A stretch of DNA of 43,097 nt, from positions 691,927 to 735,023 of the forward strand of contig CP070742.1 of NCBI GenBank assembly GCA_020348065.1, read 5' to 3'. The DNA comes from Candidatus Zixiibacteriota bacterium (GTDB lineage: Bacteria > Zixibacteria > MSB-5A5 > UBA10806). The stretch's first letter is position 1. Every line of letters begins with the position of its first letter. Under the pieces are notes generated by a model. The model saw only the letters and a program-made list of their open reading frames with translations, made no database searches and had not been told where the DNA came from. The position numbers and the translations under genes were made by a program. This document shows positions 1-43,097 of this stretch, piece by piece.

Positions 1-77
1 CGCTTTTAACTGTGGCGCTTCCGATTATCTTAACATCCTGCGCGGTATGGGTTTTAACTGTAACACTATATAAATAG
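1..77 (+). CDS. C-terminal tail of a probable membrane protein (partial)
   Basis: One forward frame is open from base 3 to a TAG at 75-77 and encodes about 24 residues, starting LLTVALPIILTSC and ending TLYK. They look like a last transmembrane helix followed by a short basic end. A second frame is also open over much of the same stretch, so the choice rests on the hydrophobic, helix-like composition. The gene starts outside the window and its family cannot be named. Confidence 0.35.
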   Translation, partial: LLTVALPIILTSCAVWVLTVTLYK

Positions 78-134
78 ACCACCCTAAAGCGAGCGGTTTT
101 TTAATCCGATATAATTACTAAAAAAGGAACTGAT

Positions 135-329
135 ATGGCTGATCTTACGATTATTATAATAGGGATATCCGTAGTCTTGCTTTCAGTAGCGTTGGCGAAG
201 ATCAACGATAAACTGGATCGGCATATCCGTAAATTCCGTAAGTTTGAGGAAGCGTTAAAGAAAAATGCCACGGGCAGAATCAATAACGCCGCGAAATATC
301 AGAATCAACGCGAATACGTTAATAAATAG
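135..329 (+). CDS. small single-pass membrane protein
   Basis: This 64-residue protein has one hydrophobic segment at about residues 4-22 (TIIIIGISVVLLSVALA), followed by a strongly basic, probably cytoplasmic tail rich in Lys, Arg and Asn. A good ribosome site (AAGGA at 124-128, 6 bases before the ATG) supports it being a real gene. I do not recognise a family. It lies 94 bases upstream of the ECF sigma gene with its own spacing on both sides, so membership of that operon is uncertain. Small basic membrane proteins of this kind often act as accessory factors, but no function can be assigned from sequence. Confidence 0.6.
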   Translation: MADLTIIIIGISVVLLSVALAKINDKLDRHIRKFRKFEEALKKNATGRINNAAKYQNQREYVNK

Positions 330-371
330 ACTCCGTTTTTTAGATTGTCCGAATTTTAAACAAATATTTCG

Positions 372-400
372 GGAACTCCCATATAATCATTTTGTATAAT
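372..400 (+). promoter_or_regulatory. candidate promoter of the ECF sigma operon
   Basis: GGAACT (372-377) is separated by exactly 17 bases from TATAAT (395-400), 23 bases before the ATG of the sigma gene. GGAAC is the usual -35 core of ECF sigma factors and TATAAT the usual -10 of the housekeeping sigma, so the site is a hybrid. It could be autoregulated by the ECF factor or read by sigma-70. This is inferred from position and consensus only. Confidence 0.35.
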
Positions 401-423
401 GAAATAAATAGAGAAGGATTATT

Positions 424-1041
424 ATGGATTCCAAAAAATCGAAATTTCCCGAGGCCAGCGATAAAGAACTTATGGAATTGATTCAGGCGGGCGATGATAA
501 AGCGTTCCGGGAACTGGTCATCCGTTTCCAGGACAGGCTGATGAATTTCGTGGGACGGATCGTTACCGATAAAGAGACCTCCGAAGAGATAGTACAGGAG
601 ACATTTTTAAGGATCTTCAATCAAAAGATGAGTTACACGCCGCAGTATGCCGTATCCACCTGGATTTATACTATCGCGTTGAATTTGAGTCGATCCGAAT
701 TGCGAAAAAGGAAATTGCGGAGGTTTTTGAGCCTCGATTTCCTGAAAGAGGAATCCGATTTTGAGCTGGCCGATTCGGCCGTACAAACGATGAGCGGTCT
801 GGCGCCGGTTCTCCAAAAGGCCATAGAGAAGCTTCCTCAGGAATATAAGACGGCTTTTATTCTTTGCGATATCCAGAGGTTGCCGTATCAGCAGATCGCG
901 GAAGTAATGAGAGTCCCGGTTGGAACGGTGAAGTCGAGGATCAACCGGGCAAGATCGATATTGAGGGAAAAACTTAAACCATACAAGGAGTTGCAGCATG
1001 AACTGTCGAGGGGTATCCCGCAGACTATCAGCCTATTTTGA
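424..1041 (+). CDS. rpoE: ECF-type RNA polymerase sigma factor (sigma-70 family, group IV)
   Basis: This 205-residue protein has the two-domain layout of ECF sigma factors. Region 2 is at about residues 25-95 (FRELVIRFQDRLMNFVG, then EEIVQETFLRIF). Region 4 is at about 137-190 (LPQEYKTAFILCDIQ, then the helix-turn-helix around VPVGTVKSRINRAR). ECF factors direct core polymerase to GGAAC-type promoters and are normally held inactive by a cognate anti-sigma factor. That partner is encoded immediately downstream with a 44-base overlap, which implies translational coupling. The third gene is an HtrA-like protein, so the unit resembles rpoE-rse-mucD/degP envelope-stress operons. The first few residues are charged and unstructured; the ATG at 424 follows GAGAAGGA. 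Confidence 0.93.
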   Translation: MDSKKSKFPEASDKELMELIQAGDDKAFRELVIRFQDRLMNFVGRIVTDKETSEEIVQETFLRIFNQKMSYTPQYAVSTWIYTIALNLSRSELRKRKLRRFLSLDFLKEESDFELADSAVQTMSGLAPVLQKAIEKLPQEYKTAFILCDIQRLPYQQIAEVMRVPVGTVKSRINRARSILREKLKPYKELQHELSRGIPQTISLF

Positions 1042-1576
1042 CGGGCAATTAAGCCCCGCCATCAGGCAGTCGGTCGAGGATCATTTAAAAGGGTGCCTCT
1101 TGTGCCGGCGAAAGCTGGCTGAAATTGAGGCCATCGTCAGGGTAACTCATGATTTGTCGTCTTTGAGAGTCTCTGACGGTTTTACGGATCGCGTAATCGC
1201 CGTGACTAAATCAATTCCCATGAAAAAGGAGGCGTTCGGGAAAATAAGTTACAGATTTGGATTGGCGTCGGCGGCCTTTATAACCGCCGCGGCCGTGATA
1301 TTTTTTCTTTTCGGACCTACGACCACTACCGTTGATAATATTGCCGACACTAAAACCGATATTAAATCCGCCCTGGAACTGCCGGGAGAGTCGGAAACTC
1401 TCGATTTTGCCGATGATCCCAGCGTTATCGTATGGTCGGTGCCGGTTCCGGAGGATATCCTTGCCAGGGACAGGATGCTTGATGACAGCCTGCTTCTGGC
1501 GGATACGTCCTCAAAGATCGACCAGTTTGTTCTTCCCGAGATCGATAGAGGTTTAAAAGTAAATAAAGAGTTTTAA
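998..1576 (+). CDS. membrane anti-sigma factor with zinc-finger (ZAS) domain
   Basis: This 192-residue protein has the zinc-binding anti-sigma signature H29-x3-C33-x2-C36 in its first 40 residues, a feature of RsrA/ChrR-like inhibitors that clamp the sigma factor. A single transmembrane helix follows at about residues 88-106 (RFGLASAAFITAAAVIFFLF), then an 85-residue acidic extracytoplasmic part without a recognised domain. The arrangement fits a transmembrane anti-sigma factor that releases its sigma on an envelope signal, usually by regulated proteolysis. The ATG has a strong AAGGAG inside the end of the sigma gene, so the two are co-translated. The outer domain lacks cysteines. The partner assignment rests on gene order. 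Confidence 0.88.
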   Translation: MNCRGVSRRLSAYFDGQLSPAIRQSVEDHLKGCLLCRRKLAEIEAIVRVTHDLSSLRVSDGFTDRVIAVTKSIPMKKEAFGKISYRFGLASAAFITAAAVIFFLFGPTTTTVDNIADTKTDIKSALELPGESETLDFADDPSVIVWSVPVPEDILARDRMLDDSLLLADTSSKIDQFVLPEIDRGLKVNKEF

Positions 1577-1593
1577 AACAAGGGAGGGCCGCC

Positions 1594-2784
1594 GTGCATA
1601 ATTTTAAAATTTTTGTATCGGTTATAATAGCGACCTTCATCCTGAGCGGGAGTTCCGCTGATGCCGGGTTATCGGGATCTCTGGATAAGGAATTGACGTC
1701 ACTTATCGAGAAAACGGAACCGTATCTGGTGACGGTGAAAGGCGACGGCACCTGGAGGAATCTGATTGCCACCGGCATAGTCTACAACGAAGAGGGATAT
1801 GTAATAACCTCATCGCCGGCATATATGGCCGCCGATTTCGAAGTTACCTTCGCGAACGGTGAATCATACGATGCCGAACCGGTGGGGGTGGATCACGAAA
1901 CCGGGCTGGCGCTTTTGAGGATTAAAGGGAAACGTCAATTCCAGGTCCCGGCATGGGGATCTCCATCAAAATTGGATAAGGGCTCATGGATATTATTTGT
2001 AGGCAATTCATACGACACCCCTTCGTCCGTCAACATCGGTACCTATAAGGGCAAAGACGATGAAGGATTGCTGGAGTTGAACCTGAATGTCAATCCGGGA
2101 TCATCGGGGGGAGCCGTTTTAAACACCGATGGGGAGGTTATCGGCATTCTGATTGCCGTTGAATTCTCGCCTGGTACAAAAAAATTCTTTCGGCATAACA
2201 TGAAATTTGGCGATTACTATTTATCCAAAGATAGGGGGAGATCAGGAGAAACGGCTCTGGCGCTGCCGATTGAGCAGGCCAGGGATATTGTCGAGCAGTT
2301 GATCGAACATGGCGAGATAAAGAGGGGTTTTCTGGGGATCAACCAGAAAAATCTTACCGACGAGCAGAAACGGGAAAACAATATTGACGGTGGGATAATG
2401 GTTACAGATGTGGTCGATGATTCACCTGCAGACAAGGCGGGCCTGCGCGAGGATGACATTATAGTTAAGATCGACGGCAAATCGATAGAGGGGATAGGCG
2501 ATCTATACTCTACAATCCGATCACACAAGCCGGGGGATAGGGTAAACATCACTTATATCAGGGATGGAAAAACGAAAAGGATCGATGTTGAACTGGGGGA
2601 ATCAGAACGCGATTATTTTCTGGGAAGCCTGGATTTCGACGGAATTCTCCCTAAGCTAAAGATAGATAACAAATTAGATTTACCCCGTATGGAGAACCTG
2701 GAAGAGGAATTGCAGAGTTTGAGAGATGAACTGGAGAAGCTGCGTTACCAATTGGACGGGTTAAAAGACGACTTAAAGAAATAG
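1594..2784 (+). CDS. HtrA/DegP-like PDZ protein, probably catalytically inactive
   Basis: This 396-residue secreted protein starts at GTG after AGGGAGG and has a signal peptide of about 24 residues. It has a trypsin-like fold of the HtrA family (about 40-195), one PDZ domain (about 243-335, with GFLGI and SPADKAGLREDDIIVKIDG) and a C-terminal coiled coil (366-395). In DegP the triad His lies in GYVVTNNHV and the Asp in SDIAL. The aligned stretches here are GYVITSSPAY (Pro75 where His should be) and TGLALL (Gly104 for Asp). The serine loop NPGSSGGAV with Ser171 is intact. The family recognises unfolded envelope proteins. Loss of two triad residues suggests a sensor, chaperone or scaffold rather than a protease. 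It is the last gene of the sigma/anti-sigma unit and is followed by a terminator. Confidence 0.85.
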   Translation: MHNFKIFVSVIIATFILSGSSADAGLSGSLDKELTSLIEKTEPYLVTVKGDGTWRNLIATGIVYNEEGYVITSSPAYMAADFEVTFANGESYDAEPVGVDHETGLALLRIKGKRQFQVPAWGSPSKLDKGSWILFVGNSYDTPSSVNIGTYKGKDDEGLLELNLNVNPGSSGGAVLNTDGEVIGILIAVEFSPGTKKFFRHNMKFGDYYLSKDRGRSGETALALPIEQARDIVEQLIEHGEIKRGFLGINQKNLTDEQKRENNIDGGIMVTDVVDDSPADKAGLREDDIIVKIDGKSIEGIGDLYSTIRSHKPGDRVNITYIRDGKTKRIDVELGESERDYFLGSLDFDGILPKLKIDNKLDLPRMENLEEELQSLRDELEKLRYQLDGLKDDLKK

Positions 2785-2815
2785 CTTATTAAATTTCATA
2801 AAGGTTTGTCAATTG

Positions 2816-2846
2816 CCGGCTGAGATCTACATATCGGCCGGTTTTT
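2816..2846 (+). terminator. rho-independent terminator after the HtrA-like gene
   Basis: CCGGCTGA (2816-2823) pairs with TCGGCCGG (2834-2841), giving 8 pairs including one G-T, around a 10-base loop. Five T residues follow at 2842-2846. It lies 31 bases after the stop of the HtrA-like gene and separates the stress unit from the pilus locus. Confidence 0.8.
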
Positions 2847-2952
2847 GTCGCGAGAATTTTTATTTTTTGCTGTCCAGAAAATGGAACTGCGTATTTGGAG
2901 TTTATGTTAATGATTAGGTATGGAGTGGATAAGTTCGGTTATCATTTTAAAG

Positions 2953-2981
2953 TTGACTGTTATGGTTTATATATTTATATT
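2953..2981 (+). promoter_or_regulatory. sigma-70-like promoter of the pilus locus
   Basis: TTGACT (2953-2958), a 17-base spacer and TATATT (2976-2981) lie about 125 bases upstream of the major pilin ATG. The same TATATT -10 with 17-base spacing occurs before the cysteine desulfurase and lexA, which supports it as this genome's preferred promoter form. Confidence 0.55.
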
Positions 2982-3104
2982 ACCTGGATGGCATAACGTT
3001 TTTTAGTCAAAGGAGTTGCAGGGAAAACCGAGTAAAAAATCAGGAGGCGGATTTTTAGGTGATAAATAGAGTGTTTGTTAATCATTGATAGAAGGGGTTT
3101 TTTG

Positions 3105-3506
3105 ATGAAATTATTCAAGAGGAATGAGAACAGGGGTTTCACGATGGTAGAGCTTGCCATCGTGCTGGTAATTCTTGCGATCCTGGCGGCCATAGCGGTC
3201 CCGCTGTATCTGCAATATGTTGAGAGCGCCAGGGCTGGCGAGGCGCAGGAGGCGATTGCGGCTATTATGGCAGCCGCCAAGGTTCAGCATGCTGAAACGG
3301 GGCAATGGCCGACTGATATGCGCCAGCTCCACAGACTTCAGCTTGACAGGTTAACGGAGGAGCGCTGGCGGTTTATCATTATTCCGGGTACACATGGTAT
3401 CCAGAGCGTCCAGGCAACTTCGACCGGTCAGATGCCGGGTGGCGCGGGCAAGATCGTGCGTTTCAACGCCCAAGAGGGTAAATGGAACGGGTACGGCTTC
3501 GATTGA
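3105..3506 (+). CDS. pilA: type IV major pilin (prepilin)
   Basis: This 133-residue prepilin has a short basic leader, MKLFKRNENRG, and a processing site G11/F12 in the class III signal FTMVELAIVLVIL. Glu16 becomes the canonical Glu5 of the mature protein. The hydrophobic alpha-1 helix (12-35) is followed by a small globular domain with no cysteine, so the disulfide-bonded D-region of neisserial or pseudomonad pilins is absent. The ATG at 3105 is chosen because GAAGGGG lies 7 bases before it; a TTG 30 bases upstream would give an unusual leader. First place in the pilus operon and a long leader suggest it is the most abundant subunit. At 122 mature residues it is a small pilin. It could instead be a pseudopilin, but the full pilus gene set downstream favours PilA. 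Confidence 0.88.
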   Translation: MKLFKRNENRGFTMVELAIVLVILAILAAIAVPLYLQYVESARAGEAQEAIAAIMAAAKVQHAETGQWPTDMRQLHRLQLDRLTEERWRFIIIPGTHGIQSVQATSTGQMPGGAGKIVRFNAQEGKWNGYGFD

Positions 3507-3540
3507 TAAACTGTAAACCTTTCAACATTGGATTGAAGTA

Positions 3541-4632
3541 GTGGAAAGTTATAAGGCTACCGGCGGAGTTGTCTCCGCCGAGAAGAAGATACTCACTATA
3601 GATGAACTTCTAAAGTTTACCAAGGAGCAGGGAGCCTCGGATTTGCATCTGTCCGAGGGATCGACTCCCATGATTCGCATAGACGGGGTGATGCACAAAC
3701 TGGATTTGCCCGGGTTTGACAAAGAAGGAATCAGGTCTCTTTTGCTCTCTGCGATGGATAACGATCAGAGGAAAAGATTTGAAGAGCAATACGAAATAGA
3801 TTTTGCCAAAGAGATTGACGACAACACGAGATTCAGGTGTAACATTTACAAGCAGATCCAGGGATTTGGCGGCGCTTTTCGTACAATTCCCGCTGACATT
3901 CTTTCATTTGAGGAATTAAATTTGCCTGACATATTGAAAAGGTTGTCTCTGGTGGAACGTGGATTGGTTCTAATTACGGGGCCAACCGGTTCCGGGAAAA
4001 CCACCACTCTTGCCACCATGGTGGACTGGATCAACGAGCATAAGGAATGTCACGTTATAACTATTGAGGACCCGGTCGAGTATTTCCAGACCAGCCGTCA
4101 TTCTCTTATAAATCAGCGGGAACTGGGTTCCTGCACGCATTCTTTTGTTAATGCTTTAAGAGCCGCTCTTCGTGAGGACCCTGACGTGATTCTGGTGGGA
4201 GAGATGAGAGATCTGGAGACTATTTCTCTGGCCTTAACCGCCGCGGAAACCGGTCATCTCGTTCTTTCCACATTGCATACATCATCGGCGACCAAGACGA
4301 TCGACAGGATTATCGATATATTTCCGGCGGAGCAGAAAGCCCAGGTAAGATCGATGCTGGCGGAGTCGCTGCAGGCGGTGATTGCGCAGACCCTTCTCCC
4401 GCATAAGGTCAAGGGTCGTATTCCGGCTTTCGAGATTATGATCGCCAATGTGGCGGTGAGAAATCTCATTCGCGAGGATAAAATCTATCAGATACCGTCA
4501 ATTATTCAGGCCGGGGGAAAATCGGGAATGCAGTCTCTGGATCAGAACCTGTTAAACCTTGTGGCGGAGGGCAAGATCGAGCGTTCGATCGCGGCTCAAA
4601 GGGCGGATAATCCCAAGCTGTTTCTGGATTAG
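3541..4632 (+). CDS. pilT: pilus retraction ATPase PilT (first copy)
   Basis: This 363-residue hexameric secretion ATPase powers pilus depolymerisation from the inner membrane base. Visible are Walker A GPTGSGKTTT (147-156), the Asp box around ITIEDPVEY, Walker B DPDVILVGEMRD, the His box GHLVLSTLHT and the PilT-typical AVRNLIRED in the C-terminal domain, which resembles the AIRNLIRE retraction motif. It lacks the N1 domain and Cys motif of PilB. GTG at 3541 is the start, since no ATG precedes the conserved N-terminus. It sits between the pilin and the minor pilins, an unusual place for pilT, which in many genomes is unlinked. A second PilT lies at 38538. Confidence 0.93.
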   Translation: MESYKATGGVVSAEKKILTIDELLKFTKEQGASDLHLSEGSTPMIRIDGVMHKLDLPGFDKEGIRSLLLSAMDNDQRKRFEEQYEIDFAKEIDDNTRFRCNIYKQIQGFGGAFRTIPADILSFEELNLPDILKRLSLVERGLVLITGPTGSGKTTTLATMVDWINEHKECHVITIEDPVEYFQTSRHSLINQRELGSCTHSFVNALRAALREDPDVILVGEMRDLETISLALTAAETGHLVLSTLHTSSATKTIDRIIDIFPAEQKAQVRSMLAESLQAVIAQTLLPHKVKGRIPAFEIMIANVAVRNLIREDKIYQIPSIIQAGGKSGMQSLDQNLLNLVAEGKIERSIAAQRADNPKLFLD

Positions 4633-4642
4633 GATGATATCG

Positions 4643-5080
4643 ATGGCTGGCGATTCCGATAAAAATAAATACGGGGATCAAAAGGGCCTAACATTAATAG
4701 AGATTATGGTCGGTTTGTTGGTTATAGGCATCTCGATTCTGGCCATGTATATAATGTTTATCAATGGCCGGGAGATGATTACGGAGCAGTATCATCGGCG
4801 CATAGCTCTGGAGAAAGCCAGGGCCTTGATGGAGGATATGCAGTACAGCAGCCGCAAGCTGGGCAGTGTCCCCACGTCGTTCCGTGGAGCCGAAGAGGAT
4901 ACGCTGGTTGCCGGAGAAGGCCGCGATCCCATTTTTGCCGAGCGCACTGTCACCGTAGAACACAGCCCGCAAATAGATATAAGAACCGGGTATCCCTACT
5001 ACAGCGAGGTCAGCGTTGTTTATGAATGGGAGGAGTTGTCGGGCAGGGAATACCGCGTTGAATTGAGGAGCGCCTTTTGA
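4643..5080 (+). CDS. minor pilin, PilV-like prepilin
   Basis: The mature part begins after KG15 with LTLIEIMVGLLVIGISIL, a class III prepilin signal with Glu at mature position 5. The following ~110 residues form a small globular domain with no recognised motif (EKARALMEDMQYSSR, then a beta-rich C-terminus). Length is 145 residues from ATG 4643, which has AGGA 8 bases upstream; ATG 4634 is an alternative. The gene starts 10 bases after pilT and precedes a PilW-like gene, the usual order of minor pilins that prime assembly and form the pilus tip. The PilV label rests on order and prepilin signature, not on specific residues. Confidence 0.75.
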   Translation: MAGDSDKNKYGDQKGLTLIEIMVGLLVIGISILAMYIMFINGREMITEQYHRRIALEKARALMEDMQYSSRKLGSVPTSFRGAEEDTLVAGEGRDPIFAERTVTVEHSPQIDIRTGYPYYSEVSVVYEWEELSGREYRVELRSAF

Positions 5081-5093
5081 CCGGGAGTTAATT

Positions 5094-5684
5094 ATGATCG
5101 AAGACTTAAAAATAAGGCTATCGAAGAATTCCGGATTGACGTTAGTTGAAATCGTGGTAGCTATGGCGATCTCCGCCATTGTCTTCATCGGAATGCTGGC
5201 GACCTACGCGGAGGGTGTGCGGTATACGCGGCAGAATTCGAGCATGATGACGCTATATAACGAGGGTAAAGCCGCGTTGGAGATAATGGGCGGGTGGATC
5301 AGGCAGGCGGCCCGCATTCGCATATCATCTTATGGAGGCGTATCGAATGCCCGTCTGGAACTTAATTATAATGATCCCTGGGGAGGCGGGGACGCCGAAT
5401 TTTATTTTTCCGAAGCGAGCAATATCCTGAAATGGAACGATAGAACAAAGAGAAGCAGAAGACTCAATATGACTCTTCTGCCGATGCTGGATGTTGATAC
5501 CGGTCCGTACAAAGAGCCTTATTTAAAAGTGAAGGATTGCAGATTCACTCCCCTGGATCATTTAGGAATTCCCAGCCCCTATCTTGAAGGTTACTCTCTT
5601 ATAAAAATTGAACTGGTTCTGGAGGATAGCCGGGGGGACACCCTTTACTTATACTCGGTTCACTCGAAAAGAAATAAGCTTTAA
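5094..5684 (+). CDS. minor pilin, PilW-like prepilin
   Basis: This 196-residue prepilin has processing site G14/L15 in SGLTLVEIVVAMAISAIVF and Glu at mature position 5. The region after the helix (YAEGVRYTRQNSSMM, then ALEIMGGWIRQAARI) resembles the PilW/GspJ family, which packs at the tip of the pilus priming complex, and is followed by a beta-rich domain. ATG 5094 has GGGAG upstream and lies 13 bases after the PilV-like gene. No cysteine pair typical of tip adhesins is seen (one Cys only). The family-level call is good and the exact subunit equivalence is inferred. Confidence 0.75.
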   Translation: MIEDLKIRLSKNSGLTLVEIVVAMAISAIVFIGMLATYAEGVRYTRQNSSMMTLYNEGKAALEIMGGWIRQAARIRISSYGGVSNARLELNYNDPWGGGDAEFYFSEASNILKWNDRTKRSRRLNMTLLPMLDVDTGPYKEPYLKVKDCRFTPLDHLGIPSPYLEGYSLIKIELVLEDSRGDTLYLYSVHSKRNKL

Positions 5685-5713
5685 ACAAGGATTTTTATAA
5701 CCTGGAGGCCGCG

Positions 5714-7132
5714 ATGAAGCAATTTAAAGGCAGAAAAGAACAGGGCAGTGTCCTGGTGATGGCGGTAGTCCTCTCATTCGCGATGTTTATTATGGGCCTG
5801 GGTTTTTTAACCAGCGTCGATTATTTCGAAAATTCAGTCAGCGATGAAATAGCATTCGCACAGAATATATACGCGCTCAGTTACATAACAAAGATTACGA
5901 ATACTATCGTGAAGACCGGCGGCCTTTACCCCGGCGCATATGGCGCGTGGAATCCATATTTCAACGATAATGTCTATTACAGGTCCTACGTGGACTTCAC
6001 GGGCAATATCAATGACGGTTTTTTCTACGGAACACTGCGCGGATATTATGTATACGCGCAAGCCAAATCGACATATTACGGCGCCGATTATTTTATTGGA
6101 CGAACCAGCGCGACTTATGAGATTCTGGAGACGTTCGCGGATTACCTGTATCTTTCGATTATCGAAGAGGACCCGGTGAGAAACGAGCGGATCCGTTTCT
6201 GGACCCCGGATACTCTTGACGGTAAGGTTCATTCCAATGACACCATACATATTCATTCGGTTTATAACAGTCCACGTTTCATGAAAAAGACCACCTCCTG
6301 CGCTCCCTATATCGTCCCGTTCGACCATCAGGCGACATTCGATGAGGGTTTCTTTCCCAACGCCGATTCGATATATTTTCCCGACCAGGCGGATGAAATA
6401 AGAATCAGATCTCTCCGGAGGAATTTCGGGACCTTCAATCCCGATTCGGTTACGGAGTTGACTTTTCACGGCCGCGAGATAATTGTCAGGTATTGCGGCC
6501 CCGGTGGACCGCCGCACGAGGATTCTCTGGTATGTCGTCCGAGTCGCATATCCGCATCTAACGATAGAATAATTGTTTCGGGGGGCGATGCCGCGTTGTT
6601 CGTTCACGGAAAAGTGTATGTTAAAGCCAACCGTGGGAATCCAGATCTAATGGATACGACTTTTCGATCAATTGGCTTTGAGGGAAGGCTTACTATAGCC
6701 AGTTCGGATACCATGATTATATACGACAACCTGATATACAAGAACGCCAATGATGACAATTCCGTCCCTACCAATATAATAGACTGCCTGGGGCTGATAT
6801 CGGAATCGGCTATAATGGTGGGAGACAGCGTGGGAGATACCGTTTACATTAACGCGGCGCTGGCGTCGTTAGGCGGGACGATTTCGGTGCGGGATATATA
6901 TGATTACGGAACAGTTTCCGATCCCAACGACAACGAGAAACAATCGTTGTTCATTTACGGTTCGCTGGCTATGAAAAACCGGGGAATAGTGCACACCACG
7001 CATAACGGCTGGGGCGACAGGGGATTTATCGAAAAAGACTATCATTACGATACGCGCTTCCAGATGGATCCTCCGCCATATTTTATCCGCGCCAGTGGAC
7101 ATAACACCATTTATATGGAGTCCGGAAATTAG
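5714..7132 (+). CDS. large pilus-associated protein with PilX/GspK-like N-terminus
   Basis: This 472-residue protein begins with a basic leader, MKQFKGRKEQG, and a hydrophobic stretch, SVLVMAVVLSFAMFIMGLGF, like PilX/GspK proteins. Mature position 5 is Met rather than Glu, as in GspK, the tip pseudopilin. The remaining ~440 residues are rich in Tyr, Asp and Asn, with features such as TPDTLDGKVHSNDTIHIHS suggesting a secreted beta-helical or beta-sandwich domain (a DUF4900-like call is possible but unverified). Its position after PilV- and PilW-like genes and before pilM suggests the tip subunit of the minor pilin complex, here much larger than the ~200 residues of classical PilX. It may act as adhesin. 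ATG has GGAGG 5 bases upstream. Confidence 0.65.
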   Translation: MKQFKGRKEQGSVLVMAVVLSFAMFIMGLGFLTSVDYFENSVSDEIAFAQNIYALSYITKITNTIVKTGGLYPGAYGAWNPYFNDNVYYRSYVDFTGNINDGFFYGTLRGYYVYAQAKSTYYGADYFIGRTSATYEILETFADYLYLSIIEEDPVRNERIRFWTPDTLDGKVHSNDTIHIHSVYNSPRFMKKTTSCAPYIVPFDHQATFDEGFFPNADSIYFPDQADEIRIRSLRRNFGTFNPDSVTELTFHGREIIVRYCGPGGPPHEDSLVCRPSRISASNDRIIVSGGDAALFVHGKVYVKANRGNPDLMDTTFRSIGFEGRLTIASSDTMIIYDNLIYKNANDDNSVPTNIIDCLGLISESAIMVGDSVGDTVYINAALASLGGTISVRDIYDYGTVSDPNDNEKQSLFIYGSLAMKNRGIVHTTHNGWGDRGFIEKDYHYDTRFQMDPPPYFIRASGHNTIYMESGN

Positions 7133-7181
7133 GATTGATGAATTGACGAATATTTTTGTTGCCGTGTAAAGGAAGGAACTT

Positions 7182-8234
7182 ATGGCAAAATCTGTTTTTG
7201 GTCTCGATATAGGATCTTATTCTGTTAAGCTCGTAGAATTGGATAAAGATGACAGCCGGTACAGGTTGAAGAATTACGCCATAGCCGAGCTTTACGGCGA
7301 TAACGAGGAATACGACATCGAGGGACCGAGTTACAGCAGGCAATCGGCTGCCGTGAGAAGCTGTTTCAGGCAGGTGAAATTGAATCCCAGGCGGATAAAA
7401 AACCTCAATTGTTCTATTGGCGGCCAGGATGTTGCGGTAAAGCAGATAAAGTCTATATCGTTAAGCGCGGAGGAGTTGGAATCGTCTTTAACCTTCGAAG
7501 CCAGAAAACATCTTCCTCTTGAAGATACCGAGGCTATTCTGGATTACCAGATCCTGTCGGACAGCGCCGCCGCTTCTGAAATCGATATTCTCATGGTGGC
7601 CACCACCAAGAAGGCTTTTGATTATCATATCAAGCTGTTAAGGGAACTTGGCGTGAGGCCCAGGACATTTGATGCCGAATGCACGTCGCTGGTAAATTCT
7701 TATTTTTTATCTCACGGTAAACCGGTGGGCGACAGGGCCCTGATATTTCTCGATATTGGCGCCAAATTTTCGACCCTTACGGTTTTCTGCGACAAAGGGA
7801 TGTTATTTTCTCGCGATATCGCGATCGGCGGATATAAGATAACAGATGATATAAGGAATATACAGAACATTGAATATCCGGCCGCCGAGGAGATGAAAAG
7901 GGCCAAGGGTATGGGAGCTTTTCTGTGCGACGAGAGCGAGGATGGAGCCTCCATAAGAATAGCGAGAAGGAAAGCGATGGATTCTCTCGTGGATGAGATA
8001 AGGAGGTCATTGAGATACTACACAAAGGAAACCGGCATCAGGGAGTTCGAAAAGATTCTGGTATGCGGCGGCAGCGCTCTTATGACAAATCTTAATTCCC
8101 ACCTCGCGCAGGCGTTATCAATGAATGTTGAAATTTATAATCCTTTTGAGCATTTTACCGTACCTCCCGGATTCAACGAATCATTGGGTACGCAACTTGC
8201 GACAGCCTGTGGACTTGCCATGAGGGAGGATTGA
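7182..8234 (+). CDS. pilM: type IV pilus assembly protein PilM
   Basis: This 350-residue actin-like ATPase of the FtsA fold is the cytoplasmic ring component that binds the N-terminal tail of PilN. Seen are the phosphate-1 loop VFGLDIGSYSVKLVEL, the middle motif LIFLDIGAKFSTLTVF, and the adenosine-binding ILVCGGSALMTNL near the C-terminus. Length equals that of known PilMs. ATG follows GGAAGGAA. The stop overlaps the pilN start by one base (TGATG), the usual tight pilMN coupling. Confidence 0.93.
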   Translation: MAKSVFGLDIGSYSVKLVELDKDDSRYRLKNYAIAELYGDNEEYDIEGPSYSRQSAAVRSCFRQVKLNPRRIKNLNCSIGGQDVAVKQIKSISLSAEELESSLTFEARKHLPLEDTEAILDYQILSDSAAASEIDILMVATTKKAFDYHIKLLRELGVRPRTFDAECTSLVNSYFLSHGKPVGDRALIFLDIGAKFSTLTVFCDKGMLFSRDIAIGGYKITDDIRNIQNIEYPAAEEMKRAKGMGAFLCDESEDGASIRIARRKAMDSLVDEIRRSLRYYTKETGIREFEKILVCGGSALMTNLNSHLAQALSMNVEIYNPFEHFTVPPGFNESLGTQLATACGLAMRED

Positions 8235-8806
8235 TGAAAGCGGAGTATTATTCGATAAACTTAAATAAAGCCTCAAACCGTCTTGATCAGCTCGAGCAAA
8301 TGCAGAAGCGGAGAAAAGCGGTTTCTGTTGCGGCTTTTGAGGTGGTGATGGTGCTGATCGCGGCCGCGGTAGGGTATCGGTCTTATAGAACCGACCTGAA
8401 AATAGACCGTATGCGAAAGGAAGTAGCTGCTATCGAGGAAAAAATAACCAGACTGGAATCCTCTACCGATTACCTGTCTCCCGAAGATATTTTTACGCTT
8501 TCGGAGGTAGCTACCAGCAGGCTGGTCTGGTCGGAAAAAATATCGGTTCTGGGAAATATCCTTCCCAAGGACGTGGCCATAACGGAGCTTGTATATGATG
8601 ACAGGCTGCAGGTTTTTTTGATAAAGGGAATTTCCAAGGTGCGGCCCGGATTGAAAGATCTCGATTTGGTAGTGGCCATCATCGACGTTGTTGAATCGAA
8701 CGAGGATTTCAGTTCGGATTTTTCGGAGATTAAATTCCAGTCCTCTCAAAGGGTAAAACGGGAAGAGCAGGAGATGGTGAAGTTTGAGATCGCCTGCCTG
8801 ATATAA
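8234..8806 (+). CDS. pilN: type IV pilus assembly protein PilN
   Basis: This 190-residue bitopic inner-membrane protein has a short cytoplasmic tail whose first residues (MKAEYYSINLNKAS) include the INLN-type motif that docks into PilM. The transmembrane helix is at about 28-47, followed by a coiled coil (KIDRMRKEVAAIEEKITRL) and a ferredoxin-like periplasmic domain. It forms the alignment subcomplex with PilO. ATG at 8234 shares its A with the pilM stop. Confidence 0.9.
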   Translation: MKAEYYSINLNKASNRLDQLEQMQKRRKAVSVAAFEVVMVLIAAAVGYRSYRTDLKIDRMRKEVAAIEEKITRLESSTDYLSPEDIFTLSEVATSRLVWSEKISVLGNILPKDVAITELVYDDRLQVFLIKGISKVRPGLKDLDLVVAIIDVVESNEDFSSDFSEIKFQSSQRVKREEQEMVKFEIACLI

Positions 8807-8825
8807 ACTCGGAATTGGAGACTTG

Positions 8826-9434
8826 ATGAAGAATAATTTGATTGTTTTGGTTTTAACATTGATATTGCTGGGCGGCGCTTTTTTCTATTATCAGAAAGAT
8901 ATCGTGCCGCAACCGGACGAGATTAAAAGGTTGAATCTGGAGATTGAGGATAAAAACAAGCAGTTGCTGGCAGCCCAGATTCTGGCGGAAAAAAGGGAAG
9001 GAATTACCGCCTTGATAAAAAACAACCTTGTAAATAGTCCGTCCGATACCCTTACGGAAAAGTCCTCCATACCTTTCTTGCGATATCTCACGGCGACCAT
9101 GGACAGGCTCGGAATAAGACTCGTGGCGCTGACCCCTCTGGATGTAATCGGTACGGACGATATGTATACATACGAGAAGAAGGAGTATATCGAGGTTCCC
9201 TATGAGTTGAAGATCATCGCCAGTTACGAGGAGTTCGGCAGATTTCTCGATATTCTGGAGAAATCTCCTCATCTTATAAAAGTCGTGTCGTTTTCTCTTT
9301 CGAACGACGTTGAGAGATCGAGTTTTATGGGGGAGATTAGCGGAAGGCCTAATCAGCATCCCATTAATCTGCAGATCAGCACATTAGCTATTGTGAAAGC
9401 GAGTTATAGAGGTGAATTGGGAGAGTTTAATTAG
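8826..9434 (+). CDS. pilO: type IV pilus assembly protein PilO
   Basis: This 203-residue-class protein (202 from ATG 8826, after TTGGAG) has an N-terminal transmembrane helix (about 4-22), a coiled coil (KRLNLEIEDKNKQLLAAQIL) and a PilO ferredoxin-like domain with the family hallmark YEEFGRFLDILEKSPHLIKV. It heterodimerises with PilN in the periplasm and contacts PilP and the secretin. Its end overlaps the next gene by 23 bases. Confidence 0.9.
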   Translation: MKNNLIVLVLTLILLGGAFFYYQKDIVPQPDEIKRLNLEIEDKNKQLLAAQILAEKREGITALIKNNLVNSPSDTLTEKSSIPFLRYLTATMDRLGIRLVALTPLDVIGTDDMYTYEKKEYIEVPYELKIIASYEEFGRFLDILEKSPHLIKVVSFSLSNDVERSSFMGEISGRPNQHPINLQISTLAIVKASYRGELGEFN

Positions 9435-9972
9435 AGGGTTAGCCATTTTGGCTGCCTTAGGGCTTGTAGTGTTTTTGGGATTTTCTGTTTATAAAACCTA
9501 TTACGGTATTCCTCAGAATTTTTCAGAGACTATTGAAGATTCGGCTGTTACACTGGACGCCAACAATGACCTCAGGGCCACACTGGACACCCTCGAAACC
9601 GTCTGGGAAAACAGGCAGAATTTCTGGTTTAACCTGAGTCAGGATCCGTTGTTTCTGGGGAGGGTTATTGAGGATTTCGCTTATGATACCCGGGGTGGGG
9701 AAGCCGAGGAAGAGAGCGCAATCAGGCTCTCGGCAACCGTCGTCGACGATAATCCCAAAGCGATCATTAAGTATCATGGAAAGAGCTATGTGGTTCAGGC
9801 GGGGGATTATATCGGGGAAACATACCGCGTGGTAAAAATCGAGGAAAGACAGGTTGTGCTGGATAACAAAGGTAAAAGAATGGTATTAATGAGCAAACCG
9901 GTATCCGGCTTTGATGAGAAAAAATTGGAATCGGAGTATTCCAATAATACAAATCCGGGGGAGTACAATTAA
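9412..9972 (+). CDS. pilP: PilP-like alignment protein with transmembrane anchor
   Basis: This 186-residue protein occupies the pilP slot. It has an N-terminal helix (about 8-27), a ~60-residue linker and a C-terminal small beta-domain (IIKYHGKSYVVQAGDYIG, then YRVVKIEERQVVLDNKGKRM) of the PilP/GspC homology-region type that binds the secretin N0 domain. Classical PilP is a lipoprotein. Here there is no lipobox and the anchor is a membrane helix, as in GspC. GTG 9412 inside pilO is the start; no ATG precedes the helix. The assignment rests on position and domain type. Confidence 0.75.
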   Translation: MNWESLIRGLAILAALGLVVFLGFSVYKTYYGIPQNFSETIEDSAVTLDANNDLRATLDTLETVWENRQNFWFNLSQDPLFLGRVIEDFAYDTRGGEAEEESAIRLSATVVDDNPKAIIKYHGKSYVVQAGDYIGETYRVVKIEERQVVLDNKGKRMVLMSKPVSGFDEKKLESEYSNNTNPGEYN

Positions 9973-10011
9973 TAATCTTATCGGTTTTGGTTCAATTTTA
10001 AGGAGGAAATC

Positions 10012-11550
10012 TTGTTTAGAGCGTCCATGAGGGGTGTGAAACTGTATTTATTAACGGCGTTGATTATAATTATGTCGGCCGGGATATCTCTTGCTCAGAG
10101 ACCTACAAGGGGAGAATCTGCTGCGGAAGAGATGCAGGGCAGGCTTGACAAAACCGTCACACTGGATGCTGATGACGCTTTTCTGCCGTCGATACTCAGT
10201 ATCCTCGCCGAAAAATCCGGATTTAATATTGTTACGGGTCCGGGGGTGAATACCAAAGAGAGGATTTCAGTTCATTTAAAAGACACTCCTATAAGAGAAG
10301 CGATAAATCTTGTTGTAAGGGCCGCGGGTTTATCTTACGAGACTGTCGGGAACTCGTTTCTCGTAGCGGATGCCGAAGCTTTGGAGACGGAAATCGGTCT
10401 TTCACCCAGCGTAATTCATCTTCAATATTCCAACGCTTCCGAAATCAAGGAGCTGTTGAAAGATTTAACCGAAAAAGTTCAGGTTGATACGGCCGGCAAC
10501 AGGATTTTGATCATGGCCAGTCCGAAGGTGACGGCGGATATCGCGGAAATAGTCAGGCAGGTGGATAAGCCGGCCAATCAGGTTCTTCTCGAAGCCAGGT
10601 TAATTGAGATCGCCACCGACGATCTTGACGAGTACGGAATCGACTGGGAGAACCTCTCCAGTTTTACCACTATTCTGGCGGAATCGCCTCTTGTCAAGGA
10701 CGCGGACGGTCAGACCGACGGCACGTCCAGGGCTCCGAGCCAAAACGATTTTGGAGGAGACCTTCCGGATCTGGGTGAACTGCCGGAGAAATATTCTTTT
10801 GAAAAAATAGAGGGATTCGATAATGTATTTAATTTTTCCCGACAGCTGAACGCTTTTGATATAACGCTTGATTTTCTTATGAAAAGAAATAAAGCCAAGG
10901 TTCTTGCTCACGCCCAGCTGACGACCATGAATAATCGTGAGGCGACGATTCTGATAGGAGAAACGTTGAGATTCGCGGTTTCTTCGAGAGAAAACGCCAT
11001 TATCGTTACCGATTCGGTGGGCATAAAACTGCATATCACGCCGACCATAAATACCGACGGGTATATAACCGTAAGGGTTAATCCGGAGGTATCATCGATT
11101 ACGGAACTGGTTCAGGGATTATATCCCCGAAAGAAAGTACGTACCGCCAGCACAACGGTTCTGGTAAAGGACGGCGAAAGGATATTTATCGGCGGGTTGT
11201 TGTCGGTTGACGACTCGGAGGTGGAGTACAAGATGCCGCTTTTGGCCAATCTGCCAATAGTAGGCAAATTCTTTACACATTATTATCAATCTACCAGGAA
11301 AACCGACCTTCTTATTCAGATTACGCCCAGGATCGTGAGGGAAGACGTGAGCTATTCCGACGCGCGAAACCTGACCAGCCAGGGAAATTTAATATTAGAC
11401 AAAGGCGACACTGTTGATATAGGTGAAATTATTCAAACGGAACTGGAAGGAATCGATGAGGTGAAGTCCGACATCGGCGAATTGGAAGGCGAATTGGATA
11501 AGATTAAGGTTCCTTTAAGCGAGAGATTGGAAGAGCAGGAATATAAATAA
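10012..11550 (+). CDS. pilQ: outer-membrane secretin PilQ
   Basis: This 512-residue secretin forms the outer-membrane gate for the pilus fibre. Order: signal peptide (cleavage near residue 29, SLAQ), N0/STN domain (about 47-122, HLKDTPIREAINLVVRAAG), one N1/KH domain (about 132-187), then the secretin barrel (about 190-465). The barrel contains VNPEVSSI, the TTVLVKDGERIFIGGLL block and the closing PLLANLPIVGKFF. An acidic insert at about 220-270 and a coiled tail (480-512) flank it. It is shorter than proteobacterial PilQ (~700) because AMIN peptidoglycan-binding domains are absent, so anchoring to the wall must differ. The start is TTG with an ideal AGGAGG 5 bases away. Confidence 0.93.
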   Translation: MFRASMRGVKLYLLTALIIIMSAGISLAQRPTRGESAAEEMQGRLDKTVTLDADDAFLPSILSILAEKSGFNIVTGPGVNTKERISVHLKDTPIREAINLVVRAAGLSYETVGNSFLVADAEALETEIGLSPSVIHLQYSNASEIKELLKDLTEKVQVDTAGNRILIMASPKVTADIAEIVRQVDKPANQVLLEARLIEIATDDLDEYGIDWENLSSFTTILAESPLVKDADGQTDGTSRAPSQNDFGGDLPDLGELPEKYSFEKIEGFDNVFNFSRQLNAFDITLDFLMKRNKAKVLAHAQLTTMNNREATILIGETLRFAVSSRENAIIVTDSVGIKLHITPTINTDGYITVRVNPEVSSITELVQGLYPRKKVRTASTTVLVKDGERIFIGGLLSVDDSEVEYKMPLLANLPIVGKFFTHYYQSTRKTDLLIQITPRIVREDVSYSDARNLTSQGNLILDKGDTVDIGEIIQTELEGIDEVKSDIGELEGELDKIKVPLSERLEEQEYK

Positions 11551-11578
11551 TAAATTAACTCCTTTTAAGGGGGAGACA

Positions 11579-14395
11579 ATGATATCTAAAGAAGGGATTT
11601 TAGAAACAATTGCGTCAGGTTTATTGATCTCGGCGCTTTTCATGCTGCTTTTAATCGGCTGCGACAAGAGGAAGCCGATGGATACCGAGGAACTGAACGA
11701 GGAACAGACTGCGGCTCTGGTCGATGATATTTTTATTTTTCTCAATCCTCCCCAGATTAATTTGCCCACTTCCAGCGCAGTTGACACCTCCAGGGTTACA
11801 ATTGCGGTTGTGGACTCGGAGGGCGTTGGCGTTTCCGGCGTCAGAGTGAGCGTTACGCGCAATCCCCAGATCGGCTATTTAACCGCACCCGACACCACAG
11901 ACACAACCGGGGTTACAAATATATTATTCATAGCGCAGCCCGGCGTTTACGGGGTAACCAATATTCGCGTCGCCGTCAACAGGCCGGACGATACGCTGAT
12001 CAGGACCAGAACTTTATATATTACCGGGCCCTCGGATTATTCTCTTTCGATCGATCACTGGCCGACGGTCCCGAAATTGATTGACCGCTATGGCGATCCC
12101 TATGCCATAAACGCGACGCTGGTGGATACTACCGGCACCGGCGTGCCGGGACATCCGGTCCAGTTCTCGATCCTGAATAACGTTGGAAGGCTGGTGGATA
12201 CTTCCAGCACGGGAGATCCCGTGACCAATAATGAGGGTATCGTCTCCGTTCTGTTTTATAATACGGCGGCGGACGAGCAGGACAACCCGCCGTTCGCATT
12301 GCTTCAGGCAGTCTCGACGACCCCCGGAGATTCTATTATCTATCTGGCGGCGCTGGATACCGTCAGCCTTTTGCCGGTGTCAAACACGATAACGCTGGAA
12401 GCCGAGGATCCCACGGTATATGGAGACGGTTCGGATTCGACAACAATCCGGGCCATTTTGCTTGACACCTATGGTCATGGTATTCAGGGAGATACGGTCA
12501 GGTTCCGAAATCAGCCGTTTGACGGTTCGCTTAGCGGAACGGCTGTGACCAACCAGAACGGCATTGCCACGACGGCATACCATCCGTTCCCCGGGCATCT
12601 CGGAGTCACAAGGATTTTCTCCGAATATAGACTGAATACCATTCACCAAGCCGTTGATTCTACTGATGTTGAGATTCTGCCCGTAAGAGCCATCGGTTTT
12701 ATTACGGTTTCTCTGCAGAAACAGAATGTGGTTGCCGACGGCGCGGATTCCACGCAGCTGTTTATAACGGTTCAGGACTCCAGCGGCGGTCTTATCGCTG
12801 ATGGTACGACGATTTTCCTGGAGCATACCGGAACCGGATTTTTAACTCCCGCTCAAACTTCAACGACCGACGGGCAGGCCACATCTGTTTTAAGAGCCCC
12901 CGCCAATATTGTCGGTTCTCCGGATAAAGACTCGGTATTTGTCTGGGGGCGTGCCAATGACACGCTGATTGTAGCGGATACGGCGGTGGTAACCTATGTT
13001 CCGGGTCCGGTTGACGAGCTGGTTTTTATAAGACCGGAGTCGACCGTTATTTTAATCGCCGGTTCAGCCGCAACTGAAACCGTTCAGGTGGAGGCGACGG
13101 ACGCCAACGGCAACCCGGTCGCCAACGGCACGCAGATCAGCTTCAGAAATGAAATAATAACGTCTACTCTGGCTCCATCTTCTTCTCCTACCATGAACGG
13201 CATAGCAACATCAATTTATTTGGTAGGTTCCGGGACGGGCGACGATAACGTGCGCGCGTTTGTACCGCATCCCAGTAATCCCAACGATACCATATGGACG
13301 GTGCAGCCGGTCGTATTTCGCTGCCTGTCATCCGATGCCACGACCCTGAAACTGTCCGCAAGCCAGAGCAGTATTGTAGTCGGCGGCGCTTCCTGCCAGA
13401 TATTGGCGACCCTCGAGGACGCTTTTGGAAATCCTCTTTCCGAGGGCTACAGGGTTGCTTTTCAGATAATTACGGCAAATGGAACTCAGGGTACGTCCGA
13501 GTGGCCCTCTTTCAGGACAGAATCGGGAGCGTATCATGATACCATCGATACAAATATAAACGGGCAGGCTGTCACTCAGATCTATTCCGGCACGGTTTCC
13601 GGGGCGGTATCAATTAAAGCCTGCACCATTTCGGATACGCTTTTCGTATGCGACGAGAAATCGCTTATAACGATATCATCCGGCCCCCCTCACACCGTTC
13701 TTGTTTCTCATAACAATATTGCCGAAGCCGCCGGTTCCAATTCGCCGGAAAGATTTGTTCAGGTTGGCGCGGAGGTAATAGACACTTTCGCCAACCCGGT
13801 TGAGTATGGAACGGCGGTATACTTTACATTGATTCCCAACGACGTCGCAGAGGTTGAAGGCAATTCAATTACGGGAGCTTCCAGGTTGCCATACCATCCC
13901 GATTCGGCGGAAGGCTGGGCATTTTCGCGCGTTCTTTTTGGATGTTACGCCGCGAACGATTCTTTACAGGTTGTAGCGTTGTCGGCGGGTGATTCGGTGA
14001 CCGTAGGCGATACATCTCAAGTGTTCGTACTGCCGATTTACGATCCAATCATATCGCTTATGGCCGATCCTGCCAATTTATGGTGTGTAGATGATCAATG
14101 TACCTCCACGGACGAGTCTGATATCACCGCGCTTTTGCAGGACGGCGGATTCTGTCCCGTAGAAAACGGTCTGATCGTGTTTAGCGCTTTAGTTGCGGGA
14201 TCTATAATAGGCCCGACCAGCGTCTATACAGACTCGACCGGTATGGCGGAAACCATGTATCAGATCAAGGGATGCGAGATTCCCACTCCGCCGAGCCAGG
14301 TTCCGCAAATTGAGACAACGGTTCGGGCTGTATTATTCGGATATCCCGATGTTGAGGCGGAAGTGGCCTTAATCTGCTCTCGCCCCCAATTTTGA
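11579..14395 (+). CDS. multi-domain bacterial Ig-like (Big_1/invasin-type) lipoprotein
   Basis: This 938-residue exported protein has a lipobox LLIGC with Cys28 as the lipidation site. About eight tandem Ig-like repeats of 90-110 residues follow. Each opens with a strand such as VTIAVVDSEGVGVSGVRVSV, ITALLQDGG or VQVEATDANGNPVANGTQI, and ends with a G-x-A-x-T or similar turn. Such repeats in invasin/intimin extend adhesive rods. Residue 29 after the Cys is Asp, which in E. coli would hold a lipoprotein in the inner membrane; whether that rule applies here is unknown. It sits between pilQ and pilB with 28- and 22-base gaps, so it is co-expressed with the secretin. It could be a secretin-associated structural rod, a pilotin-like factor or a surface adhesin. 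Extra Cys residues cluster in the last repeat. Confidence 0.8.
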   Translation: MISKEGILETIASGLLISALFMLLLIGCDKRKPMDTEELNEEQTAALVDDIFIFLNPPQINLPTSSAVDTSRVTIAVVDSEGVGVSGVRVSVTRNPQIGYLTAPDTTDTTGVTNILFIAQPGVYGVTNIRVAVNRPDDTLIRTRTLYITGPSDYSLSIDHWPTVPKLIDRYGDPYAINATLVDTTGTGVPGHPVQFSILNNVGRLVDTSSTGDPVTNNEGIVSVLFYNTAADEQDNPPFALLQAVSTTPGDSIIYLAALDTVSLLPVSNTITLEAEDPTVYGDGSDSTTIRAILLDTYGHGIQGDTVRFRNQPFDGSLSGTAVTNQNGIATTAYHPFPGHLGVTRIFSEYRLNTIHQAVDSTDVEILPVRAIGFITVSLQKQNVVADGADSTQLFITVQDSSGGLIADGTTIFLEHTGTGFLTPAQTSTTDGQATSVLRAPANIVGSPDKDSVFVWGRANDTLIVADTAVVTYVPGPVDELVFIRPESTVILIAGSAATETVQVEATDANGNPVANGTQISFRNEIITSTLAPSSSPTMNGIATSIYLVGSGTGDDNVRAFVPHPSNPNDTIWTVQPVVFRCLSSDATTLKLSASQSSIVVGGASCQILATLEDAFGNPLSEGYRVAFQIITANGTQGTSEWPSFRTESGAYHDTIDTNINGQAVTQIYSGTVSGAVSIKACTISDTLFVCDEKSLITISSGPPHTVLVSHNNIAEAAGSNSPERFVQVGAEVIDTFANPVEYGTAVYFTLIPNDVAEVEGNSITGASRLPYHPDSAEGWAFSRVLFGCYAANDSLQVVALSAGDSVTVGDTSQVFVLPIYDPIISLMADPANLWCVDDQCTSTDESDITALLQDGGFCPVENGLIVFSALVAGSIIGPTSVYTDSTGMAETMYQIKGCEIPTPPSQVPQIETTVRAVLFGYPDVEAEVALICSRPQF

Positions 14396-14417
14396 GAGAT
14401 TGTCTGGAGAATATTGA

Positions 14418-16121
14418 ATGGAAAAACTTGGTGAGTTGCTTTTAAGAGAAGAAAAAATATCCGAGGAGAAACTTCAAAGGGCTTTAGAAAAACAGAAGGA
14501 AAACGGCAAAAGACTTGGCGAGGTTTTGCTGGCGGAGGGGATGATCGACGAAGAAAGCCTCGCCAGAGCTATTTCCGAGCAGCTCAATATTCCGTTTATT
14601 ACGGCTGAAGATCTGATCAAAATCGACAAGGAAGCCCTGGAGTATATCCCCGAATTTTTCGCGCGCGAGTATCACTGCCTGGCGTTTGCGAGAGATGAGG
14701 GACAGCTGTATGTTGTCATGGTTGATCCCGAGGATATAATCGTTATTGACAACCTTCAGAAGATAACATCGCAGCATATAGTCGTCAATATAGGCGTTCA
14801 GAAGGTGATTGACGAGGCCTTAGAACGTCATTACAAAGAACACAGGGCGACCGGCGAGGTGACCGAGGCGTTATCGGGGCTGGATTTCGTGGTCTCCACC
14901 GAAGGGGCCGAGCTGGACGATATAGATATCAATCAGCTCAAGAAGGAACTGGACGACGCGCCCATAGTGAAGCTTGTCAATCTGATAATTTCCGACGCTA
15001 TCAAAGGCAGGGCCACCGACATTCATATCGAACCGCTCTTTGACGCGCTTCTGGTGAGATACAGGATTGACGGCGCTTTGCAGGAGGTGATGACAGCCCC
15101 AATTAAATCCGCCACGGCTATTATTTCCAGAATAAAGGTTATGTCCAATCTCAATATCGCGGAACGCCGTTTGCCGCAGGACGGGCGGATTTCGATAAAA
15201 TCTCCCGACCGGGAGGTTGACGTCCGTGTCTCAATTATACCCACTGTCAAAGGGGAAAAAGCGGTACTGAGGCTTCTCGATAAGAAGGGATTCGAGTTTA
15301 CCCTTGGAAATCTCGGTTTTGACAGCGATATGCTGGAGATATTCCGGAAGTGGATATTGATGCCCTACGGCATGGTTATAGTATCGGGTCCCACCGGCTG
15401 CGGAAAATCAACCACCCTGCATGCGGCGCTCAAGGAAATTCAAAACGAGGAAGACAATATCGTGACCGTCGAAGATCCCGTCGAATATCAACTGGATAAA
15501 ATAAACCAGGTCGCGGTTGCCGATTCTATCGGGCTTACGTTCGGTTCCTCTCTGCGCGCGATTTTGAGGCAGGATCCCGATAAGGTTCTTATCGGGGAGA
15601 TAAGAGACAAGGAAACATCTGATATCGCCATAAAGTTCGCTTTGACCGGCCATCTGGTTTTCACGACTCTTCATGCCAACGACGCCCCTTCGACAATTAC
15701 AAGGCTGCTTGATATCGGCGTGCCGCGCTATCTCGCGGGATCGGTGACGAACCTGGTAATGGCTCAGAGGCTTGTCAGGACTATCTGCGACGGATGCAAG
15801 GAAGAATACATACCAACTCCCGAGATATTACGGGGATTGAATATGGATCCGGATAAATATAGGGATTCTACCTTCTACAGGGGGAAAGGTTGTGTCCGTT
15901 GCAGGAATACCGGATTCTTCGGACGGACGGCTTTATTTGAGCTTCTTGAAATGAAACTTCCTGTCAGGAAGGTTATATTTGACGGTGGAAACGAAGATGA
16001 TCTGAGAATAACGGCTAAGGAAACGGGAATGGTTTCTCTGAGGGAGGCCGGAATAAGGAAAATTCTCAATGGAACGGTTTCGGCTGATGAAGTTGTCAAA
16101 AAGACCATCGACGAAGACTGA
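14418..16121 (+). CDS. pilB: pilus assembly ATPase PilB (first copy)
   Basis: This 567-residue extension ATPase has an N-terminal MshEN domain in which two 24-residue motifs (3-26 and 32-55, separated by 5 residues) match the cyclic-di-GMP-binding pattern. The second is near perfect (Arg32-LG..., Gly41, Gln55). A linker, N2 domain and C-terminal RecA-like domain follow, with Walker A GPTGCGKSTT (324-333), Asp box VTVEDPVEYQ, Walker B DPDKVLIGEIRD and His box GHLVFTTLHAND. A tetracysteine zinc site CDGC...CVRC lies near the C-terminus. It polymerises pilin together with PilC, which is the next gene. ATG follows GGAG. Coordinate control by cyclic-di-GMP is inferred from the motif only. Confidence 0.95.
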   Translation: MEKLGELLLREEKISEEKLQRALEKQKENGKRLGEVLLAEGMIDEESLARAISEQLNIPFITAEDLIKIDKEALEYIPEFFAREYHCLAFARDEGQLYVVMVDPEDIIVIDNLQKITSQHIVVNIGVQKVIDEALERHYKEHRATGEVTEALSGLDFVVSTEGAELDDIDINQLKKELDDAPIVKLVNLIISDAIKGRATDIHIEPLFDALLVRYRIDGALQEVMTAPIKSATAIISRIKVMSNLNIAERRLPQDGRISIKSPDREVDVRVSIIPTVKGEKAVLRLLDKKGFEFTLGNLGFDSDMLEIFRKWILMPYGMVIVSGPTGCGKSTTLHAALKEIQNEEDNIVTVEDPVEYQLDKINQVAVADSIGLTFGSSLRAILRQDPDKVLIGEIRDKETSDIAIKFALTGHLVFTTLHANDAPSTITRLLDIGVPRYLAGSVTNLVMAQRLVRTICDGCKEEYIPTPEILRGLNMDPDKYRDSTFYRGKGCVRCRNTGFFGRTALFELLEMKLPVRKVIFDGGNEDDLRITAKETGMVSLREAGIRKILNGTVSADEVVKKTIDED

Positions 16122-16192
16122 AATCACAAGGGATTTAGCTGGCGAAACGCAGATACAACGCGGGTCGCATAATTTGTAAGGAAGATTGTTGA

Positions 16193-17446
16193 ATGCCAAG
16201 CTTTTCTTATCTGATAAAAGACAGCAAAGGGAATAAACACGAGGGTACTATATCGGCAACCAATCTCGATGCCGCGCTGAATAAGCTTCGTGAAGCGGGT
16301 CAAACAGTTATCACGATAGTTGACGCGGGCAAGGCGGAAGCGGGTAGAAGAAAAACCCTCATCGATGAAATCGTGCTATATATTCATAAACTTAGAGCCG
16401 CAGTTCCTCTCGGCACTCTGGTGTTTTTCACGAGACAATTATCCACCATGGTTTCCGCCGGTTTGACTATTGAGAAATCTCTGAACAACCTCCTGTATGA
16501 AGAGACACAGAAGAAGTTCAAGAGGGTTGTCGCGCAACTGCTGAATGACGTGAAAAAGGGCTTTTCGCTGTCCGACGCTCTTGACAGGCATCCGGGCGTC
16601 TTCTCGCCCTTATATATCGCGCTTGTCAGGTCGGGTGAGGTATCAGGATCGTTATATGGAGTGCTGGGAGAAATGGCTGATTATCTGGAGTTTATTCAGG
16701 ATACGAGAAGAAAGATTGTTTCCGCGGTCATGTATCCCACTCTGGTAGCCGTAATTCTAACGTTTGTGACAATTATTCTGGTGGGTTATGTTGTGCCCCA
16801 GTTTGAGGCGGTATACACCCGTTTTGGAGCGGCCCTTCCCATACCGACTCAGATCCTGATTCAGGTATCCGATATTGTGGGGGGCAATATTCTTACGGCA
16901 TTGCTCGCCGCCGTCGGCGCCATCATTTTATTAAAGATCGGAACGCTTACCGATACCGGCAGGAAGATCGCGGATAGGATCAAGCTTACCATGCCTCTAT
17001 TCAAACATATAGTGATGAATTCTCTCATGAGCAAGTTTTGCCGGACCCTGGGCATGCTTTTATCCGCCGGCGTGCCTGTGGTAGACTCCATGAATCTGGT
17101 CTACCGGGTTATGGATAATGTGCACTATAAGGCTGCCGTCCGGCAGGCCAACGGGCTGATCAGAGACGGTTATTCCATAGCGGCATCGCTCAAAAAGACC
17201 GAGGCTTTTCCCAATACCCTGCTTTCTCTCGCGGCCACGGGCGAGGAGACGGGAGATATGGATAAGATGCTTTCCAAGGCGGCGACTTTCTACGATAAAC
17301 AACTCGAGGCCGTTATAATGAGGATGACTTCGCTTATAGAGCCGCTGCTTATAATTTTGATCGCCATTGTAATCGGAGCTATAATTATCGCGATTTACCT
17401 GCCTTTCTTCAAGATGGGATTGACCTTCAGGAAAGGTCTGACATAA
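16193..17446 (+). CDS. pilC: pilus inner-membrane platform protein PilC (first copy)
   Basis: This 417-residue platform protein of the GspF family has the N-terminal lead YLIKDSKGNKHEGTI and two cytoplasmic T2SSF domains. The first contains FTRQLSTMVSAGLTIEKSL and the second FCRTLGMLLSAGVPVVDSM. The membrane helices are around residues 180-205 and 225-250 plus a C-terminal one (LLIILIAIVIGAIIIAIYLPF). It links the ATPase ring to the growing pilus. ATG follows AAGGAAG. It is the last gene of the first pilus locus and is followed by a strong terminator. A paralogue is at 39650. Confidence 0.95.
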   Translation: MPSFSYLIKDSKGNKHEGTISATNLDAALNKLREAGQTVITIVDAGKAEAGRRKTLIDEIVLYIHKLRAAVPLGTLVFFTRQLSTMVSAGLTIEKSLNNLLYEETQKKFKRVVAQLLNDVKKGFSLSDALDRHPGVFSPLYIALVRSGEVSGSLYGVLGEMADYLEFIQDTRRKIVSAVMYPTLVAVILTFVTIILVGYVVPQFEAVYTRFGAALPIPTQILIQVSDIVGGNILTALLAAVGAIILLKIGTLTDTGRKIADRIKLTMPLFKHIVMNSLMSKFCRTLGMLLSAGVPVVDSMNLVYRVMDNVHYKAAVRQANGLIRDGYSIAASLKKTEAFPNTLLSLAATGEETGDMDKMLSKAATFYDKQLEAVIMRMTSLIEPLLIILIAIVIGAIIIAIYLPFFKMGLTFRKGLT

Positions 17447-17465
17447 AAACCGCTTTGCCTGATTG

Positions 17466-17498
17466 CCACCGTTTCTTATTATGGAACGGTGGTTTTTT
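17466..17498 (+). terminator. rho-independent terminator of the pilus locus
   Basis: CCACCGTTTC (17466-17475) pairs with GGAACGGTGG (17483-17492), giving 10 pairs with one G-T, around a 7-base loop, followed by six Ts at 17493-17498. It lies 19 bases after the pilC stop and 12 bases before the next ATG. Confidence 0.9.
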
Positions 17499-17510
17499 AT
17501 TTGAATAAAA

Positions 17511-18254
17511 ATGGGCTTTAATTCCGACAGGCTGATTGAAATTTTCCCTTCGGGGCGTTACGAGTTATTGCAGAGGATATTATCGCGAAAAGGGCTTTCC
17601 GGGAATATCAGGCTTTTGTGCTCTTTAGCGTATTTGCAGGCGGAAGGAGATTGGATAAATCTCAAGAAAGTTCTGGATCTTTATATTGAAAGTGAAGGCG
17701 ATCTTCAAAGGGCGTATGAGGTGCTTCTGCAGGGTTATCTTTTTTGCGGATATCCCGCGGCGATCGAATCTTTTTTCTGCATGAATGAGATTTTAGATGG
17801 CAAGAAAAGGCTCGATATATCGAAGATAAAACCCGGGACTCTGGCTGACGGCGACAGTCTTTTAAAAAGGGGCGAGACTTTATCCAGAATCATACATAAA
17901 GATAAACATGATAAAATTAAAAGAAAAATCGATGAGCTGTGTCCGGATCTGGGTTATCTGATGATCGCCGAGGGATACGGTCATATTTTATGCAGAGACG
18001 GACTGAATTCCAGACTTCGTGAACTGGCCGTCGTGGCCACTCTAACATCCCTGGGAGCCGGACGCCAGCTTAATTCGCATATCAGGGGAGCCAGAAACGT
18101 CGGATGCGAGGATCTTGAGATTTTCGAAACGATTGTTACGGGAATCGCCTGGATTAGGCCGGAGAAAATAGAGAATTCGATTAAATTATGGTCGGATATT
18201 ATGGGCAGGGAATGCCCGAATTCAATTGACAATATCGTTTTTTGGCGCGTATAA
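17511..18254 (+). CDS. carboxymuconolactone decarboxylase-like (AhpD-fold) protein, two modules
   Basis: This 247-residue all-alpha protein has two CMD-like modules. Around residues 30-85 (LQRAYEVLLQGYLFCGYPAAIESFF) the pattern matches the G-[YF]-P-A helix of CMD proteins. Around 150-215 (RLRELAVVATLTSLGAG, then HIRGARNVGCEDLEIFE) it matches the RE-L-A...H-x3-A core. The CxxC redox pair of AhpD peroxidase is missing, so peroxiredoxin reduction is unlikely. A ring-cleavage decarboxylase or unknown role remains. It follows the terminator closely with no clear Shine-Dalgarno before ATG 17511. Its 3' end carries the promoter for tamB. The specific substrate is unknown. Confidence 0.65.
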   Translation: MGFNSDRLIEIFPSGRYELLQRILSRKGLSGNIRLLCSLAYLQAEGDWINLKKVLDLYIESEGDLQRAYEVLLQGYLFCGYPAAIESFFCMNEILDGKKRLDISKIKPGTLADGDSLLKRGETLSRIIHKDKHDKIKRKIDELCPDLGYLMIAEGYGHILCRDGLNSRLRELAVVATLTSLGAGRQLNSHIRGARNVGCEDLEIFETIVTGIAWIRPEKIENSIKLWSDIMGRECPNSIDNIVFWRV

Positions 18255-18255
18255 T
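18226..18255 (+). promoter_or_regulatory. near-consensus sigma-70 promoter of tamB
   Basis: TTGACA (18226-18231), an 18-base spacer and TATAAT (18250-18255) give both hexamers perfect. The -10 ends 5 bases before the tamB ATG at 18261, so transcription should begin at or right beside the ATG. The promoter lies inside the 3' end of the preceding gene, whose stop codon is within the -10. Confidence 0.75.
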
Positions 18256-18260
18256 ATATT

Positions 18261-21200
18261 ATGAGACTGGCATTTAAGATCCCGTCATATATTTTGGGCA
18301 TGATCCTGGTTATCATTCTGGCCGGTTTTTACGTGTATTATTTCACCACCCTTCCGGAATCGGAGCTGAACAACTGGATCAGTTCCCTGATCTCGTCAGA
18401 AGAGGACATTACCATTAACGTGAGAAGAGTAAATAGGGATATATGGGATCATTTGACGCTGGAGGGCGTTTCTGTAGCGCCGCGCAGGGAGGACCGGACT
18501 CCCGCGGTTTACATTTCCAGGATAACGCTCGATTATGATATAATCCCCGTTTTACAGAATAAAAACCTGTACCGCTCGTTGGTCATAGACACGGTTTTGG
18601 TAGAGTTTCCTTCCTCATTGGATACTGGAGAGGAGATTTCTCCCGGAGAAAGAGATTTTGAATTACCGATCAACGCGACGATAAACAGGGTTTTTATAAA
18701 TGTGATTGATATGATCCTTTCAAATGGCGAAAAAATCAACTTAAACGGTCTGGCTCTTTCGGCGAAGGCTCATAATAATCAACTCGATATCGATCTGGAT
18801 AATATCTCGGGCAGATGGCCGGCGCGTGATATCCATGTCTATTCCGTTTCGGGTAATTTCTCATATAACATCGATGGAATCTCGGTAGATAATTTAAATA
18901 TCACTACGAGTCGTTCTTCAATATATGCGGAGGGGGTTGTGGGGCATAATTTTGTCGATGGTATTGATTTAACGATCGACTGTAATCCCATAAATCTTGT
19001 CGAGATCAGGAATCTATCCGGCGTAAAAGTCGATGGAAATTTAAGAGCCAACGGGTCGATTAAAGGTTCCCTGACCGGTTTTGCAGGTAACGTGGTGGTT
19101 AATGGTTTATTTTTTGATCGGCGATTTGAGGATCTGAATCTTAAATACAGCTATATGGATAAGGCCCTGAACTTCGAAAATATAGATGGAAAAATATTCA
19201 AATCCGTATTTAAAGGGCGCGGAAGACTCGATTTTTCGACAATGCCGGAAAAGTATTCATATTCGGGTAACATTGAACATCTGAACCTCATTAATCTGGG
19301 TCCCGATCTGCGGACCGATTTCACCGGATATGCCGATATGCTCGGTGAGGGTCTGGGCGTCAACAGCTTTTTTATGCAGATCGATTGCGAACTCGACTCG
19401 GTTAGAATAGAGGATTACTATTTTGACAGTGTCTCCGGTCCTTTCGATCTCGATTTATCCCGGCTCGAGTTTCATGACGGCTTTGAAGCCCGTTATAAAA
19501 ATACCCGCGTTTCCGCAGCCGGGAGATTGGAATACGACGGTGATATCGATGTCCGGGGAAAGGCCGATTTTCAGGATTTGACCGATTATACCGGCCAGAT
19601 TTTTATAAAAAATCTCGGGGGCAGAGGAACCGCGGATTTTCGAGTTACAGGTCCCACCCGGGATTTTGATATAAAGGCTACGTTCCTTTCCGACTCATGC
19701 TGGACCTATGGTCTCGAACCGGGAGTATTGGCCGTAAATGCCGACCTGAAGTCATTTATCAGCCATCGAGTCGGTACTGTTAACGGCAACTGGACCGGCG
19801 GCGAATTATATTCCGTCACGACTGATTCCGGCTGTTTCAGGGTGATCGTATCGGGCGACAGGGTTTTCATTGATTCGGCGCATATAAACTCCAGGAGCGG
19901 TGGGATGTGGTTCAGGGGAAATTTCGACGGTACTACTGTGCCGCCGGTTTTTACCGTGGATACGCTTACAGCGGATATTTATGGAAATATAATATCGTCA
20001 GACTATCCGCTGGTATTCGCGCTTTATGACAGGGAGACGGAATTCAGCAGATTTAAATTATTATTTGGTTCCGGCGCGATTGAATTGAAAGGGGTTGTTA
20101 CAACCGAGCTGGAAATGGATCTCGATTTTCTGGCTGAGGGATTTCAAATTCAACCGTTGCTGGAACGGGTCTATCCGGAAAGAAGAATCGAGGGCGTCTT
20201 TTCCGGCAACGCCGAATTTTCCGGTAATTTCGACAGCCCGAATATTGTCTCTTTTATAAATGTGGACAGCCTGAAAGTTGATAACATTTTTGTCGGTAAT
20301 TTTGAAGCCGAATCCGACTATAATGATGGCTATCTGGTTACGAAAAAGGGTCGGTTGGAGACGCCGCGGGGAAATTATGAGTTTTTTGGTAGCTTGCCGA
20401 TGAACCTATCTTTTGAAGAGGTCGAGAATCGTTTTCCTAATGATCCGGTAGACATGCGATTAACGGCCAGTGGAAATCGTCTGATTTTAAGCGAGGTTTT
20501 TATTTCGACAATTGACAGTTTTTTTACCGAGTATTTTTTTGATGTATCATTTACAGGCAACTACGAAAAACCTTTAATAACCGGCACGGGTGAAATAAAA
20601 GACGGTTTTTTAAAGACGCTCTATTTGGAGACTCCGCTGGACAGTATTCAAGCCACTATCAATATGGAAAACGAGATAATTCGAATTGTCGACGCGTCGG
20701 CTACCGTGTCCGTCAGACAAACCGAGGTCGACAGGGCCCTGAAAGGTTTAATTTCGGGGATTGATAAAAAAGATAAAAAACCGATAGTGCGGGCGGGCGG
20801 GACCATGAAACTGCTGGGATTGGGAAGTTTCCTATATGATATAAACGTAATCGGGGAGAATTTCTTTTTTAAGTCGGATCAATATGACCTGAGCGGGATA
20901 GCTGATTTCAATCTTAGCATCATCGGCCCCACACCCCCCACCGTTAAAGGCGATATCAATGTTACCAAATTTGACATGAAAGAGGAATTTGAGAGTTTCT
21001 ACGATCCGGAATTTGAACTGGCTGATGCCGCGATCGAGGATTCATCTATGTGGGATCTTAATCTGGACATCTCCGCCAAAAATAATATCTGGATTAAAAA
21101 CAGCGAAGTTGACGCCGAATTCAAGTCCGATATTCACGTCGACAGAAATGTCGGCGTTCTCGGCATTCTGGGAACGCTTGAGGTTATAAGGGGTGATTAC

Positions 21201-21794
21201 AAGGGAATATTGTACAGCCTGACCGGCAGAAAGTTTAAAACCAAATCGGGCATAATGACTTTTAATAATGTCGCCAACGTCAATCCTGAAATTGATTTTA
21301 TAGTCAGTACGCGTTTGAGAAACCGTGAAAGCGAGGCATCCATTACAGAAGTTGAGCTTAATATTACAGGTACATTGTTTGAGCCCAAGATTAATACGAC
21401 TGAAACGTCTGTCCTGTCGAGGGAAGATGTTATAAGATTACTGGTGGAAAATAACCTGGTGACTTCAGGAGGAACCGGAAGCGTAATTGAAAACGCCGGA
21501 GTTTTATTCCAATCTATGGGAGTTGATCCATTTACGACGCAGGGTTTATTGGAGGAGATTGAAATTGGGGCGGATGAAAGAGACCGGGAAAAAACCAGGA
21601 TCTCGGTGGCGAAATATATTTCTCCGGACCTGTATCTGAGGTATTCGCAGCGTTTTTCGGCTGATGATCCGGGCAGAATGTTGGGTGTTGAATATTATCT
21701 GAATAATAATTTTCTTTTGAAGGCTTCGCAGGGGCAGCAGGGTTCAGATTATGAGGGGATTTCGCTCGATATTAATTTTAATTACGAGTTTTAG
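18261..21794 (+). CDS. tamB: TamB/AsmA-like translocation and lipid-transport protein (DUF490)
   Basis: This 1177-residue protein has an N-terminal signal anchor (about 7-29, ending ILAGFYVYYF), then a long run of beta-strands with an AsmA/TamB groove pattern. The conserved C-terminal DUF490 domain covers roughly the last 330 residues, with markers LGTLEVIRGDYKG, TFNNVANVNPEIDF and the SREDVIRLLVENNL helix, and it ends with YEF. TamB-family proteins span the periplasm and move phospholipids or assist outer-membrane protein assembly with TamA. The Omp85 partner follows with a 44-base overlap. Length is close to E. coli TamB (1259). No Shine-Dalgarno precedes the ATG, and the promoter geometry points to a leaderless message. 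Confidence 0.9.
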   Translation: MRLAFKIPSYILGMILVIILAGFYVYYFTTLPESELNNWISSLISSEEDITINVRRVNRDIWDHLTLEGVSVAPRREDRTPAVYISRITLDYDIIPVLQNKNLYRSLVIDTVLVEFPSSLDTGEEISPGERDFELPINATINRVFINVIDMILSNGEKINLNGLALSAKAHNNQLDIDLDNISGRWPARDIHVYSVSGNFSYNIDGISVDNLNITTSRSSIYAEGVVGHNFVDGIDLTIDCNPINLVEIRNLSGVKVDGNLRANGSIKGSLTGFAGNVVVNGLFFDRRFEDLNLKYSYMDKALNFENIDGKIFKSVFKGRGRLDFSTMPEKYSYSGNIEHLNLINLGPDLRTDFTGYADMLGEGLGVNSFFMQIDCELDSVRIEDYYFDSVSGPFDLDLSRLEFHDGFEARYKNTRVSAAGRLEYDGDIDVRGKADFQDLTDYTGQIFIKNLGGRGTADFRVTGPTRDFDIKATFLSDSCWTYGLEPGVLAVNADLKSFISHRVGTVNGNWTGGELYSVTTDSGCFRVIVSGDRVFIDSAHINSRSGGMWFRGNFDGTTVPPVFTVDTLTADIYGNIISSDYPLVFALYDRETEFSRFKLLFGSGAIELKGVVTTELEMDLDFLAEGFQIQPLLERVYPERRIEGVFSGNAEFSGNFDSPNIVSFINVDSLKVDNIFVGNFEAESDYNDGYLVTKKGRLETPRGNYEFFGSLPMNLSFEEVENRFPNDPVDMRLTASGNRLILSEVFISTIDSFFTEYFFDVSFTGNYEKPLITGTGEIKDGFLKTLYLETPLDSIQATINMENEIIRIVDASATVSVRQTEVDRALKGLISGIDKKDKKPIVRAGGTMKLLGLGSFLYDINVIGENFFFKSDQYDLSGIADFNLSIIGPTPPTVKGDINVTKFDMKEEFESFYDPEFELADAAIEDSSMWDLNLDISAKNNIWIKNSEVDAEFKSDIHVDRNVGVLGILGTLEVIRGDYKGILYSLTGRKFKTKSGIMTFNNVANVNPEIDFIVSTRLRNRESEASITEVELNITGTLFEPKINTTETSVLSREDVIRLLVENNLVTSGGTGSVIENAGVLFQSMGVDPFTTQGLLEEIEIGADERDREKTRISVAKYISPDLYLRYSQRFSADDPGRMLGVEYYLNNNFLLKASQGQQGSDYEGISLDINFNYEF

Positions 21795-23724
21795 TTTTAT
21801 TTTTATTTGTTCCGTATTTGAAGCTCAATGTCAGGACGGCGCGTCCTTACCGAGACGATCGCAGTATAAGAAAATCATTGTCAAAGAAGTGCGATTTTCC
21901 GGAGTACGATCTTTTTCAGTTTCGGAAATAAGAGGCCTTTTATTAACTAAACCGAATCGTTGGTTTAATATTGTTAAAAAAAGGAAACTGTCCAGGTCAA
22001 ACGTGGCGGCGGATATCAATACCATTGAAAGATTCTACGAACGCCGGGGATATCTTTTTGCCGATGTCGGCGATTCGGTTATATTTCGGAATGGCGATGA
22101 GGCGGTTGTATTATTTAAGGTCGACGAGGGGGTAAGAACATATCTTTCGGGAATCGGCGTCGAGGGCGGTATCCCCGTGCTCAACCGCAAGCTCGACAAA
22201 ACGCTTAAAAATTTCAAACCAGGGGAACCTCTGAACGGCATCATGGTCCGTTCGGCCGGATTCGTTCTGAGAGATATATATCGTGATTTCGGTTATCCGT
22301 ACACTCAGATTAATCGAAAATATGAATTTACCGGCGATACTTCGAGCGTCAATGTAATTTATGCCGTCGCCGAATCCGTTTATACCGTTAACGGTGACAT
22401 ATCATTGGAAAGAGAAGGTTATACGCATCCCGGCGTCGTCAAGAGGGAATTGATTGTCAAACGGGGAAAAATGTACAGCGAGAAAGATATTATAGAATCC
22501 GAGCAGAGACTTTATTCCACCGGCTTGTTCAAGATCATAAACCTGAGAAAAGCCGATTCAACGGCGGTTATTTCAAACGATACGTGCAGGGTCGATCTCA
22601 ATCTCAGCTACGTTGAAAGGAAATCATATTTCGTTAACGCCGGTGTGGGAATCGGTCGTGAAGAAGATTTTGAGGTGGTCCTGAGAAGTTCAATAAGATT
22701 CGGCGACAGAAACGTTTTCGGAACCGGAAGGAAAATATTTGTCGGGGTCCGGCCGCTGTACCAGTTGACTGATTTCGAAGGTCCCGTGGAGAGCTTCAGT
22801 TTTTCAACTCTCGACAGGAAAATAGCTTTCAGATCGATCCGAACCACCTGGGAGCTGAATTACGTAGAGCCCTGGCCTTTCAATTTGCGGATTCCGACGT
22901 CTCTGGGATTTACCTATGAACCGAATACGTTGAATCCGGTGTTCGGTTACCGATACAACCGGATCGCCGGAGAGTTGTCGCTTTTAAGAGAACTGGATCG
23001 TTTTACCACCACTCGAGTGAATATCAGAACCGAGTATATTGATATAAAAAACGTCCCGGAAGACCAGGAGGAAGCGTTTCGTCAGGAAGGCGACAATCAG
23101 ATACGAAGGAAAATTTCATTATACGGCGATCGGGACACCCGGGACAACCTGTTCGTTCCGCAGAGGGGATCGTATTCCTATGCGGGAATCGATTATGTCG
23201 GAGATATTCTGGGCGGCGATTTTAATTATCTGAAGGCTCAATTTTCCTGGAGCAGGTATCAGATTCTAACCGGCCAGAACATAATAGCTACCCGCCTCTG
23301 GTTCGGTTGGTTGGATGACCTGGGAAAAGAGGGTAGATCGAGCGTGGAAGACAGATTTTTATTGGGCGGCGCTACTACGATTCGGGGTTATGCCGAGAAC
23401 ACTCTCGGCCCGGTTTTTACAGAAGCGGATGATCCCGGCGACAAGCTCGGGAAACCGAAGGGCGGGCGTTACATGATGGTGGGCAATCTGGAAATCAGAC
23501 GGCCTCTTTTCTGGAGGTTCGGAGGCGCGGCCTTTGTTGATGCCGGGAACACATATTCGCGATTGGCGGATATAACTCCCCTTTCCGTCGCCTTTTCATC
23601 AGGCATGGGATTACAGTTTTTTACCCCCATAGGCCCTCTGAGACTGGACTACGCCGTAAGGCTTAAAAAAGAGTTTGATTTGAGCGCAGGCAACATCCAC
23701 CTTTCCATATTGTATGGATTCTAA
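21751..23724 (+). CDS. tamA: Omp85-family outer-membrane assembly protein (TamA/BamA-like)
   Basis: This 657-residue protein has a signal peptide (about 1-27), three POTRA domains (about 38-130, 131-210, 211-285; the first opens IIVKEVRFSGVRSFSVSEI) and a C-terminal 16-strand Omp85 barrel. The barrel contains the lock motif GGATTIRGY and the terminal strand IHLSILYGF with its C-terminal Phe. Its overlap with tamB argues for TamA. The length, between TamA (577) and BamA (810), and the three POTRAs also agree. A BamA role cannot be excluded, since some lineages use TamB with BamA. The ATG is inside tamB, without a strong ribosome site, so translational coupling is likely. Confidence 0.85.
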   Translation: MRGFRSILILITSFSFIFICSVFEAQCQDGASLPRRSQYKKIIVKEVRFSGVRSFSVSEIRGLLLTKPNRWFNIVKKRKLSRSNVAADINTIERFYERRGYLFADVGDSVIFRNGDEAVVLFKVDEGVRTYLSGIGVEGGIPVLNRKLDKTLKNFKPGEPLNGIMVRSAGFVLRDIYRDFGYPYTQINRKYEFTGDTSSVNVIYAVAESVYTVNGDISLEREGYTHPGVVKRELIVKRGKMYSEKDIIESEQRLYSTGLFKIINLRKADSTAVISNDTCRVDLNLSYVERKSYFVNAGVGIGREEDFEVVLRSSIRFGDRNVFGTGRKIFVGVRPLYQLTDFEGPVESFSFSTLDRKIAFRSIRTTWELNYVEPWPFNLRIPTSLGFTYEPNTLNPVFGYRYNRIAGELSLLRELDRFTTTRVNIRTEYIDIKNVPEDQEEAFRQEGDNQIRRKISLYGDRDTRDNLFVPQRGSYSYAGIDYVGDILGGDFNYLKAQFSWSRYQILTGQNIIATRLWFGWLDDLGKEGRSSVEDRFLLGGATTIRGYAENTLGPVFTEADDPGDKLGKPKGGRYMMVGNLEIRRPLFWRFGGAAFVDAGNTYSRLADITPLSVAFSSGMGLQFFTPIGPLRLDYAVRLKKEFDLSAGNIHLSILYGF

Positions 23725-24454
23725 GAAACCGAAAATCGGGATAACGCTTTCCGCCACCGTTCATTCAAAAAAATGGCGGTGGCCGTCGCGCCATGGATTT
23801 GATTACCTGAAAAGAGATTACCACCAGGCCGTCATAAATGCCGGCGGAATTCCGATTTTATTGGCAAACACATCGGAAATATCCATTATCAATGATTACG
23901 TTGAATCCATTGATGGTCTGCTGGTTTCGGGCGGAGAGGACCTGCATCCGAAATATTTCGGGCGAAAACCTCATAAAAGTATCACCTTATCCGCGCCCGA
24001 ACGCGATGAATTTGAAATTAAAATAATTAAGCGAGCATTAAATAAAGACATCCCGGTTTTTGGAATCTGCAGAGGCTTTCAGGTTATGAACATAGCCCTG
24101 GGCGGTACGATTTTTCAGGATCTTTCATGCGCGCCTTTCGGAACGATAAAACATGCTGATCCGAAGGAAGCCGGAGACGTTTATCATAGGATTAAAATCG
24201 AAAAGAGCACGTTGCTGTACGAAATAATCGGGGCTCGCAGCATTGAAGTAAATTCGAGTCATCATCAAATTATCGATAAAATCGGGAAGAAGTTGAAAGT
24301 GACGGCTTATTCGTCGGATGGTGTAATTGAAGGTTTTGAAGGTCCGGATTTTAAGTTCCTCCTGGCCGTGCAGTGGCACCCGGAGATGATTCCTAAGCGG
24401 TTTCATAGCAAGAGGTTATTTAAGGTCCTCATCGAAACGTGCCGTCAAAAGTAG
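23714..24454 (+). CDS. class I glutamine amidotransferase-like peptidase C26 (gamma-Glu-GABA hydrolase family)
   Basis: This 246-residue protein has the nucleophile elbow GICRGFQVMN (Cys at about 119) and catalytic His-Glu in AVQWHPE near the C-terminus, plus the GLLVSGGEDLHPKYF block that marks the PuuD/peptidase C26 branch. These enzymes hydrolyse gamma-glutamyl amide bonds, for example gamma-glutamyl-GABA or related conjugates. All triad residues are present. It overlaps the TamA gene by 11 bases and so belongs to the tam transcription unit. A functional link with the outer membrane is not obvious and may be only co-expression. The exact substrate is unknown. Confidence 0.85.
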   Translation: MDSKKPKIGITLSATVHSKKWRWPSRHGFDYLKRDYHQAVINAGGIPILLANTSEISIINDYVESIDGLLVSGGEDLHPKYFGRKPHKSITLSAPERDEFEIKIIKRALNKDIPVFGICRGFQVMNIALGGTIFQDLSCAPFGTIKHADPKEAGDVYHRIKIEKSTLLYEIIGARSIEVNSSHHQIIDKIGKKLKVTAYSSDGVIEGFEGPDFKFLLAVQWHPEMIPKRFHSKRLFKVLIETCRQK

Positions 24455-24470
24455 ACTATAAAAGTCTTTG

Positions 24471-24499
24471 TTGACATCTCCTCTTCATATTTTTATATT
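24471..24499 (+). promoter_or_regulatory. sigma-70-like promoter of the cysteine desulfurase gene
   Basis: TTGACA (24471-24476), a 17-base spacer and TATATT (24494-24499) lie 26 bases upstream of the ATG at 24526. The expected transcript start near 24506 leaves a short leader that contains AGGAG at 24514-24518. Confidence 0.8.
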
Positions 24500-24525
24500 C
24501 CTCAGGAGACAACAGGAGTGATGAA

Positions 24526-25695
24526 ATGAGAACAGTTTACCTTGATCATAACGCGACAACGCCTGTGCATCCGGGTGTTCTGGATGCCATGTTGCCGTAT
24601 TTCTCGCAGGTTTTCGGCAATGCCAGTTCGCTTCATCAGAGCGGCCGGGAGGCCAAGGCGGCGCTTGAAAACGCCAGGCAATCGATTGCGGAAGTTCTGG
24701 GCTGTAGAGCTTCGGAGATAATTTTCACCTCGGGCGGAACCGAATCCGACAATTTTGCCATAAAGGGCACAGCCTTTGCCAATAGAAAAAAAGGAAAGCA
24801 TATTATCACGTCTTCAATCGAGCATCACGCGGTGGAGATTTCCTGTAGATTTCTCGAAAAGGAGGGATTTGAGGTTACATTCCTGCCGGTCGATTCTTGT
24901 GGTTTTGTGGACCCCGATGATCTTAAAAAGGCGATACGCCCGAATACCACGCTGGTAACGATAATGTATGCCAACAATGAAACCGGCGTGATTCAGGATA
25001 TAGAAGCCCTCGGCTCGGTTACCAGAGAGGCGGGAGTCTATTTCCACACGGATGCCGTTCAGGCCACCGGAAAGATCCCTTATAAAATCGACGATATCGG
25101 TTGCGATATGCTTTCGATTTCGGCTCATAAGCTATACGGCCCCAAGGGGGTCGGGCTGCTTTATATCAAATCGGGGACCAACATTATCCCCTGGAACGAA
25201 GGCGGCGGACATGAGAAAGGGATGCGGGCCGGGACTGAGAATGTAGCCGGGATAATAGGGCTCGCTGAAGCCATCAAAATCGCCCATAAGGATATCGCCG
25301 CAAGAACCGTAAAGCTGAATAAGATAACCCGGAAGTTCTATGAATCGATAAAGGCGAGGATCCCGGATATTCAATTTAACGGTCATTACGAAAAACGGGT
25401 GCCCAATACGATCAATATCTCGTTTAAAGCGATTGAGGGCGAAGCTATCGTTTTGAGCCTGGATATGAAAGGTATAATGGTCTCGACCGGTTCGGCCTGC
25501 ACCTCCGGCGCCACCGATCCCTCTCATGTACTCAGGGCTATGGGCGTATCTCGCGAAATGGCGCAGGGTTCGATCCGCTTTTCTTTCGGCCGCAGCAACA
25601 GTATCGAGGACGTCGATTACGTCGTGGATATACTCGCAAAGGAAGTAAACCGGTTGAGGAGTATCTCCCCGCTTTACGCGGATTCCAGCGGTTGA
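24526..25695 (+). CDS. nifS: cysteine desulfurase (NifS/IscS family)
   Basis: This 389-residue PLP enzyme takes sulfur from cysteine and leaves a persulfide on its own Cys. Seen are the N-terminal YLDHNATTPVHP, His101 in SSIEHHAVE, the cofactor Lys202 in SAHKLYGPKG and the persulfide Cys325 in STGSACTSG, on the long loop typical of group I enzymes. It sits 42 bases before mnmA, so sulfur for tRNA 2-thiouridine is the likely use, with Fe-S assembly as another. It could be called IscS equally well. ATG 24526 has AGGAG 7 bases upstream; an out-of-frame ATGAAATGA overlaps it. Confidence 0.95.
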   Translation: MRTVYLDHNATTPVHPGVLDAMLPYFSQVFGNASSLHQSGREAKAALENARQSIAEVLGCRASEIIFTSGGTESDNFAIKGTAFANRKKGKHIITSSIEHHAVEISCRFLEKEGFEVTFLPVDSCGFVDPDDLKKAIRPNTTLVTIMYANNETGVIQDIEALGSVTREAGVYFHTDAVQATGKIPYKIDDIGCDMLSISAHKLYGPKGVGLLYIKSGTNIIPWNEGGGHEKGMRAGTENVAGIIGLAEAIKIAHKDIAARTVKLNKITRKFYESIKARIPDIQFNGHYEKRVPNTINISFKAIEGEAIVLSLDMKGIMVSTGSACTSGATDPSHVLRAMGVSREMAQGSIRFSFGRSNSIEDVDYVVDILAKEVNRLRSISPLYADSSG

Positions 25696-25704
25696 CCGGT
25701 GAGC

Positions 25705-25728
25705 CTTGATTAATATCCTGTAATCAGG
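25705..25728 (+). promoter_or_regulatory. small hairpin covering the region before mnmA
   Basis: CTTGATTA (25705-25712) can pair with TAATCAGG (25721-25728), giving 8 pairs with one G-T, around an 8-base loop. The downstream arm runs into the AGGGAAG that serves as ribosome site for the ATG at 25738. It has no T-tract, so it is not a terminator. It may simply tune translation. Confidence 0.25.
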
Positions 25729-25737
25729 GAAGCCATA

Positions 25738-26826
25738 ATGGGTAAAGGCAAAGTATTGCTCGGCATGTCCGGCGGGGTGGATAGTTCGGTTTCGGCTCTG
25801 CTGCTTACGGAAAAAGGTTATGATGTTATAGGCATCTCGATGAAGCTTTTCGATTATTCCGGGCGGGGGATCAATACACAGATGGGAGGCTGCTGCGGGA
25901 TAGACCTGATCGACGATGCCCGGCTGGTATGCGCTAAACTTAACATACCTCATTATGTACTTGATTTTTCGGAACCGTTTCGGAAGCAGGTCATCGATAA
26001 TTTTATAGTTGAATATAACAGGGGGCGCACTCCCAATCCCTGTATCGCCTGCAATACCTATATCAAATGGGGCGAAATGTTTGATTACGCTGAAAAACTG
26101 GAATGTGACTATATCGCCACTGGCCATTACGCGAGGATTATCGATGATTCGGGCGTGTATAAGCTGCTTCGTTCAAGAGATAAAGATAAAGATCAGTCCT
26201 ACGCTCTATGGGGGATACCGTCAGCAGCGCTGTCCCGGACGATTTTTCCCCTCGGTGAATGTTCTAAGAAGGATGTCAGGAAAGTTGCCCTGGAACGTCA
26301 TTTTCGTAACGCGGATCGTCCGGAAAGCCAGGAAATCTGTTTTGTGCCCGATAATGATTACGCCGGGGCTTTACGAAGATGGTCAAAGAGCGATTCCCCG
26401 GCATTTCAGCCGGGACCGGTATATAATGCCGCCGGCGAAAAGTTGGGCGAGCATAAGGGTCTGGCGCACTATACCATAGGACAGCGTCGGGGACTGGGAA
26501 TTTCATCGGCAGAACCTCTATATGTATTGAAAATCAAAAGAGAAGATAACAGCATGATTGTGGGAAAAGACGATGAACTTCTGGCGGAAAAATTTACGGT
26601 GTCATCGGTCAACCTGCTAATCGAAGCGCGGGATGTTACAGAGAGACTGACGGTAAAAATCAGGTATAAACATCAGGATAGCCCGGCGACCGTAGATTTT
26701 TTTGGTGACGGAATGACGGTAACATTCAAAGATCCTCAAAGAGCCATCACTCCCGGTCAGTCCGCCGTATTTTATTCGGGGGATTATGTAATCGGGGGAG
26801 GGATAATCGACGAGGTAATCGAGTGA
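25738..26826 (+). CDS. mnmA: tRNA-specific 2-thiouridylase MnmA
   Basis: This 362-residue enzyme thiolates U34 of Lys, Glu and Gln tRNAs. Seen are the PP-loop GMSGGVDSS (9-17), the nucleophile Cys102 in RTPNPCIACN, and the persulfide Cys201 in SQEICFVPDN. These numbers match E. coli MnmA (Cys102/Cys199). The tRNA-binding insertions and the C-terminal beta-barrel (HYTIGQRRGLGIS, then AVFYSGDYVIGGGII) are complete. A GCC motif (GGCCGIDLIDD, about 50-60) near the active site is typical of some non-proteobacterial MnmAs. With the preceding cysteine desulfurase it forms a tRNA-sulfur unit. Confidence 0.96.
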   Translation: MGKGKVLLGMSGGVDSSVSALLLTEKGYDVIGISMKLFDYSGRGINTQMGGCCGIDLIDDARLVCAKLNIPHYVLDFSEPFRKQVIDNFIVEYNRGRTPNPCIACNTYIKWGEMFDYAEKLECDYIATGHYARIIDDSGVYKLLRSRDKDKDQSYALWGIPSAALSRTIFPLGECSKKDVRKVALERHFRNADRPESQEICFVPDNDYAGALRRWSKSDSPAFQPGPVYNAAGEKLGEHKGLAHYTIGQRRGLGISSAEPLYVLKIKREDNSMIVGKDDELLAEKFTVSSVNLLIEARDVTERLTVKIRYKHQDSPATVDFFGDGMTVTFKDPQRAITPGQSAVFYSGDYVIGGGIIDEVIE

Positions 26827-26850
26827 TCATATAAAATGTGGATTATCGGG

Positions 26851-26879
26851 TTGACAGCGGGCCCTGGTATGAATAAATT
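26851..26879 (+). promoter_or_regulatory. candidate promoter before the UPF0173 hydrolase
   Basis: TTGACA (26851-26856), a 17-base spacer and TAAATT (26874-26879) lie 23 bases before the ATG at 26903. The -35 is perfect and the -10 is 4 of 6. Confidence 0.5.
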
Positions 26880-26902
26880 AAACGGCAAAGTTGGGAGGAT
26901 AT

Positions 26903-27589
26903 ATGATCAAGGTTACATTTATAGGACATTCATGTTTCGCGCTCGATAACAGTAAACAGAAGATCTTAATTGATCCGTATATTACCGGAAATCCGGTCGC
27001 GAAATCGACGAAAGAACAAAAGAAAGCTGATTTTATATTGGTAACGCACGGTCATGGAGATCACCTCGGCGATGCCATAAGCCTGGCCAAAGAAAATAAG
27101 GCCATGATCATCTCGAATTTCGAGCTATGCACCTATTGTCAGAACGAAGGTGTGAAAAACGTGCATCCTTTGCATATCGGTGGAGGACGCGATTTTCCGT
27201 TCGGCTCCGTTAAACTGACCATAGCCCACCACGGCTCGACATTGGGGGACAAGCTTCAGTATGGCGGGAATCCCGTCGGTTTCATTATCCGTACGGATGG
27301 CAAGACCTTATATCATGCCGGCGATACCGGGTTATTTCTGGATATGAAATTGATAGGCGAACTGGATAAAATCGATCTGGCCATGTTGCCCATCGGAGAT
27401 AATTTCACCATGAATATTTCCGACGCCATAAAGGCGGTGGAATTCTTAAAGCCTAAAAAGGCTATTCCCATGCATTACAACACCTTCGATCTGATCGCCT
27501 GCGATCCCGGGGAGTTTGCCGATGGAATAAAACCGCTGGGTACGGAGGGGATAATTCTCGATTTCGGGGAAAGTTACGAATTAAAATAG
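26903..27589 (+). CDS. metallo-beta-lactamase-fold hydrolase, UPF0173 family
   Basis: This 228-residue protein of the MBL fold has the metal motif THGHGDHLGD (His49, His51, Asp53, His54), a second ligand His in IAHHG, Asp in YHAGDTG, and the final His in IPMHYNTFD. The compact length and IGHSCFAL start are typical of UPF0173 (YtkL-like) enzymes, whose substrate is not firmly known. Start is ATG 26903 with GGGAGGA 4-5 bases upstream; a TTG 12 bases earlier lies in the ribosome site. It is followed within 4 bases by the peptidase gene. Confidence 0.93.
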   Translation: MIKVTFIGHSCFALDNSKQKILIDPYITGNPVAKSTKEQKKADFILVTHGHGDHLGDAISLAKENKAMIISNFELCTYCQNEGVKNVHPLHIGGGRDFPFGSVKLTIAHHGSTLGDKLQYGGNPVGFIIRTDGKTLYHAGDTGLFLDMKLIGELDKIDLAMLPIGDNFTMNISDAIKAVEFLKPKKAIPMHYNTFDLIACDPGEFADGIKPLGTEGIILDFGESYELK

Positions 27590-27593
27590 AGTC

Positions 27594-28562
27594 ATGAAAA
27601 AAAACAGGTATAAAGCCCGGAATCTGTTTCTGGGCTTTTGTTTTTTATTTTTCCTATTATCGTCTTTCGGCCGTTCCGCGGCTCAGGAGGACGGTAAAGG
27701 TGAGATAATAATTCTACCGGCCGATAATGTATTTTCCGATTCCGCAAGATATTATGCCGGCCATTATCGCAGTTTCCTTTCCGATTTGCTGAATTTTCCG
27801 CTGGATACAACTGTGGTTATATTTATTGCCGATAGCGATAAGGAATTCATGAACCGGGTGGGATCGTCCTTCCCCGATTGGGGAGCGGGTGCGGCCTCGC
27901 TTGACCGCGCAGTTATTGTAATCAAATCCCCCAAATACATACGCGTTGGTAAATCATTCAGGGAACTCATCGGGCATGAGCTAACTCATATCATGTTGCA
28001 TCGAGCCTCGGGATCGCAATGGCTTCCGCGCTGGATACACGAGGGTCTGTCAATGCGGGTTTCCGGCGAATGGAATATCGGGCAGGATATCCTGGTCGCC
28101 AGGGCGGTCTGGACAAACCGGCTTATTAATCTTTACAGGCTCGAAGGCCTCTCAGAGTTCAGCGGGGCGGAGGCCAACCTGGCCTATACCCAATCCTACC
28201 TGGCAGCGTCGGAACTGGTAAAATCATCCGATAAATATCTCCTCGCCGACCTGCTGGATTTTTACAGGGACAATCGAGATTTCTATAAAAGTTTTAAAAT
28301 CGCAGTTGGCGACGACTATCAGAACTGGACCGCCAACTGGTATGAAAGGATGTCTATGCGTTATCACTTTTTTCTGTTTTTGCTTGATGCCAGGCTGTTC
28401 TGGCTTTTAATTCCGTTGTTTTTTATTCTGCTAATTATTTTAAAAAGGAGACAGAGCGCCAAAGTCAAAAAACGCTGGAAAATCGAGGACCGAATAAATC
28501 CCCCGGACGACAGCTATAATCGATATTACGACGGTTATTATGACGACAAAGACAAGATATAA
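27594..28562 (+). CDS. membrane-anchored peptidase MA-like gluzincin
   Basis: This 322-residue protein has a signal peptide (about 1-30), a zinc-metallopeptidase domain with HELTH (128-132) and downstream Glu150 in WIHEGLS, which is the HExxH...E gluzincin pattern of the peptidase MA family, then a transmembrane helix (about 266-284) and a basic, Tyr/Asp-rich cytoplasmic tail ending DDKDKI. The catalytic domain would face the periplasm, and its substrate is unknown. The last 23 bases overlap the acyltransferase gene, so the two are translationally linked. An envelope-protein or lipid-related quality function is inferred only from this linkage. Confidence 0.8.
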   Translation: MKKNRYKARNLFLGFCFLFFLLSSFGRSAAQEDGKGEIIILPADNVFSDSARYYAGHYRSFLSDLLNFPLDTTVVIFIADSDKEFMNRVGSSFPDWGAGAASLDRAVIVIKSPKYIRVGKSFRELIGHELTHIMLHRASGSQWLPRWIHEGLSMRVSGEWNIGQDILVARAVWTNRLINLYRLEGLSEFSGAEANLAYTQSYLAASELVKSSDKYLLADLLDFYRDNRDFYKSFKIAVGDDYQNWTANWYERMSMRYHFFLFLLDARLFWLLIPLFFILLIILKRRQSAKVKKRWKIEDRINPPDDSYNRYYDGYYDDKDKI

Positions 28563-29424
28563 AATTGAATACTATGCCGTGTCGACATTGATATTTGTAT
28601 TGAATCTTATTCCCTACAGGCTTGCCCTGCTGTTTGGAGACTTAATAGGTTTTCTCGCTTTTTCGATTTTCAGGATCAGGAGAGAGGTGACTCTCGACAA
28701 TCTGAAAAAATCGTTCGGCGATAAATATTCCGATTCGGAATACGAAAAAATAGCGGCGAGATCATACGGGAATATCGCCAGGGGTTTCATCGAATACGGG
28801 CTGTTTCCCTCATTGAGCAAGAAGGATCTTTCGAATTATTTATATATTGAAGGGGAGGAAAATTTAGAAAAAATAAAGGATTCCGGAAAGGGAGCGGTGC
28901 TGGTCACCGGTCATTTCGGGAGCTGGGAGATGATGGGAGCGTTTATTTCCAGGAGGGGATGGCCCATAGATTACCTTGTGGGGGAGCAGCACAATTTGCT
29001 TGTTAACGAGATAATGAACAATCATCGTCGGATATTCGATATAGGATTGATTGAGATGGGAGTGGCAGCCCGCGGAGTGTTCAAAGCCGTTAAAAACGGC
29101 CGGATGGTCTGCATGCTTTCCGACCAGGATGCCGGGAATGACGGGGTAATTGTGAATTTCCTGGGCCGTCCCGCATCAACTCCAAAGGGGCCCGCGGCAT
29201 TCGCTATCAAGACCGGAGCTCCCCTGGCCTGCGGCTTCATAATCAGAGACGGCGCCCGGCAAAAAGTGATTATTGAACCGCCTATTGAATTTTATCCATC
29301 GGGAGATAAAGAAAAAGATATAAAAAAACTAACTCAGGCTTATACGTCGCTGATTGAGGGATATGTAAAAAAACACCCGGATCACTGGTTCTGGCCGCAT
29401 CGACGTTGGAAATCCACCACTTGA
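28540..29424 (+). CDS. LpxL/HtrB-family lipid A acyltransferase-like protein
   Basis: This 294-residue protein has an N-terminal membrane helix (about 12-45) and the catalytic dyad H125-x4-E130 in GHFGSWE. The second acyltransferase block is SDQDAGNDGVIVNFLG, with TPKGPAAFAIKTGAPL further on, and it ends near PDHWFWPHRRWK, the LpxL/LpxM signature. These enzymes add secondary acyl chains to lipid A or related lipids at the inner membrane. Which lipid is used here is unknown. The ATG lies within the preceding peptidase gene. Its presence supports a lipopolysaccharide-type outer membrane. Confidence 0.9.
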   Translation: MTTKTRYKIEYYAVSTLIFVLNLIPYRLALLFGDLIGFLAFSIFRIRREVTLDNLKKSFGDKYSDSEYEKIAARSYGNIARGFIEYGLFPSLSKKDLSNYLYIEGEENLEKIKDSGKGAVLVTGHFGSWEMMGAFISRRGWPIDYLVGEQHNLLVNEIMNNHRRIFDIGLIEMGVAARGVFKAVKNGRMVCMLSDQDAGNDGVIVNFLGRPASTPKGPAAFAIKTGAPLACGFIIRDGARQKVIIEPPIEFYPSGDKEKDIKKLTQAYTSLIEGYVKKHPDHWFWPHRRWKSTT

Positions 29425-31736
29425 GCAAAGAGAACCGCTCAATTTTTAAGAACCGTCCCCTGGTAAAGGCGTTAACGTTTTTTATCGCGGGCGTTGTCTT
29501 TTCAACAACCCTTGAACTTAATTACCTGTATTCTCTTATTCCATTTATAATATTTATAATATTTTCATTGTATTTTTATTTTAAAAACGATCCTAAGCCT
29601 GCTGGAATATCGATCTGCATTATGCTTTTTTTCCTGGGCTGGTTCAGGGCCGATCTGGCCGGGGGTCCCTTTCCGCCGAATCATATTGAAAATCTCGCCG
29701 ACATAGGTGGAAATTCGACGGTTTACGGAAAAATCGTGGAAGAGCCGGATATAAGGGAGGATCGAACCTACCTGGTTATTGAGACGGATTCCTTAACAAT
29801 AAGAAATTACACAATACCGTCATTCGGACGATTGCGTGTGAAGGTGTTGAATGGAGGTACCCATTTCGATCATTCCGATTATGTAACGGTAAAGGGTTAT
29901 CTTTATAAACCGGGAGGCCCCAGAAATCCGCGCGGTTTCGATTATGCCGGATATCTTCATACCAAGGATATTTTCGCCGCCATGTCGGTGAGCGGCCCTC
30001 ATAATGTAACAATTATGAAAAAGGGATCTTCATTTCTATCCTGGGTAGTGAAGCCGGTCAGGAATTATATGGTTGAGGTTGCCCGGGAGAACCTGTCTCC
30101 GGTTTCCGCGGCCATACTCTCGGGATTTGTCCTGGGCGAAAGACGGGATATACCGGAGGAATATCAGACCATGTTCCGCGATACCGGGACGCTTCATTTG
30201 ATGGCGGTATCGGGCTCCAATGTCGGCCTGGTGCTGACTGTCATGGCTATCCCCCTGACTCTGATAGGATTACGAAGAAGGCCGAAGGTTCTGGCGTTGC
30301 TGGCTGTTGTCTTATTTTTCGCGGTTCTTACCAGACTCGAGGCCTCCGTTGTAAGGGCATCCATCATGGCTTCCGTGGGGCTTCTGGCCTACGGATGGCT
30401 CCGTAAGCCTGATTATATTAATCTGCTGGGATTTGCGGGATTGATTATGCTTTTCTGGAGGCCGCTGCAGCTTTTCGACGTGGGCTTGCAGCTTTCTTTC
30501 GCGGCGACTTTCGGAATCGTCTATGTCGTACCCGATATGTATAAGTTTATTAAGCCATTAACTCGAAAAAAGCTTCGCTGGATCAGGTGGTTCGCGGCAG
30601 CGGTTGCGACTACCGTAGCAGCTCAAGCAGCGGTAATGCCGTTAATGGCATCATATTTCAACAGGATTCCCCTGGTAGGGATTATAGCCAACCTGCCGGT
30701 TGGGCTGCTGGCCTATTTTGCGTCATCACTGGGAATAGCTCTCTATTTTGTTTCGCTGCCGGGCGGCTGGTTGGAAATAGTATCGGGTTTTCTTTTAGAA
30801 TTTATACTGGACACGGTCGAAGTCATTCTCGGTTTTTTCTATGATCTTCCGCTGGCGGTTGTGCAAACGCCGTCCCTCGGCTGGCCGGCGATATTTCTTT
30901 ACTGGACGGCGCTTTACCTTTTGTACGAACTTTTATTCAAACGCAGGTTCAGCGCAAAAGGGGCAATTTCGATTATTTTTTGTTTTAATCTATTAGTCTG
31001 GCCGGAGGTATTTGAAAGGAAACCGTTATGGACTATCGAATTTATTGATGTGGGATTGAATCGAGCGTGGATTTACACGGATAAAACCGGGAAAGCGCTG
31101 GGCTGTGTCGATATTTACCGTGAGGATAAATATATCGAAAATACTCTCATGTCTAATATTCTGAACTTTCATGGCGAGCGACTGGAATGGCTGGTCAGTT
31201 CGACGCCCGGTTCTCACACCGTCGAATCGATAAAAGAGTTATTTTCGCCCAATATTGTACAGTTGAATAAATTATTCGGAAAAGGCGGTAATGAGGGAAT
31301 CGTTTCCGATAAAAATTATTCGAGGCTCCCGGATTGGATTAAGTTTGTATGGGGGCAATCCGATAATACTGAGGGAGGAATTCATATTCCGCCCTGTATG
31401 CAGGTTGATGCGGGGGAATACTATTTGATTATGGCTGGCCGGTCCGGTACGCAGAATATGCGGAAGATCCAATTTGATAAAAGGATAGCTCTTTTGGAGT
31501 TACCCTGGAGCGTATATGCCCGGACCGATTGTATGAATACGATTGACAGGCTGAATCCGGAATGTGTCGTGTTTTCTCCGGATCGCTACTCGACCGGCGC
31601 TCCCAGGAGTAGATCTGATCTGACACATTCATCCGACAGGCTTTTTGCGACATCAATTTACGGCGGTTTCAGGTTGGCCGAGATTGACGGCGAGTTGCAG
31701 ATTGAGACCATGAATTCGGCCCACATCGAGGAGTGA
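29406..31736 (+). CDS. comEC: ComEC/Rec2-like DNA uptake channel with degenerate C-terminal MBL-like domain
   Basis: This 776-residue polytopic protein has an N-terminal OB-like DUF4131 part (about 30-190), then the competence domain (about 200-510) with LMAVSGSNVGLVLTVM, RLEASVVRASIMASVGLLAYG and LFDVGLQLSFAATFGIVYV. ComEC translocates one DNA strand across the inner membrane in natural transformation. The C-terminal ~230 residues start like the usual MBL domain (WTIEFIDVGLNRAW), but the HxHxDH metal motif is replaced by VSSTPGSHTVES and other ligands are not evident, so nuclease activity is doubtful. The start is TTG 29406, or TTG 29421 that overlaps the previous stop. Together with the pili in this window it suggests competence. 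Confidence 0.88.
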   Translation: MEIHHLSKENRSIFKNRPLVKALTFFIAGVVFSTTLELNYLYSLIPFIIFIIFSLYFYFKNDPKPAGISICIMLFFLGWFRADLAGGPFPPNHIENLADIGGNSTVYGKIVEEPDIREDRTYLVIETDSLTIRNYTIPSFGRLRVKVLNGGTHFDHSDYVTVKGYLYKPGGPRNPRGFDYAGYLHTKDIFAAMSVSGPHNVTIMKKGSSFLSWVVKPVRNYMVEVARENLSPVSAAILSGFVLGERRDIPEEYQTMFRDTGTLHLMAVSGSNVGLVLTVMAIPLTLIGLRRRPKVLALLAVVLFFAVLTRLEASVVRASIMASVGLLAYGWLRKPDYINLLGFAGLIMLFWRPLQLFDVGLQLSFAATFGIVYVVPDMYKFIKPLTRKKLRWIRWFAAAVATTVAAQAAVMPLMASYFNRIPLVGIIANLPVGLLAYFASSLGIALYFVSLPGGWLEIVSGFLLEFILDTVEVILGFFYDLPLAVVQTPSLGWPAIFLYWTALYLLYELLFKRRFSAKGAISIIFCFNLLVWPEVFERKPLWTIEFIDVGLNRAWIYTDKTGKALGCVDIYREDKYIENTLMSNILNFHGERLEWLVSSTPGSHTVESIKELFSPNIVQLNKLFGKGGNEGIVSDKNYSRLPDWIKFVWGQSDNTEGGIHIPPCMQVDAGEYYLIMAGRSGTQNMRKIQFDKRIALLELPWSVYARTDCMNTIDRLNPECVVFSPDRYSTGAPRSRSDLTHSSDRLFATSIYGGFRLAEIDGELQIETMNSAHIEE

Positions 31737-31740
31737 AAAG

Positions 31741-32907
31741 GTGAGTTTCGCGGGAAACCTGAACACAGTATCGTTGCCCGATGTATTTCAACTGATATTT
31801 ACGTCTAAAATGACGGGCGGGTTGAAGATCACCAAGGACAAGGATGAGAAGATTATTTATTTTAAGGGCGGTATGCTGGTCTTTGCGACCTCCAACGACA
31901 GCCAGGATCTTTTCGGGACTATTCTGGTCAAGAAGGGGAGGATTTCGCGGGAGGATCTGAATAAGGTTATAGCCGGTCAGCAGAGCGGCAAAAAAATAGG
32001 CACCCTGCTTGTTGAAAAAAACCTGTTTACCCGCGAGGAGATAATCGAAGGTTTAAAAATGCAGATCGAGGAAATCGTCTACAGCCTTTTTGGATGGAAA
32101 GACGGGCTTTTCGATTTTCTGCAGGACAAAACTCCTCCTCCCGATTCTATTCTGAGCGAATTAAATCCCATGAACATAATTATGGAGGGAACCCGGCGCA
32201 TAGACGAATGGGAGGAGCTGAAAAAGGTGTTGCCGCCGGATAGCACGATTCTGGAATTAGCCCGCGATCCGGCGTTCAAAACCGACGAGATACATCTGAC
32301 CAAAAACGAAATCATTTTGATGGCCCTGATCGGATCGGGAAAGAAATTATCCAAAATAATCGAGGACAGCTATCTTGACAGATTTATCACCTGTAAAGCG
32401 CTTGCCAACCTTCTTCAGCAGGGCTTATTAATACCGGCAAAAGAGGTCGTTGAGGAGAAAACCGTCGAGATGGAACAAAAAGCCCTGGCGGAACTTCTGG
32501 CGCAGATATATCTGGGCAACCTGAATTATATTTTTGAAAATATCAAGGAAAAGCTCGGCGGGAAAGGGCATAAGGTGATCTCGGAGACATTTCAAATCAA
32601 TAAAAATTATTACCCCAATCTCGACAAGAATTTTATCGGCGATGACGGCCAGATAAGGTTTGATTTTTTCCTGGAGATGTACAAAAAACTGCCCGAGGAA
32701 GCGAGAATCTGGAAAATAGTATCGAATTTCAATTCGCTTTTGAATGATTATCTGAACGCCGTTAACAAGAGTCTGGGCTCAAAAATATATAAGAGGCTTT
32801 TATCGGAAATAAGGATCAACATTCATAACATAATTAATCAAAATCGTCAGATTTCCGTCAAATACGGTCTCGAGGAAGAATTCACCCGGATTTTAAGAGA
32901 CAGGTAG
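31741..32907 (+). CDS. PATAN/DUF4388 protein with MshEN-like motif pair
   Basis: This 388-residue cytoplasmic protein starts with a DUF4388/PATAN domain (about 1-125, FAGNLNTVSLPDVFQLIF, then GGLKITKDKDEKIIYFKGG). Such domains occur with roadblock, MglA and response-regulator proteins. Residues 57-80 and 85-108 (GTILVKKGRISREDLNKVI, GTLLVEKNLFTREEIIEGL) keep the 24-residue MshEN spacing with a 4- instead of 5-residue linker. The remaining ~250 residues are helical without a known domain (EWEELKKVLPPDST, coiled C-terminus). GTG start 4 bases after comEC. It opens the MglA/roadblock/second-motor gene run and could be its regulatory hub. No enzyme motif is seen. Confidence 0.8.
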   Translation: MSFAGNLNTVSLPDVFQLIFTSKMTGGLKITKDKDEKIIYFKGGMLVFATSNDSQDLFGTILVKKGRISREDLNKVIAGQQSGKKIGTLLVEKNLFTREEIIEGLKMQIEEIVYSLFGWKDGLFDFLQDKTPPPDSILSELNPMNIIMEGTRRIDEWEELKKVLPPDSTILELARDPAFKTDEIHLTKNEIILMALIGSGKKLSKIIEDSYLDRFITCKALANLLQQGLLIPAKEVVEEKTVEMEQKALAELLAQIYLGNLNYIFENIKEKLGGKGHKVISETFQINKNYYPNLDKNFIGDDGQIRFDFFLEMYKKLPEEARIWKIVSNFNSLLNDYLNAVNKSLGSKIYKRLLSEIRINIHNIINQNRQISVKYGLEEEFTRILRDR

Positions 32908-32908
32908 A

Positions 32909-33274
32909 ATGAACCGTTTAACAGCTTGTCTTACATTGGCTTTGGTTCTGGCCAATTATGATTTTTGCTGGGCCATATCATCCCAGACATATAATTTGGT
33001 TCGAGAATCGTTATATTTTGCAACATCCGTGGGATGTTTGGTTTTCGCGTTAACTATTTTCCTATCCCTTAAAGGCGGTAGTCTGGGGACCCCATGGCTT
33101 TTTATTTTTATAGGATTTTTACTCGCTGCCGTGGGAGGAGCAATCCATCTTCTTGACCTGTTTGAGATTCTGATTCACGTTTACGATCTCAGGCCGGCTC
33201 TGCTAATTACGAATTGCGGGTCCATGATTTTTTTCCTTATCGGGCTGATTTCTTATAAGCGCGGACTTGAATAA
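32909..33274 (+). CDS. small four-helix membrane protein
   Basis: This 121-residue protein has four likely membrane helices, at about 4-22, 33-54, 62-88 and 96-116 (for example SLYFATSVGCLVFALTIFL and LLITNCGSMIFFLIGLIS), with a possible signal-like first helix ending CWA. It shows no family signature I recognise. It starts 2 bases after the PATAN gene and lies 89 bases before the TPR-roadblock gene, so it is part of this cluster. A role as membrane partner of the PATAN or roadblock proteins is an inference. Confidence 0.65.
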   Translation: MNRLTACLTLALVLANYDFCWAISSQTYNLVRESLYFATSVGCLVFALTIFLSLKGGSLGTPWLFIFIGFLLAAVGGAIHLLDLFEILIHVYDLRPALLITNCGSMIFFLIGLISYKRGLE

Positions 33275-33290
33275 ATCGTCCAATAATCCC

Positions 33291-33319
33291 TTGATATATC
33301 TCTAAATTCCCCCAATAAA
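33291..33319 (+). promoter_or_regulatory. weak candidate promoter before the roadblock genes
   Basis: TTGATA (33291-33296), 17 bases and AATAAA (33314-33319) lie in the 89-base gap. The -35 matches 5 of 6 and the -10 matches 4 of 6. It may give a second start for the MglA module, but read-through from upstream is equally possible. Confidence 0.2.
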
Positions 33320-33363
33320 ATGTCGATATCTTATATGATTGAAAACTACTTATAGGGATTGCC

Positions 33364-34194
33364 ATGGTTGATACGATAGAATTAGAAGACCGCATTGAAA
33401 AGTGCGAAAAAATCCTTGCGAGCGATGGCAGCAGCCAGATATTCGCGGCGCTGGCCGACGCATATCGCAAAAAAGGGGATATAAGGAAAGCCCGCGAAGT
33501 ATGCCTGCAAGGATTGAAATTACATCCCGGCTATTCTTCGGCTCGCGTTGTGATGGCTAAAATTCATATGTCCGACGGGAATTATACGGCGGCCAAAGCA
33601 GAATTGGAAAAAGCCATAGAATCGTCAGGAAGGTCGCGCGCCATAGATATTCTCGAGGCCGAGATATTCATAAGATTGGGGAAAATAACCGAAGCGGGGA
33701 CAATTCTGGAGAGACTGTATTCGTCGGATCCCGAGGATGAGCTGGTATTGAACCTGATGTCCATGATCGGCGGGGAGAGAAGCCCCTCTAAAAATGGTAT
33801 CAAGGGCGAGGACGGGCCTGCGGGACGGAAGCGGAGTTATTCCCTTTCGGATATAGTGAGTCTATTAAAAATAATGCCCAGGGTTATGGGAGTGGTTGTG
33901 GTAACTGAGGAAGGCCTGGTACTGGAGGGGCGTTTTGACGGTTTTATTTCAAGGGAGGAGATAGGAGCTCTGTCGAAAAGTATTTTCGATATGGCATTGG
34001 CGGGCGGAAACAAGATAAACCTGGGCCCCGCCAGGGAAATCTTGATAGAGACGCAATCCTCAAAGCTGTGGATCTTCAATAAAGATAAATTCATTTTAAC
34101 GATATTTGCCCGTGACGATGTCAGTATGGGTTCTTTGAAATTGAAAATCGAGGATTTGCTCAGCAAGGCGGATGCATCGATCGGGGTGGAATGA
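33364..34194 (+). CDS. TPR-roadblock/LC7 fusion protein
   Basis: This 276-residue protein has three TPR-like helical repeats (about 20-135: AALADAYRKKGDIRKAREVCL, VVMAKIHMSDGNYTAAKAEL, AEIFIRLGKITEAGTIL) and a charged linker (about 137-155). A roadblock/LC7 domain follows at about 156-270 (PRVMGVVVVTEEGLVLEGRF, IWIFNKDKFILTIFARDDV-type end). Roadblock domains dimerise and bind small GTPases of the MglA type, and TPRs bind other proteins. The fusion could bring a GTPase to a partner. It is the first of four roadblock genes. ATG 33364 follows TAGGGA. Confidence 0.8.
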   Translation: MVDTIELEDRIEKCEKILASDGSSQIFAALADAYRKKGDIRKAREVCLQGLKLHPGYSSARVVMAKIHMSDGNYTAAKAELEKAIESSGRSRAIDILEAEIFIRLGKITEAGTILERLYSSDPEDELVLNLMSMIGGERSPSKNGIKGEDGPAGRKRSYSLSDIVSLLKIMPRVMGVVVVTEEGLVLEGRFDGFISREEIGALSKSIFDMALAGGNKINLGPAREILIETQSSKLWIFNKDKFILTIFARDDVSMGSLKLKIEDLLSKADASIGVE

Positions 34195-34207
34195 CAAGGA
34201 GAAAATT

Positions 34208-34654
34208 TTGAAAGGTTTAAAAGAAGACTGCAGACTTCAGACGGCCGTGGACTATCTTACCGACTATACGGGAGTTATAGGGGCCGTCATAGCCGATCAT
34301 GAAGGCCTGGTTATCGCCTGCAGTCCGCCCAGCCTGCTGCATGGAGAAACGTATGCCGCATTGGGGCCGGAGATATTTAATATCGCCGATCGGATTATTG
34401 AAAAAATAATCAATCCCGGATGCAGATATGTTTCGCTCAAGACGGATGACAGATGGTTGACCATTGCGGCCACAATGAATTTTCATCTTGTCGTGCTTGC
34501 GGACCAAAAGGCGGACGATCTGTTAAATGTTCGTATTCAGAGGACACTTGAGATGATAACGAATCACATAAAAGAAAAATATCCGGCTGAAGTTTATACC
34601 GTCAGGCCGGAAGCGATAAAAAAGGAAGAAGCAATGGAGGCTTCACATGTATAA
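34208..34654 (+). CDS. roadblock/LC7-like protein
   Basis: This 148-residue protein has a roadblock-type core (about 10-120: VIGAVIADHEGLVIACS, then DDRWLTIAATMNFHLVVLAD) and a short charged C-terminus. I take TTG 34208 as start because AAGGAG (34196-34201) is 6 bases upstream and it lies just after the preceding stop; ATG 34172 would add 12 residues overlapping that gene. It is probably an accessory GTPase-binding dimer. It overlaps the next gene by 8 bases. The sequence differs strongly from the other roadblock copies, so an old duplication or independent gain is likely. Confidence 0.72.
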   Translation: MKGLKEDCRLQTAVDYLTDYTGVIGAVIADHEGLVIACSPPSLLHGETYAALGPEIFNIADRIIEKIINPGCRYVSLKTDDRWLTIAATMNFHLVVLADQKADDLLNVRIQRTLEMITNHIKEKYPAEVYTVRPEAIKKEEAMEASHV

Positions 34655-34985
34655 TATCCTTGGCGATCTGAATAAAACCTCCGGCATTCAGGGTTCCATG
34701 CTTGTTGGAGGCGACGGGATTATTATCGCCGCCGACCTTGACGAGCGACTCGAGGACGAAACCGTGGGGGCTCTGGCGGCCTCCATAGTCTCAAATGTAA
34801 ACAAAGCCATGGAAAGGTTGAAACAGCATAACCCTGACAGGATAACTATCGAGGCGGGGGAGGGAAAGATATTCCTTAATGACGCCGGCGTGGGTATTCT
34901 TGCCGTGGTGACCGAACCGGAAGTAAACGTAGGCATGGTGAGACTGGAGATTAAAAACGCCATATCGAGAATCAAAGGACAATAG
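34647..34985 (+). CDS. roadblock/LC7 domain protein (short type)
   Basis: This 112-residue protein is little more than one roadblock domain: GIQGSMLVGGDGIIIAADL, the helix ALAASIVSNVNKAMERL and the closing strand-helix ILAVVTEPEVNVGMVRLEI. Such single-domain proteins form dimers that bind MglA-like GTPases. ATG 34647 has GGAGG 6 bases upstream and lies 8 bases inside the previous gene. Fifteen bases separate its stop from mglA. It is less similar to Myxococcus MglB than the protein encoded after mglA. Confidence 0.85.
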   Translation: MYNILGDLNKTSGIQGSMLVGGDGIIIAADLDERLEDETVGALAASIVSNVNKAMERLKQHNPDRITIEAGEGKIFLNDAGVGILAVVTEPEVNVGMVRLEIKNAISRIKGQ

Positions 34986-35000
34986 AAGGGATAGAACCCG

Positions 35001-36236
35001 ATGGCATCGATAAATTACGCATATAAAGAGATAATTTCCAAAATCGTTTATTACGGTCCGGGACTTTCGGGAAAGACCACGAACCTGCAATATGTGTTTA
35101 AAAAGGTTCCGGCGGAGACCAGAGGGGAGCTTATAAGCCTGGCGACGGATGCCGACAGGACCCTTTATTTCGATTTCCTTCCATTGAATGTCGGGACTAT
35201 TAAGGGATTCGCCACCAAATTTCAGCTGTATACCGTCCCAGGGCAGGTTTATTATAACGCAACCAGGAAGCTTGTGCTCAGGGGGGTCGATGGTATTGTG
35301 TTTGTAGCGGACAGCCAGGCTGAGAAGCTCGATGAAAATATGGAATCCTTTCAGAATTTGCAGGACAATCTGGCGGAATACGGATATGATATCGACAGTA
35401 TTCCCACAGTTATTCAGTATAACAAGAGGGATCTTCCCAGCGCCATGGAAATATCGGAATTGGAGAAAGCCTTAAATAAAAAGGGATTTCCTCATTTTGA
35501 GGCGGTTGCGCCGTCCGGCGAAGGGGTGTTCAAAACCCTGAAAATGATAAGCAAAATGGTACTTGAGGAAATTCGAAAAAACAAAATGGGCGCTCCAAAC
35601 GCGGTTAAATCTCAGCAGCCGAAACCGGAACCGGTGGGAGTTTCGGTATCCGGTTCCGGATCGACGGAAAAAACTGCGGCGGGAGATAAATCCGAAAAGC
35701 CGCAGTCATCCGCCGTTCAGGGAGAGGCCCAAGCCATCTCTGAAAAAACGCCGGAGACAGACACCGTATCACCCGCGACCGAGGAAAAATCGGAGACCGA
35801 GCAAAAACGTGAAATCCCAGGGATAGTGGAGGATTCCGATACTCTCGCAAATGTGGTGGTTTCAGACTCACAGAATCTGCCGGATGAAGAGGAAGAAGAT
35901 ACAGAAGACGGGGATCTGGAGGACACCACCGAACGGGCAATTCTTAAAGAAGAGACCGCAGTTGATGAAAAGGCGGAAGAAGAGCCGGAATCTTCGAAGG
36001 AGGCCGATTATCGAGAGCAGGAAGACAGCAGTAAGGAATCTGAAGTGGTAAGGGAACCGCTATATGAAAGATCGTCGGAGGATCAGAATTTCGATGAGGA
36101 GGCAACCCAGATATCCGATCTTAATCTGAAAAACCCGTTGCCTCTGGGAAAACCTCAGATGGCGGAAAGTCGGAAGGTGAAAAATAAACGCAAGAAGTTT
36201 GGCTTGCTGGGGATGTTTAAAAAATCGAATAAATAG
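35001..36236 (+). CDS. mglA: MglA-family small GTPase with long acidic C-terminal extension
   Basis: This 411-residue protein has residues 1-195 aligning throughout with Myxococcus MglA. Seen are the P-loop GPGLSGKTT (19-27), Arg53 in TDADRTLYFDF, VPGQ with Gln82, and YNKRD for guanine binding (140-144). Arg53 and Gln82 are the intrinsic catalytic residues of MglA, so hydrolysis should be possible. MglA sets the leading pole and recruits motility machinery. The extra ~215 residues are low complexity (Glu, Ser, Pro, Lys) and strongly acidic, ending with a basic, hydrophobic segment (KNKRKKFGLLGMFKK) suited to membrane or protein binding. Standard MglA has ~195 residues. MglB is encoded next, so the GAP pair is intact. 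Confidence 0.93.
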   Translation: MASINYAYKEIISKIVYYGPGLSGKTTNLQYVFKKVPAETRGELISLATDADRTLYFDFLPLNVGTIKGFATKFQLYTVPGQVYYNATRKLVLRGVDGIVFVADSQAEKLDENMESFQNLQDNLAEYGYDIDSIPTVIQYNKRDLPSAMEISELEKALNKKGFPHFEAVAPSGEGVFKTLKMISKMVLEEIRKNKMGAPNAVKSQQPKPEPVGVSVSGSGSTEKTAAGDKSEKPQSSAVQGEAQAISEKTPETDTVSPATEEKSETEQKREIPGIVEDSDTLANVVVSDSQNLPDEEEEDTEDGDLEDTTERAILKEETAVDEKAEEEPESSKEADYREQEDSSKESEVVREPLYERSSEDQNFDEEATQISDLNLKNPLPLGKPQMAESRKVKNKRKKFGLLGMFKKSNK

Positions 36237-36261
36237 TATTTTGAGATAAAGGAGGTCAGCA

Positions 36262-36750
36262 TTGACTCAGGAGCAGCAGGTCCTGTATGAGGATCAAATA
36301 AAGGATATAGATAAAGCTCTGGGCCAGATAATAAAAGAGTCGGAGGCCAAGTGCGCGTTGCTGGTGGATAAAGACGGGCACCTTATAACCAGGCAGGGAT
36401 TCACTCATACGCTCGATACTACGGCGCTGGCAGCCCTTCTTGCCGGAAGTTTCGCATCCACCAAAGAGATTGCCAGGCTTGTTGGCGAGCCCGAATTCTC
36501 GGTTCTTTTTCACCAGGGCAAAAAGGATCACATTCACATTTCTTTGATAGGCGAGAGGACGATTCTGGTAATCATTTTTGATGACCGTACAACAATCGGA
36601 ATGATAAGACTTTACGCCAAGGAAGTGGGAGAAAACCTCAAAAAGATTCTTGATTCCAGTATGGACGGGAAGAAAGCGGATGTTGAAATCGGCGATGATT
36701 TCGCCGAATCGGCGGACGCCAAGCTCGATGATATTTTTCAAGAAGAATAA
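36262..36750 (+). CDS. mglB: MglB-like roadblock protein (GAP partner of MglA)
   Basis: This 162-residue protein resembles M. xanthus MglB along most of its length: LLVDKDGHLITRQG, LDTTALAALLAGSF, GKKDHIHISLIGERTILVI with IIFDDRTTIGMIRL, and an acidic end AKLDDIFQEE like DDDIDNLF of MglB. MglB dimers bind two or one MglA-GTP, speed hydrolysis and mark the lagging pole. In M. xanthus mglB precedes mglA; here it follows by 25 bases. TTG 36262 is start, with AGGAGG 6 bases upstream. The order places MglB between the GTPase and the second pilus motor. Confidence 0.88.
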   Translation: MTQEQQVLYEDQIKDIDKALGQIIKESEAKCALLVDKDGHLITRQGFTHTLDTTALAALLAGSFASTKEIARLVGEPEFSVLFHQGKKDHIHISLIGERTILVIIFDDRTTIGMIRLYAKEVGENLKKILDSSMDGKKADVEIGDDFAESADAKLDDIFQEE

Positions 36751-36795
36751 CTTAATCCCTGAAAACCTGCAAGCGACAGCGGACAGGAATACAAG

Positions 36796-38490
36796 ATGGC
36801 AATAGAACTCGGCAAAATGCTGGTGAAAGCCGGGAAGATTACCGAGGAGCAGCTGCAACAAGCCCTCGAAATGCAGAAAAAAGGCGAGGGCAAATTAGGC
36901 GAGATCCTGGTAAAACTCGGGGCTGTGCCCGATGAAAATGTGATATCGGAATTCATAGGCAAGCAGCTGAATATCGGGGCCTTGCGTCTTACCGATATCG
37001 AGCTTAATCCGGAAATAGTAAAGCTGATCCCGCCGGATATTGCAAAGAAGTTCAATGTTATCGCCGTATCGAAAATTTCCAAAACGCTCATAGTTGCCAT
37101 TTCTGACCCCAATAACATATATGTTCTGGATGCCATCAAGTTTATTACCGGATGCAACATACAGCCTGTGATAGCTCCTGAAAATACCATCCATAAGGCA
37201 ATTGAATCCTATTATAAAGACAGTTCCGCTCTTAACGAGATTATCAAGGGTATTTCCGACGGGGAATTGGAATTAATTGAGGAAACCGAAGAAGACATTT
37301 CCGAACAGGATCTGCAGTCGCAGGTTCAGGATAAACCGCTGGTTAAGCTTGTGGACGGGATCATAGCCGAGGCCATTAATAAGGGAGCGTCGGACATTCA
37401 TTTCGAATGCTACGAGAAGCGAGTCCGAGTACGTTACAGGTATGACGGATCGTTGCAGGAATCGGCTCCCATTCCGTATAAATACCGCGCGGCTATTATT
37501 TCGAGGATGAAGATTATGGCCGATCTGGATATCTCGGAGAGACGTCTTCCTCAGGACGGCAGGATTAAGGTCAAGCTGGGAGGGAGGACGGTTGATTTGA
37601 GAGTGTCGGTATTGCCTACCATATTCGGCGAAAAGGTGGTTATGAGAATCCTGGATCCCAAATCGTTGATGGTCGACATGACCAAGCTCGGATTTCCCGA
37701 ACTGGCCCTGAAAAACTTCGACAGGGCGATCCATCTTCCATATGGAATGATTCTGGTAACGGGGCCGACCGGTTCAGGTAAGACGACCACTCTTTATTCG
37801 GCGCTGAAAACATTAAATACGCCGGACGTTAATGTATTGACCGCCGAGGATCCCGTTGAGTTTAACTTTGACGGAATCAATCAGGTCCTGGTCAGGTCGG
37901 ATATAGGCTTAACATTCGCCGCCGCCTTGAGATCTTTTCTAAGGCAGGACCCGGATATTGTGATGGTTGGAGAGATACGCGACGGCGAAACTGCAGATAT
38001 AGCAATTAAGGCTGCCTTAACCGGACATCTGGTATTCTCCACTTTGCACACCAATGATGCGGCATCCACGATTAACAGGCTGGTGGATATGGGAGTGCCG
38101 AGTTATCTTGTGGCGGCTTCGACGAAGCTTATAATGGCCCAGAGAATGGTCAGGAAGATATGTAATTACTGTAAGCAGGAGATAGAAGTCACTTCGCAGA
38201 TATTGGAAATGCTTCAACTTACCAAGGAAGAGGGGGCCGATTTAAAAATTTATGAAGGAAAGGGATGCGGCAATTGCAGCAACATTGGGTATTCGGGCAG
38301 GACGGGGCTTTTCGAGGTTATGCCAATCAGCCCGGCTATTGAACGAATGATCGTTGGGGGCGGGTCAACAGCGGAGATAAAACAGCAGGGGATAGAAGAG
38401 GGGATGCATACGTTGAGGTCTGCCGGACTGGAAAAATTGAAGTTGGGAATAACGTCGGTGGAAGAGGTAGTGGCCGAAACCGCCGCCTAG
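36796..38490 (+). CDS. pilB: pilus assembly ATPase PilB (second copy)
   Basis: This 564-residue extension ATPase is a paralogue of the protein encoded at 14418. It has MshEN-like motifs at 4-27 and 33-56 (LGKMLVKAGKITEEQLQ, LGEILVKLGAVPDENV), but Glu4 and Lys33 replace the usual Arg, and the second motif ends in Lys56 rather than Gln. The RecA core is intact: Walker A GPTGSGKTTT (323-332), LTAEDPVEFN, DPDIVMVGEIRDGET and GHLVFSTLHTNDA. The C-terminal tetracysteine site is CNYC...CGNC. It follows mglB by 45 bases and is followed by pilT and pilC, so it is the motor of the MglA-linked set. Confidence 0.95.
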   Translation: MAIELGKMLVKAGKITEEQLQQALEMQKKGEGKLGEILVKLGAVPDENVISEFIGKQLNIGALRLTDIELNPEIVKLIPPDIAKKFNVIAVSKISKTLIVAISDPNNIYVLDAIKFITGCNIQPVIAPENTIHKAIESYYKDSSALNEIIKGISDGELELIEETEEDISEQDLQSQVQDKPLVKLVDGIIAEAINKGASDIHFECYEKRVRVRYRYDGSLQESAPIPYKYRAAIISRMKIMADLDISERRLPQDGRIKVKLGGRTVDLRVSVLPTIFGEKVVMRILDPKSLMVDMTKLGFPELALKNFDRAIHLPYGMILVTGPTGSGKTTTLYSALKTLNTPDVNVLTAEDPVEFNFDGINQVLVRSDIGLTFAAALRSFLRQDPDIVMVGEIRDGETADIAIKAALTGHLVFSTLHTNDAASTINRLVDMGVPSYLVAASTKLIMAQRMVRKICNYCKQEIEVTSQILEMLQLTKEEGADLKIYEGKGCGNCSNIGYSGRTGLFEVMPISPAIERMIVGGGSTAEIKQQGIEEGMHTLRSAGLEKLKLGITSVEEVVAETAA

Positions 38491-38537
38491 ACTATAGACA
38501 TGAAGGATTAAGTCGATAAGGAAAAAGGGAATAAGAT

Positions 38538-39641
38538 ATGTTAACATTGCGCGAATTATTGGATAATATGGTTAAACGGGACGCCTCCGATCTCCATATA
38601 ACGGTCGGCTCGCCGCCGATTTTGCGAATTGACGGTAAATTAACCAAGACGGAATATGATATTTTAAGTCCGGAACAGACCAAAAAGCTGGCGTACTCGG
38701 TGATGAATGAGAGGCAGCGCCAGGCGTTCGAGGAGAACTCCGAACTGGATCTCTCTTTCGGGGTCGAATCGTTATCGCGTTTCAGGTGCAATGTTTTTAT
38801 GCAGAGGGGAAATGTGGCGATGGCTCTTCGCCAGATTCCGTTCAAAATACAGACATTCGACGAGCTTGGATTGCCGGAAGCGGTGGAGAAACTGGGAGAA
38901 TTGCCCAGGGGGCTGGTCCTGGTCTGCGGGCCGACCGGGTCTGGAAAATCTACGACCCTGGCCGCCCTGATAGACAAGATCAATAACGAGCGAAACATGC
39001 ACATATTGACAGTTGAAGATCCTATTGAATACTTGCATAAACATAAAAACTGTCTTGTGAACCAGAGGGAGATACATTCAGATACGAAAGCTTTCGCGAC
39101 ATCGTTGAAATACGCTTTACGGCAGGATCCCGACGTAGTACTGATAGGCGAGATGAGGGATCTGGAGACCATGGAAGCGGCGCTGACGATTTCGGAAACC
39201 GGGCATCTGGCTTTCGCGACGCTTCACACCAATTCCGCGGCCGAAGCGGTAAACAGGATTGTCGACGTATTTCCGACAAACCAGCAGGAGCAGGTCCGGG
39301 TGCAGCTGTCATTCGTTTTGCAGGCCATCCTCTGCCAGCAGCTGATTCCCAGGGTCGGGGGCGGCCGTGTGATGGCGCTGGAGATATTGGTTGCCACGCC
39401 GGCTATCAGGGCGGTTATTCGTGATGATAAGATTCATCAGATTTATTCCCTCATACAGGCTGGACAAAAGTACGGAATGAGAACGATGAACCAGTCGCTT
39501 TTCGATATATATTCCAAAAAGAAGATCACGTTAAATGACGCCATCGGGAGATCGTCCAATATACAGGAATTTGAAGAAATGATAAACAGGCACAGTTCGC
39601 AACCCGCAAATGCAAATGTGAGTTTTGCGAACCGGAAGTGA
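38538..39641 (+). CDS. pilT: pilus retraction ATPase PilT (second copy)
   Basis: This 367-residue protein has Walker A GPTGSGKSTT (131-140), TVEDPIEYLHKHK, DPDVVLIGEMRDLET and GHLAFATLHTNSA, and the AIRAVIRDDK motif close to the AIRNLIRE retraction signature. It differs from the first PilT in its N-terminus (MLTLRELLDNMVKRDASDL) and has a longer disordered tail after EFEEMINRH. Either copy could be the main retraction motor; this one, by context, may be under MglA/MglB and kinase control. It lies 47 bases after pilB and 8 before pilC. Confidence 0.94.
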   Translation: MLTLRELLDNMVKRDASDLHITVGSPPILRIDGKLTKTEYDILSPEQTKKLAYSVMNERQRQAFEENSELDLSFGVESLSRFRCNVFMQRGNVAMALRQIPFKIQTFDELGLPEAVEKLGELPRGLVLVCGPTGSGKSTTLAALIDKINNERNMHILTVEDPIEYLHKHKNCLVNQREIHSDTKAFATSLKYALRQDPDVVLIGEMRDLETMEAALTISETGHLAFATLHTNSAAEAVNRIVDVFPTNQQEQVRVQLSFVLQAILCQQLIPRVGGGRVMALEILVATPAIRAVIRDDKIHQIYSLIQAGQKYGMRTMNQSLFDIYSKKKITLNDAIGRSSNIQEFEEMINRHSSQPANANVSFANRK

Positions 39642-39649
39642 GGTAACCG

Positions 39650-40849
39650 ATGCCCGTATATGAATATAAAGGAAAGACCCTGGGCGGAAAACAGGTTCAG
39701 GGCGAACTCAAGGCCAAAAACAGGGCTGAACTGGAAAGGTTCCTGAGGGCAAACAGGATTCTCGTAACCAATGTGTCAAAGAAACCCCAGCAGATCCAGA
39801 TTAAAATCGGATCGGGCATTAAAAAGATTGACATTTCACGGTTCACCAGGCAGTTCGCCACAATGATTTCCGCGGGATTGCCCATGGTGCAGTGTCTGGA
39901 AATTCTCGGTACTCAGATGGAGTCGGCGGAATTGCGAAAGATAATAATGAAGGTCAAGGATTCCGTGCAATCCGGCGCCACGTTATCAGAGGCTCTGGGC
40001 AGGCATAAGAAGGCATTTGACGATCTATACGTGAACATGGTTGAAGCGGGTGAGGTTGGCGGCGCGCTAGATACGATTCTGGTAAGGCTTGCGCAGTACA
40101 GGGAAAAAGCCGATAAACTGATAAGAAAAGTCAAAGGCGCCATGGTTTATCCCATAGTCGTTATGGTAGTCGCGCTGGGCGTAACATTCGCGATGTTGAG
40201 ATTTATCGTGCCGGTTTTCGCCAAGATGTTCGGCGGCCTGGGCGCGGAGCTCCCCGGTCCGACACAATTCGTTCTGGGAATATCCAATTTTCTTAGAGAA
40301 CAAACGCTTTTGATTTTGTTTGTGATTGTTCTGGCAATAATAGGATTTAAGATATTTTTAAGAAATCCCAAGGGAAGGCTTGCCTGGGATTCGTTCAAGC
40401 TAAGAATGCCGCTTCTGGGGCCGCTGATGAGAAAAAGCGCCATATCGAGATTTACCAGAACGCTGGCGACCCTGCTGTCGTCCGGAGTTTCTATTCTGGA
40501 TGCTTTAAGTATAACCGCCAAAACGGCCGGCAATATGGTGCTTCAAAACGCTATTAATAAATCGATGTTATCGATTGCCGAAGGTGAGACTATCACCCAG
40601 CCGTTAAAGGATTCCGGCGTTTTTCCGCCCATGGTTACGCAGATGATTTCGGTGGGTGAGAAGACCGGCGGCATGGACGAGATGCTGGCCAAAATCGCTG
40701 ATTTCTATGATGAAGAGGTCGACACCGCGGTCGCAGCGCTGACGTCGATAATCGAGCCGGTGGTTATCGTATTCATGGGAGCCATAATAGGCGGTATACT
40801 TATCGCCATGTATCTGCCGATGTTCGATATTATCGGCAAAATTCAATAA
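39650..40849 (+). CDS. pilC: pilus inner-membrane platform protein PilC (second copy)
   Basis: This 399-residue GspF/PilC-family protein has the lead VYEYKGKTLGGKQVQGEL, two T2SSF domains (FTRQFATMISAGLPMVQCL and FTRTLATLLSSGVSILDAL) and the membrane helices (VYPIVVMVVALGVTFAMLRF, LLILFVIVLAIIGFKIFL, VVIVFMGAIIGGILIAMYLP). It resembles canonical PilC of Proteobacteria and Deltaproteobacteria-like lineages more than the first copy does, by eye. Eight bases after pilT, and followed by a terminator whose T-tract touches the next gene. Confidence 0.94.
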   Translation: MPVYEYKGKTLGGKQVQGELKAKNRAELERFLRANRILVTNVSKKPQQIQIKIGSGIKKIDISRFTRQFATMISAGLPMVQCLEILGTQMESAELRKIIMKVKDSVQSGATLSEALGRHKKAFDDLYVNMVEAGEVGGALDTILVRLAQYREKADKLIRKVKGAMVYPIVVMVVALGVTFAMLRFIVPVFAKMFGGLGAELPGPTQFVLGISNFLREQTLLILFVIVLAIIGFKIFLRNPKGRLAWDSFKLRMPLLGPLMRKSAISRFTRTLATLLSSGVSILDALSITAKTAGNMVLQNAINKSMLSIAEGETITQPLKDSGVFPPMVTQMISVGEKTGGMDEMLAKIADFYDEEVDTAVAALTSIIEPVVIVFMGAIIGGILIAMYLPMFDIIGKIQ

Positions 40850-40863
40850 GAAAATTAGAGGAT

Positions 40864-40908
40864 GCCGCTCTTTCTCATTTCTTTGATTTGCGAGAGGGCG
40901 GCTTTTTT
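40864..40908 (+). terminator. terminator-like hairpin overlapping the pilS ribosome site
   Basis: GCCGCTCTTTC (40864-40874) pairs with GAGAGGGCGGC (40892-40902), giving 11 pairs with two G-T, around a 17-base loop, followed by six Ts at 40903-40908. The ATG of the kinase starts at the very next base. The purine-rich downstream arm, GAGAGGG, is also the only plausible Shine-Dalgarno for that gene, so hairpin formation would both end transcription and hide the ribosome site. Confidence 0.75.
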
Positions 40909-42606
40909 ATGGATAACCGGATAATTCAAAAACCAGTAAGTATAATCAGCAAGAAACCCTGGTTTCTGGCCTTCAGATCAGTGACTGCTATCCTTCTGGT
41001 GATTTACGGGGCGAATTTCCTGAAATCATCCGCCTTTAATATTACGCTCCTTTCATTATATACGGCCTTTACCTTGATATACATACTCTATAATTTTGCG
41101 TCCAGATATTATTCCGAAGAGTATATGGGGAGTATAGTTATCATAATACTCGCCTGCGAATTGTTGATAGAAGGGCTGCTGGTTAACGAGGTGGGCGGTA
41201 ATTTTTCACCGTTCATCCTGTTTTTTATCATGACTATAATCTCCAGCGCCCCCTTTTTCCATCTGGTGGGATCGATTATCACCTCCACTATTGCGGGGCT
41301 TTTGTACGCCCTGCCGATCTTTTTTGACCTGTCGAATATATATGAGGGGATAATCGAACCGGCCGGGCTGGCCGGGATGGGGATTTCATCTGACGAAGCA
41401 TTCTATACAGTCTTTTTACATCTGTGCCTGTTTTATTTTTTCGCATTTATATCCGGTTATTTTGCCGAGAGACTTTTTTTCACGTCGAGGGAATTAACCA
41501 ATATCAAGCTGGAGACCGAGGAGATTCTGGAGCAGATGCGGTCGGGGTTGATGACGGTCAACGCCGAAGGAATGATAGTATATTTCAATCATACTGCCGG
41601 CCGATTACTGAATATCGATCCGGAGTACGCCAGGGGGAAAAATATCGATGAGGTGTTGTTGAGCGGTCTGGATGAATTCAAGAGATATATTGTCAACGGA
41701 TTGCGGGCGGGCAAAGCGGAGGCCAGGTCGGAATTGACTATTAGACATCCCCGACAGGGAGAAACGCCCATAGGGCTGTCGTCATCTATCCTCAGGGATA
41801 ACGATAAAAATCTAAGGGGAATAATTATTCTCTTCCAGGATCTGACCGAAGCCAAGCGGTTGAACGAAAGGATAATGGCGGCGGATCGGCTGGCTGCGGT
41901 TGGCCAGATGGCCGCCGGTATCGCGCATGAAATCAGGAATCCCCTGGCGTCCATATCCGGATCGGTCGAAGTTTTAAGGGACGAGCTGCATCTGGAGGGC
42001 GATAACGACAGGCTTCTGCAACTGATACTAAAGGAATCGTCGCGATTGAACACGATCCTGTCGGATTTCTTAAACTTCGCCCGTATCAGCAAAGCCCCTT
42101 CGGGCAGATGCGATCTTAGTGCGGTTATAAACGAGCTAAAGGATCTTATTAAAGGTGATAACGGTATCGCGAAAAATATCAAAATATCGTTCGAAGTTCA
42201 AAGGCCGGTTTTAATGGTTGTGGGGGTGGAGGATCAGATCAAGCAGATACTCTGGAATCTTATCCTCAACGCGGCCCAGGCCCTGGGGAATGAAGGGGGC
42301 ACGATTCTTATTGCTACCGAGGATTGCCAGGTCGATTCACGGTATATGGTCAAACTGAAGGTAACGGACAACGGTCCTGGTATACCGGAAGATACCAGGA
42401 AGAGGATGTTCGATCCATTTTTCACCACCAGGATCGGCGGAACCGGCTTGGGATTGCCCATCGTAGCCCGGATTGTGGATTGCCTGGGGGGCAGAATCGA
42501 CGTGGAATCGTCGTCCGGTGTCGGCGCCAGTTTTTCCGTATATCTTCCCCGGGAATTCGCGCCCAAAGCGCAAGATGATGTTCTGCAAGAGGTTGTGTTG
42601 AGCTGA
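40909..42606 (+). CDS. pilS: PilS-like membrane sensor histidine kinase
   Basis: This 565-residue kinase has six N-terminal membrane helices (about 17-190), a PAS domain (about 203-313), HisKA with phospho-acceptor His340 in AAGIAHEIRNPLAS, and an HATPase domain (N-box NLILNAAQALGN, G1 DNGPGIPEDTRKRMFDPF, GGTGLGLPIV). The architecture is that of PilS, which with PilR controls pilin transcription through sigma-54, and it follows the second pilus motor. ATG 40909 is preferred over a TTG 21 bases upstream that lies in the hairpin. No response regulator follows: the next gene is lexA, so its partner must be elsewhere. The cytoplasmic and membrane parts are complete. Confidence 0.9.
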   Translation: MDNRIIQKPVSIISKKPWFLAFRSVTAILLVIYGANFLKSSAFNITLLSLYTAFTLIYILYNFASRYYSEEYMGSIVIIILACELLIEGLLVNEVGGNFSPFILFFIMTIISSAPFFHLVGSIITSTIAGLLYALPIFFDLSNIYEGIIEPAGLAGMGISSDEAFYTVFLHLCLFYFFAFISGYFAERLFFTSRELTNIKLETEEILEQMRSGLMTVNAEGMIVYFNHTAGRLLNIDPEYARGKNIDEVLLSGLDEFKRYIVNGLRAGKAEARSELTIRHPRQGETPIGLSSSILRDNDKNLRGIIILFQDLTEAKRLNERIMAADRLAAVGQMAAGIAHEIRNPLASISGSVEVLRDELHLEGDNDRLLQLILKESSRLNTILSDFLNFARISKAPSGRCDLSAVINELKDLIKGDNGIAKNIKISFEVQRPVLMVVGVEDQIKQILWNLILNAAQALGNEGGTILIATEDCQVDSRYMVKLKVTDNGPGIPEDTRKRMFDPFFTTRIGGTGLGLPIVARIVDCLGGRIDVESSSGVGASFSVYLPREFAPKAQDDVLQEVVLS

Positions 42607-42644
42607 CTTTTGAAGTTTCACACATCTTAAAGTTTATTTTTTTC

Positions 42645-42673
42645 TTGACGATTGAACATATGAACAGTATATT
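42645..42673 (+). promoter_or_regulatory. sigma-70-like promoter of lexA
   Basis: TTGACG (42645-42650), 17 bases and TATATT (42668-42673). Transcription would start near 42680, leaving an untranslated leader of about 174 bases before the lexA ATG. Confidence 0.65.
42654..42665 (+). promoter_or_regulatory. candidate LexA operator (GAAC direct repeat) in the lexA promoter spacer
   Basis: GAAC-ATAT-GAAC lies between the -35 and -10 of the lexA promoter, where bound LexA would block polymerase. The first nine bases equal the Firmicutes SOS box form GAACATATGTTC, but the second half is GAAC instead of the inverted GTTC, giving a direct repeat. It could be a variant LexA site or chance. Confidence 0.3.
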
Positions 42674-42755
42674 TCTATTCAGGCAACAAATATTTAGGTG
42701 TGTGGGAGTGTGTTTATTGCGATTTCGGATGCTGAAAATTATTTGAGATCTGTAG

Positions 42756-42778
42756 GTCGGGTTTCGAAGAAACCCGAC
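42756..42778. repeat. perfect palindrome in the lexA leader, possible dispersed repeat
   Basis: GTCGGGTTTC (42756-42765) and GAAACCCGAC (42769-42778) are exact inverted copies around a 3-base GAA centre. No T-tract follows, so it is not a classical terminator. It resembles small extragenic palindromes that occur in many copies in some genomes; no other copy was noticed in this window. It sits in the lexA leader. Confidence 0.5.
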
Positions 42779-42853
42779 GTCCGAGCGGAATGAAGCGGGT
42801 GAAGTAATTGAAAAATTTAATAAATGACTTGAATGAGAATACAGGAGGGAGTT

Positions 42854-43097
42854 ATGGCTAAGGATCTGACTGCCCGGCAGCGTGAGATTTTCGATTATAT
42901 CAAGGATATGATCCTGGATCGCGGGCGGCCGCCGTCCATAAGGGAGGTCGGCGAGCGGTTCGGGATACGTTCCACCAACGGCGTGCGGGCGGTTCTGGAG
43001 GCGTTGGAGCGCAAGGGGTATATCAGGCGCGACCGTTACACCTCGCGCGGCATAGAGCTTCTGAAGGAAGGCGACGACACGGTGGCATCGAGCCGTC
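42854..43097 (+). CDS. lexA: LexA repressor (N-terminal part, runs off window)
   Basis: Eighty-one codons are visible from ATG 42854, which follows AGGAGGGAG by a few bases. They give the LexA winged-helix DNA-binding domain: LTARQREIFDYIKDMI, RGRPPSIREVGERFGI, STNGVRAVLEALERKGYI, then SRGIELL, where the linker to the self-cleaving peptidase domain begins. LexA represses the SOS regulon until RecA-stimulated autocleavage. The Ala-Gly cleavage site and Ser/Lys dyad are beyond the window. The gene has its own promoter and a long leader. Confidence 0.93.
   Translation, partial: MAKDLTARQREIFDYIKDMILDRGRPPSIREVGERFGIRSTNGVRAVLEALERKGYIRRDRYTSRGIELLKEGDDTVASSR

Follow-up and report, generated by a model that had tools for sequence, protein, structure and literature searches.

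A conserved gene set of sigma factor, anti-sigma factor and HtrA-like pseudoprotease in Zixibacteria: a candidate envelope-stress switch

The window, i.e., the whole stretch of 43,097 nucleotides that was analysed, is part of a genome that consists of a single contig of 3.74 Mb. All features described here lie on its forward strand. A first-pass annotation, made from the sequence alone, had placed an ECF sigma factor, an anti-sigma factor and an HtrA-like protein at 424-2784, and the open reading frames and their Pfam matches bear this out. The first gene (424-1041) encodes an ECF sigma factor of 205 amino acids, in which both sigma region 2 (Sigma70_r2, 2e-11) and sigma region 4 (Sigma70_r4_2, 2e-17) are present. 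The second gene (998-1576) overlaps the first by 44 bases and encodes a ZAS anti-sigma factor of 192 amino acids, with an HxxxCxxC zinc-finger domain (Pfam zf-HC2, 2e-8, residues 3-37) of which H29, C33 and C36 are at least 90% conserved in an alignment of 32 orthologues. Hydropathy indicates a hydrophobic segment at residues 87-105, and the protein presumably has a single transmembrane segment with its C-terminal part in the periplasm. It ends in VNKEF (1559-1573), a tail that is similar to that of outer membrane proteins (OMPs) and that, judging from the terminal Phe/Tyr counts given below, is the presumed ligand of a PDZ domain. The third gene (1594-2784) has a GTG start and encodes the HtrA-like pseudoprotease of 396 amino acids (Pfam Trypsin_2, 4e-21; PDZ_2, 3e-20). 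Judged by eye, this protein has an N-terminal signal sequence and is probably exported. Upstream of the three genes lies a promoter-like element (372-400), consisting of GGAAC (372-376), a 17-base spacer and GTATAAT (394-400). Downstream, a type IV pilus region (3075-17446), recognized by Pfam and NCBIfam matches of part of its ORFs, contains pilins, T2SSE ATPases, PilM, a secretin and T2SSF. It is followed by a CMD-domain protein (17511-18254; Pfam CMD, 3e-12) directly 5′ of TamB (18261-21794; Pfam TamB, 5e-27), and by a TamA/BamA-like Omp85 protein with POTRA domains (21751-23724; Omp85, 7e-46; POTRA, 3e-23).

The order of a trypsin-like domain and a PDZ domain makes the third protein an HtrA homologue, but by its residues it is not an HtrA protease, as the His-Asp-Ser triad is incomplete. 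In phmmer alignments to DegQ/DegP-type chains, Pro75 (codon 1816-1818, in GYVITSSPAY) stands on the catalytic His and Gly104 (1903-1905, in HETGLALL) on the catalytic Asp, while the catalytic Ser is retained as Ser171 in GSSGG (2104-2106, in PGSSGG), with the numbering that had been given in the first pass. When the protein is aligned with two relatives from Zixibacteria and 54 HtrA homologues of other groups, position 75 is His and position 104 is Asp, each in at least 90%, and Ser171 is invariant. It had been set beforehand that an alignment restoring His or Asp at neighbouring positions would overturn the assignment, and no such shift is found. Residues 70-80 contain no His. Close to G104 there are D100 and H101, but the Asp of column 100 is a distinct one, kept in 91% of the members of the family, and a mere shift of the triad is thereby ruled out. 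With two of the three triad residues missing, DegS-type cutting of the anti-sigma factor by the window protein is unlikely.

The AlphaFold2 model of the protein (mean pLDDT 83.4, pTM 0.74) has the HtrA protease and PDZ fold that the annotation had proposed. Its best structural match is chain 8kic (Z 33.0, rmsd 2.5, 287 residues), followed closely by E. coli DegQ (3stj; Z 32.9, rmsd 2.9), and the model also resembles DegS with bound YQF peptide (3gdv; Z 29.4); the similarity to DegQ, DegP and DegS extends over protease and PDZ. As in DegS-type proteins, a single PDZ stretch with a conserved carboxylate loop is present. This loop, G-F-L-G-I at residues 245-249 (2326-2340), presumably binds a terminal carboxylate, as in HtrA PDZ structures. 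Among readable members of the family, G248 is kept in 92/92 and Tyr, Phe or Trp at position 246 in 91/92. Where DegP has a second PDZ domain, the window protein has a predicted C-terminal coiled coil (residues 365-395; 2686-2778). The annotation had drawn attention to this part, and a helix at 366-395 is indeed predicted with high confidence, unlike the preceding residues 343-362; Leu occupies columns 383 and 387 in 82% and 78% of the members. Columns 155 and 161 were matched by eye to the activation cluster that has been described for DegP and DegS. Arg and Gln occupy these columns in 77% and 78% of the members, and the window protein has Asp and Glu, so that the allosteric part may differ among members.

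The unit is widespread in the phylum. In a sample of 132 genomes, all of one class, anti-sigma loci were taken from 115; the other 17 genomes have no strong anti-sigma match. One locus (L216, genome G024) was excluded as not being the unit, since its anti-sigma match is weak and another gene lies behind it, which leaves orthologous anti-sigma loci in 114/132 genomes. Only three of these show no sigma gene: a contig end truncates L029 and L214, and none was found in L155. The C-terminus of the anti-sigma factor can be read in 111 loci (L139, L156 and L213 are cut). Behind it, an HtrA-like gene is present in 94 loci and absent from 17. The 94 include G001, counted by hand, where the gene is split beside a run of N; this is an assembly artefact rather than a real disruption. 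The recurrence of the gene set across the phylum indicates that the arrangement is more than chance. To the 17 genomes that have the anti-sigma factor and lack the gene, a profile of 19 HtrA-like members was applied. It matches three positive-control genomes at 1e-127 to 1e-136, and its best match in the 17 genomes, as well as in G027, is 1.5e-64 or weaker. This rules out relocation and means that the gene is gone there, not moved. Full HtrA frames of about 460 amino acids or more, counted whatever their triad, do occur in 16 of these 17 genomes, G038 being the exception. In a count that was a by-product and not a targeted survey of other phyla, 0/77 other HtrA loci had an ECF or anti-sigma match within a flank of at most 3.5 kb.

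Loss of the triad is the rule in this family. Three of the 92 readable members have His-Asp-Ser (L053, L060 and L065, all of family f7), five keep two of the residues, 28 keep one and 56 none. The designation as pseudo-protease by residues thus extends from the window protein to 89/92 members. The expectation that the substitutions are conserved in homologues beside ECF genes holds for the family-wide loss of the triad and fails for the exact Pro/Gly pair. For instance, the close relative L040 keeps the His and has Gly in place of Asp, 4/8 members of families f3 and f15 keep Asp and Ser and lack His, and the large family f9 has lost the Ser. The His column shows 14 residue types, His among them. 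On a tree that was built without the triad columns and whose backbone is weakly supported, these columns change 31, 26 and 29 times, compared to a domain median of 24, whereas neither G172 in the GG pair nor G248 in the PDZ loop changes at all. The minimum of two transitions between active and dead forms on this tree would mean that the triad was lost once, early, and regained in f7, but several losses seem likelier. In f7, where the triad is kept, cutting may still occur.

The genes without a triad are not decaying pseudogenes, as dN/dS is 0.058-0.216 in 12/12 close pairs that were tried. Likewise, a sequence error in the window is ruled out by the relatives that also lack the triad. Taken by its residues, the family would be a maintained family of pseudoproteases, predicted to be inactive.

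Besides the PDZ loop, the C-terminus of the anti-sigma factor supports the link between the HtrA-like protein and the anti-sigma factor that the annotation had suggested. Where the HtrA-like gene is present, the last residue is Phe (22) or Tyr (68) in 90/94 units, the exceptions being three Pro and one Ser. In units without the gene this is the case in 7/17, all Tyr (Fisher 2.9e-7). As a control, 30 zf-HC2 loci of the same genomes were used, of which five are the unit's own anti-sigma factor, leaving 25. Five of these end in Phe or Tyr (5/19 with a TM-like segment, 0/6 without). Four of the five ends are alike, FAS[SAT][FY] (FASSY, FASSF, FASTF and FASAY), the fifth being RASF, and no HtrA neighbour was found for these five control anti-sigma factors. 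Units with the gene differ from the control proteins (Fisher 1.9e-14), whereas units without it do not differ significantly (p 0.17). Among the remaining long ORFs of the stretches, 21/176 have a Phe or Tyr end. A tail that is forced by overlap with the start of the next gene is ruled out, as each of the four codons for Phe and Tyr occurs and the aromatic tail is independent of spacing: it is present in 31/32 units with overlap, 22/22 with at most 5 bases, 19/20 with 6-30 bases and 16/18 with 31-400 bases to the next gene, taking the longest ORF starts.

Since the species are related, the Fisher tests overstate the independence of the tail data. Gene presence changes five times on the tree, and in five independent pairs the tail changes the same way in 2.9 on average, the opposite way in 0.0 and not at all in 2.1, which is not significant. 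When branch lengths are considered, three tail losses fall on 3.0 units without the gene and two on 59.3 units with it (p 0.001); this test comprises five losses and rests on a parsimony reconstruction that also requires the tail to be gained six times and the gene to be regained once. The type of tail fits a known ligand, as it is established that the PDZ domains of DegS and AlgW bind OMP-type C-termini (PMC8545111, PMC11642142). In the window's genome, five Omp85-type proteins that were looked at, of 11 matches, end in F, F, F, W and F.

Upstream of the ECF gene, the element GGAAC-N17/18-GTA is found in 106/108 stretches, with a spacer of 17 in 96 and of 18 in 10, compared to 4.0 of 108 expected from shuffled sequence for spacers of 15-20. 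The two stretches without it are L068 and L216, the locus that is not the unit. In the window there is a single match, at 372-396. As chance alone would give 1.6 such matches per window, it is the conservation of the element, not this match, that constitutes the evidence for a promoter. The classical ECF -10 forms (GTC, TCNNA and others) occur behind GGAAC in at most 6/108 stretches at any one spacing. The element is predicted to be an autoregulatory ECF-type promoter of the unit. The strict form gives 21 sites in 129 genomes and two for the control; 14 of the 21 are the unit's own promoter, as judged from their position or from a sigma gene that follows.

Other genes may belong to the same regulon, at least in the window's family. 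There the element lies 74 bases upstream of a DegP-like HtrA with intact triad motifs in both G000 and G001, and it precedes signal peptidase I in the same two genomes. A third genome of this family (G003) has a looser form before a DegP-like HtrA in which the His and Asp motifs are seen. Outside this family none of 19 DegP-like genes has the element, and among all 20 that were tested it precedes one only, from the window's family. In the window's genome the looser form GGAACT-N16/17-GTANNA yields 18 sites and its reversed control 10, so that little weight can be given to most single sites. A weaker case is seen in G000 and G002, where the element precedes a small, apparently secreted protein that has no Pfam match.

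Regarding the signal, the annotation had pointed to misfolded pilus or outer membrane proteins. A TamB-like gene lies downstream on the same strand in 79/103 stretches with at least 1 kb of downstream sequence; the 24 without it include L216, which is not the unit. In two of the stretches, Pfam matches confirm TamB and POTRA. In the window, the pilus region lies between the unit and the CMD-TamB-Omp85 set (17511-23724), and among the neighbourhoods that were examined pilus genes lie behind the unit only in genomes of the window's order. Together, the TamB-like genes and the TamB-Omp85 pair point to OMP assembly, not pili, as the signal, which strengthens one half of the suggestion and weakens the other.

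The gene order, the loss of the triad under purifying selection, the conservation of PDZ loop and tail, the decay of the tail without the gene and the promoter-like element are all read directly from the genomes. They are consistent with an autoregulated, σE-like envelope-stress switch in which the PDZ domain of a pseudoprotease grips the OMP-like tail of the anti-sigma factor, a model that we consider somewhat probable. In this model, the ECF factor would be held by the zinc-finger, single-TM anti-sigma factor, and the exported HtrA-like protein, presumably no longer able to cut, would bind the anti-sigma factor at its C-terminus, a mimic of an OMP end (Phe/Tyr-COOH) in the presumed periplasmic part. 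Competition for the PDZ domain would come from unfolded OMPs whose aromatic ends are exposed, and it might alter the fate of the anti-sigma factor, either by release of the sigma factor or by exposure to another protease. Whether shielding or exposing, the HtrA-like protein would signal without cutting the anti-sigma factor. Targets of the freed sigma factor would be its own unit and probably also, within the family of the window, DegP and signal peptidase I. A more far-reaching version can be put forward tentatively: throughout the phylum, the anti-sigma factor would carry a built-in OMP mimic that is read by a dead protease, with the tails of anti-sigma factor and unfolded OMPs competing for one PDZ groove, so that a sensor without proteolysis would have arisen as the triad was lost piecemeal in several lineages.

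The HtrA-like protein could also be a chaperone or effector of the response, made as part of the regulon to bind unfolded proteins and not to regulate the anti-sigma factor. Its place behind an autoregulatory promoter together with the sigma and anti-sigma genes would agree with such a role, a PDZ domain and a coiled coil would suit the binding of clients, and MucD of Pseudomonas is an operon-encoded HtrA of the effector kind. However, this leaves the aromatic tail of the adjoining anti-sigma factor, and its decay without the gene, unexplained, and we regard it as unlikely. Another explanation is that the protein serves an intact HtrA as a regulatory subunit, by joining or activating it, and that this HtrA then cuts the anti-sigma factor held by its tail. 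PDZ-tail binding is compatible with this, and the window's genome contains possible partners, namely three HtrAs with His-Asp-Ser, one of them behind the same promoter element, and M50 (site-2-type) peptidases. A precedent is MamO, which promotes MamE-dependent proteolysis (PMC4794232). The C-terminal coiled coil, on the other hand, suggests that the protein forms an oligomer of its own, and a role as subunit seems quite unlikely. It is very unlikely that the link with the HtrA-like protein is a coincidence and that the tail is read by another PDZ protein, such as a tail-specific protease or a DegP-like HtrA. The genome does encode DegP-like HtrAs, and 7/17 units without the gene keep the Tyr, yet the tail decays in such units even though full HtrA frames remain in 16 of the 17 genomes.

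As a non-proteolytic σE-like switch, the unit would be closest to RpoE-RseA-DegS of E. coli and AlgU-MucA-AlgW of P. aeruginosa, which likewise combine an ECF factor, a membrane anti-sigma factor and a periplasmic HtrA with a single PDZ domain. They also share a GGAAC-type promoter, this being the consensus of σE promoters, and an envelope protease among the likely targets. In contrast to these switches, the triad is lost here, the anti-sigma factor is of the zinc-finger type, and the pseudo-HtrA, with its coiled coil, is encoded directly behind the sigma and anti-sigma genes. Moreover, the aromatic type of C-terminus that the PDZ domains of DegS and AlgW bind on OMPs (PMC8545111, PMC11642142) is found here on the anti-sigma factor itself. 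A non-proteolytic periplasmic partner of the anti-sigma factor, which the HtrA-like protein would be under the proposed model, is also represented by RseB/MucB, a family that is not among the Pfam and NCBIfam matches listed for the three proteins.

The same order of sigma, anti-sigma and HtrA genes occurs in Mycobacterium tuberculosis, with sigE followed by rseA-htrA-tatB. In that species HtrA is a serine protease that is essential, and sigE and rseA are not co-transcribed (PMC10027907), whereas in Zixibacteria the triad has been lost and the set occurs throughout the phylum. MamO is likewise an HtrA-fold pseudoprotease, set apart by its metal binding and its transporter domain, and degenerate triads arose more than once in magnetotactic bacteria (PMC4794232). 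The window protein does not match the MamO family, as it reaches only 26.5 bits with the NCBIfam MamO model, compared to a cut-off of 800. Among the matches listed in the literature that was searched, which lies mostly outside subscription journals, neither a pseudo-HtrA in a sigma/anti-sigma operon nor an anti-sigma factor with a PDZ-ligand tail was found; within that literature the arrangement has no precedent, which is not proof of novelty.

For a little-studied phylum, the promoter element provides a probe of the regulon. In known σE-type switches, it is an active HtrA protease that receives the signal from OMPs. In Zixibacteria, an HtrA fold is under strong selection phylum-wide, mostly without its catalytic residues, beside an anti-sigma factor with a C-terminus of the type that HtrA PDZ domains bind. 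If this tail is the ligand, the unit would be a non-proteolytic version of the σE sensor, and its members, from intact through the loss of one, two and three residues to the loss of the gene, would form a natural series for the transition from enzyme to receptor.

The full His-Asp-Ser triad is kept in the HtrA-like proteins of three units of family f7 (loci L053, L060 and L065), which constitute a natural positive control for activity. The HtrA-like proteins of family f11, from L063 and L064, reach 712 and 665 aa, respectively; each apparently contains three PDZ repeats, and both carry Asp in the His column.

In G001, the closest relative, the HtrA-like gene is split into two parts lying 2.1 Mb apart (C1:77949-78413 and 2187366-2188166), with a run of N; this split is a scaffold artefact. 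The sole HtrA-like gene found in family f19 (G120:C31:276124-277257) has a TAG within the profile match, and either its start may be truncated or the gene may be decaying.

Four anti-sigma factors accompanied by an HtrA-like gene (L193, L200, L201 and L204) depart from the aromatic-tail pattern, ending in NYL[VI][IS]P in three cases and in RVYRS in the other. Additionally, zf-HC2 anti-sigma factors of 257-259 aa at L113, L116, L131 and L134 end in FASSY, FASSF, FASTF and FASAY, respectively; no HtrA match was found within these four stretches.

Matches to the strict form of the promoter element also lie ahead of a carbon-nitrogen hydrolase gene in two genomes of family f19 (L359 and L360; Pfam was run on L359 only) and ahead of the gene for ribosome recycling factor at L349. 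Near-identical promoter-like strings, GGAACTT...GTATGA, occur in two genomes (L316, L322 and L369) and look like repeat copies rather than promoters.

In the pilus region of the window, a protein with bacterial Ig-like (Big_1/invasin) domains is encoded at 11579-14395, flanked by the secretin on one side and the T2SSE ATPase on the other.
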